DNA of 46,447 nucleotides, from positions 1 to 46,447 of the forward strand of contig JANXXX010000018.1 of the NCBI GenBank assembly GCA_025350405.1, read 5' to 3'. The first letter of the stretch is position 1. Each line of letters begins with the position of its first letter. This DNA is from Gallionella sp. Lineage in GTDB: Bacteria; Pseudomonadota; Gammaproteobacteria; Burkholderiales; Gallionellaceae. Made by a program: the position numbers and the translations under genes. Under the pieces are notes generated by a model. The model was not told where the DNA came from, made no database searches, and was given only the letters and a program-made list of their open reading frames with translations. Below are positions 1 through 46,447 of this stretch, piece by piece.

Positions 1-210
1 GCCGGGCCGAACCACGTGTTGCCGACCTCCGGCACTGCGCGCTTCTCTTCACCGTTGGGCGTATACGACTTCCAGAAACGCAGCAGCCTGATCCAGGTCT
101 CGGTACAAGGCGCGCACAAGCTGGGCGACATCGCTTCGGTATTGGCTTTCGGCGAAGGCCTGCAGGCGCATGCACAATCGGCGTTGTTCAGGAAGAATAC
201 TAAATCCTGA
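1..210 (+). CDS. hisD: Histidinol dehydrogenase, C-terminal end (partial)
   Basis: Reading frame 1 is open from the window edge to the TGA at 208-210 and gives the last 69 residues of histidinol dehydrogenase, starting [15 protein letters not shown] and continuing [14 protein letters not shown]. This is the conserved C-terminal domain of HisD, which contributes the GPNHVLPT loop near the active site and part of the dimer interface. The enzyme carries out the last two NAD-dependent oxidations of histidine synthesis, L-histidinol to L-histidine, in the cytosol. The 5' part lies outside the window. The next gene is not hisC, so the histidine genes do not continue here. Identification is firm from the motif string. 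Confidence 0.93.
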
Positions 211-262
211 TTTGGATAATGGCGCATTTGACCAGAACGGATAGTTGAAAGAGGAGCAGAGG

Positions 263-1579
263 GTGTCAGGTAACGATTACGAACAGTGCCAGAAATATTT
301 CAAGAAGGCGCTCAGCAAACAAAAAGAAAAGGATTTTGCCGCTGCCGAAAGTTTTTACAAGCGCGCGCTCCGCCATGACCCCATGCATCTCGATGCAAAT
401 TATTTGCTGGGAACGCTCTATGCGGAGCGGAGGGAGTTGGCGAATGCCCTGAAATATATGCGGCAGGCGGCAGATCTCAACCCTCGCTCTCACATGATCC
501 AGAATAACCTTGGCAACATCTATCAATTATCGGGACAGTTCGATAAGGCGATAGCATGTTACCAGCGCGCGCTCAGCTTTGAACCCAACATGCCCGAGGT
601 ACATAACAACCTGGGCAACATCTATAAGAGCCAGGATATGCTTGACGAGGCAGAGGCGTGTTACCGCCGTGCACTATTGCTGCGCCCGGATTTCGTCGAG
701 GTCTATTGCAATCTTGGTGGCGTGTTGCGCAGCCTGAAACAATTTCCGGAGGCAATTGAAAACTATCGTAAGGCGCTCGAGCTGTCGCCCGCGTTCAAGG
801 CGGCATATGAAGGACTGGGCATCTGCTATGCGGAGTTGGGCGAGCGCGATCAGGCAATTGCATGTTTTAACCGCTACCTGGAACTTGATCCCGGCGATAA
901 CAGCGAAGCGAAACTGCGCTTGGCACAATTGAATGCGGGGGAGATTCCCAAGCGCTATCCAACAGCGGTGATGCTCACCACTTACGAAAAGAAGGCACAA
1001 AACTGGGACGCCGATATTCAGCGGCCGGGCATGGAGTTTCTCGGTCCTCAGCACGTGCGCGAGATGCTGGAAGAACTAAAACTGCCGCAAGCGCGCCAAC
1101 TCGACGTTCTGGATATCGGTTGTGGCACAGGCGCATGCGGCGAGTATTTGCGGGGCTATGCCAAGCATCTTGAAGGCATCGATCTTTCCCCGCAAATGCT
1201 AGCGCAAGCAAAGAAAAAAGGCTATTACGACAAGCTCGAATGCGCCGATGCCGTGGGCTATATGCAGGGTTGCAAACGAACATACGATTTGATCGTCGCT
1301 TCCGGTGTGCTGATTTTGTTCAGCGATTTGACGCCAGTTTTTCAGGCTGTTGCACGGTTGTTAAAACCTGGCGGTGTTTTCGTCTTTACTCTGTATCGTA
1401 GCGAATCCGAAGCGGTGATGGTGCGTCATAACTTGCACTTTGCCCACAGCGCAGCCTATGTGCAGGAAACGGCCCAAGGAGCTGATTTACAACTTGTCTT
1501 GCTTGAGCAAGAGGTGCATGAGTATGATCTCGGCGAGCCGCAACCCGGCTGGATAGCGGCTTTACGCAAAGTCGCGTGA
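263..1579 (+). CDS. TPR-repeat SAM-dependent methyltransferase
   Basis: The 438-residue protein has an N-terminal array of about six 34-residue tetratricopeptide repeats (roughly residues 5-222, with recurring NLGNIY/A..CYQRAL patterns). A class I methyltransferase domain follows, with SAM motif I VLDIGCGTG at about residues 281-289 and a post-motif LKPGGVFVFTLY. It resembles the predicted TPR-containing methyltransferases of COG4976. The substrate is unknown; the TPRs suggest a protein or a partner-bound target. An upstream TTG at 245 is in frame, but AGGAG at 252-256 sits six bases before the GTG at 263, so I take 263 as the start. It follows hisD by about 50 bases and may be co-transcribed with it. 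It converges on the next gene. Confidence 0.8.
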   Translation: MSGNDYEQCQKYFKKALSKQKEKDFAAAESFYKRALRHDPMHLDANYLLGTLYAERRELANALKYMRQAADLNPRSHMIQNNLGNIYQLSGQFDKAIACYQRALSFEPNMPEVHNNLGNIYKSQDMLDEAEACYRRALLLRPDFVEVYCNLGGVLRSLKQFPEAIENYRKALELSPAFKAAYEGLGICYAELGERDQAIACFNRYLELDPGDNSEAKLRLAQLNAGEIPKRYPTAVMLTTYEKKAQNWDADIQRPGMEFLGPQHVREMLEELKLPQARQLDVLDIGCGTGACGEYLRGYAKHLEGIDLSPQMLAQAKKKGYYDKLECADAVGYMQGCKRTYDLIVASGVLILFSDLTPVFQAVARLLKPGGVFVFTLYRSESEAVMVRHNLHFAHSAAYVQETAQGADLQLVLLEQEVHEYDLGEPQPGWIAALRKVA

Positions 1580-1596
1580 TCAAAGGTTAGGTCGTA

Positions 1597-1628
1597 ACAC
1601 GCATCGGACAACAGCCTGTGTTGCGTGT
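1597..1628. terminator. Possible bidirectional terminator between convergent genes
   Basis: ACACGCA at 1597-1603 and TGCGTGT at 1622-1628 form a 7-bp inverted repeat with an 18-nt loop. It lies in the 50-bp gap between two convergent genes. GTGAT and ATCAC just outside could extend pairing. There is no clear U-tract, so the role is inferred from position. Confidence 0.3.
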
Positions 1629-1629
1629 A

Positions 1630-3276
1630 TCACTTCTTTTCCACTTGCCGGTACAGCCGATAATGTTCGCCCTTGTCGCCTTTGCGGCTGCCCTCCCAGA
1701 TTTTTTCCCAGCGCGTTTCGTCGAGCAGCGGCCTGGATAATTTGTCGCCCTGGATCAGGCGCAAATCACAACGATGTTTAGAGTCGCGCTGCGTGATGAT
1801 GTTGCCGAAATAATGCAACATGGCGCGTTGCCCATCGCCGAGGTTTTCGCCGGCGACACATTGGTAGTGTTTCGGCAGAGCTTGTTTCAGCGTGGCAACC
1901 ATGGTGCGGTAACTTTTACCGCTGTCCAGCCAGGGCAGCCACAGTGTCATCGCGAGTATCCAGATCAGCGTAATACCGGATGCCCAATTTAAAGCCGCTC
2001 GGCGCATTGAACGTCCGACACGCCATACCACCACGACCCACATCACCGTGGCGATGATGGCGATGACGAATGGCGTGGTATGCAATTCCGGTTCGAAGCC
2101 GGGCTGATAATCTTTCAGCCAATGTGTGATCTTGGCCTGGTTATCCAGCAGCAAACCCGACCAGCCCCACCACATCAGGATAGCGAGCAGCGCGAAAGTC
2201 ATGATCCCGAACCAGTCCAGCGCGTTGGCTGCGCCGCGTTTCAACATGGATAGCGAGGCAGTCGCCAGCAGCGTGATCGGCAGCAGCATCGGCAAGGCAA
2301 ACGCCTCCTCTATTTTTGCCGAGAGGCTGAGGGTGATGAGCATTACCGCGAAACTGACCAAGGGTAACTGCAAATCATCGCGTTGCGTCAAGCGCCTGCG
2401 CGACTGCCATACTATCCAGCCTGCCAGCGGCAGGGCCGGCCATGCCAGCCACGGCAGGTTTTCCAGATAATAGAAAGCATCCTTGTTGAACCCGGTTTTC
2501 GCATATCCGATCCAGTTGCCGATGTTGTGCGTCCACGCCCAGTCGTCAAATAATTGCGGGGAGTGCTGATACAGCAGCAGTGGCCAGATGGTAAGCCAAG
2601 GCAAAGCAAACAGGACAGCGATGGAGATGCTGAGATAATAATTGCGCTTGCGCCAATTTTGAAACAGCAGCGGCAAGCTTGCCGCGATCAGCACGAATAG
2701 GATCGGCGAGATAAAGCCCTTGGACATGAAACCGATGCCCATGCCCGTGCCGATCCACACGCCGGCACGTAGGAAGCGTTCCTGGCTCAGGGTAAAGCCG
2801 TAAAGCATCATTGCGCAACCGGTCAGCAAAGCGAGATCGGTAAGCATTTCGTGCGCGCACACCAGCATGCCCAGGCAGCCGATCAGGATGATCGCCGCAG
2901 CCCAGCCGCGGTTTTCGCCGTACAACTTGCGGCCCGAAAGACCAAGGAACAGCAGTGTAAGTGCGGTGTAAAAACCGCTGGCAAGGCGCGCGCCGTCATG
3001 TAACGGCAACCAGGGTGAGAATAGTTTTGCAAACAGCGCGGCAGTCCAATAATACAGCGGCGGATTGTCCATAAAAGGTTCGCCCGCGAGGGTGGGCACT
3101 AACCAATCGCCATTTTGCAGCATCGAATAAATCAGCCCGAAGCTAAATGCATCATCCGGTTTCCACGGGTCGTGCCCGACCAGCCCGGTACCCAGCCAGA
3201 TCAGGCACAGCAGCCCGAGCAGCAGCGCTTTGGCGGGAGTGATCGGGTGGGGGTCGGTGGGTTTGATGAAGTACAT
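1630..3276 (-). CDS. ArnT/GT39-like membrane glycosyltransferase
   Basis: A 548-residue integral membrane protein of the dolichyl-phosphate-mannose mannosyltransferase (PMT/ArnT, GT39) type. The N-terminus has a first membrane helix followed by the periplasmic catalytic loop DPWKPDDAFSFG and the downstream MDNPPLYYW stretch, both typical of this GT-C family. About ten further hydrophobic helices follow, ending in a soluble C-terminal domain of about 120 residues. Such enzymes move a sugar from a polyprenyl-phosphate donor onto lipid A or another envelope acceptor on the periplasmic side. The acceptor cannot be told from sequence. No arn genes are next to it. No strong Shine-Dalgarno is visible before the chosen ATG at 3276. 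Family assignment is secure, substrate is not. Confidence 0.82.
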   Translation of the reverse strand: MYFIKPTDPHPITPAKALLLGLLCLIWLGTGLVGHDPWKPDDAFSFGLIYSMLQNGDWLVPTLAGEPFMDNPPLYYWTAALFAKLFSPWLPLHDGARLASGFYTALTLLFLGLSGRKLYGENRGWAAAIILIGCLGMLVCAHEMLTDLALLTGCAMMLYGFTLSQERFLRAGVWIGTGMGIGFMSKGFISPILFVLIAASLPLLFQNWRKRNYYLSISIAVLFALPWLTIWPLLLYQHSPQLFDDWAWTHNIGNWIGYAKTGFNKDAFYYLENLPWLAWPALPLAGWIVWQSRRRLTQRDDLQLPLVSFAVMLITLSLSAKIEEAFALPMLLPITLLATASLSMLKRGAANALDWFGIMTFALLAILMWWGWSGLLLDNQAKITHWLKDYQPGFEPELHTTPFVIAIIATVMWVVVVWRVGRSMRRAALNWASGITLIWILAMTLWLPWLDSGKSYRTMVATLKQALPKHYQCVAGENLGDGQRAMLHYFGNIITQRDSKHRCDLRLIQGDKLSRPLLDETRWEKIWEGSRKGDKGEHYRLYRQVEKK

Positions 3277-3280
3277 GCGT

Positions 3281-3432
3281 CAGCTTATCCTAAAAAAATC
3301 CAGATTTCATCCCAACTGCTGTGTTGCGGGAAAAATTTCTTGCTTACATATACCCCATATGCGGCGCGGCGAAATTTTTCCCACGCCTTGCATTTGGGCG
3401 AACTCTGAATTTTTGGAGACATCGTAAGCTGA
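3281..3432. repeat. Long nested imperfect palindrome
   Basis: Several inverted-repeat pairs share one centre near 3355: CAGCTTA (3281-3287) with TAAGCTG (3426-3432), GGGAAAAATTTC (3328-3339) with GAAATTTTTCCC (3371-3382), and CATAT (3347-3351) with ATATG (3357-3361). The region between is also imperfectly complementary. The whole 150-bp stretch could fold into one long hairpin. It lies between the GT39 gene start and the rpmE terminator. It has the look of an interspersed palindromic repeat, but no second copy is in this window. Confidence 0.6.
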
Positions 3433-3450
3433 TACGGAATTGTCGCCGCA

Positions 3451-3479
3451 AATAAAAAAGGCAGCAAATGCTGCCTTTT
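3451..3479 (-). terminator. Intrinsic terminator of rpmE
   Basis: AAAAGGCAGC (3456-3465), a 4-nt loop, and GCTGCCTTTT (3470-3479) form a perfect 10-bp hairpin. On the minus strand it is followed by TTTTTTATT. It lies 60 bp downstream of the rpmE stop codon. Confidence 0.85.
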
Positions 3480-3539
3480 GAAGGAACCCATGAGCAATTC
3501 CTTTGAACAATCCTGAAGCGATTGCCCGGTGGCCGGCTG

Positions 3540-3755
3540 TTACGCGGCAGCCTTGGTGCCGTATTTCTGGCGGAACTTGTCGATGCGACCGGCAGTATCC
3601 ATGATCTTCTGTGTGCCGGTGTAGAACGGGTGGCACTCGGAGCAAACCTCGATGTTCAGTGCGGGCTTGCCCATCACGGACTTGGTCTTGAAGCTGTTGC
3701 CGCAACTGCAAGTCACGGTGATTTCCTGGTAATTTGGGTGTGTATCTGCTTTCAT
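3540..3755 (-). CDS. rpmE: Large ribosomal subunit protein bL31
   Basis: A 71-residue protein starting [12 protein letters not shown] with the bL31 signature CSCGNSF and [10 protein letters not shown]. The cysteines at both places mark the zinc-binding (C+) form of L31, used when zinc is sufficient; C- paralogues replace it under zinc starvation. It binds the 50S subunit at the bridge to 30S. The frame continues upstream of this ATG, but AAGGA seven bases before it and the family length fix the start at 3755. A strong intrinsic terminator follows at 3451-3479, so it is transcribed alone. The divergent neighbour is a transporter gene. Confidence 0.95.
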
Positions 3756-3981
3756 TTTATTTCCTTGCGAGTAGTTTCGTGCGGCGGGTGTACGCACTCG
3801 GGTATTGCATAAGGGGGCGCATTATCCATAAAAATAGGGAGTTGCGCAAATTTTTGTATGCTCACGAATACATGATTCTGCGCTAACACAGTGTGGGCGC
3901 GCGCCGCGCTCCTACTAGTCCTGACGGCTCGCATCACATACACTCTGCATATTGAGATTGAATTAACAAGGAGTGAAACAT

Positions 3982-5253
3982 ATGCCTACGCTGAGTCGCA
4001 GTGATTACCGGACGCTGGTGTTGGCCGCATTGGGCGGTGCACTGGAGTTTTACGATTTCATCATTTTCGTGTTCTTTGCGGTGGTGATAGCGAAGCTGTT
4101 CTTTCCGCCCGACATGCCGGATTGGTTGCGCCAATTGCAGACCTTCGGCATTTTTGCGGCAGGTTATCTGGCGCGCCCGCTGGGCGGCATCGTGATGGCG
4201 CACTTCGGCGATCTGCTCGGGCGCAAACGCATGTTCATGCTGAGCATCTTCCTGATGGCCGTGCCGACGCTGGCAATCGGCTTGTTGCCGACCTATGCCG
4301 TGATCGGCATCTGGGCGCCGCTGCTGTTGCTTGCCTTGCGCGTGCTGCAGGGTGCGGCGATTGGTGGCGAAGTGCCGGGTGCCTGGGTGTTCGTCTCCGA
4401 GCATGTCCCGCCGCGCCATGTCGGCTTCGCCTGCGGCACGTTGACTGCCGGGCTGACCGGCGGCATCCTGCTCGGTTCGCTGGTGGCGACCGCGATCAAC
4501 AAGCTGTACGCACCCGCCGAATTGCTCACCGAAGGTTGGCGCGTGCCGTTCATCATCGGCGGGATTTTTGGTTTGGTGTCGGTGTGGTTGCGCCAGTGGC
4601 TGCATGAAACGCCAGTGTTCAAGGAGATGATGTTGCGGCAAATGTTGGCCAACGAGTTGCCGTTGAAAACGGTGATACGTGAACATCGTCCCGCCGTGAT
4701 TCTGACCATGCTGATGACCTGGCTGCTGTCCGCGGCGATCGTTGTGATGATCTTGATGACCCCGACGCTGGTGCAGAAGCTCTATGCCATTCCCGCCGCG
4801 ACAGCGTTGCAGGCGAACAGCATTGCGACACTATTTTTAAGTCTGGGCTGCGTGGCGTTCGGCGCGCTGGCCGATCGTTATGGCGCCGGCAGAGTGTTGA
4901 TGGCCGGTTGTGTGATGCTGGGCATCACCTCGGCGCTGTTCTATCAGCAGATGGCGGTCGTCCCGCAAAACATCAATGGCCTGTATGCTTTGTGCGGATT
5001 CTTTGTCGGCGTGATTGGTGTGGTGCCCAGCGTTGCCGTCAAGGCATTTCCGCCGGTGGTGCGTTTTTCCGGATTGTCATTTTCCTATAATGTGGCTTAT
5101 GCGATTTTTGGCGGGCTTACGCCGGTAGTGGTGAGCATGCTGCTGCCGCTCGATCCTTTGGCTCCCGCGCATTATGTGGAGGTGTTGAGTGCGGTGGGCA
5201 TGATGATCGGAGGGTATTTGTGGCGAAAAGACCAAGCAGCGGGGCACGGGTAA
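3982..5253 (+). CDS. MFS transporter, metabolite:H+ symporter (ProP/ShiA-like)
   Basis: A 423-residue, 12-helix major facilitator. The N-terminal GGALEFYDFIIF and the loop 2-3 motif GGIVMAHFGDLLGRKR are hallmarks of the metabolite:H+ symporter (MHS) family, which moves organic acids, betaines or shikimate across the inner membrane. RVLQGAAIGGEVPG in helix 4 is also typical. The specific substrate is not readable from sequence. AAGGAG at 3968-3973 lies eight bases before the ATG at 3982, which I prefer over an in-frame GTG at 3973. It is monocistronic by context: divergent from rpmE and 70 bp before ispB. Confidence 0.85.
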   Translation: MPTLSRSDYRTLVLAALGGALEFYDFIIFVFFAVVIAKLFFPPDMPDWLRQLQTFGIFAAGYLARPLGGIVMAHFGDLLGRKRMFMLSIFLMAVPTLAIGLLPTYAVIGIWAPLLLLALRVLQGAAIGGEVPGAWVFVSEHVPPRHVGFACGTLTAGLTGGILLGSLVATAINKLYAPAELLTEGWRVPFIIGGIFGLVSVWLRQWLHETPVFKEMMLRQMLANELPLKTVIREHRPAVILTMLMTWLLSAAIVVMILMTPTLVQKLYAIPAATALQANSIATLFLSLGCVAFGALADRYGAGRVLMAGCVMLGITSALFYQQMAVVPQNINGLYALCGFFVGVIGVVPSVAVKAFPPVVRFSGLSFSYNVAYAIFGGLTPVVVSMLLPLDPLAPAHYVEVLSAVGMMIGGYLWRKDQAAGHG

Positions 5254-5323
5254 AATATTTTATGCGACAATGCGCGCCGCGCCGTGCACCTATTATTCAG
5301 GCTCCAACTATTCAGGATAGAAA

Positions 5324-6292
5324 GTGTTTCTAGAAAACCTCAAGCAATTACTTGCAGCGGACATGGCTGCGGTGGATCAGGCGATACGCACACGCCTGCG
5401 TTCCGAAGTGCTGCTAGTCAACCAGGTTGGCGAATACATCGTCAACAGCGGCGGCAAACGCTTGCGCCCGGCATTGGTGGTGTTATCTGCCGAAGCCTTT
5501 GGTTATCAGGGCAAGCAGCATCACGACCTGGCGGCGGTGGTGGAATTCATTCATACCGCCACGTTGTTGCACGATGACGTGGTGGATGAATCCGAGTTAC
5601 GCCGCGGCCGGGCTACTGCCAGCACGTTGTTCGGCAATGCATCTAGTGTGCTGGTTGGCGACTTTTTATACTCACGCGCTTTTCAGATGATGGTCGAAGT
5701 GGGCGAGATGCGCGTGATGCAAATCTTGGCCGATGCGACCAACACCATTGCCGAGGGCGAAGTGTTGCAACTGCTCAACTGCCACGATGCCGATGTGGAT
5801 GTCGACAGCTATATGCGCGTGATCCATTGCAAGACCGCCAAGCTGTTTGAGGCGGCGATGCGCCTCGGAGCGATCCTGGGTAAGGCCGGTGCTGCGGAAG
5901 AACAGGCTGTGGCCGAATATGGCATGCATCTGGGCACGGCATTCCAGTTGGTGGACGATGTGCTCGACTACTCGGCTGACGAACTGCAAACCGGCAAGCA
6001 TCTCGGCGACGATCTCGCCGAAGGCAAACCGACATTGCCGCTGATCTATGCGATGCAGCATGGTTCGGCTGTGCAGGCCGCCGTTGTGCGCAGCGCAATC
6101 GAGCAGGGCGACGTGGGAAAATTCGTCGAAGTGCTGCAAATCATTTGTGCCACTGGTGCGCTTAATTTCACCCGCCAGCAAGCCATGCGCGAAGCCGAGT
6201 CGGCGTGCGCCGCCATTGCCCCGCTGGCGGATTCAAAATACAAACGATGTTTGTTAGAATTGGCGCACTTCGCTGCGACGCGGCAATTCTAA
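5324..6292 (+). CDS. ispB: Octaprenyl (polyprenyl) diphosphate synthase
   Basis: A 322-residue trans-long-chain prenyltransferase. Both aspartate-rich motifs are present: HDDVVD with D84, D85 and D88, and VDDVLD with D211, D212 and D215; they bind Mg and the allylic diphosphate. GGKRLRP near residue 43 binds isopentenyl diphosphate. It extends farnesyl diphosphate by successive isopentenyl units to make the ubiquinone side chain (C40 in E. coli; length here not provable). The start is a GTG at 5324 with a weak purine-rich site upstream. In many betaproteobacteria ispB is followed by a tRNA-Pro gene, as here. Confidence 0.92.
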   Translation: MFLENLKQLLAADMAAVDQAIRTRLRSEVLLVNQVGEYIVNSGGKRLRPALVVLSAEAFGYQGKQHHDLAAVVEFIHTATLLHDDVVDESELRRGRATASTLFGNASSVLVGDFLYSRAFQMMVEVGEMRVMQILADATNTIAEGEVLQLLNCHDADVDVDSYMRVIHCKTAKLFEAAMRLGAILGKAGAAEEQAVAEYGMHLGTAFQLVDDVLDYSADELQTGKHLGDDLAEGKPTLPLIYAMQHGSAVQAAVVRSAIEQGDVGKFVEVLQIICATGALNFTRQQAMREAESACAAIAPLADSKYKRCLLELAHFAATRQF

Positions 6293-6463
6293 GGATGCCT
6301 GTTAAATCCGCTGCAGCCGCGCTGGCGGCGTTAAAACCAGGCTCAAAATCCTCGTGTACTATTTGTACGCTCCGGTTTCGCGCCTGATTTTTCCTTGTCA
6401 TCATCGGCTTGATCGGACTTCCAGAGGCATCCTTCTGAGGTCTTCATTGGACAGTTTTAAAAA

Positions 6464-6536
<73 letters not shown>

Positions 6537-6749
6537 AGCGATGAGGAGCCTCCGTGATCCATAGTTCGGTTGCTTTGAAATTGTTGCGGCAGACTTGTGC
6601 TGCTTCATTCAGCGAACCTACGGCAACTTGAACATTTTTTCAGTGATAGGGCCGGGCAATTGCCGCGCCAGATTGCGTAAAGCCCAATTGCATAATGTTG
6701 TAAAATTTATGCGTATAGAAACAATTTCGAGCCTTTAGATCAATATCCT

Positions 6750-8516
6750 ATGTTCTCCCTCCTGGCCCTCTGGGCGATTCTAGGCGTAATTTTTACTTTC
6801 ACCGGCATGCCGATCCTGTATGCATGCAAGGCACAAACCTGCTTGCAAAAGAACGAGGATAGGATATTTGTGGCCATCTGGCTTGGCATCATCGCGCTGG
6901 CGAATATGCTGCTACTCGCTTCGTTAGTTACGGCGTTAACCGGGTACGTAACAACATTCCTTGTTGCAATAATGCTGTTGCCCTATTTTTTCAGGCGCTA
7001 TGAGTTTTTTGCGACACGGCCGGTATTTGATTTTATAACCGGCGCTATTTTTATTGCCGTCACGCTCCTGGTGGCGGCCCTGGCAGCAATCATGTCAAGT
7101 GGGTTACCGGAAGACTCCGGTTCATACCACATCCCAATGATCTCATGGCTGGTTGAATATGGATCCGTTCCTGGGGTGGCTCTAATTCATGACCATTTCG
7201 GTTTCACCAGCACATGGTTTGCACTGCTGGCCCCGTTAAAGTCAGCGTGGCTTCAAGGGCATCTGATCATAGGCATGAACAGTTTTATCTTTTTTATGAT
7301 GATTGCGCAAACCCTCATGAAGTTACACCGGGTGTGGAGCCGTCAAGCCGACGTTGGTGACTGGTTTTTTATTATCTTCAGTGCCTTGTTTTGCCGTTTT
7401 TTCTTTGCCGGCCTGATTTTTTCTCCTTCTCCCGATTTGCCAGCGACGCTATTAATCATGGTCACGGCATGGCTAATCATTGCACTTGCGATGAATGATG
7501 ACGCGAACATTCACAGCATGACCCGGCGGCCCGGATTGGTTGCGCTTATTCTTGCCTCGGGCGCTGTGTCGATCAAGTTCGGGTCGATGCCGTTGCTTGG
7601 TGCGGCGGCGGTTTACTATATTTTTGCTTCTGGATTCAATTTACGCAAAGTGTGGATTGCGCTTGCAGTCATCGCCCCATTTATCGCCATACACATGCTC
7701 GTTTCTACCATTACGTCAGGATGCCCCCTGTATCCCGCGCCATATTTTTGTACTGACTTGCCGTGGTCATTGGGTGTCGAGAATGCGCGCAAGATGTCAT
7801 CCGAAATTTTTGAATTTGCAAAGTGGGTGGGGCCAGCCCCGGCAGATGCAAACGGTTTAAATTGGCTATGGCATAAACCGCCCAACAATAATGTGTTTAA
7901 TGACAAACCATTGATGCTGGGATTGCTCATCATAAATATTTCGTGCGGCATGGGGTTATATCTTATGCACACAAAAAATAACAAAGGGACGATCATTTAT
8001 ACAACTCTCATTGCGCTTTCCGGGGTTGCGTTTACCCTGGTAACAGCACCGCACCTGCGCTTTGGTTTGGGATATTTTTTGGTGGTGCCCTCATTGATCG
8101 GCGCATTGTTGTTGATAGCGCTGACGCAAACCTTGCGTAATAAAATTATTCACCTGAACAAACTTTTGGCGTTACTGGCATTCATTGTCATGGGGTATTC
8201 TGTATATCCGGTAACAAAGTTTTACATGCCCGACATGCAAACAGCAAAGGAGATGTTGAGCCTGGCAGATGAGTGGATATTTATGCCATGGCCGCCAGTG
8301 GAGGCGCTGAAGCTGGAGCAAGTCAAAGGCAATAATTTTGAATATTTCATTCCTGCTACCCCCAATCGTGCAGCAGGATTATGTTTGGACGCGCCCCTGC
8401 CTTGCGCGCAAGGTCGCATAGATAATGTCTGGTTAAGGGACGAAAACGCAGGGTTTCAAAAAGGGTTCGTCAATAACAAGGATTTCGTAAGCAAGCCATC
8501 GCTTGGCCCGCATTAA
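6750..8516 (+). CDS. Large polytopic membrane protein (LIC_10190-like)
   Basis: A 588-residue protein with about a dozen hydrophobic segments and a soluble C-terminal tail of about 70 residues. After the first helices comes a periplasm-facing stretch, SGSYHIPMISWLVEYG followed by VPGVALIHDHFGFTS. Its YHIP...YGxVPG...HxxFGF pattern resembles the LIC_10190/GT-C-like membrane proteins thought to act as polyprenyl-linked glycosyltransferases in surface glycan assembly. I cannot identify a catalytic residue. It converges on a GT2/GtrA pair, which supports a glycan role. Codon use is more AT-rich than its neighbours, a mild hint of separate ancestry. Function is an inference. Confidence 0.55.
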   Translation: MFSLLALWAILGVIFTFTGMPILYACKAQTCLQKNEDRIFVAIWLGIIALANMLLLASLVTALTGYVTTFLVAIMLLPYFFRRYEFFATRPVFDFITGAIFIAVTLLVAALAAIMSSGLPEDSGSYHIPMISWLVEYGSVPGVALIHDHFGFTSTWFALLAPLKSAWLQGHLIIGMNSFIFFMMIAQTLMKLHRVWSRQADVGDWFFIIFSALFCRFFFAGLIFSPSPDLPATLLIMVTAWLIIALAMNDDANIHSMTRRPGLVALILASGAVSIKFGSMPLLGAAAVYYIFASGFNLRKVWIALAVIAPFIAIHMLVSTITSGCPLYPAPYFCTDLPWSLGVENARKMSSEIFEFAKWVGPAPADANGLNWLWHKPPNNNVFNDKPLMLGLLIINISCGMGLYLMHTKNNKGTIIYTTLIALSGVAFTLVTAPHLRFGLGYFLVVPSLIGALLLIALTQTLRNKIIHLNKLLALLAFIVMGYSVYPVTKFYMPDMQTAKEMLSLADEWIFMPWPPVEALKLEQVKGNNFEYFIPATPNRAAGLCLDAPLPCAQGRIDNVWLRDENAGFQKGFVNNKDFVSKPSLGPH

Positions 8517-8591
8517 ATCAGGGGCGCGAATCTTTTCTCAATGTTTCGCTGGATTCTTTTAGTGCTCCAACACGGCAAACAGGGTAAACCG

Positions 8592-8963
8592 TTATTCTGG
8601 AAACACCAATGTTTTACGAAGCCCGTAGTTCCAGGCAAAAAGAAGTGTTGTCGCTGTAAGCTTGGACACCAGCATGTTCACGCCCATGCCCTCGATAAGC
8701 AGCCAGAGGATTACTTGGTTTATCACCAGCCCGGTTCCGCTCACCAAAAATATGAGGAACACTTCATGATGTTTTTGGAAGCGGATGCCGCTTTTAAATA
8801 CATACCTGATAGACAAGAAGTAATTCACCAGTGTCGCTAAAATGAAACTGGCGAGCGCGGATTGAAACCAGCCGATATTTAATATGCTCGTGAACAAAAA
8901 AAAGCAGCTGATATCCACACTGGCGGCGGTTCCGCCAACAGCAAAATACCGTACAATTTTCAT
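8592..8963 (-). CDS. GtrA-family membrane protein
   Basis: A 123-residue protein starting [20 protein letters not shown], with four predicted membrane helices and the [12 protein letters not shown] motif between helices 2 and 3 that defines the GtrA family. GtrA proteins are proposed to flip polyprenyl-phosphate-linked glucose or similar sugars across the inner membrane for O-antigen or teichoic acid decoration. Its ATG overlaps the stop codon of the upstream glycosyltransferase in an ATGA, so the two are translationally coupled and likely act as one unit. Confidence 0.85.
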
Positions 8964-9649
8964 CTGAACAGATTGTATTTGACAATACACCAGATTGCCC
9001 TGACTCCGTCCCGCCAGCCTATTTTTTTCCCCTCGGCATAGGTTCGCCCATAATATGAGATGCCAACCTCGTATATTCTGACATTCATTTTCGCCACCTT
9101 CGCGGTAATTTCCGGTTCAAAACCAAACCGGTTCTCTTCAATCCGGATACTCTGGATAATTTCACGCCGGAAAACTTTGTAACATGTTTCCATGTCGCTC
9201 AGGTTCAGGTTTGTGAGCATATTGGATAACAGCGTTAGGAAGCCATTTCCTACGCGGTGCCAGAAATAGAGCACCCGGTGCGGGCGCGAACCCATGAAAC
9301 GTGAACCAAAAACCACATCGGCTTTATCGTGCAGTATAGGTTCGACGAGCAGAGGATATTCGTTCGGGTCATACTCCATATCCGCATCCTGAATAATGAC
9401 GAGATCGCCGGTGGCCGCCTGGATACCTGTTCTAAGCGCGGCTCCTTTGCCCTGATTCGTTTCGTGGTACAGAATTTGGTCGACTAGCGGGGCTATGTCA
9501 CTCCGTAAAATATCCCTGGTGCCATCCCTGGAGCAATCATCAACAATGATAATTTCTTTATGCTCATAGGGTGCGGCCCGAACTGCATCAACGATGCCGC
9601 GAATAGTGTTTTTTTCGTTGTAGCAGGGGATGATAATCGAGAGTTTCAT
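8960..9649 (-). CDS. Family 2 glycosyltransferase (GtrB/DPM1-like)
   Basis: A 229-residue soluble GT2 enzyme. It has the nucleotide-binding start [14 protein letters not shown], the DDCSRDGT loop, and the metal-binding motif DADMEYDP. It resembles dolichol- and undecaprenyl-phosphate sugar synthases but lacks the C-terminal membrane helices of GtrB, so the coupled GtrA protein may supply membrane anchoring. It would transfer a sugar from a nucleotide donor to undecaprenyl phosphate on the cytosolic face. First gene of a two-gene operon with gtrA (ATGA overlap). The sugar is not deducible. Confidence 0.85.
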
Positions 9650-9658
9650 ATGTTTGAT

Positions 9659-9746
9659 GTGTTATGGCTTGGCGTGTTGCACAATTGATGTTGTGCGTAC
9701 CCAAATTGTACTCCAGCATCGAGCACACTCAAAGCAGCCATAACAC
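9659..9746. repeat. Inverted repeat between lutC and the GT2 gene
   Basis: GTGTTATGGCT (9659-9669) and AGCCATAACAC (9736-9746) are exact inverse copies 66 bp apart. Inside them GCACAA (9679-9684) and TTGTGC (9691-9696) form a small hairpin. The region must hold the lutC terminator and the GT2 promoter; I cannot assign the repeat to either. Confidence 0.4.
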
Positions 9747-9780
9747 CTTTAAATCTTACCGAGCATTCCCGGTTGGTTCT

Positions 9781-10425
9781 TCAACGCGGCGCAAGAATCA
9801 GCAGCACCCGATAAGGACCATGCGCGCCCAGCGTGACGGTCTGCTCGATATCCGCGGTGCGCGAAGGCCCGGAAATAAAATTGACCGCGCGCGGCGGCTG
9901 TTGGTGTTCCTTGCGCAGCAGATCCCAGGCATCTTCCATCGTCGCGACGATACGGCGCGGGTCGAGTAGGGCCACATGAGTTTCGGGCAACAGGCTGGTA
10001 GTGGCTGGTGTGTCTGGCCCTGACAACATCATCAAGGTGCCGGTTTCCGCGATCGCGCAGAATGCGCCGGTTACGCCGACCAGATCATGATTTTTTGCCG
10101 GGCGTGATTGCATGTCCAATCCGGCAGCGCTCCACGGCAACCCTGATAGGGACGGCCAGCATACGCCGCTGCAAGGGAGTTTCCTTTCGCGCAGATAATT
10201 CGCCAGCAGTGCAGGCACTTCCATCCTGTCACTGGTTTCCTGCACATCGCTGGAAAGTTTGAGGGCACGCTCCTTGAAGCGTGCGAGCAAGTTATCCGGG
10301 AGCGGCGGCAGCGGTCCGCGCGGGTGTAGCGCGAGATGGCTGGCTATCGTTTCTGTATGCGCGCCTGTCGTTTTATTCTTTTGCGCGTTGCGTATCTTGG
10401 CTAGTATTTTTTCGCGCGCGTTCAT
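9781..10425 (-). CDS. lutC: L-lactate utilization protein LutC
   Basis: A 214-residue member of the LutC/YkgG (LUD) family. The conserved core VGVTGAFCAIAETGTLM and the following SGPDTPATTSLLPETHVALL match the family signature VTGAD.AIAETGT plus R/LLPE.H. LutC is the third component of the LutABC complex that oxidises L-lactate to pyruvate in the cytosol; its exact biochemical part is still unclear. The ATG overlaps the lutB stop codon (ATGA). Last gene of lutABC. Confidence 0.9.
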   Translation of the reverse strand: MNAREKILAKIRNAQKNKTTGAHTETIASHLALHPRGPLPPLPDNLLARFKERALKLSSDVQETSDRMEVPALLANYLRERKLPCSGVCWPSLSGLPWSAAGLDMQSRPAKNHDLVGVTGAFCAIAETGTLMMLSGPDTPATTSLLPETHVALLDPRRIVATMEDAWDLLRKEHQQPPRAVNFISGPSRTADIEQTVTLGAHGPYRVLLILAPR

Positions 10426-11828
10426 TTGTGCGTCCTACGCTGGTACAACTCACGGAAAGTTTGGCCAGAAGGTGCAGGGAAATCGCGGCCATCAGTCCAG
10501 CCGCTAGCCCCGGGCAGCGTGTGCAACAACTTTTCTTTGCCGCCCATCGTGTGCATCAAGCGCACGCCAATTTTTGTCGCCAGTGCATACATGTTCGGAT
10601 GCAAAGCCAGCCACGCCCATGCCTTGAGCATCAAGGTTTCCTGGCGCGATTTCATGCCGCGCTGCATCTGTTTCTCGCGTAACTTGCGCAATAGGTCCGG
10701 CAACGGAATCTTCACCGGGCACACCACCGCGCAAGCGCCACAAAAGGTCGAGGCATTGGGCAGGTCGGGCGATTTTTCGAGGCCGCCCAACAATGGTGTG
10801 AGTATCGAGCCCATCGGGCCGGGATAGACCCAGCCATAAGCATGGCCGCCGATATTCTGGTACACCGGGCAATGGTTCATGCATGCGCCGCAACGTATGC
10901 AGCGCAGCATCTCCTGCATCTCTCCGCCAATCAGGCTGCTGCGGCCATTGTCGAGCAGGATGATGTGGAAATGTTGCGGGCCGTCGTGATCTTCCTTGTT
11001 TTTGTTGCCGGTCAGCACCGATACATAGTTGGTGATCGATTGCCCGGTGGCGGAACGCGGCAGCAGGCGCAGCAGCGTGGTGACGTCTTCCAGCGTCGGC
11101 ACCACTTTTTCGATGCCGGTGATCGCGACGTGTACGCGCGGCAGCGTCGTCACCAGCCGCCCGTTGCCTTCGTTGGTGACGATCAGCACCGAGCCGGTCT
11201 CGGCCACTAAAAAATTAGCACCCGAGATGCCCATGTCCGCATTGAGAAAGGCGGGGCGCAGCACTTCACGCGCCTCGCGGCACAGTTCGGCGATACCCGT
11301 CTTGCGCGGCAGCTGATGCTTCTCTGCGAACAGGTCGGAAATCTCTTCCTTGTTCTTGTGCACGACGGGAGCGACGATGTGCGAGGGCGCCTCTTTTGCG
11401 AGTTGCAGGATGTATTCGCCCAGATCGGTTTCCATCACGGCTACGCCGGCAAGCTCCAGCGCATCATTCAATCCGCACTCTTCGCTAACCATGGACTTGG
11501 ATTTGGCTGCTGTCTTTACGCCATGCTGCGTGGCGATTTCGGCGACGATGCGGTTCACGTCATCGCCGGTCTCGGCCCAGTGCACGATTGCGCCGCGCGT
11601 AGTGGCCTGTTGTTCGAAATGCAGCAGCCAGTGTTCGAGATCGTTCAGCACGCGGTCGCGGATCGCTGCCGCTGCGGTGCGTGTCTCTTGCAGATCGTGA
11701 ATCTCGCTGATGACCGCCGAGCGGCCTTCGACGAAGCGCGACTGCAAGCGCGACAACGCGTCCTGGAGTTTGACGTCGGCCAGTTTGATGGTGACCTGTT
11801 TTTTGAATTGGAGGGAGGTGTTTTGCAT
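10422..11828 (-). CDS. lutB: L-lactate utilization iron-sulfur protein LutB
   Basis: A 468-residue protein with an N-terminal LUD domain (core MGISGANFLVAETGSVLIVT) and a C-terminal ferredoxin-like domain. The domain has CIRCGACMNHCP at about residues 306-317 and CGACAVVCP near residue 361, which should hold two [4Fe-4S] clusters. LutB passes electrons from L-lactate oxidation toward the quinone pool or another acceptor. The length is close to the usual 470-480. The start overlaps the lutA stop codon by one base (TAATG) and the end overlaps lutC, so the three genes form one tightly coupled operon. Confidence 0.93.
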   Translation of the reverse strand: MQNTSLQFKKQVTIKLADVKLQDALSRLQSRFVEGRSAVISEIHDLQETRTAAAAIRDRVLNDLEHWLLHFEQQATTRGAIVHWAETGDDVNRIVAEIATQHGVKTAAKSKSMVSEECGLNDALELAGVAVMETDLGEYILQLAKEAPSHIVAPVVHKNKEEISDLFAEKHQLPRKTGIAELCREAREVLRPAFLNADMGISGANFLVAETGSVLIVTNEGNGRLVTTLPRVHVAITGIEKVVPTLEDVTTLLRLLPRSATGQSITNYVSVLTGNKNKEDHDGPQHFHIILLDNGRSSLIGGEMQEMLRCIRCGACMNHCPVYQNIGGHAYGWVYPGPMGSILTPLLGGLEKSPDLPNASTFCGACAVVCPVKIPLPDLLRKLREKQMQRGMKSRQETLMLKAWAWLALHPNMYALATKIGVRLMHTMGGKEKLLHTLPGASGWTDGRDFPAPSGQTFRELYQRRTHK

Positions 11829-12568
11829 TACTGCACCTCATCCGTATCAATACCGGACAGCACCTCGGCCACATGCAACACGCGGGTGGCGTGATCGCCA
11901 ATGCGGCGCAAACGCCCTTCGATATTCAGCAAACAACCCAAGTCTCCGCCGACGATGGCACCGGCGTGTGTGGCCACTATATGTTGGCATTTGTTGTCCG
12001 CCATGCGCGTAGACAGTTCGCCATACTTCACCGAGAACGTGCCGCCGAAGCCGCAACAGGTGGTCGATTCCAACATCTCTTTGATCGTGACACCGGGCAT
12101 CTTCGCCAGCAGCGCACGCGGCTGTTTGTAGACATTGAGTTCGCGCAGGCCGGAGCAGGAATCATGGTAGGTCAGCGATCCCTGAAATTTGCCCGGCACC
12201 TGTTTCAGCTGACCGACATTGACCAGAAAATCGGTCAGCTCGTAGGTGCGCTGGCCCAGGGCCGTGATCCTTGCCAGCAGGATCGGGTCATCCTTGAAAA
12301 GATCGGGATAATGCAAGCGTATCATCCCGGCGCAGGAGCCGGAAGGCAGAACCACATAGTCTAAGGTTTCAAATTCAGCGAGGAACTTCAACGCCAGAGC
12401 AACGGCGGATTTACGGTCGCCGGAGTTGTAGCCGGGTTGGCCGCAACAGGTTTGCTGCTCGGGAACAACGACCTCGCATCCGGCAGCTTCCAGCAATTTG
12501 ATGGTCGCAAAGCCGATGCGGGGACGCATGGAGTCAACCAGGCAAGTGACGAACAATCCTACACGCAT
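11828..12568 (-). CDS. lutA: L-lactate utilization protein LutA
   Basis: A 246-residue cysteine-rich-domain (CCG) protein. The two CCG motifs are CCGQPGYNSGD near residue 41 and TTCCGFGGTFS near residue 170, each with supporting upstream cysteines; they hold an unusual Fe-S site in GlpC/HdrB relatives. LutA is the first subunit of the LutABC L-lactate dehydrogenase system. Its operon has no lutR/GntR regulator and no LldP-type permease within this window. The 261 bp upstream separate it from a chemoreceptor gene on the same strand and should carry the lut promoter, which I could not place. Confidence 0.92.
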   Translation of the reverse strand: MRVGLFVTCLVDSMRPRIGFATIKLLEAAGCEVVVPEQQTCCGQPGYNSGDRKSAVALALKFLAEFETLDYVVLPSGSCAGMIRLHYPDLFKDDPILLARITALGQRTYELTDFLVNVGQLKQVPGKFQGSLTYHDSCSGLRELNVYKQPRALLAKMPGVTIKEMLESTTCCGFGGTFSVKYGELSTRMADNKCQHIVATHAGAIVGGDLGCLLNIEGRLRRIGDHATRVLHVAEVLSGIDTDEVQ

Positions 12569-12803
12569 CGTTTTTCTCCAGAGGTGCTATCGCAATGAGG
12601 TGCAACTATACGCTTGCAGAATTGCACATATTTGAATACTCAAACGCAACAGACCTGACCAATTCATTGCATACATTAAAGCCGACAATTACCGGTAGCG
12701 CGGCTGTGCATTAGGGTGTTTTTAATCTGAACTATCTGAAAACAGTCTTTTACCAAGTACCGCAGTCGAAACATTCAGGCACAAGAGATTTTAAAAAGCG
12801 GAC

Positions 12804-12826
12804 GGTTGGACAATGATTGTTGAACC
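12804..12826 (-). terminator. Dyad just after the chemoreceptor gene, possible terminator
   Basis: GGTTGGACAAT and ATTGTTGAACC flank a single central base and pair with two mismatches. The dyad begins four bases past the chemoreceptor stop codon. On the minus strand a CTTTTTAAAATC stretch follows about ten bases later. It could be a weak terminator or a regulator site for lutA; position favours the former. Confidence 0.4.
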
Positions 12827-12829
12827 AGT

Positions 12830-14521
12830 CTAAAACTCTTTCCAATCACCGCCCGTGTCTTCTTTAGCTTTTATCAGCCTGCTTTCATTTCTGGGCAGTG
12901 CTGGAGAGCGACGCTCGATGGCGGGTTTGGCGATGGATTTAGCGGCAGTTGTTGGCATGCCACCGCCATGTTCCAGCTTGAACACGCTCACCACTTTCGA
13001 CAAGCCAACCGCTTGTTCAAGCATAGCTTCGGCGGCGGCGTTTGCTTCTTCCACCAGTGCAGCGTTTTGCTGCGTCATTTCGTCCATCTGGATGATCGCC
13101 TGGTTGACTTGCTCGATGCCGGCGCTCTGCTCGCTGGAGGCGGCGGAGATTTCGGACATGATGTCAGTAACGCGCTTCACTGCAATGACGATCTCGTTCA
13201 TCGTTGCCCCGGCCTGGTCTACTTGTTTTGCGCCGATATCTACTTTGATCACTGAGTCACCGATCAGGGTCTTGATTTCCTTGGCCGCCGCAGCCGAGCG
13301 TTGCGCCAGGTTGCGCACCTCGGCGGCCACCACCGCGAAGCCGCGTCCCTGCTCGCCGGCGCGCGCCGCTTCCACGGCGGCATTCAACGCCAGGATATTG
13401 GTCTGGAAGGCGATGCTTTCGATGACACCGATGATGTCGACGATCTTCTTCGAGCTGGTGCTGATCGAGGCCATGGTATGCACCACCTCATTCACCGCTA
13501 GCCCGCCCTTGATGGCCACGTCGGAAGCGTTGACTGCCAGTTGGTTGGCCTGCCTGGCATTCTCGGCATTCTGCTTCACCGTGGAGGTCAGCTCTTCCAT
13601 GCTCGATGCGGTTTCTTCCAGGCTGGCTGCCTGCTCTGCGGTGCGTTGCGACAAATCGCTGTTGCCCGCTGCGATCTCCTTCGAAGTGGAGGTAATCATG
13701 TCGGTGGTGTTGCGTACGTCGGTGACGATGTCGGTGAGGCTTGCGCTCATGTGCTTCAAACCAAACAGCAGACTGGACTGATCTTTCTCCTTGGTTTCGA
13801 CCATGAAGGTGAGATCGCCTTCCGATACCTTGAGAACCACGTCTGCGGCATAATCGAGCTCGCCGCCGATCTGACGGACGAGCATCCGGCTCATGTAATA
13901 TGTAATGAGCCACGAGACCACGATCGCGAGGGCCAGAATCGCGAGTATTTCAAGCACCAGCATGTCGAAGGCGCTGCCCGCACTTTTGTAGGCATCCTGC
14001 GCCAGCCGTGTCTCGAACTGCACCAACTGATTAAAATCCTTGATCAGCAACTTGAAGGTGTCGTCCGCGTTCTGCATTCTGGCCATGCCCATGTTGACAT
14101 CCGCCGTGCTCAGATCGATTGCTGTATCGACTTCCTGCCGGTACTTGCCGAGCTTCTTGCCAACTTCTTGAGCGACCCTGATCTCCTCCCCATCCAGCCC
14201 GGGTAGCGCAGCGAAACGGGTGATGTTGTTGTTCACGCTATCGATCAGCACGTCTTGTTCGTCGATGATCTGCTTGATCTTGTCGGCCTTTAGATTGCCG
14301 AGCCATGTGAACAGCCGATACACATTGGAATGTACCTCGCTGATTGTCTGCGCTGATTCGGCCACGTGGCGGTAGTTGCCAATGCGGTTGTTGTACAGAT
14401 CGGACAAGGACGAGTTCTGCTGTGTCAGCGCAACGTAGGAGGCTGCACCCAGCAGCACGAGGAAAGCGATGGCCACCGCTGGCGCCACCAGTATTTTGTG
14501 CAAGACTTTCATTGTTGCCAT
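12830..14521 (-). CDS. Methyl-accepting chemotaxis protein
   Basis: A 563-residue chemoreceptor. Helix TM1 (residues about 12-32) is followed by a periplasmic four-helix-bundle ligand domain, TM2 (about 188-210), a HAMP domain, and a cytoplasmic signalling domain. The signalling tip contains the expected [20 protein letters not shown] hairpin that contacts CheA/CheW. The protein ends in DWKEF, which fits the C-terminal xWxxF pentapeptide that docks CheR/CheB. No Cache domain is present in it, but the gene just upstream encodes a secreted single-Cache protein. The 57-bp gap suggests one operon. The neighbouring lut genes make lactate or a related acid a reasonable but unproven attractant. Confidence 0.92.
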
Positions 14522-14578
14522 TCCTTCTCGGTGGTATCGCAGGTAGCGGCAGGAAGGTGATTCCCGCCGCCCACGCTA

Positions 14579-15052
14579 TTATTTGTAAATACCTCCGCAG
14601 ACGAGGGTTGCATCGTCAAGGTGATCGCAGTACATCGACTTGGGCTCGACCTTCTTCGACACTGGATTGGTTTGCTTGTAGTCCGCCCAAAACGCCGCCT
14701 TGGACTTGGCCAGTTCCATACGCTCGCGCACGAACTCCTTGCCGTCCACATCCTTGAGGTCGATCAGCACTTTGCCCACCATTTTCTCGTTTGCGCCGTG
14801 AGCCCAGACTGTTCCATCGGTGCCCCACACTGTCAGATACAAATCGCCTTCCGTGAACTGGCCTTGTTTATTGGTAATTTCCGCATAGCCTTTCTCCTTG
14901 CCGTTCGTCTTGATGTAAGCGATGCCCTTCTTCACCATCGCCTCGGCTTGCTTGGCGGTCGCTTTATCCGCTGCCCACGACGTTCCGCCCGCTAATGCTA
15001 CAGTTGCCATCGCTACAATCGCTGCTACCTTCTTCAACGCTTTGAATACCAT
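14579..15052 (-). CDS. Secreted single-Cache domain protein
   Basis: A 157-residue protein with a Sec signal peptide (MVFKALKKV, hydrophobic core, cleavage around TSWA/ADK) and one Cache domain. Its core GDLYLTVWGTDGTVWAHG and NEKMVGK match the sCache_2-type fold that binds small carboxylates. GGAGG at 15060-15064 sits eight bases before the ATG at 15052, so I choose this start over the ATG at 15064. The protein has no membrane anchor. Located directly upstream of a chemoreceptor whose own periplasmic part is a helical bundle, it may be a soluble ligand-binding partner for it. Confidence 0.82.
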   Translation of the reverse strand: MVFKALKKVAAIVAMATVALAGGTSWAADKATAKQAEAMVKKGIAYIKTNGKEKGYAEITNKQGQFTEGDLYLTVWGTDGTVWAHGANEKMVGKVLIDLKDVDGKEFVRERMELAKSKAAFWADYKQTNPVSKKVEPKSMYCDHLDDATLVCGGIYK

Positions 15053-15064
15053 CTTAGCCTCCAT

Positions 15065-15441
15065 TTTCGTTGGTTGGATTTCACTTCACATTTCTCCGGC
15101 GCGATCGGGCCTGCCCATAGACCTGCTTTTCGCCGCAAGTTGCGCGACGCTCTTCGCCCTACCGTGCCGGAAAACCGTTTATTCTACATATTCCTCGGTC
15201 CACAAAGTCCCTACCGGGAAGACAACCTTTGCGGCCGTCATTCAGCGTTCGGGCCAGTTCATGGAGCTGTAGAAAAAATATCTTCACACCCGCATCGTGC
15301 CGTGAATCAAATTGAATATCAAGTTGAAGTTCAGATATTGGCGCGATGCTAATCGTGCAATATTGTAAATGACGCTCTTAAAGCACTCATCGATTATGTG
15401 CCTGTGCGTCGTCATGCAGAGCATTGAAGCCGGCTGAAGAT
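15065..15441. other. Gene-free stretch
   Basis: No coding sequence with family support is visible on either strand. It should contain the promoter of the Cache/chemoreceptor operon and the end of the GlcG-like gene transcript. I found no convincing terminator, sigma-54 or sigma-28 promoter. Confidence 0.5.
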
Positions 15442-15861
15442 TTACCGGTTCAGCTGTTCAAGAAATACACTGATGCCGGCGCGGGCGATCTGCGCATCCT
15501 CAGGAGATTTGACGCCGGACACACCCACGGCCCCCACGCATTCTCCATCAACCAATATTTGTTCCCCACCTTCGACCATCGTGAGTCCGCCTGGGACGGA
15601 CAGAAAAGCGTTGCGACCGCCAGCCACTACATCTTCGTAGACTTTTGATGCCCTGCGTCCCATCGCCGAGGTGTGCGCCTTGCCAGTGGCGATGTTCGGG
15701 CTGGTCAAGGGCGCACCATCCAGGCGCTGCAACCACATTAAATGGCCGCCATCGTCGACGATGGCAATAGTCACGGCCCAATTCTGGCGCAACGCCTCGC
15801 TTTCACAGCCTGCTGCAATGATCTTCACATCGGCCAGCGTCAAACATTTTTTAATTTTCAT
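15442..15861 (-). CDS. GlcG/HbpS-family protein
   Basis: A 139-residue protein of the GlcG/HbpS (DUF336) family, with the typical AIVDDGGHLMWLQRLDGAP and the glycine-rich PGGLTMVEGGEQILVDG followed by GAVGVSGVKSPEDAQIA. Family members are linked to glycolate (glc) and diol (pdu/dha) operons, and HbpS binds haem; the GlcG role is unknown. The frame is open upstream to 15900, but the ATG at 15861 gives the usual family length. It lies 61 bp after the IclR gene on the same strand and about 17 kb from the glcDEF genes here, which supports a shared theme of glycolate metabolism. Confidence 0.85.
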   Translation of the reverse strand: MKIKKCLTLADVKIIAAGCESEALRQNWAVTIAIVDDGGHLMWLQRLDGAPLTSPNIATGKAHTSAMGRRASKVYEDVVAGGRNAFLSVPGGLTMVEGGEQILVDGECVGAVGVSGVKSPEDAQIARAGISVFLEQLNR

Positions 15862-15922
15862 TGAGTCTCTACTTATGGTGAATTGATTCGAAATATTCAA
15901 ATCGGTATGGCAAATATCTTTG

Positions 15923-16705
15923 CTACGTTGCGTGAAAACCGAGCTGTTTGGAAATCTGCTTGCCGGTATCCATGACTTGAACTATCCATTCATCGCGGCG
16001 CCGTTCTATCGGCGCCGACACGGACAATCCGGCGACCACCTGGCCGCTGGCATCACGTATCAGCGTGCCTATGCATCCTACCCCGAGTTCCGCCTCTTCA
16101 TTATCCAGAGCATAGCCGTGTTTTGTTGCGGCGATACAGTCTTGCAGCAGGGCAGTTATCTGGGTGTGAGTGTGGACCGTATACGCGGGTAGCTTGCTGT
16201 GCTTGGCATAACTGCGGCACGCCGCTTCGCCTTGCTCGCCCAGCATCAGCTTGCCGACCGCAGTGACATGCAAGGGCGCGCGGCTGCCGATCACTTGTTC
16301 CACCCGTATCATGCGCTTGGCGAGTGTACGCTCGATGTAGACGACCTCATCGCCTTCGCGCACGGTCAGGTTGACTGTCTCGCCCAAGTGGTCGCGCAGT
16401 TTTTCCATCAGCGGCAACGCAATTTTTCTGATGTCCACGCTGGCGTGAACCCGGCTACCCAGCTGCATCAGCTTGACGCCCAATTGGTAGTTTCCCCTGC
16501 TGGTGCGCTCTACGAAACCTTGTTCTGCCAGCGACGAAAGGATGCGGAAGGCGGTGGACGGGTGTAATCCAGTTTCAGCCGAGAGTATCTTCAGACTCAC
16601 CGGCTCTTCGTGCGCCGCGATCACGTCCAGCAGCCCTGCCAGCCGTTCGATGACTTGTATGGAATTCGAGCCTTCCTGTAATTTGCGCTTGGGCATATTT
16701 CGCAT
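15923..16705 (-). CDS. IclR-family transcriptional regulator
   Basis: A 260-residue regulator with an N-terminal winged helix-turn-helix (VSLKILSAETGLHPSTAFRI) and a C-terminal IclR effector-binding domain (RAPLHVTAVGKLML, followed later by GVGCIGTLIRDASG). IclR proteins bind palindromes near their own promoter and respond to small acids such as glyoxylate, pyruvate or aromatic acids. It is divergent from the TPP-enzyme gene and shares a 90-bp intergenic region with an inverted repeat. Start is ATG 16705 or ATG 16696, with no clear Shine-Dalgarno at either. It probably controls the TPP enzyme and itself; a wider role over the glycolate genes is inference. Confidence 0.9.
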   Translation of the reverse strand: MRNMPKRKLQEGSNSIQVIERLAGLLDVIAAHEEPVSLKILSAETGLHPSTAFRILSSLAEQGFVERTSRGNYQLGVKLMQLGSRVHASVDIRKIALPLMEKLRDHLGETVNLTVREGDEVVYIERTLAKRMIRVEQVIGSRAPLHVTAVGKLMLGEQGEAACRSYAKHSKLPAYTVHTHTQITALLQDCIAATKHGYALDNEEAELGVGCIGTLIRDASGQVVAGLSVSAPIERRRDEWIVQVMDTGKQISKQLGFHAT

Positions 16706-16732
16706 TGTGAAAACGATTATGTATTGCGAAAT
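16697..16732. promoter_or_regulatory. Candidate IclR operator
   Basis: ATTTCGCA (16697-16704) and TGCGAAAT (16725-16732) are a perfect 8-bp inverted repeat with 20 bp between arms. It overlaps the iclR start codon region and lies upstream of the divergent TPP-enzyme gene, a typical place for autoregulation. The AT-rich TATATAAC just beyond could be a -10 region. Confidence 0.5.
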
Positions 16733-16795
16733 TATATAACAAGCCGTATTCTGCCAACAAGTAATTTTTAGCGGCTGAATTTTAGGAGCAAGGAT

Positions 16796-19003
16796 ATGAA
16801 GACTAACGTAGCGGCAACGCCGCAATTTTGTGCAGGCATTCAACATTTCGGTCTGGCTTGGGACGGTTTTGACCAGCATGCCCAATCGGCTGTCATCAAG
16901 GAAGGCAAGTCGGCGATCAGTGATCCGCGCGCACCGGATGCGGTGTATCAAACGCTGTTGATGGCCGATGCGCTGCGTTACTTGACGCTGCAAACCTGCG
17001 GTTCGAAGGGTTCCGGCCATCCGGGCGGTTTTGCCAGCAGCGCCGAGGCGTATGCCTCGCTGGTGATGCTGGGCCATACCAACATCGTGACCGAGGTGGG
17101 CCACCATGCACCCGGATTCTACAGCGCGATGTTCCTCGACACGTCGCTGGAAGAGATGGGCATCAAGACGGTCACCGACCTGATGGCGCGCTTCCGCGAG
17201 AAGCATGGTTTGCTCGGCCATTTGTCAGGCGCAATTCCCGGCCTGTTGGCCCCCGCCGGTCCGCTGGGCCAGGGGCAGCATTTCGCGATGGCGGGTGCGT
17301 TGCTGCATCCGGGCAAGTTGTTCCCGGTCACCATTGGTGACGGCGGCATGGGCGAGCCTTATGTGCTGAATTCGATGATGCACTTCAATACCGCGTATCC
17401 CAAGGTGACCAACTTCCTGCCGACTTTGATCTGGAATGGCTACAGCCAGGAGCATCACTCGATGGTGTCGCGCTTCACCAATCAGGAAATGATCGCTTAC
17501 TGGAAGGGTCACGGTTTCAAAGAAGTTGTGCTGGTCGACGCCAAGGAATTTGACGACACCAAGCAGACCAGCGCCTATGCGGACAGTTCTTATTTCTCGC
17601 ACAAACAGCGTCTGGTTTTTGCCGCAGCGGTGCTGGCGGGCGTGGACAAGGCGGCGAAGTCCGCCTTGGGCGGAACTCTGACCGCATTCATCATCAAGCA
17701 GATGAAGGGCACCGGCGTGCATACCGTGGGCGCGAAGTCGCACAACCTGTATCCGGCCGACAGCCTGGACAAGCCGCACATGATCGAAGGATTGCGGCGC
17801 CGTGCGCTGAATCCTGAAGCGTGGGCCATCGTGCGCAAGAATTTCGTGCGCGCCGGGGGCGGCCCGGCGGTGAAAACTGCGGTAACCGAGCATGTGCTTG
17901 ATCTGGCCCCGCTGGGCAAGATGCCGCTGCACGAATTTGCCAAGGGCGAGAAGGCCGTACCGGCCACTGCGATGGGCGCGCTGGCAGCGTATGTGGGCAC
18001 CAAAGACAAGCGTTTCGTCGTGACCAATGCGGACGGCAACGAAGCGTCGGCGATGAAGAACATCAACGACGCGTTGAAGATCCGCCATCCGACCGTTGAT
18101 CCGCTATACAACCAGGAACCGGAAGGGCAGGTGTATGAGCCGCTGAATGAAGACGCGTGTGCCGGTCTGGCATCAGCCCTTGCGCTGTTCGGTTCGCGCG
18201 CATTGTGGTTGTCCTACGAAAGCTTCGCAATCAACGGCTGGCCGATTGTACAAACGGTCGCGCAGGCGATGGCTGAGTTGCGCCGCAAGACGCCGTCGAT
18301 CGTCACGATGTTCACCGCTGGCGCGCTGGAGCAAGGGCGCAACGGCTGGACGCATCAGCGTCCCGAGATCGAGAACTACTTTGCGGCGCAGATGCGCAAC
18401 GGCAACACCTACCCGTTATTTCCCTGCGATGCGAATGTGATCCAGGCTTCCTACGAATATGCGACCAACAGTTTCAACAAGTGCATGGTGATCATCGCGT
18501 CCAAGAGTCCGCTGCCGGTTTACATGAGCATGGACGAAGCGAAACATGCGGTGGAAGAGGGTGCGGCAACGATCTATGAAAGCAAGGGTGGAAGCAAGGG
18601 CACCGTGGTTTTTGGCGTCACTGGCGACATGATCTTCTTGCCGGTGTTCGAGGCGAAGGACAAACTGGAAGCGGAAGGTTACAAGGTGCGTATCGTCGCC
18701 ATCGTGAACCCGCGCCGCTTGTATCGTCCAACAGACATATCGTGGGACACCGTGTCCGAACCGGATAACAAATTCATGGATGACGAGCATTTTAACGCGC
18801 TGTTCGACGGCGATGTGCTGCTCGCTGTGAGCGGTGGTCCAAGTGCCGTGCTGGAGCCCGCACTGCTGCGCACCCGTGCAACCAAGCGCGACACCTTTGC
18901 CTGGAAGCGCGGTGAAACGACCGCCAGCCCGGCCGAGATCATGGAGTTCAACGGACTGACTGCAGACGCGATGACCAAACGTGTCAAGGCGCTGAAAGGT
19001 TAA
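16796..19003 (+). CDS. TPP enzyme with mixed transketolase/phosphoketolase features
   Basis: A 735-residue thiamine-diphosphate enzyme. The N-terminal half looks like transketolase: GSGHPGG with H75, GHHAPG with H103-H104, GPLGQG at 155-160, and the TPP motif GDG at 181-183 with its partner N214. The C-terminal half looks like phosphoketolase: E452 in LNEDACAG as the cofactor-activating glutamate, YESFAING, NGWTHQRPE with H520, PCDANV, and SKSPLPVYMSMDEA. In the middle, KSHN (H316-N317) stands where phosphoketolases have a His-Gln pair. Length is between transketolase (about 665) and phosphoketolase (about 800). AGGAG precedes the ATG at 16796. It is divergent from an IclR gene and followed by a terminator and a sugar-acid kinase. 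A C2-transfer or C2-cleavage reaction is likely; the substrate is unknown. Confidence 0.75.
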   Translation: MKTNVAATPQFCAGIQHFGLAWDGFDQHAQSAVIKEGKSAISDPRAPDAVYQTLLMADALRYLTLQTCGSKGSGHPGGFASSAEAYASLVMLGHTNIVTEVGHHAPGFYSAMFLDTSLEEMGIKTVTDLMARFREKHGLLGHLSGAIPGLLAPAGPLGQGQHFAMAGALLHPGKLFPVTIGDGGMGEPYVLNSMMHFNTAYPKVTNFLPTLIWNGYSQEHHSMVSRFTNQEMIAYWKGHGFKEVVLVDAKEFDDTKQTSAYADSSYFSHKQRLVFAAAVLAGVDKAAKSALGGTLTAFIIKQMKGTGVHTVGAKSHNLYPADSLDKPHMIEGLRRRALNPEAWAIVRKNFVRAGGGPAVKTAVTEHVLDLAPLGKMPLHEFAKGEKAVPATAMGALAAYVGTKDKRFVVTNADGNEASAMKNINDALKIRHPTVDPLYNQEPEGQVYEPLNEDACAGLASALALFGSRALWLSYESFAINGWPIVQTVAQAMAELRRKTPSIVTMFTAGALEQGRNGWTHQRPEIENYFAAQMRNGNTYPLFPCDANVIQASYEYATNSFNKCMVIIASKSPLPVYMSMDEAKHAVEEGAATIYESKGGSKGTVVFGVTGDMIFLPVFEAKDKLEAEGYKVRIVAIVNPRRLYRPTDISWDTVSEPDNKFMDDEHFNALFDGDVLLAVSGGPSAVLEPALLRTRATKRDTFAWKRGETTASPAEIMEFNGLTADAMTKRVKALKG

Positions 19004-19014
19004 TCTACCCCATT

Positions 19015-19042
19015 TGCCAGGATGAAAATCCTGGCATTTTTT
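19015..19042 (+). terminator. Intrinsic terminator after the TPP-enzyme gene
   Basis: TGCCAGGAT (19015-19023), a GAAA tetraloop, and ATCCTGGCA (19028-19036) form a perfect 9-bp stem followed by six T. It separates the TPP-enzyme gene from the kinase gene, which starts only 26 bases later. Confidence 0.9.
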
Positions 19043-19068
19043 GAGTTGAATGCTGCGTGAAACAAAAT

Positions 19069-20403
19069 ATGTCAGAAACCAAAATCATCGTACTGGATGA
19101 CGATCCGACCGGCTCGCAAACGGTGCATGGCTGTTTGTTGCTGACGCGCTGGGATAAAGATACTTTGCGCGAGGCGCTCGTCGACACCTCGCCGCTGTTC
19201 TTCGTGTTGACCAACACGCGTGGCATGGCGGCCAAGCCTGCGGCGGACATTACACGTGAGGTGTGCAAAAATCTAAAGTTAGCGCTGGCCGAACTGAAGA
19301 AGAGCGGGCGCGACATCAATCCGATCCTGGTCAGCCGTTCCGACTCGACGCTGCGCGGCCACTACCCGGTGGAGACCGATGTGATCGCCGCGGAGCTCGG
19401 GCCGTTCGATGCGCACTTTCTGGTGCCGGCATTTTTTGAGGGTGGACGCATCACCCGCGACAGCGTGCACTACCTGCTGGTGAATGGTAAAGAAACGCCG
19501 GTGCATGAGACCGAGTTCGCGCGCGACTCGGTGTTTGGCTATCGCCATAGTTATCTGCCGGATTATGTCGAAGAGAAAACTAGTGGGCGTATCAAGGCGG
19601 CGCAAGTCGAGCGCTTCCTGTTGAGCGACGTGCGCGGCGACAGCATGCCGCGTCTGATGAAGCTGCAAGGCAATGCGTGCTGTGTTGTCGATGCTGAAAC
19701 ACAGGATGATCTGAATCATTTTGCTGAGCAGCTGCGCGTAGCGGCCAGCCAGGGCAAGCGCTTTTTATTCCGCAGTGCTGCCAGCCTGCTCACCGCGCTG
19801 GCACGCTTGCCGGCACAACCCGTGGCTGCGCAGGACATGGCGAAATATGTCCGCGGTGGACGCGCGGGTGCGGTCATCGTCGGTTCACACGTCAAAAAAA
19901 CCACCTTGCAGCTCGGACAGTTGCTCAAGATGCCCGGTGTCACACCTATCGAAGTGCATGTGGAACAATTGCCCGGGAGTCGTGATGCGCTGCTGGCGGA
20001 GATAATCCGCAAGTGTGAACAGAGTCATGTCGCCGGTAATACTCCTGTTGTTTTTACCAGCCGTCTGGAAAAGGCATTTGCGGATCAAGCTTCACGGTTG
20101 GCGTTTGGCGAGATGGTTTCCGCCTTCCTGATGGATGTGGTGCGTAGCCTGCCCAAGACCTTGGGTTTTCTGATCAGCAAAGGCGGCATCACTTCGAATG
20201 ATGTATTGAGTTCGGGTCTGGCGTTGCGCACCTCGCGCGTAGTCGGACAAATTCTGCCGGGATGTTCGGTGGTATGCTGCCCAGCCGATCATCCGCGTTA
20301 TCCGGATTTACCCGTGGTTATTTTCCCCGGCAATGTGGGTGATGATAAGGCTTTGGCAACGGCATATGGCAGGCTGGCGGGTGTTGAACTGGTTGCAGTG
20401 TAA
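19069..20403 (+). CDS. Four-carbon acid sugar kinase family protein (DUF1537)
   Basis: A 444-residue member of the DUF1537 kinase family. Visible signatures are LDDDPTGSQTVHG at residues 9-21, SRSDSTLRGHYPVE at 89-102 (substrate-binding N-terminal domain), and in the nucleotide-binding C-terminal domain KGGITSNDVLSSGL and VIFPGNVGDD. Known members phosphorylate erythronate, threonate or 3-oxo-isoapionate; the substrate of this one is unknown. The last motif has FPGNVG where many members have KSGNFG. An in-frame GTG at 19057 exists, but ATG 19069 fits the family start better. The gene starts 26 bases after a strong terminator, so it depends on read-through or its own promoter. The usual partner genes (dehydrogenase, isomerase, aldolase) are absent next to it. 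Confidence 0.82.
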   Translation: MSETKIIVLDDDPTGSQTVHGCLLLTRWDKDTLREALVDTSPLFFVLTNTRGMAAKPAADITREVCKNLKLALAELKKSGRDINPILVSRSDSTLRGHYPVETDVIAAELGPFDAHFLVPAFFEGGRITRDSVHYLLVNGKETPVHETEFARDSVFGYRHSYLPDYVEEKTSGRIKAAQVERFLLSDVRGDSMPRLMKLQGNACCVVDAETQDDLNHFAEQLRVAASQGKRFLFRSAASLLTALARLPAQPVAAQDMAKYVRGGRAGAVIVGSHVKKTTLQLGQLLKMPGVTPIEVHVEQLPGSRDALLAEIIRKCEQSHVAGNTPVVFTSRLEKAFADQASRLAFGEMVSAFLMDVVRSLPKTLGFLISKGGITSNDVLSSGLALRTSRVVGQILPGCSVVCCPADHPRYPDLPVVIFPGNVGDDKALATAYGRLAGVELVAV

Positions 20404-20594
20404 TTGCAGGTTTTGCCGGAGCGCGAATGAATGTTGTAAAGTACCAGTGTTTTTTGCCGGCAGCCGGTTTGCGATAAGCGTGGCGAACCTGACTGAATGA
20501 GCTGGATGATGTTGTAGTATCTGGATGTTTGTAGTCAGTAGGTGTTGTTAAATTCCTGAGTATTGTTTGATTGACCTTAACCAAGGAGAGAAGT

Positions 20595-21758
20595 ATGAAC
20601 ATTAAAATGAAATCTATTGTCACCGCCGTAGCGCTTGCGGCCTCTTTTTCAGCAATGGCTGCCGACCCGATCAGGATCGGTCTCTCAGGCCCCTACACCG
20701 GCGGCTCCAGCCCGATGGGCGTTTCGATGCGCGACGGCGTGAAGCTGGCCGCATCCGAGATCAATGCCAAGGGGGGTGTACTTGGCCGCCAGATCGAGCT
20801 GGTCGAACGTGACGACGAATCCAAGAACGAGCGCGGCGTGCAGGTAGCCCAAGAGCTGATCAACAAGGAGAAAGTCGTCGCAACCCTTGGCTACATCAAT
20901 ACCGGCGTGTCGCTGGCTTCGCAGCGTTTCTATCAGGAAGCCAAGATTCCGGTGCTGAACAACGTGGCGACCGGTTCCATCGTGACCAAGCAATTCCTGC
21001 CCCCGGAATTTGCCGACAACTATGTATTCCGCACTTCTGCCAACGACACCATCCAGTCTGCGATGATCGTCAGGGAAGCCATCGACAATCGCAAATTCAC
21101 CAAGGTGGCGATCCTGGCCGATTCCACCAACTATGGCCAGTTGGGACGCGAAGATCTGGAAAAAGCACTGGCAGCGAAAAACATCAAGACAGTCGCGGTG
21201 GAAAAGTTCAACATCAAGGATACCGACATGACCGCACAGTTGCTCAAGGCCAAGGAGGCCGGGACACAGGCGATCCTGACTTATGCGATCGGACCTGAAC
21301 TGGCGCAGATCGCCAACGGCATGGAGAAGCTGGGCTGGAAAGTGCCGATGATGGGAAGCTGGACATTGTCGATGGCCAACTTCATCGACAACGCCGGCAA
21401 GAACGGAGAAGGCGCACGCATGCCGCAGACCTTCATCCAGGAGCCGAACACACCGAAGCGCAAGGCCTTCATCGACGCTTACCTGAAAGCCTACAATCCA
21501 CCGAATGGCCGCATCCCTTCACCGGTTTCCGCCGCACAGGGCTATGACTCGATGTATCTCCTGGCCGCCGGGATCAAACAGGCCGGAAATACCGATGGCG
21601 TCAAGGTACGCGAAGCGCTGGAAAACCTGAAAGAGAAGATCGATGGCGTCGTGACGACTTACGATCATCCTTACACGCATGACAACCACGAAGCGATCAC
21701 CATGGAGATGGTCACGATGGGCGAAGTCAAGGATGGCCACGTGGTGCGCGCAAAATAA
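20595..21758 (+). CDS. Liv-type ABC transporter substrate-binding protein
   Basis: A 387-residue periplasmic binding protein (Peripla_BP_6, LivJ/HAAT type) with a Sec signal peptide MNIKMKSIVTAVALAASF ending around AMA/ADP. The N-lobe DPIRIGLSGPYTGGSSPMG is typical. Such proteins bind branched-chain amino acids, amides, urea or short carboxylates; the surrounding catabolic genes make a hydroxyacid or related compound possible. AAGGAG at 20583-20588 precedes the ATG at 20595, so the in-frame TTG at 20571 is not used. First gene of a four-gene transport operon. A strong hairpin follows the stop codon at 21811. Confidence 0.9.
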   Translation: MNIKMKSIVTAVALAASFSAMAADPIRIGLSGPYTGGSSPMGVSMRDGVKLAASEINAKGGVLGRQIELVERDDESKNERGVQVAQELINKEKVVATLGYINTGVSLASQRFYQEAKIPVLNNVATGSIVTKQFLPPEFADNYVFRTSANDTIQSAMIVREAIDNRKFTKVAILADSTNYGQLGREDLEKALAAKNIKTVAVEKFNIKDTDMTAQLLKAKEAGTQAILTYAIGPELAQIANGMEKLGWKVPMMGSWTLSMANFIDNAGKNGEGARMPQTFIQEPNTPKRKAFIDAYLKAYNPPNGRIPSPVSAAQGYDSMYLLAAGIKQAGNTDGVKVREALENLKEKIDGVVTTYDHPYTHDNHEAITMEMVTMGEVKDGHVVRAK

Positions 21759-21810
21759 TCCGTTAAGGATGATTGAAGTGTGAAGTCACCGGTAATTTTG
21801 TAATGCGCTT

Positions 21811-21836
21811 TTGGGCCGGGGGTGTCCCCGGCCCAA
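21811..21836 (+). promoter_or_regulatory. Perfect hairpin between binding-protein and permease genes
   Basis: TTGGGCCGGGG (21811-21821), a GTGT loop, and CCCCGGCCCAA (21826-21836) pair perfectly over 11 bp. There is no T-tract. Placed after the binding-protein gene, it most likely protects the upstream mRNA from 3' decay or partly stops transcription, so that more binding protein than permease is made. Confidence 0.7.
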
Positions 21837-21859
21837 ATAGCGAATGGATGGAGCTTTTC

Positions 21860-22732
21860 ATGGAAATATTTGCGCAACTCATCTTGAGTGGTATCGCGCT
21901 CGGCATGATCTACGGCCTGATCGCGTTCGGCTATCAACTGACTTTTGCCACATCAGGCACGCTGAATTTCGGTCAGGGCGAAGCGCTGATGTTGGGCGCG
22001 ATGGTCGGGCTGACGCTGGTCGGCCACATGAACTACTGGCTGATGATCCCGCTGGTGCTGGTGTTTGGCGCGCTGCAAGGTGTGCTGGTGGAGCGCTTGG
22101 GCGTGCTCCCCGCTTTAAAAACCAAATCCGAGTTCGGCTGGATCATGACCACCATATCCCTGGCCATCATCTTCAAGAATGTCGCCGAGAATGTCTGGGG
22201 ACACGACGACGTGACCTTCCCCTCGCCTTTGCCGACCGCACCGTTGCAGTTTTTCGGCTTGCGGGTGTTGCCGATGGAAATACTGGTCGTGGCAGGTGCG
22301 CTGGCGGTGATGCTGGCGGTAGAAATTTTCAATCGCAAATCCATTTATGGCAAGGCGGTGGTGGCAACCTCCAACGACCGCGACGCTGCCGGGCTGATGG
22401 GCATCAATACCGGCATGGTGATCACTTTCTCTTACGCGCTCAGCTCGATGACCGCCGCCTTTGCCGGGGTGCTGGTTGCGCCGCTGACGCTCACCGGCGC
22501 GACGATGGGTGCAGTGCTGGGACTGAAGGCATTCGCGGTCGCGATCATCGGCGGGCTCAACAGCGGCATGGGCGTGATCGTCGGCGGGTTGATCCTGGGC
22601 ATCGCCGAAACTACCACCGGCTATTACATTTCCACCGGCTACAAGGATGTGCCGGGCCTGTTGCTGTTGCTGCTGGTGCTGGCGATCAAACCTGCCGGGA
22701 TGTTCGGCAAATCCGTTATCAAGAAAGTTTGA
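21860..22732 (+). CDS. livH: Liv-type ABC transporter permease LivH
   Basis: A 290-residue inner-membrane permease starting MEIFAQLILSGIALGMIYGL, with about eight helices and the family motifs TLNFGQGEALMLGA and LKAFAVAIIGGLNSGMG. It forms the transmembrane channel with the LivM half of the next protein. GGAG at 21850-21853 is six bases before ATG 21860, which I prefer to ATG 21848 or to an upstream GTG that would place the hairpin inside the gene. The stop codon lies one base before the next ATG, indicating tight coupling. Confidence 0.88.
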   Translation: MEIFAQLILSGIALGMIYGLIAFGYQLTFATSGTLNFGQGEALMLGAMVGLTLVGHMNYWLMIPLVLVFGALQGVLVERLGVLPALKTKSEFGWIMTTISLAIIFKNVAENVWGHDDVTFPSPLPTAPLQFFGLRVLPMEILVVAGALAVMLAVEIFNRKSIYGKAVVATSNDRDAAGLMGINTGMVITFSYALSSMTAAFAGVLVAPLTLTGATMGAVLGLKAFAVAIIGGLNSGMGVIVGGLILGIAETTTGYYISTGYKDVPGLLLLLLVLAIKPAGMFGKSVIKKV

Positions 22733-22733
22733 G

Positions 22734-24674
22734 ATGAGTGCCGCAAAAATAATTTCCGCCATTCTGGCGATTGTGTTGGCTGCGCTGCTGCCGACGATCT
22801 GGCCGAATCCCTACTATATCCATCTGATGGTGGTGATCGGTATCTATGCGATCCTGCTGCTCGGCCTCGACATCGTGGTGGGCTATGTGGGTGAAGTTTC
22901 GCTCGGCCATGCGGCGCTGTTCGGCATCGGCGCTTACACGGTGGGTGTGCTCAATTGGCAGTTCGGCGCACATTTTCTGCTGACGATTCCGGCCAGCATC
23001 GCAGTCACCGCGTTGTTCGGTGCGATCCTGGCGTTACCCGCGTTGCGCGTGAACGGCCCTTACCTGGCAATGGTGACGCTGGCGTTCGGCACCATCATCC
23101 AGATCCTGATCAACGAGATGACCTTCGTCACCAATGGCCCGCTTGGGCTGAAGATACGCAAGCCGGTATTTTTTGACTACCATGTGACCGGCACAGACTA
23201 TTATTACATCGTGCTGGTAGCGCTGGTGGCAACGTTGTTCGTGGTGCAACGCATCCTGAAGTCCCATCTGGGACGCGCGTTCGAGGCGCTGCATGATAGC
23301 CCGATCGCGTCGGATTGCATGGGCGTGAGCGTGTATGGTTATAAGGTTTATGCGTTCGTGCTCAGCGCCGCGATCGCCGGGCTGGCCGGTGGCCTGTTCA
23401 CCTATTCCGAAGAATACATCTCGCCCAACACCTATAACTTCGAGTTGACCATCCTGTTCCTGCTGGCGGTCATCATGGGCGGGCGCAAGACACGTAGCGG
23501 CTCGGTGCTGGGCGCGATCATCATCGTGATGCTGCCCAACGTGCTGTCCGACATCGAACTGTTCCGCAAGATCGCCACCGGCATCGCCGTGGTTACAGTC
23601 GCTTATTCGGTTTACGCGCTGGCCACCCGGCAGCGCACGCTGAAACAAGTGGCGTTGCCGGTGTTGGCGACCATCGCGCTGGCGGTTTCCGGTTACATGA
23701 TGGACAACATCACCGACCATCGCCTGACGATCTTCGGCGCGATGATATTGTTCGTGGTGTATTACCTGCCCAACGGCCTGATGGGCTTCCTGCGCAGCAT
23801 CGTGCAAAAATATCGTCCGCAGTGGATACATCGCCATGAGGTGATCCTGGAGCATGGCGATAAGCATCATGTGTGGTCGGTGCCGGATCATCCAGTCACC
23901 GCCAGGGGGCATCTGCTCGAAGCGCGCAACATCACGATGCAGTTCGGCGGGTTGAAGGCGCTCAACGAAGTCAACCTGGACATCGCCAAAGGTTCGGTGC
24001 ATGGCCTGATCGGCCCGAACGGCTCCGGCAAGAGCACGATGATGAACGTGCTCACCGGCATCTACAAACCGGCCGCAGGCGAAATCGAGTTCAACCGCAA
24101 GCACATCACCGGTGCAACACCCTCATCCATCGCAGGTGAAGGCATCGCGCGCACGTTTCAGAACGTGCAGTTGTTTGGCGAAATGACCGCGATCGAGAAC
24201 GTGCTGGTCGGATTGCACCACACCTTCAAGCATAGCCTGATCGACGTGGTGTTCCACACGCCGCGCTGCAAGAAGGAAAAGAACGCGGCCTATCTGCGCG
24301 CGGCCAGCTTGTTGCAGTTCGTCGGCCTGGCCGACCTCGCCAACGAGGAAGCGCGCAACCTGCCTTACGGCAAGCAGCGCCTGCTGGAAATCGCCCGCGC
24401 GCTGGCGCTGAATCCCAGTCTGTTGCTGCTCGACGAACCGGCTGCCGGACTGACTGCGCCGGACATCAAAGAGCTGATGGCGATGATCAACAAGGTGCGC
24501 GGCCACGGCATCACCGTGATCCTGATTGAACACCACATGGATGTGGTGATGAGCATCTGCGACAAGGTGACGGTGCTGGACTTCGGCCAGAAGATTGCGG
24601 AAGGAACACCGGCTCAAGTGCAATCAGATGAGAAGGTAATTGAAGCGTATCTTGGCGGCAGCGCCGCTGCTTGA
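22734..24674 (+). CDS. Fused Liv-type permease and ATP-binding protein (LivM-LivG)
   Basis: A single 646-residue protein combining two usual subunits. Residues 1 to about 340 are a LivM permease with the motifs VGYVGEVSLGHAALFGIGAY and GLAGGLFTYSEEYISP. After a linker, residues about 395-646 are a LivG ATPase with Walker A GPNGSGKS (427-434), a Q-loop in ARTFQNVQLF, the signature LPYGKQRLLEIARAL, Walker B LLLLDEPAAGL and the H-loop EHHMD. The frame stays open throughout with no sign of a stop between halves. It starts one base after livH. With LivH, LivF and the binding protein it would form a complete importer. Confidence 0.9.
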   Translation: MSAAKIISAILAIVLAALLPTIWPNPYYIHLMVVIGIYAILLLGLDIVVGYVGEVSLGHAALFGIGAYTVGVLNWQFGAHFLLTIPASIAVTALFGAILALPALRVNGPYLAMVTLAFGTIIQILINEMTFVTNGPLGLKIRKPVFFDYHVTGTDYYYIVLVALVATLFVVQRILKSHLGRAFEALHDSPIASDCMGVSVYGYKVYAFVLSAAIAGLAGGLFTYSEEYISPNTYNFELTILFLLAVIMGGRKTRSGSVLGAIIIVMLPNVLSDIELFRKIATGIAVVTVAYSVYALATRQRTLKQVALPVLATIALAVSGYMMDNITDHRLTIFGAMILFVVYYLPNGLMGFLRSIVQKYRPQWIHRHEVILEHGDKHHVWSVPDHPVTARGHLLEARNITMQFGGLKALNEVNLDIAKGSVHGLIGPNGSGKSTMMNVLTGIYKPAAGEIEFNRKHITGATPSSIAGEGIARTFQNVQLFGEMTAIENVLVGLHHTFKHSLIDVVFHTPRCKKEKNAAYLRAASLLQFVGLADLANEEARNLPYGKQRLLEIARALALNPSLLLLDEPAAGLTAPDIKELMAMINKVRGHGITVILIEHHMDVVMSICDKVTVLDFGQKIAEGTPAQVQSDEKVIEAYLGGSAAA

Positions 24675-24686
24675 GGAGATTTCATC

Positions 24687-25409
24687 ATGTTGCAAATTCA
24701 AAATCTACACGCAGGTTATGGCAAGGTCGAAGTGCTGCACGGCATCTCGGTCGAGGTGCCGCAGGGCAAAGTGGTCACGCTGATCGGCTCCAACGGGGCG
24801 GGCAAGACCACGACGATGCGCTCGGTGTCGGGCATGATCAGGCCGATGAGCGGCAACATCACGCTGAATGGAAAAAATATCACCGGTCTGGCATCGAACA
24901 AGATCACCCGTGCGGGACTGGCGCATTCGCCGGAGGGGCGGCGCGTGTTCTCCACGCTGTCGGTGACCGACAATTTGTTGCTGGGCGCCTTCCCGCGCCT
25001 GACTTTCGGGCGCGAGCGCGGCGATGTGCAGGGTGACCTGAAGCGCGTATTTGATTTGTTCCCCCGCCTCAAGGAACGTGAAGCGCAACTGGCGGGCACG
25101 CTATCCGGCGGCGAGCAGCAGATGCTGGCGATGGGACGTGCGCTGATGCTCAACCCCGACGTGCTGCTGCTGGATGAACCGTCGATGGGTTTGGCGCCGC
25201 TGCTGGTGAAAGAAGTATTTCGCATCATCCGCGAGCTGAAGGCGCGCGGTATCACGATGCTGCTGGTCGAGCAGTTTGCCGCCGCCGCGCTGGATGTCGC
25301 CGACTACGGTTACGTGCTGGAAAACGGCCGTATCTCGGTGCATGGCCCGGCCGAGCAATTGAAGAATGATCCGGCGGTGAAGGCAGCCTATCTCGGTGCT
25401 GCTCATTAA
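24687..25409 (+). CDS. livF: Liv-type ABC transporter ATP-binding protein LivF
   Basis: A 240-residue ATPase of LivF type: Walker A GSNGAGKT, signature LSGGEQQMLAMGRALM, Walker B VLLLDEPSMGLAP, H-loop VEQFA. LivF lacks the insertion seen in LivG and pairs with it to power the importer. It begins 12 bases after the LivM-LivG gene, with GAGGAG just upstream. It is the last gene of the operon; an inverted-repeat element follows 57 bp downstream. Confidence 0.92.
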   Translation: MLQIQNLHAGYGKVEVLHGISVEVPQGKVVTLIGSNGAGKTTTMRSVSGMIRPMSGNITLNGKNITGLASNKITRAGLAHSPEGRRVFSTLSVTDNLLLGAFPRLTFGRERGDVQGDLKRVFDLFPRLKEREAQLAGTLSGGEQQMLAMGRALMLNPDVLLLDEPSMGLAPLLVKEVFRIIRELKARGITMLLVEQFAAAALDVADYGYVLENGRISVHGPAEQLKNDPAVKAAYLGAAH

Positions 25410-25465
25410 TAATTGCTTTGATAGGGTGCGCGCAGCACACCCAAAAACTCAAAACCATAATTCAA

Positions 25466-25573
25466 GCCACAGAGCCCACAGAGAGTTCGCGCGTTACCAT
25501 AGCACTTGAAATAGGTGATCCAGGATTTTGTTTCAACCGTTTTTTTCTCTGTGAGCTCTGTGTTCTCTGTGGC
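25466..25573. repeat. CACAGAG palindromic element, copy 1
   Basis: The 108-bp element starts with GCCACAGAG (25466-25474) and ends with the exact inverse CTCTGTGGC (25565-25573). Further CACAGAG/CTCTGTG copies lie inside both ends, and the middle is unrelated sequence. It sits between livF and an MFS gene. Three more copies occur at 28940, 35203 and 36682. Confidence 0.85.
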
Positions 25574-25630
25574 TAACAGCTTTTTTAGGTTCATTATGTT
25601 GATGGATGTTCCCGAACTGATTTCTTCACC

Positions 25631-26941
25631 ATGACCACACACATCCACCACCGCATGCGTCGCCTCCGCTGGACCAGCTACACGCTGGTGGTGCTGGGTT
25701 ACATGCTGGCATTTTTTCATCGCATGGCACCGGCGGCGATCGCGACCGATCTGCAGCAATCCTTCCTCGCCAGCGGTGCCGAGCTGGGCGCGTTGGCAGC
25801 CGCCTATTTTTACACTTACACCGTGATGCAGATCCCGGTCGGCGTGATGGCCGATACACTCGGGATACGCAAGATCGTCGCGATCGGCGCCATGCTTGCC
25901 GGCGTGGGTTCGCTGTTGTTCGGCATGGCCGATACGCTGGCGGTCGCCACGGTGGGGCGGATATTGATCGGCCTAGGTGTTTCCTCGATGTTCATCTCGT
26001 TGATGAAGCTCAATTCGGTGTGGTTCCATGACCGGCACTACGGCTCGGTCGGCGGCATGTCCATCCTGCTCGGCAACCTCGGCTCGGTGCTTGCCGCCAC
26101 ACCGCTGGTCTGGGCGGTGACGCATACCTCCTGGCGCAACGTGTTCGAAACGGTCGGAATATTTTCCATTGTGCTGGGTGTGCTGGCCTGGTTGTTGGTG
26201 CGCAGCCATCCCGGCGAGGCGGGCTTGCCGTCGATGCGCGAAATGGAAGGCAAGGAATCGCATCCACCCCATCAGGGGCACTGGTTCGATGGTTTGCTCA
26301 AGGTGATGAAGAACCGCGCAAGCTGGCCCGGCTTCTGGCCCAACCTGGGTGTAGGCGGCAGCCTGTTCGCCTTTGCCGGCCTGTGGGGCGTGCCCTACCT
26401 GCGCGATGTCTATGGCATGGAACGCAACGTCGCGGCCAACCACACCATGCTACTGCTGTTTTCCTTTGCGGTCGGCGCGATGTTGTCCGGCATGCTGTCC
26501 GACCGGCTCGGCAAACGATTGCCGGTGATCGTCGGCGGCATCATGCTGTACGTGTTGAGCTGGCTGCCGATTGTGTTTGCGTGGCATATGTCAGCCGAAC
26601 TCAGCTATCCGCTGTTTGCGTTGATGGGTTTGGGCGCGTCGGGATTCACGCTGACCTGGGCCAGCGTCAAGGAAGTGAACCCGCCCGCGCTGGCTGGCAT
26701 GGCAACCAGCGTGATCAATACCGGCGCTTTCCTCGGCGCCGCGATATTGCAACCCTTGGTGGGCTGGGCGATGGATCAGGGCTGGGATGGCCGGGCGCTG
26801 GCTGGTGCTCGGATCTACTCGGAACATAATTATCAAATCGGCTTGGGCGTCATGCTGGGCTTTGCGATAGTTGGCTTGGTCGGCGCGATGTTTATTCGCG
26901 AGACCAATTGTCGTTACATTAACCTTCCTTCACTAAAATAA
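25631..26941 (+). CDS. MFS transporter
   Basis: A 436-residue, 12-helix major facilitator. After a basic N-terminus come VVLGYMLAFFHRMAPAAIA, the loop 2-3 motif GVMADTLGIRKIV and RILIGLGVSSMFI. The second half has DRLGKRLPVIVGG. It resembles the NarK/organic-anion and GlpT-like branches loosely, so the substrate is open; transport of an organic acid fits the neighbours. No good Shine-Dalgarno precedes the ATG at 25631. It ends 13 bases before the tautomerase-like gene, suggesting co-transcription with the following catabolic genes. Confidence 0.85.
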   Translation: MTTHIHHRMRRLRWTSYTLVVLGYMLAFFHRMAPAAIATDLQQSFLASGAELGALAAAYFYTYTVMQIPVGVMADTLGIRKIVAIGAMLAGVGSLLFGMADTLAVATVGRILIGLGVSSMFISLMKLNSVWFHDRHYGSVGGMSILLGNLGSVLAATPLVWAVTHTSWRNVFETVGIFSIVLGVLAWLLVRSHPGEAGLPSMREMEGKESHPPHQGHWFDGLLKVMKNRASWPGFWPNLGVGGSLFAFAGLWGVPYLRDVYGMERNVAANHTMLLLFSFAVGAMLSGMLSDRLGKRLPVIVGGIMLYVLSWLPIVFAWHMSAELSYPLFALMGLGASGFTLTWASVKEVNPPALAGMATSVINTGAFLGAAILQPLVGWAMDQGWDGRALAGARIYSEHNYQIGLGVMLGFAIVGLVGAMFIRETNCRYINLPSLK

Positions 26942-26954
26942 TCGAGGAGGCAAC

Positions 26955-27356
26955 ATGCCCTATTTGAACGTCAAGATATGCGCACCACAATCTTCTGAAA
27001 CGACAAGCAAGGTAGCTGCCTTCCTGACTGAGCTGACTGCCGACGTATTGCACAAGAAGAAGGAACTGACTTCGGTTGCAATCGAGTACATGCCAGCACA
27101 ACATTGGTTCATTGGAGGAACATCACTTTCATCGCAGCATGTAAAAACTTTTTACCTCGACATCAAGGTGACAGAGGGAACAAACACGAAAAACGAAAAG
27201 GCCGAGTACATAAATAAAGTTTTTGCTGAATTTGAAGCGGTCTTGGGAAGTCTCGATCCGGCAAGCTATATCGTCATACATGAAGTGCGCGCCGACTCAT
27301 GGGGGTATGCGGGTGCGACACAGGAGTTCCGATATATCAAGGGTAAAACACTATAG
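26955..27356 (+). CDS. Tautomerase-superfamily protein, internally duplicated
   Basis: A 133-residue protein starting with Met then Pro2 (MPYLNVKI). After Met removal the N-terminal proline is the catalytic base of the 4-oxalocrotonate tautomerase superfamily. Two tandem beta-alpha-beta units are visible: one ending IEYMPAQHWFIGG (43-55), the other ending IHEVRADSWGYAG (about 108-120). The second unit starts around KTFYLDIKV without a proline. So it looks like two fused 4-OT monomers with one active proline, as in CaaD/MSAD-like relatives. Substrate unknown; the next gene encodes a semialdehyde dehydrogenase, which fits chemistry on an oxo acid. GAGGAGG precedes the ATG. Confidence 0.75.
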   Translation: MPYLNVKICAPQSSETTSKVAAFLTELTADVLHKKKELTSVAIEYMPAQHWFIGGTSLSSQHVKTFYLDIKVTEGTNTKNEKAEYINKVFAEFEAVLGSLDPASYIVIHEVRADSWGYAGATQEFRYIKGKTL

Positions 27357-27406
27357 AAAACCGCCTTGGTTAATACAGAAAATATTTAAAGTTTCAGGAG
27401 AACAAC

Positions 27407-28909
27407 ATGTCAAAACCAATTTTGCAACTCTGGATTAATGGCCAGCGCACCACTAGCCGCAGTTCACGTCTGGCAGACGTAACCAATCCGGCCAGTGGCG
27501 AGGTTATACGCCAGGTGCCGTTAGCCAGTAGTTCAGATGTGGAAGCAGCGATTGCCGCTGCCAAGGCTGCATTCCCAGGATGGCGCGATACCACGCCGCT
27601 TCGCCGCAGCCGCATTCTGAATAAATTCCGCGACCTGCTCGAAACGCATCGCGCCGAACTGGCGCAACTGGCCAGCGAAGAACACGGCAAGACGCTGGAA
27701 GACGCTGCCGGTTCGGTGCAGCGCGGCATCGAGGTAGTGGAGTTCGCAGTCGGTGCACCGCATCTGCTTAAGGGCGAACATGCCGAGAACGTCGGACGCG
27801 GTGTCGATTGCCATTCCATGCTGCAGCCGATAGGCGTATGCGCGGGCATCACACCGTTCAACTTCCCGGCGATGGTGCCGATGTGGATGTTCCCGATCGC
27901 GATTGCCTGCGGCAATACCTTCATCCTCAAGCCTTCCGAGAAAGTGCCATCATGCAGTTTGCGCATGGCCGAATTGTTCAAGGAAGCTGGGCTGCCTGAT
28001 GGCGTGTTCAACGTCGTGCCCGGCGACAAGGAGGCGGTCGACGCATTGCTGATGCATCCCGATGTGCGTTCCATTTCTTTCGTCGGTTCGACACCGATCG
28101 CGAAATATATCTACGAGACCGCCGCGCACCACGGCAAGCGTGTGCAGGCGCTGGGAGGAGCGAAAAATCACGCGATCGTGTTGCCAGATGCTGAACTGGA
28201 TTTCACCGCCGACGCGATCATGGGTGCGGCCTATGGATCCGCAGGCGAGCGCTGCATGGCGATCTCCACCGTGGTCGCGGTGGGTGATGTCGCCGACAAG
28301 CTGGTGGCTAAATTGAAGTCCAGAGCCGAGAAGCTGGTGGTCGGTCCCGGCGACAAAAAAGGCGTCGATATGGGCCCGGTTATTTCGGCACAGCATCGCG
28401 ACAAGATCGTCGGTTACATAGACAGCGGTGTAAAGCAGGGCGCGAAGCTGGTCACCGACGGACGCGGTATCAAGGTGGCGGGTCACGAAAAAGGTTTCTT
28501 CGTTGGGCCAACACTGTTCGATAATGTCAGCACCGATATGACGATCTACAAGGAAGAAATCTTCGGTCCGGTGCTGATCGTGCTGCGTGTCGCGACTTTC
28601 GACGAGGCGATCAACATGGTCAACGCAAATCAGTACGCCAACGGCACCGCGATCTTCACCGCTTCGGGCGCTGCGGCGCGGCGCTTCCAGAACGAGATCG
28701 AAGTCGGCATGGTCGGCATCAACGTGCCTATCCCGGTGCCGATGGCGTTCTTCTCCTTCGGCGGCTGGAAGTCCTCGCTGTTCGGCGACCTGCACATGCA
28801 CGGCATGGAAGGCGTATATTTCTACACGCGCACCAAGGCGATCACCACGCGCTGGCCGGAAGTGGCGGAGCGCAGCACTTCCACACTGACGATGCCAACA
28901 CTGGGTTAA
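27407..28909 (+). CDS. mmsA: CoA-acylating (methyl)malonate-semialdehyde dehydrogenase type ALDH
   Basis: A 500-residue aldehyde dehydrogenase of the MmsA/IolA branch. The catalytic cysteine lies in GSAGERCMA, and the branch-specific strings PIGVCAGITPFNFPAMVPMW and PIPVPMAFFSFGGWKSS are present. MmsA oxidises methylmalonate semialdehyde to propionyl-CoA or malonate semialdehyde to acetyl-CoA, with NAD, CoA and loss of CO2. No other valine or inositol genes are here; the following genes handle tartronate semialdehyde, hydroxypyruvate and glyoxylate. Malonate semialdehyde to acetyl-CoA would feed malate synthase downstream. AGGAG lies eight bases before the ATG. Confidence 0.88.
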   Translation: MSKPILQLWINGQRTTSRSSRLADVTNPASGEVIRQVPLASSSDVEAAIAAAKAAFPGWRDTTPLRRSRILNKFRDLLETHRAELAQLASEEHGKTLEDAAGSVQRGIEVVEFAVGAPHLLKGEHAENVGRGVDCHSMLQPIGVCAGITPFNFPAMVPMWMFPIAIACGNTFILKPSEKVPSCSLRMAELFKEAGLPDGVFNVVPGDKEAVDALLMHPDVRSISFVGSTPIAKYIYETAAHHGKRVQALGGAKNHAIVLPDAELDFTADAIMGAAYGSAGERCMAISTVVAVGDVADKLVAKLKSRAEKLVVGPGDKKGVDMGPVISAQHRDKIVGYIDSGVKQGAKLVTDGRGIKVAGHEKGFFVGPTLFDNVSTDMTIYKEEIFGPVLIVLRVATFDEAINMVNANQYANGTAIFTASGAAARRFQNEIEVGMVGINVPIPVPMAFFSFGGWKSSLFGDLHMHGMEGVYFYTRTKAITTRWPEVAERSTSTLTMPTLG

Positions 28910-28939
28910 GTGCGCTGGTGAAGCTAAATAAATCTTTGG

Positions 28940-29068
28940 GCCACAGAGAACACAGAGATCACAGAGAAAAACAAACGGGTGTAATGCGGATTGATTTACC
29001 TGTTGGGTAAGCCAGCAAAAGGTGGAGGGAGGTCTGTCACTCTCTGTGTCCTCTGTGTTCTCTGTGGC
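28940..29068. repeat. CACAGAG palindromic element, copy 2
   Basis: A 129-bp element with GCCACAGAG at 28940-28948 and CTCTGTGGC at 29060-29068. Complementarity runs about 27 bases inward from each end with one or two mismatches. The middle differs from copy 1 but is partly similar to the inverted middle of copy 3. It lies between mmsA and the reductase gene. Confidence 0.87.
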
Positions 29069-29126
29069 TTGAATTGTGATTTTGGATGAACTTATTACAT
29101 CAGCATGAATGAATAGGAGAACGGAT

Positions 29127-30014
29127 ATGGCAATCAATATTGGATTCATCGGCCCCGGCATCATGGGCCGTCCCATGGCGCTCAATCTGATGAAGGGCGG
29201 CTACAAGCTGTGGGCCTATGCGCGCCGTCCCGAAACATTGCATCCGCTGGTCGAAGCGGGTGCCACCGCTTGTGCAACGGCCGCTGAAGTTGCCAAGCAT
29301 GCCGATGTGATCTTCACGATGGTATCCGATACGCCGGATGTGGAAAGCGTGATATTTGGCGAGCAGGGCATTGCCAAAAATTTGCGCAGCGGCAGCGTGA
29401 TCGTCGACATGAGCACCATCTCGCCGACTGCGACGAAAGTATTTGCGGAACGTCTGGCGAAGCAGGGCATCGACATGCTGGACGCACCCGTATCAGGCGG
29501 CGAGACCGGTGCGATCAACGCCACGCTGTCCATCATGGTCGGTGGAAAAACCCAAGTGTTCGAGCGCGTCAAACCGCTGTTCGAGTGCATGGGCAAGAAC
29601 ATCGTCCACATCGGCGACAGCGGTGCGGGACAGGTGGCCAAGGCGTGCAACCAGATCGTTGTGGCGGTGACCATCGAGGCCGTAGCTGAAGCGCTCACTT
29701 TCGCGCGCAAGAACGGAGCCGACCCGTCCAAGGTGCGCGAGGCGCTGATGGGCGGGTTCGCCGGCAGCAAGATCATGGAAGTGCACGGCAAGCGTATGCT
29801 GGACAACGATTTCAAACCCGGCTTCAAGGTCGGCCTGCACCAGAAGGACATGCGCATCGTGATGGAAACCGCGCACCAGTTGGGCGTGGCGCTGCCCGCC
29901 GCAGCCTTGGTCACCCAGCATCTCAACGCGCTGATGGGCACCGGCGACGCCGATCTGGATTCCGCTGCCATCGTCAAGGTCATAGCGCGCATGTCCGGGA
30001 TGGGCGGAAAATAA
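29127..30014 (+). CDS. garR: Tartronate semialdehyde reductase (GarR/GlxR-type)
   Basis: A 295-residue beta-hydroxyacid dehydrogenase. It has the NAD(P)-binding start INIGFIGPGIMGRPMALNL, the substrate motif DAPVSGGETGA, catalytic lysine in GAGQVAKACNQ, and the C-terminal GFKVGLHQKDM. The string MGGFAGSKIMEVHGKRM is close to E. coli GarR/GlxR, which reduce tartronate semialdehyde to D-glycerate; 3-hydroxyisobutyrate dehydrogenase is the nearest alternative, made plausible by the upstream mmsA. AGGAG is six bases before ATG 29127. It precedes a hydroxypyruvate reductase-like gene by 10 bases, so the two share an operon. No gcl is in the window to make its substrate. Confidence 0.82.
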   Translation: MAINIGFIGPGIMGRPMALNLMKGGYKLWAYARRPETLHPLVEAGATACATAAEVAKHADVIFTMVSDTPDVESVIFGEQGIAKNLRSGSVIVDMSTISPTATKVFAERLAKQGIDMLDAPVSGGETGAINATLSIMVGGKTQVFERVKPLFECMGKNIVHIGDSGAGQVAKACNQIVVAVTIEAVAEALTFARKNGADPSKVREALMGGFAGSKIMEVHGKRMLDNDFKPGFKVGLHQKDMRIVMETAHQLGVALPAAALVTQHLNALMGTGDADLDSAAIVKVIARMSGMGGK

Positions 30015-30024
30015 GTTTTATATC

Positions 30025-30972
30025 ATGGAAAAAATTGTCTTTCTCGATAGCGCCAGCATCATTGCCGACATTCGTCGCCCGGCCTTTGCCCACCAGTGGG
30101 AAGAGTATACGGCTACAACCACCGATCAGGTGGTAGAACGGCTCAAGGATACGACCATCGCGATCACCAACAAGGTGCAACTAAAACGGGAAACGCTGGA
30201 GCAATTGCCCATGTTGAAGATGGTCGCAGTCGCGGCTACCGGTACGGACAACGTGGACATCGAATGTTGCCGAGAACGCGGCATCGTCGTGTCTAATATC
30301 CGCAACTACTCGGTGCACACCGTGCCCGAGCACGTCTTCATGCTGATGCTGGCGTTGCGCCGCAACCTGCTGGCATTCCGCGCCGACGTGCTCAACGGTG
30401 CGTGGCAAAAATCCACGCAGTTCTGTTTGTTCACCCACCCGGTACGCGACTTATACGGCAGCACGCTGGGCATCATCGGGCATGGTGCGATCGGCAAAGC
30501 GGTGGCGCAGATCGCGCTGGCGTTCGGCATGAAAGTGCTGCTCGCCGAGCACAAGGGTGTTGCCGAGGTGCGTCAGGGTTACACTGCGTTCGACACAGTG
30601 CTGCGTGAAAGCGACGTGATAACCTTGCATCTTCCTTTGAACGAGCAGACCCGTCACCTTATCAGCACCGCGGAATTCGCGCGCATGAAACCCGATGCGC
30701 TGCTGATCAATACCGCACGCGGCGGTCTGGTGGACGAAGCTGCATTGCTGGAAGCCCTGCGTTCCGGGCGCATAGCCGGTGCCGGGTTCGACGTGCTGGG
30801 CAAGGAGCCGCCGACTCAAGGACATCCGCTGCTGGACATTAATCTGCCCAACTTCATCCTGACCCCGCACATCGCCTGGTCGGGGAGAGCTGCGATGCAG
30901 ACCTTGGCCGATCAGCTTATCGACAACATCGAAGCCTTTGTCGCAGGCACAGCGCAGAATCGCGTTGCATGA
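30025..30972 (+). CDS. D-2-hydroxyacid dehydrogenase, hydroxypyruvate reductase type
   Basis: A 315-residue NAD(P)-dependent D-isomer 2-hydroxyacid dehydrogenase. The Rossmann motif is GIIGHGAIG, and the catalytic triad is visible as Arg in NTARGGLVDE, Glu in LGKEPP and His in LTPHIAWS. It is most like glycerate dehydrogenase/hydroxypyruvate reductase (HprA), which reduces hydroxypyruvate to D-glycerate or glyoxylate to glycolate. Situated between a tartronate semialdehyde reductase and malate synthase, it fits glyoxylate/glycerate metabolism. The next gene starts 25 bases downstream. Confidence 0.85.
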   Translation: MEKIVFLDSASIIADIRRPAFAHQWEEYTATTTDQVVERLKDTTIAITNKVQLKRETLEQLPMLKMVAVAATGTDNVDIECCRERGIVVSNIRNYSVHTVPEHVFMLMLALRRNLLAFRADVLNGAWQKSTQFCLFTHPVRDLYGSTLGIIGHGAIGKAVAQIALAFGMKVLLAEHKGVAEVRQGYTAFDTVLRESDVITLHLPLNEQTRHLISTAEFARMKPDALLINTARGGLVDEAALLEALRSGRIAGAGFDVLGKEPPTQGHPLLDINLPNFILTPHIAWSGRAAMQTLADQLIDNIEAFVAGTAQNRVA

Positions 30973-30997
30973 TGCGTTTATTAAAGAGGACACGATC

Positions 30998-32587
<1,590 letters not shown>

Positions 32588-32626
32588 GGTACCTCTATAT
32601 GATGAAAGAGGTTTTGTACTGACACT

Positions 32627-34078
32627 ATGAAGCATGATCTGATAAAACAGATGCAGACAATTCTCCCCTCGGACGCCGTGCTGTTCGAGCAGGAAGACCT
32701 GAAGCCCTTCGAGTGCGACGGCCTGTCGGCTTACCGTCAGGTACCGATGATGGTCGTGCTGCCGGAAACCGAAGCGCAGGTGCGCGACATTTTGCTGCTG
32801 TGCCGCCGCGAAAATGTGGCAGTGGTGGCGCGCGGCGCGGGCACGGGCTTGTCGGGCGGGGCGTTGCCGCTCTCTGACGGCGTGCTGCTCAGCCTGTCGA
32901 AGTTCAAGCGCATTATCTCGCTCGACCCGTTCGCGCGTATCGCGCGCGTGCAGCCCGGCGTGCGCAATCTGGCGATCTCCGAAGCGGCGGCGCAACATGG
33001 TCTGTATTACGCACCCGACCCGTCCAGCCAGATCGCGTGTTCCATCGGCGGCAATGTCGCGGAGAATGCCGGTGGCGTGCATTGCCTGAAATACGGCCTC
33101 ACCGTACACAACGTGCTCAAGGTGCGCGCGTACACGATGGAAGGAGAGCTGCTGGAGATCGGCGCCGAGTCGCTCGATACGCCCGGCTATGATCTGCTCG
33201 CACTATTCACCGGCAGCGAGGGCATGCTCGGTGTGATCACCGAGGTGACGGTCAAGCTGCTGCCCAAGCCGGAACTTGCGCAAGTAGTGATGGCCGCGTT
33301 CGCCACCGTGGCAGAGGCGGGCAATGCGGTGGGCGAGATCATCGCGGCGGGTATCATCCCGGCAGGACTGGAGATGATGGACAAACTCTCGATCAAGGCG
33401 GCGGAAGATTTTGTGCATGCCGGTTACCCGCTGGATGCCGAAGCGATATTGTTGTGCGAGTCGGATGGCACGCCGGAGGAGGTCGCCGATGAGATCGCCA
33501 GGATGCAGGCGATTCTTGCACGCTGCGGCGCAACCTCGTTGCGCACCTCGGCGAATGAGGCGGATAGACTCAGGTTGTGGGCCGGGCGCAAGGCTGCGTT
33601 CCCCGCAGTGGGGCGGCTGTCACCCGATTACTACTGCATGGACGGCACCATCCCGCGCCGCGAATTGAGTCATGTGCTGAAGCGCATCGACGAATTGTCA
33701 AAAGAATATGGCCTGCGTGTCGCCAATGTATTTCATGCCGGTGACGGCAACCTTCACCCGTTGATTTTGTACGACGCCAACCAGCCCGGTGAATTTCATC
33801 GCGCCGAAGAACTCGGCGGAAAGATTTTGGAGCTGTGTGTCGAAGTGGGTGGCACCATCACCGGCGAGCACGGCGTCGGCATCGAGAAGATCAACCAGAT
33901 GTGCGCGCAGTTCAAAGAGGCAGAGTTGCAGCGTTTCCGCGAGGTGAAGCAGGCATTCGACCCGTCCGGTCTGCTCAATCCCGGCAAGGTGATTCCTACC
34001 TTGCATCGCTGCGCAGAACACGGCCGCATGCATGTTCATCGCGGGCAGGTGCCGTTCCCCGATATTCCTCGTTTGTAA
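32627..34078 (+). CDS. glcD: Glycolate oxidase subunit GlcD (FAD-linked)
   Basis: A 483-residue FAD-linked oxidase. The PCMH-type FAD domain shows VVARGAGTGLSGGALP and GGNVAENAGGVHCLKYGLT; the C-terminal cap contains NVFHAGDGNLHPLILYD and GTITGEHGVG. GlcD is the catalytic flavoprotein of the membrane-associated GlcDEF complex that oxidises glycolate (also D-lactate) to glyoxylate and passes electrons to quinone. Follows malate synthase by 40 bases and precedes glcE by 20, so the unit directly couples glyoxylate formation to its use. Confidence 0.92.
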   Translation: MKHDLIKQMQTILPSDAVLFEQEDLKPFECDGLSAYRQVPMMVVLPETEAQVRDILLLCRRENVAVVARGAGTGLSGGALPLSDGVLLSLSKFKRIISLDPFARIARVQPGVRNLAISEAAAQHGLYYAPDPSSQIACSIGGNVAENAGGVHCLKYGLTVHNVLKVRAYTMEGELLEIGAESLDTPGYDLLALFTGSEGMLGVITEVTVKLLPKPELAQVVMAAFATVAEAGNAVGEIIAAGIIPAGLEMMDKLSIKAAEDFVHAGYPLDAEAILLCESDGTPEEVADEIARMQAILARCGATSLRTSANEADRLRLWAGRKAAFPAVGRLSPDYYCMDGTIPRRELSHVLKRIDELSKEYGLRVANVFHAGDGNLHPLILYDANQPGEFHRAEELGGKILELCVEVGGTITGEHGVGIEKINQMCAQFKEAELQRFREVKQAFDPSGLLNPGKVIPTLHRCAEHGRMHVHRGQVPFPDIPRL

Positions 34079-34097
34079 TAAATAAAAATATAGAGCG

Positions 34098-35183
34098 ATG
34101 CAGGACATCATCGAACAACTCAGCAACACCGTGCGTGAAGCAGGACGCGAACGCCGCCCGCTGCGCATCCAAGGATCAGGCAGTAAATCGTTCTACGGCC
34201 GCGCAGTGCAGGGGACTACACTGGACGTGACCCCGTATCGCGGAATTGTTTCTTATGAGCCTACCGAGCTGGTGCTCACCGCGCGCGCCGGTACGCCGCT
34301 GACCGAGATCGAGGCGGCGTTGGCGGTCAATCGACAGATGTTGCCGTTCGAGCCGCCGCATTTCGGTGCGGGTGCGACGCTGGGCGGCTGCATCGCCGCC
34401 GGATTGTCCGGTCCGCGCCGCGCCTATGCGGGTGCAGCGCGCGACTACGTGCTGGGCGTGCGCATGATAGACGGCAAGGGCGATGATCTGCGTTTCGGCG
34501 GACAGGTGATGAAGAATGTCGCCGGGTACGACGTGTCGCGTTTGATGGCGGGTTCGCTCGGCACCTTGGGTGTGTTGCTGGAAGTGTCGCTGAAAATCTT
34601 GCCGCTGCCCGCCGAAGAGCTGACTTTGCGTTTCGACATGGCAGAGCGCGAGGCATTGGAAACGATGAATCGCTGGGCGGCGCAGCCATTGTCGCTGTCT
34701 GCGACTTGCTATAACGACGGCGTGCTGACGGTGCGCTTGTCCGGCGCTGTTGCTGCAATTAAGTCGGTGCGGCAGAAACTCGGCGGTGAGGTGGTGCAAG
34801 ATGCAGCTAGTTTCTGGCACAGCGTGCGCGAACAGCAGCATGAATTTTTTCAATCGGCGAAAACGCTGTGGCGTTTGTCGCTGCCTTCGGCCGCAGCAAC
34901 GTTCAATGTGCTTGAGAGCAATGTGGCTATCAATGTGTCGGCACGGCAACTGATCGAGTGGGGTGGCGCGTTGCGCTGGCTGGCGAGCGATGCATCGCCG
35001 GCAACCATCCGCGAGGCTGCTGCTGCGCTCGGCGGATACGCGACGCTGTTTCGCAGTACTACACCCATAGCCGAACCGTTTCATCCGCTGACGCCACCGC
35101 TGCTGATAGTGCACCAGCGCTTGAAGAAAGCATTTGATCCGCACGGCATCTTCAATCCCGGTCGCATGTATCAGGAACTTTAA
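34098..35183 (+). CDS. glcE: Glycolate oxidase subunit GlcE (FAD-binding)
   Basis: A 361-residue protein of the GlcE family, shorter than GlcD and lacking its full C-terminal domain. It starts MQDIIEQLSNTVREA, has RIQGSGSKSFYGR, the FAD loop GAGATLGGCIAAGLSGPRR, and GGQVMKNVAGYDVSRLMAGS. It is required with GlcD and GlcF for glycolate oxidase activity. The spacer from glcD is AT-rich with only a weak ribosome-binding site. Downstream, a 189-bp repeat element separates it from glcF, where such genes usually almost touch. Confidence 0.92.
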   Translation: MQDIIEQLSNTVREAGRERRPLRIQGSGSKSFYGRAVQGTTLDVTPYRGIVSYEPTELVLTARAGTPLTEIEAALAVNRQMLPFEPPHFGAGATLGGCIAAGLSGPRRAYAGAARDYVLGVRMIDGKGDDLRFGGQVMKNVAGYDVSRLMAGSLGTLGVLLEVSLKILPLPAEELTLRFDMAEREALETMNRWAAQPLSLSATCYNDGVLTVRLSGAVAAIKSVRQKLGGEVVQDAASFWHSVREQQHEFFQSAKTLWRLSLPSAAATFNVLESNVAINVSARQLIEWGGALRWLASDASPATIREAAAALGGYATLFRSTTPIAEPFHPLTPPLLIVHQRLKKAFDPHGIFNPGRMYQEL

Positions 35184-35202
35184 CCCAAAAACCGTAATGC
35201 AA

Positions 35203-35391
35203 GCCACAGAGATCACAGAGGACACAGAGATGAAGTTGGTTTTCCCTATTTTTCCAGCTTACCTGATGGATGAAATCAATGTTCATGGCAACCAATTGCT
35301 TCTCCTCTGTGAGCTCTGTGTTCTCTGATGTGACTACCAGCCATTCGACTAGGCAGGCAAATAACGCCAGCCAAGTCGCTGGTTATGTGGC
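35203..35391. repeat. CACAGAG palindromic element, copy 3, with ~60-bp module
   Basis: It starts GCCACAGAG at 35203 and ends GTGGC at 35391. Near the right end, CTCTG and TGGC are split by about 60 bp (35328-35387) that copies 1 and 2 lack. Positions 35311-35393 are an inverted copy of 36680-36762 with four mismatches in 83. It lies between glcE and glcF. Confidence 0.85.
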
Positions 35392-35418
35392 TAATAGATT
35401 TTTTCAGGTTTAAATGAC

Positions 35419-36642
35419 ATGCAAACTAATCTTACCGACGAATTCAAACACAGCGCTAACGGTCAGGAGGCGGAGGCCATCCTGCGCGCCTGTGTGCATT
35501 GCGGATTTTGCACCGCCACTTGTCCCACCTACCAATTGCTGGGCAACGAGCTGGACAGTCCGCGCGGGCGCATCTATTTAATCAAGGAAATGCTCGAAGG
35601 CGCAGAGGTCACCGATATAACCATGCTGCATCTGGATCGCTGCCTGACCTGCCGCTCCTGCGAAACCACGTGCCCATCGGGCGTGCAATACGGACGTTTG
35701 GTGGACATCGGTCGCGCGATTGCCGAAGAGAAAACCGGGCGCGGTTTGTGGCAGTCTGTGCAGCGCTGGCTGTTGCGCGCGGTGCTGCCGCGCACTGCGA
35801 TATTTAATTTATTGCTTGCGCTGGGCCGCATGTTGCGTCCGCTGTTGCCCGGCACACTGGCCAAGAGCGTGCCCATCACACAGCCTGCAAAACCTTGGCC
35901 GACTACACGACATGCGCGCAGCATGCTGGTACTGCAAGGCTGCGTGCAACCCGGCCTTGCGCCCAACACCAATGCCGCAGCCGCGCGCGTGCTGGACAGG
36001 CTGGGCATTACTTTATCGAGTGCAGAAAAAGCCGGATGTTGCGGCGCGGTCAGCTATCATTTGAATGCACATGAAGACGGGCTGGAGTACATGCGCCGCA
36101 ATATCGACGCATGGTGGCCGCAAGTGGAACAAGGCGCAGAGGCGGTGGTGATGACTGCGAGCGGCTGCGGTGTGATGGTGAAAGAATATGTCCATCTGCT
36201 GCGTAACGATACGGCTTATGCAAGCAAGGCGGCAAAGATTTCCAGCATCACCCGAGACTTGAGCGAGATACTCGCCGCAGAAAAAAATGGACTGCTGCGC
36301 TTGCTTAAACCTGAACAACGCGGCAAGGCGGCATTTCATTCCCCCTGCACCCTGCAGCATGGGCAGAAGATCGTCGGCGTGATCGAAGAGTTGCTGAGCA
36401 AGGCAGGATACGAGCTGACACAGGTAGCGGACAAACATTTGTGCTGCGGTTCGGCGGGAACCTATTCGATCCTGCAGAAAGAATTATCGCAGCAGTTGCT
36501 GCATAACAAATTGGGCGCGCTGCAAAGCGGCAGCCCGGTGCAGATCGCTACCGCCAACATAGGCTGCCAGGCGCACCTGCAAAGCGGCACGGACATTCCG
36601 GTGCGGCACTGGATCGAGTTGATAGAGGAGGCGTTGGCCTAG
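35419..36642 (+). CDS. glcF: Glycolate oxidase iron-sulfur subunit GlcF
   Basis: A 407-residue protein with two N-terminal [4Fe-4S] motifs, CVHCGFCTATCP near residues 31-42 and CLTCRSCETTCP near 76-87, followed by two CCG (cysteine-rich) domains including KAGCCGAVSYHL and KHLCCGSAGTYS. It carries electrons from GlcD/GlcE to the membrane quinone pool. No clear Shine-Dalgarno precedes the ATG at 35419, and the bases just upstream belong to the repeat element's edge. The gene is flanked on both sides by inverted copies of the same element, unlike a normal glcDEF operon. Confidence 0.93.
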   Translation: MQTNLTDEFKHSANGQEAEAILRACVHCGFCTATCPTYQLLGNELDSPRGRIYLIKEMLEGAEVTDITMLHLDRCLTCRSCETTCPSGVQYGRLVDIGRAIAEEKTGRGLWQSVQRWLLRAVLPRTAIFNLLLALGRMLRPLLPGTLAKSVPITQPAKPWPTTRHARSMLVLQGCVQPGLAPNTNAAAARVLDRLGITLSSAEKAGCCGAVSYHLNAHEDGLEYMRRNIDAWWPQVEQGAEAVVMTASGCGVMVKEYVHLLRNDTAYASKAAKISSITRDLSEILAAEKNGLLRLLKPEQRGKAAFHSPCTLQHGQKIVGVIEELLSKAGYELTQVADKHLCCGSAGTYSILQKELSQQLLHNKLGALQSGSPVQIATANIGCQAHLQSGTDIPVRHWIELIEEALA

Positions 36643-36681
36643 GCGTAATATTTTTACGATTAATAAAGGCGAAAATAGTTA

Positions 36682-36871
36682 GCCACATAACCAGCGACTT
36701 GGCTGGCGTTATTTGACTGCCTAGTCGAATGGCTAGTAGTCAGATCAGAGAACACAGAGGTCAAAGAGAAAAGCGAGTTTCAGCGTTTTTATAGATCACT
36801 TGGTCTTCCTGTGCGAGCGATAAACCGGTTTGGCAATGGATTCTCTCTGTGTGCGCTGTGATCTCTGTGGC
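36682..36871. repeat. CACAGAG palindromic element, copy 4, with ~60-bp module
   Basis: A 190-bp element in the opposite orientation to copy 3. The left end GCCAC is followed by the ~60-bp module and then AGAGAACACAGAGG; the right end is CTCTGTGGC at 36863-36871. The inner core differs from that of copy 3. It lies between glcF and the GMC gene. Confidence 0.85.
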
Positions 36872-36917
36872 AGGTTTTTGAAGTTTTTTGGATTTAAGAG
36901 ATTTGATCGACACCATC

Positions 36918-38540
36918 ATGACTACATCAATCGGCAACTACGACTACATCATCATCGGCGGCGGCACTGCCGGTTGCGTGCTGGCCAACCGTCTCAGCAG
37001 CGACCCCGACATCAAGGTGCTGATGCTGGAAGCGGGTGGCAAGGATAACTATCTGTGGATCCATATCCCGGTCGGCTATCTGCATTGCATTGGCAACCCG
37101 CGCACCGACTGGTGCTTCAAGACCGAACCCGAGCCCGGACTGAACGGCCGTGCCATCGGTTATCCGCGCGGCCGCGTGCTCGGCGGCAGCTCGTCGATCA
37201 ACGGCATGATCTACATGCGTGGGCAGAAGCGCGATTATGAAAAGTGGCAGGCGCTCGGCAACACCGGCTGGGGCTGGGACGATGTGCTGCCCTACTACAA
37301 ACGTTCGGAAGACTACGCGCGCGGCGCGGACGAGATGCATAACACCGGCGGTGAATGGCGGGTCGAGCAGCAGCGTTTGTCCTGGGAGATCCTCGACGCG
37401 TTTCGCGATGCAGCCGCCGAGGTCGGTATTCCCAAAGTCATCGACTTTAATCGCGGCAACAATGAAGGCTGCGGCTATTTCGAAGTGAACCAGAAACGCG
37501 GCGTGCGCTGGAATGCCGCGAAAGGTTTTTTGCGTCCCGCGCTGAAGCGCGCCAATTTGAAAGTCATCACCAACGCCTCGGTGCGGCGTTTACGCTTTGC
37601 GGGCAAGCGCGTCATCGGCGTGGAGTTCTGGCAAGGCGATCAACTCTTCGAGGCCGATGCCACGCTCGAAACTCTGCTCGCTGCGGGTGCGGTGAGTTCG
37701 CCACAGATATTGCAATGTTCCGGCATCGGCTCGGCTGAGTTGCTGCAACAGCATGGTATTCCGGTCGTGCATGAATTGCGCGGCGTCGGCGAGAACCTGC
37801 AGGATCATTTGCAACTGCGCATGGCGTTCAGGGTGCAGAACACGCGCACGCTGAACGAGACCTCCGGTACCCTGCTGGGAAAGATCGGCATGGGGCTGGA
37901 ATATCTGCTGTTTCGCAGCGGCCCGCTGTCGATGTCGCCCAGCCAGCTCGGCGCGTTTGTGTGCTCGGACGAAAGCCAGCCCACGCCCAACCTGGAATAC
38001 CACGTGCAACCTTTGTCGCTCGACAAGTTCGGCGAGCCGCTGCACGACTTCCCGGCCTTCACCGCCTCGGTGTGCAACCTGCATCCGGAAAGCCGTGGTC
38101 ATATCCGCATCAAGAGTGCCGACAGCCGCGATGCGCCGTTGATCCAGCCCAACTATCTGTCCACCGAGGGCGACCGGAAAATGGCGGCCGCTTCGCTGCG
38201 CCTGACACGCCGCATCGTCTCCGCTCCGGCCTTGCAGCGTTTTGTGCCGCAAGAGTTCAAACCCGGCATGGCCTTGCAAAGCGATGAAGAATTGGTCAAA
38301 GCGGCAGGCGACATCGGCACGACCATTTTCCATCCGTCCGGCACCTGCAAGATGGGCGATGACGCTATGGCCGTGGTCGACACGCGCTTGCGCGTGCATG
38401 GCATCGCCGGTCTGCGCGTGGTGGATGCGTCCATCATGCCGACGATACTCTCCGGCAACACCTGTTCACCGGTGGTGATGTTCGCCGAGAGAGCGAGCGA
38501 CATGATCAGGGAAGATCGCAAGCTGGGCAAGATTGCTTAA
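36918..38540 (+). CDS. GMC-family FAD oxidoreductase (choline dehydrogenase-like)
   Basis: A 540-residue flavoprotein. The FAD-binding start is YDYIIIGGGTAGCVLANRL; GRVLGGSSSINGMIYMRG is GMC signature 1 and AAGAVSSPQILQCSGIGS is signature 2. Near the C-terminus are the catalytic His in HPSGTCKMG and the partner Asn in LSGNTCSPVV. GMC enzymes oxidise primary alcohols (choline, long-chain or polyethylene glycols, glucose and others) to aldehydes. No betaine genes are near, so choline is not supported; the context suggests an alcohol leading into the glycolate pathway. ATG 36918 is chosen over a TTG at 36888, although no strong ribosome-binding site is visible. Confidence 0.85.
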   Translation: MTTSIGNYDYIIIGGGTAGCVLANRLSSDPDIKVLMLEAGGKDNYLWIHIPVGYLHCIGNPRTDWCFKTEPEPGLNGRAIGYPRGRVLGGSSSINGMIYMRGQKRDYEKWQALGNTGWGWDDVLPYYKRSEDYARGADEMHNTGGEWRVEQQRLSWEILDAFRDAAAEVGIPKVIDFNRGNNEGCGYFEVNQKRGVRWNAAKGFLRPALKRANLKVITNASVRRLRFAGKRVIGVEFWQGDQLFEADATLETLLAAGAVSSPQILQCSGIGSAELLQQHGIPVVHELRGVGENLQDHLQLRMAFRVQNTRTLNETSGTLLGKIGMGLEYLLFRSGPLSMSPSQLGAFVCSDESQPTPNLEYHVQPLSLDKFGEPLHDFPAFTASVCNLHPESRGHIRIKSADSRDAPLIQPNYLSTEGDRKMAAASLRLTRRIVSAPALQRFVPQEFKPGMALQSDEELVKAAGDIGTTIFHPSGTCKMGDDAMAVVDTRLRVHGIAGLRVVDASIMPTILSGNTCSPVVMFAERASDMIREDRKLGKIA

Positions 38541-38748
38541 GCGGATTTTTCGCCAGCATTTCACTGCAGTTTCCCACTGGATCGAACAGGCGGCGAAACC
38601 CTGGCTTAATCTCCTTATGGCGGCAGGTCTAGCGAAGGTCGATTGGTGATAGAATGCGCGCCGAATTGGTTACTCCCGCGATATGGAAGTATCGTGGTGG
38701 TCAGTAGTGAGGCGGGTATAACGCAGAAATTAACGAGGGTGTGAGTAG

Positions 38749-41235
38749 ATGGTTGGTAATGTGAACAACAAACCAGGAATCGTCAGGCTGCAATTAATAG
38801 TGTTCGCATGTGCAATTGCGTTGCTGATCCCCGCATCGGGTCGGGCAGCAATGTTGGGCGGGGGTGGTGCTTCGTCCGTCTCCAGTGAAAAATGCAACAG
38901 CCTGCCCTCGGCTGATTTGCAGGCGGCTTGTTTGAGTGCGGTCGCTTCGGGCGGAATGCCTTCAGGTGGCGTGGTGGGTATTGGAGCAAATCCCACACTG
39001 ACAAAAAAAGCGCGACCCGGCCCGCTGCTGGAACAAATCAATCCGAGCGAAAAAAATCCACCACAAGTCCAGGTTGAAGAAAAAAATGAGTTTCAGGAAT
39101 TCATTGCGCAATCAGTGGGAAGTCTCTTGCCGATTTACGGTCACAACTTGTTCTTTGGCGAAGCTTCTACTTTTGCGCCGGTGGACAATGCACCCGTCAC
39201 GCCGGATTATTTGATCGGGCCGGGAGATGAACTGGTCATCAAGGCGTGGGGCAACATTGATATTGACTACACCACGGTCGTGAACAGGAATGGGGCAGTC
39301 GATTTGCCCAAAGTGGGCAGCATCAATGTGGCGGGTGTCCGCTACCAGGATTTGCAGCAGCACCTGAAAAATTCGATCGGCAAGGTGTTCCGCAATTTTC
39401 AATTGAACGTTACGCTGGGACGATTGCGCTCCATCCAGGTTTTTGTAGTTGGCCAGGCACAACAGCCGGGGGTCTATACCATCAGCTCGCTCAGTACGCT
39501 GGTGAACACCTTGTTCGTATCCGGCGGGCCATCGTCCAGAGGATCTTTGCGCAACATCCAGGTGAAACGCAATGGCAAGATTGTCACGGAATTGGACTTG
39601 TACGATTTTTTGCTGAAGGGCGACAAGAGCAAAGATATTTCGTTAATGCCGGGCGATATTATTTATATCCCGCCTGCGGGACAATTGGTGGCTATTTATG
39701 GGGGAGTCAGCACTCCGGCCATTTATGAACTGAAAGGCGATAAAACCACGTTGGGGGAGTTGCTGGAATTGTCCGGCGGGATGACTACTACGGCGAAGGC
39801 AGGGAACGTTCTGCTGGAGCGTATCGATGAGCGCAAGGTGCGCAGGGTAGAAGAGCTGCAGCTGGATAAAGCCGGTTTGGCACATCTGCTCAAGGATGGA
39901 GATCTGGTGCGCGTGCGATCATTAGGGCCGCGCTTTGAAAATGCCGTTACCTTGCGCGGTAACGTTGCCGAGCCGGGCCGCTATCCATACAAAGAAGGAA
40001 TGCGCGTCAGCGATCTTATTCCCGACAGGCATGCCTTGATTACGCCTGATTACTGGGTCAAGCAAAATATGGCAACACAACAACACGTTTCTGGCCAAGA
40101 CCGTCAGGGGCAAGACCGCACTCAGGGGCAGGACCGTACTCAGGGGCAGGACCGTACTCAGGGGCAGGACCGTACTCAGGGGCAGGACCGTACTCAGGGG
40201 CAGGACCGTACTCAGGGGCAAAACCATACTCAGGGACAAAGCTGGCTACAAGGCGAAATCAAGCGCAGCGTGTCCGAAATCAATTGGGAATATGCGCTGA
40301 TCGAACGTTTAAAAATAGACGAGCTCACCACCCAGCTTATTCCCTTCAATTTGGCCAAGGCCATAGCAGGCGATGCCCAGCAAAACATGCAATTGCAGCC
40401 CGGCGATTTGATCACCATCTTTTCACAGGACGACATTCAGGTGCCGATCGCCAATCGAAGCGTGTATGTTCGCCTCGAGGGTGAAATTGCTGCTGCGGGT
40501 GTGTACAAGTCGTTGCCCGGAGAAACGTTGCGCGGCTTGGTCAAGCGGGTAGGCGGCTTCACGCCAAATGCGTTTTTGTTTGGTGCGGAGTTTGATCGCG
40601 AATCGGTGCGTGCCTTGCAGCAAAAAAAGCTGGATGAAATGCTCGATAAAATGGAACAGAGCATACGGCGCAATTTGGCAGGCAAAGAGCGAGGGGCGTT
40701 ATCGGGTGAAGACGCCGCATCGAGCAAGGCCGCGGCGGATGCCCAGTTAACGGTTGTCGAAAAAATGCGCGGGGTTAAGGCGACAGGCCGGGTGGTGCTG
40801 GAAATTAACGAAAGTAATGTAGGAATGGCCGATGAGTTACCGGATATCGTGCTGGAGGATGGCGATCGTTTGATAGTGCCATCCAAACCCTCCGTGGTTA
40901 GCGTGATGGGAATGGTCTATAACGAGAACGCGTTCATGTACAAATCAGGCCGGCGCGTCAGTGATTACCTTGAGCAGGCGGGAGGCCCAACGCGTGATGC
41001 GGATAAAGACCGCATCTATCTGTTGCGCGCGGACGGCTCTGTTGCGAGTGCGCAAAATTCCAGCTATTTGTTTTTCTTTAACTCGTTTACGAGTCATGGT
41101 CTGCAGCCGGGAGATGCCATCATCGTTCCAGAGATGCTGGATAAATTCCAGTTCACCAAAGAGTTGAAGGATTGGACGCAAATCATCTACCAGTTTGCAC
41201 TCGGGGTTGCCGGCTTGAAGGTATTGGGCCTGTAG
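38749..41235 (+). CDS. Polysaccharide export protein with SLBB domains (Wza-like)
   Basis: An 828-residue secreted protein with an N-terminal signal segment (LQLIVFACAIALLIPASG). A polysaccharide-export (Poly_export) domain starts at DYLIGPGDELVIKAWG and several SLBB domains follow, e.g. VFVVGQAQQPGVYTISSL and SVYVRLEGEIAAAGVYKS. It should form the outer-membrane channel for an exopolysaccharide. At 828 residues it is much longer than E. coli Wza (about 380) and lacks an obvious lipobox. Residues 453-494 are a tandem GQDRTQ repeat between SLBB domains. It is followed by a Wzz gene and nucleotide-sugar genes. The 208 bp upstream should hold its promoter. Confidence 0.85.
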   Translation: MVGNVNNKPGIVRLQLIVFACAIALLIPASGRAAMLGGGGASSVSSEKCNSLPSADLQAACLSAVASGGMPSGGVVGIGANPTLTKKARPGPLLEQINPSEKNPPQVQVEEKNEFQEFIAQSVGSLLPIYGHNLFFGEASTFAPVDNAPVTPDYLIGPGDELVIKAWGNIDIDYTTVVNRNGAVDLPKVGSINVAGVRYQDLQQHLKNSIGKVFRNFQLNVTLGRLRSIQVFVVGQAQQPGVYTISSLSTLVNTLFVSGGPSSRGSLRNIQVKRNGKIVTELDLYDFLLKGDKSKDISLMPGDIIYIPPAGQLVAIYGGVSTPAIYELKGDKTTLGELLELSGGMTTTAKAGNVLLERIDERKVRRVEELQLDKAGLAHLLKDGDLVRVRSLGPRFENAVTLRGNVAEPGRYPYKEGMRVSDLIPDRHALITPDYWVKQNMATQQHVSGQDRQGQDRTQGQDRTQGQDRTQGQDRTQGQDRTQGQDRTQGQNHTQGQSWLQGEIKRSVSEINWEYALIERLKIDELTTQLIPFNLAKAIAGDAQQNMQLQPGDLITIFSQDDIQVPIANRSVYVRLEGEIAAAGVYKSLPGETLRGLVKRVGGFTPNAFLFGAEFDRESVRALQQKKLDEMLDKMEQSIRRNLAGKERGALSGEDAASSKAAADAQLTVVEKMRGVKATGRVVLEINESNVGMADELPDIVLEDGDRLIVPSKPSVVSVMGMVYNENAFMYKSGRRVSDYLEQAGGPTRDADKDRIYLLRADGSVASAQNSSYLFFFNSFTSHGLQPGDAIIVPEMLDKFQFTKELKDWTQIIYQFALGVAGLKVLGL
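40105..40230 (+). repeat. In-frame 18-bp minisatellite, seven units
   Basis: Seven 18-bp units with consensus CAGGGGCAGGACCGTACT. Units 2 to 6 (40123-40212) are identical; units 1 and 7 carry a few changes. Each unit encodes six residues (GQDRTQ), so loss or gain of units keeps the reading frame of the export protein. Confidence 0.95.
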
Positions 41236-41270
41236 TTTATTGTGCAATAAAAGCGTCGCCGTAAGTAATC

Positions 41271-42233
41271 ATGACTGAAAATCAAACTAATTTCACGCTG
41301 CAAGAGCCCGCCGAAGACGACGAAATCAATCTGCTCGATCTCTTGCTTGTGCTCGCCAAAAACAAGGCGATGATCATCAAGGTGACCTTCGCGGTTGCGC
41401 TGCTTGCGCTCGGCTATGCGCTTAGCTTGCCGAATATCTATACCGGCTCAGCCAAAATTTTGCCGCCGCAACAAAGCCAGTCTTCGGCCAGCGCGATGCT
41501 CGGCCAACTGGGCGGGTTGGCAAGCTTGGCGGGAGGTTCGCTGGGCCTTAAGAATCCAAACGATCTTTATCTGGCCATGCTGAAGAGTCGCACCATGCTG
41601 GAAAAAATCGCGAAACGATTCGATTTGCAGCGGCTCTATGAAACCAAAACCCAGACGGATACGCTCAACGCGCTGGAAGGTAGCTCTACTTTTACCTCAG
41701 GCAAAGATGGCGTCATCGCTGTAGAAGTGAGTGACCTTGATCCCAAGCGTGCTGCGGATATGGCCAATGCCTTCATCGAAGAGTTGAATACGATGATGCA
41801 AACCAACGCGGTGACGGATGCCTCGCTGAAACGAACATTTTTTGAGCAGCAATTACGTCAGGCGAGAGACAAACTCACTGACGCAGAAATTCAATTGGAT
41901 AGAACACCCAATACCAGCCTGCACTACCTCGACGCGATGCGGAATTTAAAGTATCAGGAGGCGCTGTGGGAAATCCTCGCCAAGCAATTTGCCATGGCCA
42001 AAATGGACGAAGCCAAAGACTTCCCAATGATACAAGTGCTGGACAAAGCGATTCCGCCAGAAAGAAAATCCAAACCCAAGCGCAACCAGATCGTGATCCT
42101 GGCGACGCTGGTGGCGTTCTTTCTTGCGGTGATCTGGGCTTTCGTCAGGGAAGCAACGCAACGCGCCAAGGAACAACCCGAACAAGCGGCACGCTGGACC
42201 GAGTTGCGTAGCGCATTCCGAATCAGGCGTTAA
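41271..42233 (+). CDS. Polysaccharide chain-length determinant (Wzz family)
   Basis: A 320-residue inner-membrane co-polymerase. Residues 1-35 are cytosolic (DDEINLLDLLLVLAKN), TM1 spans about 38-56, a large periplasmic helical domain follows, and TM2 spans about 269-289. Before TM2 the proline-rich VLDKAIPPERKSKPKR is typical of Wzz. No tyrosine kinase domain is attached. It would set polymer length and link to the export protein encoded 35 bases upstream. Confidence 0.9.
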   Translation: MTENQTNFTLQEPAEDDEINLLDLLLVLAKNKAMIIKVTFAVALLALGYALSLPNIYTGSAKILPPQQSQSSASAMLGQLGGLASLAGGSLGLKNPNDLYLAMLKSRTMLEKIAKRFDLQRLYETKTQTDTLNALEGSSTFTSGKDGVIAVEVSDLDPKRAADMANAFIEELNTMMQTNAVTDASLKRTFFEQQLRQARDKLTDAEIQLDRTPNTSLHYLDAMRNLKYQEALWEILAKQFAMAKMDEAKDFPMIQVLDKAIPPERKSKPKRNQIVILATLVAFFLAVIWAFVREATQRAKEQPEQAARWTELRSAFRIRR

Positions 42234-42243
42234 ATTCAGGTAC

Positions 42244-42264
42244 AAGGTGCAAGGTGCAAGGTGC
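42244..42264. repeat. Short 7-bp tandem repeat
   Basis: Three exact copies of AAGGTGC lie end to end just after the Wzz stop codon, with partial units on both sides. Confidence 0.8.
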
Positions 42265-42304
42265 AAGTTAAGATCAAAGGCGTAAGGTAAAAAATCGAGC
42301 GAGT

Positions 42305-42377
42305 GTAGGGTGGCAAGTTTTACCTGCCCACGCGGACAATACAATAATGGTGGGCAGATGAGACTTGCCCACCCTAC
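42305..42377. repeat. GTAGGGTGG palindromic element
   Basis: GTAGGGTGGCAAG at 42305-42317 and CTTGCCCACCCTAC at 42364-42377 are inverse copies with a one-base difference. Inside them CCTGCCCA and TGGGCAG pair again. The 73-bp palindrome lies between wzz and the four-helix-bundle remnant. Confidence 0.75.
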
Positions 42378-42378
42378 G

Positions 42379-42692
42379 ACTACTGAGTTAACAGACTTTT
42401 GTTTTCGGGATCAAATCACCAGGGCAGGACTTTCGATACCATCGAACATTGCAGAAGCTTATGAAAGAAACTCAGAAAAAGAGCCAGCGAATTTTTTGAA
42501 CTATGCAAAAGGCTCCGCAGGAGAAGTCAGAACCCAGATTTACATTAGGAATGGAAATAGGTTACATCCCTCGGGACACAGGCAAAGAGTGGATACAAGA
42601 ATGCGAAGAAATATCGAAAATGTTCCACCGCCTAATCCAAGCCGTCCGAGCCAGAATAAAAAAAGCACAGCCTGCACTTGTCGTCGAATTTA
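42379..42692 (+). pseudogene. Four-helix-bundle protein (S23/IVP-like) remnant, frameshifted
   Basis: One frame encodes FRDQITRAGLSIPSNIAEAY and then ERNSEKEPANFLNYAKGSAG, the conserved core of the TIGR02436 four-helix-bundle family. At about 42547 one extra A shifts the frame; the C-terminal part GMEIGYIPRDTGKEW and IQECEEISKMFHRLI continues in another frame to 42692. The usual N-terminal 20-30 residues with a start codon are missing. These small genes are often linked to rRNA intervening sequences and sit as orphans between genes. This copy is a relic. Confidence 0.8.
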
Positions 42693-42718
42693 ACTTGCCC
42701 CTTGAACCTAATTTATTT

Positions 42719-43681
42719 ATGAACAAAGACACTAAGATCTACATCGCAGGCCATCGCGGTCTAGCCGGTAGCGCCATTGTGCGCGAGCTGCAACGCCAGG
42801 GCTACACCAACCTCGCAATGCGCACCCATGCCGAACTTGACCTGGAAGATGCCGCGGCCACGCAGCGCCTGTTTGAGCAAGAGCGCCCCGAGATCGTGTT
42901 CCTGGCGGCAGCCAAAGTTGGAGGCATCCATGCCAACAACACTTACCCGGTGGAATTCCTGATGAGCAACTTGCAGGTTGAGGCCAGCGTCTGCCGGGCA
43001 TCTTATGCGACCAGAGTGAAACGCCTGATCTTCCTGGGCAGCTCATGCATCTACCCGCGCGATTGTCCACAGCCGATCAAAGAGGAATACCTGCTCACGG
43101 GGCCACTGGAAGCGACTAACCGCGCATACGCGCTGGCCAAGATTGCCGGCATTGAAATGTGCTGGTCGTACAACCGCGAATACGGCACCAAATGGCTGGC
43201 CGCAATGCCTACCAACTTGTATGGCCCTGGCGACCACTACGACTTGAACAATTCCCACGTCCTGCCTGCATTGATCCGCAAGATGCATGAGGCAAAATTT
43301 GCCGAGGCGAAAGAAGTGGTGCTGTGGGGCAGCGGCACACCCAAGCGCGAATTCCTGTATGTGGATGACCTCGCCAATGCACTCGTATTCCTCGCCACCC
43401 TGGAGGACACGCGCTATGACGCACTCGTCGAGCCGGCACACTGCCCAATCATCAATGTCGGTTCCGGTACGGATTTAACCATACGTGAATTGGCGGAAAT
43501 AGTCGCCGAGGTGGTGGGTTACCAGGGTAGGTTCGTTCAAGACGCCAGCAAGCCCGATGGCACGATGCGCAAGATCATGGAGGTGTCGAAAATCCGCAAT
43601 CTGGGATGGGCGCCAGAAGTTGATTTAAGAAAAGGAATAGCTTTGGCTTACAGCAATTATTTAGAAGGCATAACACTATGA
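42719..43681 (+). CDS. fcl: GDP-L-fucose synthase
   Basis: A 320-residue extended short-chain dehydrogenase. It has the NADP-binding [32 protein letters not shown] and the catalytic YALAK. It converts GDP-4-keto-6-deoxy-D-mannose to GDP-L-fucose by epimerisation and reduction. The ATG at 42719 matches the family start ([14 protein letters not shown]). The frame is open 72 codons further upstream, but that part encodes the tail of the four-helix-bundle remnant and does not belong. No gmd gene is next to it. Its stop codon overlaps the ugd start (ATGA). Confidence 0.93.
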
Positions 43682-45000
43682 AAATTTCCGTAATTGGCAC
43701 TGGCTATGTGGGCCTGGTGACAGGCACCTGTTTGGCGGAAGTAGGCAACGACGTATTGTGTATGGATGTTGACGTAAACAAGATCAACATTCTCAAGCAG
43801 GGCGGCATCCCGATTTACGAGCCGGGCCTGGAGGATATGGTCAAGCGCAACGTGGCAGCAGGCAGATTACGATTCACAACAGATGTGTCTGAGAGCGCAA
43901 AGCATGGCGTAATCCAGTTCATCGCCGTAGGCACTCCGCCCGACGAGGATGGTTCGGCTGATCTGCAATATGTGGTCGCGGCAGCGCGCGCCATTGGTCA
44001 GCATATGCAGGAATACAAAGTCATCGTAGACAAATCGACCGTGCCGGTGGGTACCGCCGATAAAGTGCGCGCTGCAGTGCAGGAAGAACTTAACAAACGC
44101 GGCGTGAAAATCGATTTTAGCGTCACGTCGAATCCTGAATTCCTTAAAGAAGGTGCGGCGGTAGACGACTTCATGCGCCCCGACCGCATTGTTCTCGGCA
44201 GCGACGACACCCGTGCTGTTGAAATGATGCGCTCGTTGTATGCGCCCTTCAATCGCAACCATGACCGCCTGATCGTGATGGACATCAAGTCCGCCGAACT
44301 CACCAAATATGCTGCCAATGCGATGCTGGCTACCCGCATTTCATTCATGAATGAGTTAGCCTTGCTGGCCGAGAAGATGGGTGCGGATATCGAACACGTG
44401 CGCCACGGCATCGGCTCCGACCCTCGCATCGGCTATCACTTCCTCTACGCGGGCTGCGGCTATGGCGGCTCCTGCTTCCCCAAAGACGTACAGGCCATGC
44501 AACGTACAGCACAGGAATATGGCAGCGAGTTAAGAATTCTCAATGCCGTGGAAGCGGCTAACGAGCGCCAGAAAGAAGTGTTGCTCGACAAGATCACTGC
44601 TCGTTTCGGCGCTGACCTGAGAGGCAAGAATATTGCCCTGTGGGGACTTGCATTCAAGCCCAATACCGATGACATGCGTGATGCCCCGAGCCGCGTGCTG
44701 ATCAAAGGCTTGTGGGCATGCGGCGCCACCGTTACCGCCTACGACCCGGTGGCGATGCATGAAACCCGGCGCATATTTGGTGACGACCCACGCTTGAAGC
44801 TGACGGACACGCCAATGTCGGCCTTGCAAGGCGCGGATGCCCTGGCTATCGTTACCGAATGGAAGATGTTCCGCGCCCCGGATTTTACCGCTGTCAAAAC
44901 CATGCTCAAGACGCCGGTCATCTTTGACGGCCGCAATATGTATGAACCCAAAGACGTGCGTACGGCGGGTCTGGAATACTTCGCGATTGGACGTCCATAA
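43678..45000 (+). CDS. ugd: UDP-glucose 6-dehydrogenase
   Basis: A 440-residue enzyme with the NAD-binding [20 protein letters not shown], the central [20 protein letters not shown] and the catalytic cysteine C266 in [12 protein letters not shown]. It oxidises UDP-glucose twice with NAD to UDP-glucuronate, a precursor of acidic exopolysaccharides. It is coupled to fcl by an ATGA overlap and lies two bases before the epimerase gene, which uses its product. Confidence 0.95.
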
Positions 45001-45002
45001 AT

Positions 45003-46019
45003 ATGAAAATACTGGTAACCGGCGCGGCTGGCTTCATAGGCATGCACACCTGCTTGCGCCTGCTGGCGCGGGGCGACCATGTGGTCGGTCTGGACAACCT
45101 GAACGACTACTACGACGTACGGCTCAAGGAAGATCGCCTGAAGCAGTTACAGGGACATAGCAACTTTATTATGGCGCGAATGGATATGGCTGATAGTGTG
45201 GCCGTCGCCCAGCTGTTCGCCAGAGAGCAATTCCAGCGCGTAATCAACCTTGCTGCTCAGCCCGGGGTGCGTTACTCCCTGAAGAACCCTCACGCCTACA
45301 TCCAAAGCAACATCGTTGGCTTCACCAACGTGCTGGAGGGGTGCCGACACAATAACGTGGAACACCTGGTGTTCGCCAGCAGTTCCAGCGTGTATGGCGC
45401 CAATACCGCCATGCCGTTCTCGGTACGCCAGAACGTGGATCATCCGGTTAGCCTGTATGCAGCCACCAAGAAAGCCAACGAGTTAATGGCGCACACTTAC
45501 AGTCATCTCTACGGCCTGCCGTCTACCGGCCTGCGTTTCTTCACCGTTTATGGGCCTTGGGGGCGACCGGACATGTCCCCCTCACTGTTCACTAGCGCTA
45601 TCCTGGAAGGACGCGCTATCGACGTGTTCAATCACGGTAAAATGCAGCGGGACTTCACTTATGTGGATGATATTGTCGAAGGCGTGGTGCGTGTGTTGGA
45701 TATACCGGCCACACCGAATCCTAAGTTCGATACAACCAACCCTGACCCATCCACCAGTTACGCCCCGTATCGCGTGTACAACATAGGTAATCACCAGCCA
45801 GTTGAGTTGATGACGTTCATCGAAACGATTGAAAATGCATTGGGGAGAAAAGCGATTAAGAATATGTTGCCGATGCAGGCAGGAGATGTGGTTGCTACGT
45901 TTGCGGAAACGAAGGAATTGCGTGATGAATTTGGTTTCTCTCCCTCTACCTCGCTTCAAATTGGTGTAGGAAAGTTTGTTGAATGGTATGTCGGCTATCA
46001 CGGCACTCCATCCAGCTAA
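45003..46019 (+). CDS. UDP-glucuronate 4-epimerase (CapI-like)
   Basis: A 338-residue extended short-chain dehydrogenase: GAAGFIGMHTCLRLLARGD binds NAD, FASSSSVYG provides the Ser, and SLYAATKKANELMAHTY carries the YxxxK pair. The TGLRFFTVYGPWGRPDMS string is typical of UDP-glucuronate 4-epimerases, which make UDP-galacturonate. It follows ugd by two bases, so substrate and enzyme are co-produced. UDP-glucose 4-epimerase activity is a less likely alternative. Confidence 0.9.
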   Translation: MKILVTGAAGFIGMHTCLRLLARGDHVVGLDNLNDYYDVRLKEDRLKQLQGHSNFIMARMDMADSVAVAQLFAREQFQRVINLAAQPGVRYSLKNPHAYIQSNIVGFTNVLEGCRHNNVEHLVFASSSSVYGANTAMPFSVRQNVDHPVSLYAATKKANELMAHTYSHLYGLPSTGLRFFTVYGPWGRPDMSPSLFTSAILEGRAIDVFNHGKMQRDFTYVDDIVEGVVRVLDIPATPNPKFDTTNPDPSTSYAPYRVYNIGNHQPVELMTFIETIENALGRKAIKNMLPMQAGDVVATFAETKELRDEFGFSPSTSLQIGVGKFVEWYVGYHGTPSS

Positions 46020-46110
46020 CGTCATGGATCAAAAATGAATAATTATTTTGATAACTGCGTGCCCATTTGGCAGTAGAAGCGTTTCGCAACGTTGAAGAGA
46101 AAATAAGCTT

Positions 46111-46175
46111 ATGAAGATAGCCGTCTATGGTCTGGGTTATGTCGGTTTGCCGCTGGCAGTCGAGTGAGGCAAGTT
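46111..46175 (+). pseudogene. Nucleotide-sugar dehydrogenase (WbpA/TviB-like), 5' remnant
   Basis: The sequence encodes MKIAVYGLGYVGLPLAVE, the start of a UDP-N-acetylhexosamine/UDP-sugar dehydrogenase, then TGA at 46165-46167 where homologues have Phe, then GK, after which similarity ends. It is too short to be functional. It follows the epimerase gene in the same direction, as an intact gene would. Divergence at about 46175 suggests an insertion or deletion boundary. Confidence 0.75.
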
Positions 46176-46324
46176 GAAATGGAGAGAGTTAATTTCGAAA
46201 AAATGAATCTCCCAAAAATCACTAGACTTGGCAGCTTTATGTTGGTCAAAGTGGCATCTTCAAGTCTGATACAATAACCTCTCGCATAGAAATACTGGAT
46301 AGACTTAGGTAATTAGGGCGTTTC

Positions 46325-46359
46325 GTAACCAGTGTATCCTTGGAGATACTTATGGTTAC
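46325..46359 (+). promoter_or_regulatory. Hairpin covering ribosome-binding site and start codon
   Basis: GTAACCA (46325-46331) pairs with TGGTTAC (46353-46359), and GTATC (46334-46338) with GATAC (46345-46349). The loop holds the TTGGA ribosome-binding site and the outer stem covers the ATG at 46352. Such structures block translation of read-through mRNA in several insertion sequences. Confidence 0.55.
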
Positions 46360-46447
46360 AAGCGTTCATACAGTATTTAGTTGTGCGACCAACTTTTTGA
46401 ATGGTCGAAAGTGCATTTTTTGTGGCTCTTTTAAGACCGTAAAGACA
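46352..46447 (+). CDS. Partial ORF, possible transposase N-terminus
   Basis: An open frame of 32 codons runs to the window edge: MVTSVHTVFSCATNFLNGRK then CIFCGSFKTVKT. The CxxCGS near the N-terminus followed by KTVKT resembles the zinc ribbon at the start of some insertion-sequence transposases. It is AT-richer than the rest of the window and follows a disrupted gene. TTGGAGAT precedes the ATG. Identity rests on context and one short motif, so it is tentative. Confidence 0.35.
   Translation, partial: MVTSVHTVFSCATNFLNGRKCIFCGSFKTVKT

Follow-up and report, generated by a model that had tools for sequence, protein, structure and literature searches.

We identified a ThDP enzyme, encoded in a stretch of 46,447 nucleotides of the genome of Gallionella sp. 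(the window), that constitutes a distinct family of its own. The gene (16796..19003, + strand) is a full-length open reading frame of 735 aa with an ATG start and no internal stops. The enzyme very probably functions in the glycolate/glyoxylate metabolism of Calvin-cycle autotrophs, and our preferred reading, to which we assign a probability of about 0.55, is that it is a glyoxylate-accepting ketol transferase at the head of an operon with which Calvin-cycle bacteria would salvage phosphoglycolate and glycolate. The broader proposition, which we hold at even odds, is that of a new phosphoglycolate salvage pathway of chemolithoautotrophs, in which a third transketolase-fold class of enzyme and a DUF1537 kinase would return DHAP straight to the Calvin cycle without passing through glycine, serine, tartronate semialdehyde, or malate. 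The separate family, the retained ThDP residues, the partnership with the kinase, the linkage to glycolate oxidase, and the association with RuBisCO were computed in this study.

Family status and active site

In a maximum-likelihood tree, the enzyme family, the phosphoketolases, and the transketolases formed separate clades, each with support of 100/99, and in the whole-length tree, comprising 10 family sequences and 5 XFPs, the family joined phosphoketolase at 87/81; it is a deep family, sister to phosphoketolase in the tree. The enzyme was placed in its own clade and not inside the phosphoketolases or transketolases, and this placement, together with fixed changes in the pocket and the locus comparison described below, supports the original prediction that the enzyme represents a separate subfamily, has a changed acceptor site, and is tied to the glycolate genes. 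Protein searches found the enzyme in 28 of 300 genomes of the same order and 33 of 369 of the same class, and a profile search found it in 3 of 299 genomes of the phylum, the source genome being included in each count. All matches from the order and class searches (E limits of 1e-40 and 1e-30) were at least 59% identical to the enzyme, so that the family does not grade into ordinary phosphoketolases at these limits; the source genome also encodes, on another contig, a separate phosphoketolase-type protein of 801 aa. No plasmid-borne relatives were found at 1e-20. A short phosphoketolase-like protein of a Nocardia farcinica plasmid (L188:5926-8055), encoded among radical SAM and methyltransferase genes and perhaps part of a natural-product cluster, was considered as an intermediate and rejected, as it falls with the phosphoketolases on a long branch.

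Three Pfam domains scored above their gathering scores in the enzyme, namely, XFP (2.8e-12; 47.2 versus 22 bits), XFP_N (1.9e-9; 37.3 versus 23.7 bits), and XFP_C (1.5e-5; 25 versus 23.4 bits), which shows kinship at the level of the superfamily. Given these domains and the matches to phosphoketolase structures (1.3e-25 by phmmer and 5.2e-36 by profile), the homology to phosphoketolase is not due to chance. No curated NCBIfam model for phosphoketolase (best, 107 versus 962 bits) or transketolase (best, 39 versus 575 bits) was above its cutoff, and the glyoxylate carboligase model TIGR01504 was absent from the NCBIfam families matched. An AlphaFold model built from 18 family members had a mean pLDDT of 77 and a pTM of 0.80, with several active-site loops below 50; a Foldseek search with the whole model returned phosphoketolase 7c8i first (TMq, 0.71; 19% identity), followed by transketolase 8r3s (0.63).

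The protein had originally been described as joining a transketolase-like front to a phosphoketolase-like back. The difference in score between the halves is real, with residues 37 to 250 matching a split transketolase at best at 35 bits and phosphoketolase at 23.6 bits and the C-terminal half matching phosphoketolase at 68.6 bits and transketolase at 28 bits, but a join of two enzymes is supported neither by the fold nor by trees of the separate halves. In these half trees, from which the Nocardia protein was left out, the C half of the family grouped with phosphoketolase at 96/96 and the N half at only 88/70, although neither half allowed a grouping with transketolase to be rejected (p-AU, 0.31 for the N half and 0.087 for the C half). 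Since both halves group with phosphoketolase, the apparent transketolase front more probably stems from motifs inherited from a common ancestor than from a fusion.

The motifs that the original prediction had listed were all located in the translation at the residues given, namely, H75 in SGHPGG, GPLGQG at 155 to 160, GDG at 181 to 183, the pair H316-N317, H520 in NGWTHQ, PCDANV, and PLPVYMSMDEA. Residues were compared in an alignment of 98 distinct family members (108 rows less 10 duplicates, the window protein among them, with sequences of 700 aa or less left out), 5 phosphoketolases, 1 phosphoketolase-like protein, 4 transketolases, and DXS. Invariant in 98/98 were H75, H103, H142, G181-D182-G183, K304, H316, E452, Y474, Q513, N516, H520, and K570; the fold, the GDG motif, the activating glutamate E452, and the cofactor histidines H75, H103, and H520 place the enzyme in the transketolase/phosphoketolase ThDP superfamily. 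Residues H104, N317, A417, and R515 were specific to the family. Asparagine follows H316 in all 98 members, as had been noticed in the single sequence, versus glutamine in the five phosphoketolases and glycine in the four transketolases.

When set against the phosphoketolase active-site residues listed in the consulted part of PMC10547157, which include His320, Gln321, Ser440, and His548, the family carries three replacements, each in 98/98: N317 for Gln321, A417 for Ser440 (with S418 adjoining), and R515 for His548. The phosphoketolase set of His320-Gln321 plus His548 is therefore not present in the family, in which H316 is kept but Asn317 and Arg515 are fixed, and the arginine or lysine that phosphoketolases carry two columns past Ser440 is replaced by Ala in 73, Gly in 24, and Ser in 1 of the 98. 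The transketolase pocket is likewise altered: the column of Arg358 contains no arginine in the enzyme (A390 or N411, in two alignments), that of His461 corresponds to A508, and that of Arg520 corresponds to K570, these three residues being the ones that bind the substrate phosphate in E. coli transketolase. Glyoxylate as a substrate would require a binding site for its carboxylate, which the fixed Arg515, replacing His548 near the ThDP loop, could provide; this we only infer, because confidence in the model is low in that region.

Gene neighborhood and distribution among genomes

Upstream of the enzyme gene and divergent from it lies a gene for an IclR-type regulator (15923..16714, - strand), whose best NCBIfam model is BhcR at 170 bits against a cutoff of 350, so that it is not a member of that family; an HbpS-like protein is encoded next to it (15442..15900, - strand). 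Downstream, a DUF1537 acid-sugar kinase with a GTG start (19057..20403, + strand), proposed to be a 3-oxotetronate kinase, is assigned to its family by its SBD_N (4.6e-58) and NBD_C (2.6e-36) domains and by its fold (model pLDDT, 86). The model had eight PDB matches under an E value of 0.001, of which six are titled DUF1537 and two are Salmonella chains titled putative tRNA synthase, which we take to be members of the DUF1537 family. Its identity to E. coli YgbK, which carries the annotation of a putative 3-oxo-tetronate kinase, is only 26%, and the D-threonate kinase model matches it at 63 bits, far below the cutoff of 450; homology thus does not fix the substrate of the kinase.

Farther along the + strand are genes for a branched-chain-type ABC transporter (binding protein, permeases, and ATPases; 20571..25409), the substrate of which is perhaps a carboxylate; a dehydrogenase of the tartronate semialdehyde reductase type (29109..30014; 381 bits versus a cutoff of 340.75); a 2-hydroxyacid dehydrogenase, possibly a hydroxypyruvate/glyoxylate reductase (30025..30972); and malate synthase A (30938..32587; 803 versus 594.5 bits), a second possible consumer of glyoxylate in this genome. 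With malate synthase inside the cluster itself, two glyoxylate routes may coexist in this genome. The glycolate oxidase genes follow, beginning 13.6 kb past the enzyme with a GlcD-like subunit (32627..34078; 854.5 bits versus a cutoff of 897, and 557.6 versus 567.9 for TIGR00387) and continuing with GlcE (34098..35183; 536 versus 284 bits) and GlcF (35419..36642; 672 versus 333 bits). The tartronate semialdehyde reductase is above its cutoff though the genome has no match to glyoxylate carboligase at an E value of 1e-150. Between the transporter and the reductase, the window encodes a tautomerase of 133 aa with two tautomerase-like stretches in one chain (26955-27356, + strand) and, within the glycolate cluster, a methylmalonate-semialdehyde dehydrogenase (27407-28909, + strand; 733.6 bits versus a cutoff of 448.5), a relative of which also lies beside GlcF in two other loci (L118 and L123).

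In an initial comparison of 41 loci, of which the window is one, the enzyme was contained in one picked open reading frame in 36, and an order recurred in which an oppositely oriented gene is followed by the enzyme, the DUF1537 kinase, and three more genes, which correspond to GlcD, GlcE, and GlcF in the window. A scan of named genomes yielded 80 loci, the top-ranking ones among at least 569 relatives, to which all counts of named loci refer. Wherever 500 bases or more of downstream sequence were available (77 loci), the enzyme was followed by the kinase, and an IclR gene was present in 66 of the 68 loci with at least 1 kb upstream. Of the 47 loci whose sequence reached 5.3 kb or more downstream and 1.5 kb or more upstream, 29 had GlcD in the flank and 18 did not; in 8 of these 18, an ABC transporter of the window type follows the kinase, and others have a TRAP transporter. 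Relatives of the ABC binding protein occurred in 10 of the 80 loci, as did the HbpS-like protein, and TRAP DctP-type genes occurred in 9 loci (cluster n12). Most of these loci come from MAGs without a genus name; the genera represented include Gallionella, Sideroxydans, Mariprofundus, Thiobacillus, Sulfuriferula, Nitrotoga, Acidithiobacillus, and Halothiobacillus, which we take to be iron, sulfur, or nitrite oxidizers. In Acidithiobacillus ferrianus (L178) and a Halothiobacillus MAG (L181), the cluster includes GlcD, GlcE, and GlcF.

Several features of individual loci were also recorded. In Candidatus Nitrotoga sp. M5 (L167:8257-11357), two DUF1537 kinase genes stand in a row after the enzyme, and their products have identities of 73% and 72% with the kinase of the window. 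Genes of the LutABC lactate oxidation type, encoding two LUD-domain proteins and a cysteine-rich subunit, lie at 9781-12568 (- strand) in the window, and 9 to 11 of the 80 named loci have such a cluster close to the enzyme; because some of these loci have no GlcDEF nearby, the Lut-type genes may encode a substitute dehydrogenase for glycolate or lactate. A divergent class II aldolase (L127:9627-10475, also in L130, L131, L134, L180, and L069) adjoins the kinase in 6 of 120 loci, a set that holds some genomes twice, with at least nine enzyme sequences in both of its sources. It has no curated name over cutoff (TIGR00167, 210 versus 215.6 bits) and could be a 3-oxotetronate 4-phosphate decarboxylase, since decarboxylation of that compound would release the DHAP enediolate that such aldolases handle.

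The association of the enzyme with the kinase extends to whole genomes. The kinase family PF07005 was present in 33 of 33 carriers of the enzyme versus 1 of 47 RuBisCO-positive noncarriers (Fisher's exact test, 1e-21, which like all genome counts here makes no correction for relatedness), and one carrier (G654) has both genes even though about 750 kb separates them. The 47 controls were chosen by eye, in listing order, from 155 RuBisCO-positive, enzyme-negative genomes, blind to the results for glyoxylate carboligase (Gcl), kinase, and GlcE; most were at least 95% complete with strong RuBisCO matches, and at least one fitting genome (G400) was passed over. The RuBisCO family PF00016, counts of which include RuBisCO-like proteins on both sides, was found in 32 of 33 carriers versus 155 of 336 noncarriers in the class sample; for the order sample, the corresponding figures were 26 of 27 and 20 of 53. 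The single carriers lacking it were 86% and 92% complete, respectively, two carriers (G615 and G266) had weak or partial matches, and the Gallionella genome has two copies. GlcE was detected in 32 of 33 carriers and in 32 of the 47 controls, from which it follows that other glycolate routes exist in RuBisCO genomes without the enzyme. The absence of Gcl from the carriers (0/33 versus 2/47 controls; P = 0.51) was rejected as evidence for the role of the enzyme, the controls lacking Gcl nearly as often.

Proposed salvage pathway and alternative explanations

RuBisCO oxygenation gives rise to 2-phosphoglycolate, which is converted to glycolate. As annotated, GlcDEF would oxidize glycolate to glyoxylate. 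The ThDP enzyme is then proposed to move a C2 ketol unit onto glyoxylate from a ketose phosphate (xylulose 5-phosphate, for example), with glyceraldehyde 3-phosphate and 3-oxotetronate as the products. The DUF1537 kinase, judged from its family, would phosphorylate 3-oxotetronate to 3-oxotetronate 4-phosphate, and this product may yield DHAP and CO2 either spontaneously or through a class II aldolase. The last step assumes spontaneous loss from the beta-keto acid or the activity of a promiscuous Calvin-cycle aldolase; it is drawn without a general gene of its own because OtnC, which was rejected as the decarboxylase, was above cutoff in 0 of 33 carriers and the aldolase adjoins the kinase in so few loci. 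In sum, a pentose phosphate, glyoxylate, and ATP would be converted to two triose phosphates and CO2, and the IclR-type regulator probably senses glyoxylate.

The nature of the partner kinase is the reason for proposing glyoxylate as the acceptor and 3-oxotetronate as the product. Addition of a C2 ketol unit to glyoxylate would yield 2,4-dihydroxy-3-oxobutanoate, i.e., 3-oxotetronate, a known DUF1537 substrate, so that a single scheme would explain the enzyme, the kinase, the glycolate oxidase, the regulator with BhcR as its best model, and the association with RuBisCO. The substrates suggested at the outset, hydroxypyruvate, glycolaldehyde, or a ketose acid, came close; the kinase points instead to glyoxylate as the acceptor, with a ketose acid as the product. 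We know of no transketolase that uses glyoxylate physiologically. The conversion of 3-oxo-threonate to its 4-phosphate and then to DHAP by OtnK and OtnC is a known route, according to the consulted part of PMC12540250.

The position of the family as sister to phosphoketolase (87/81 for the whole length and 96/96 for the C half), its retention of H75, H103, H142, K304, H316, E452, Y474, Q513, N516, H520, and K570, and the malate synthase inside the window would also suit a functional phosphoketolase that converts ketose phosphate and Pi to acetyl phosphate and is coregulated with glycolate oxidation, for example to provide acetyl-CoA for malate synthase. We consider this unlikely, because the enzyme is far under the cutoffs of the phosphoketolase models that it matches; the columns of Gln321, Ser440, the next Arg/Lys, and His548 hold N, A, A/G/S, and R in 98/98; the genome has its separate 801-aa phosphoketolase-type protein; and a phosphoketolase would leave the kinase found in 33/33 carriers without a role. 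The cluster is moreover present in Acidithiobacillus (L178) and Halothiobacillus (L181), and Table 1 in the consulted part of PMC7486775 lists malate synthase in 0% of the RuBisCO genomes of the Acidithiobacillales (9 genomes), Halothiobacillales (6 genomes), and Nitrosococcales (14 genomes), with Halothiobacillus given as the example for the Nitrosococcales, apparently by a swap that leaves the value at 0% either way.

Transporter genes bear on a different proposal, the catabolism of an external four-carbon or other hydroxy acid, in which the enzyme would be a cleaving transketolase that sets glyoxylate free by passing the ketol unit to a sugar phosphate. In keeping with it, 10 of the 80 named loci have the ABC binding protein and 9 have TRAP DctP-type genes, but only a minority of loci have such transporters, which belong to two unrelated kinds, whereas RuBisCO and the kinase are almost always present, and either kind could equally import glycolate; we therefore regard this proposal as quite unlikely. 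The lack of Gcl in all 33 carriers and the tartronate semialdehyde reductase in the window, which is above cutoff in 21 of 60 carriers, might be taken to mean that the enzyme substitutes for Gcl, converting two glyoxylates to tartronate semialdehyde, with glycerate formed by the reductase and the DUF1537 protein acting as a glycerate kinase. This substitution was rejected as very improbable, since the reductase that it requires is not general among carriers: 39 of the 60 have none above cutoff, and 16 of the 60 have nothing better than an E value of 1e-20. To our knowledge, transketolase-fold enzymes do not decarboxylate glyoxylate, and the characterized DUF1537 kinases act on four-carbon acids; the threonate route described in the consulted part of PMC12540250 supplies an example. 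Salvage through a glyoxylate-accepting ketol transferase remains the reading that we prefer.

Comparison with known systems

The disposal of 2-phosphoglycolate in Calvin-cycle chemolithoautotrophs has been little studied, and the literature matches listed show neither this cluster nor a role for a DUF1537 kinase in the salvage of glycolate. The gene sets of Acidithiobacillus ferrianus (L178) and the Halothiobacillus MAG (L181) provide a concrete two-enzyme salvage hypothesis; if it is true, the pathway would be a new natural salvage route, the reaction would be a new class for the transketolase fold, and the enzymes could be used for trial in carbon-fixation engineering.

With phosphoketolase (XFP), the enzyme shares the fold (TMq, 0.71), the residues for ThDP activation, an SHQ-type loop with Asn and Gln, the DAN motif, and an equivalent of Lys605. 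It differs in its identity of about 19%, its own clade (100/99), its length (735 aa versus 788 to 801 aa in the five phosphoketolases compared), and its pocket, in which Gln321 is replaced by Asn, the Ser440 column holds Ala, the next Arg/Lys is lost, and His548 is replaced by Arg. The motifs SGHPG, GPLGQG, GDG, and THQ and, as proposed, the ketol-transfer chemistry are held in common with transketolases (TktA and CbbT), whereas the Arg358 column has no Arg, Ala stands at His461, Asn stands for Asp469, and the tree puts the enzyme with phosphoketolase.

In Cupriavidus necator, the glycerate pathway and the malate cycle were found in a 2020 study of that one species, and the present cluster would share with them the disposal of glyoxylate stemming from RuBisCO oxygenation (PMC7486775, consulted in part); the C. 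necator routes use Gcl or malate synthase, whereas Gcl was found in 0 of 33 carriers of the enzyme. The L-threonate system of OtnK and OtnC (E. coli YgbK and YgbL) has in common with the cluster a DUF1537 kinase and the proposed sequence from 3-oxotetronate through its 4-phosphate to DHAP. The two differ in that the kinases are 26% identical and OtnC is above cutoff in none of the 33 carriers, and in the cluster, 3-oxotetronate is proposed to be formed from glyoxylate and not from threonate.
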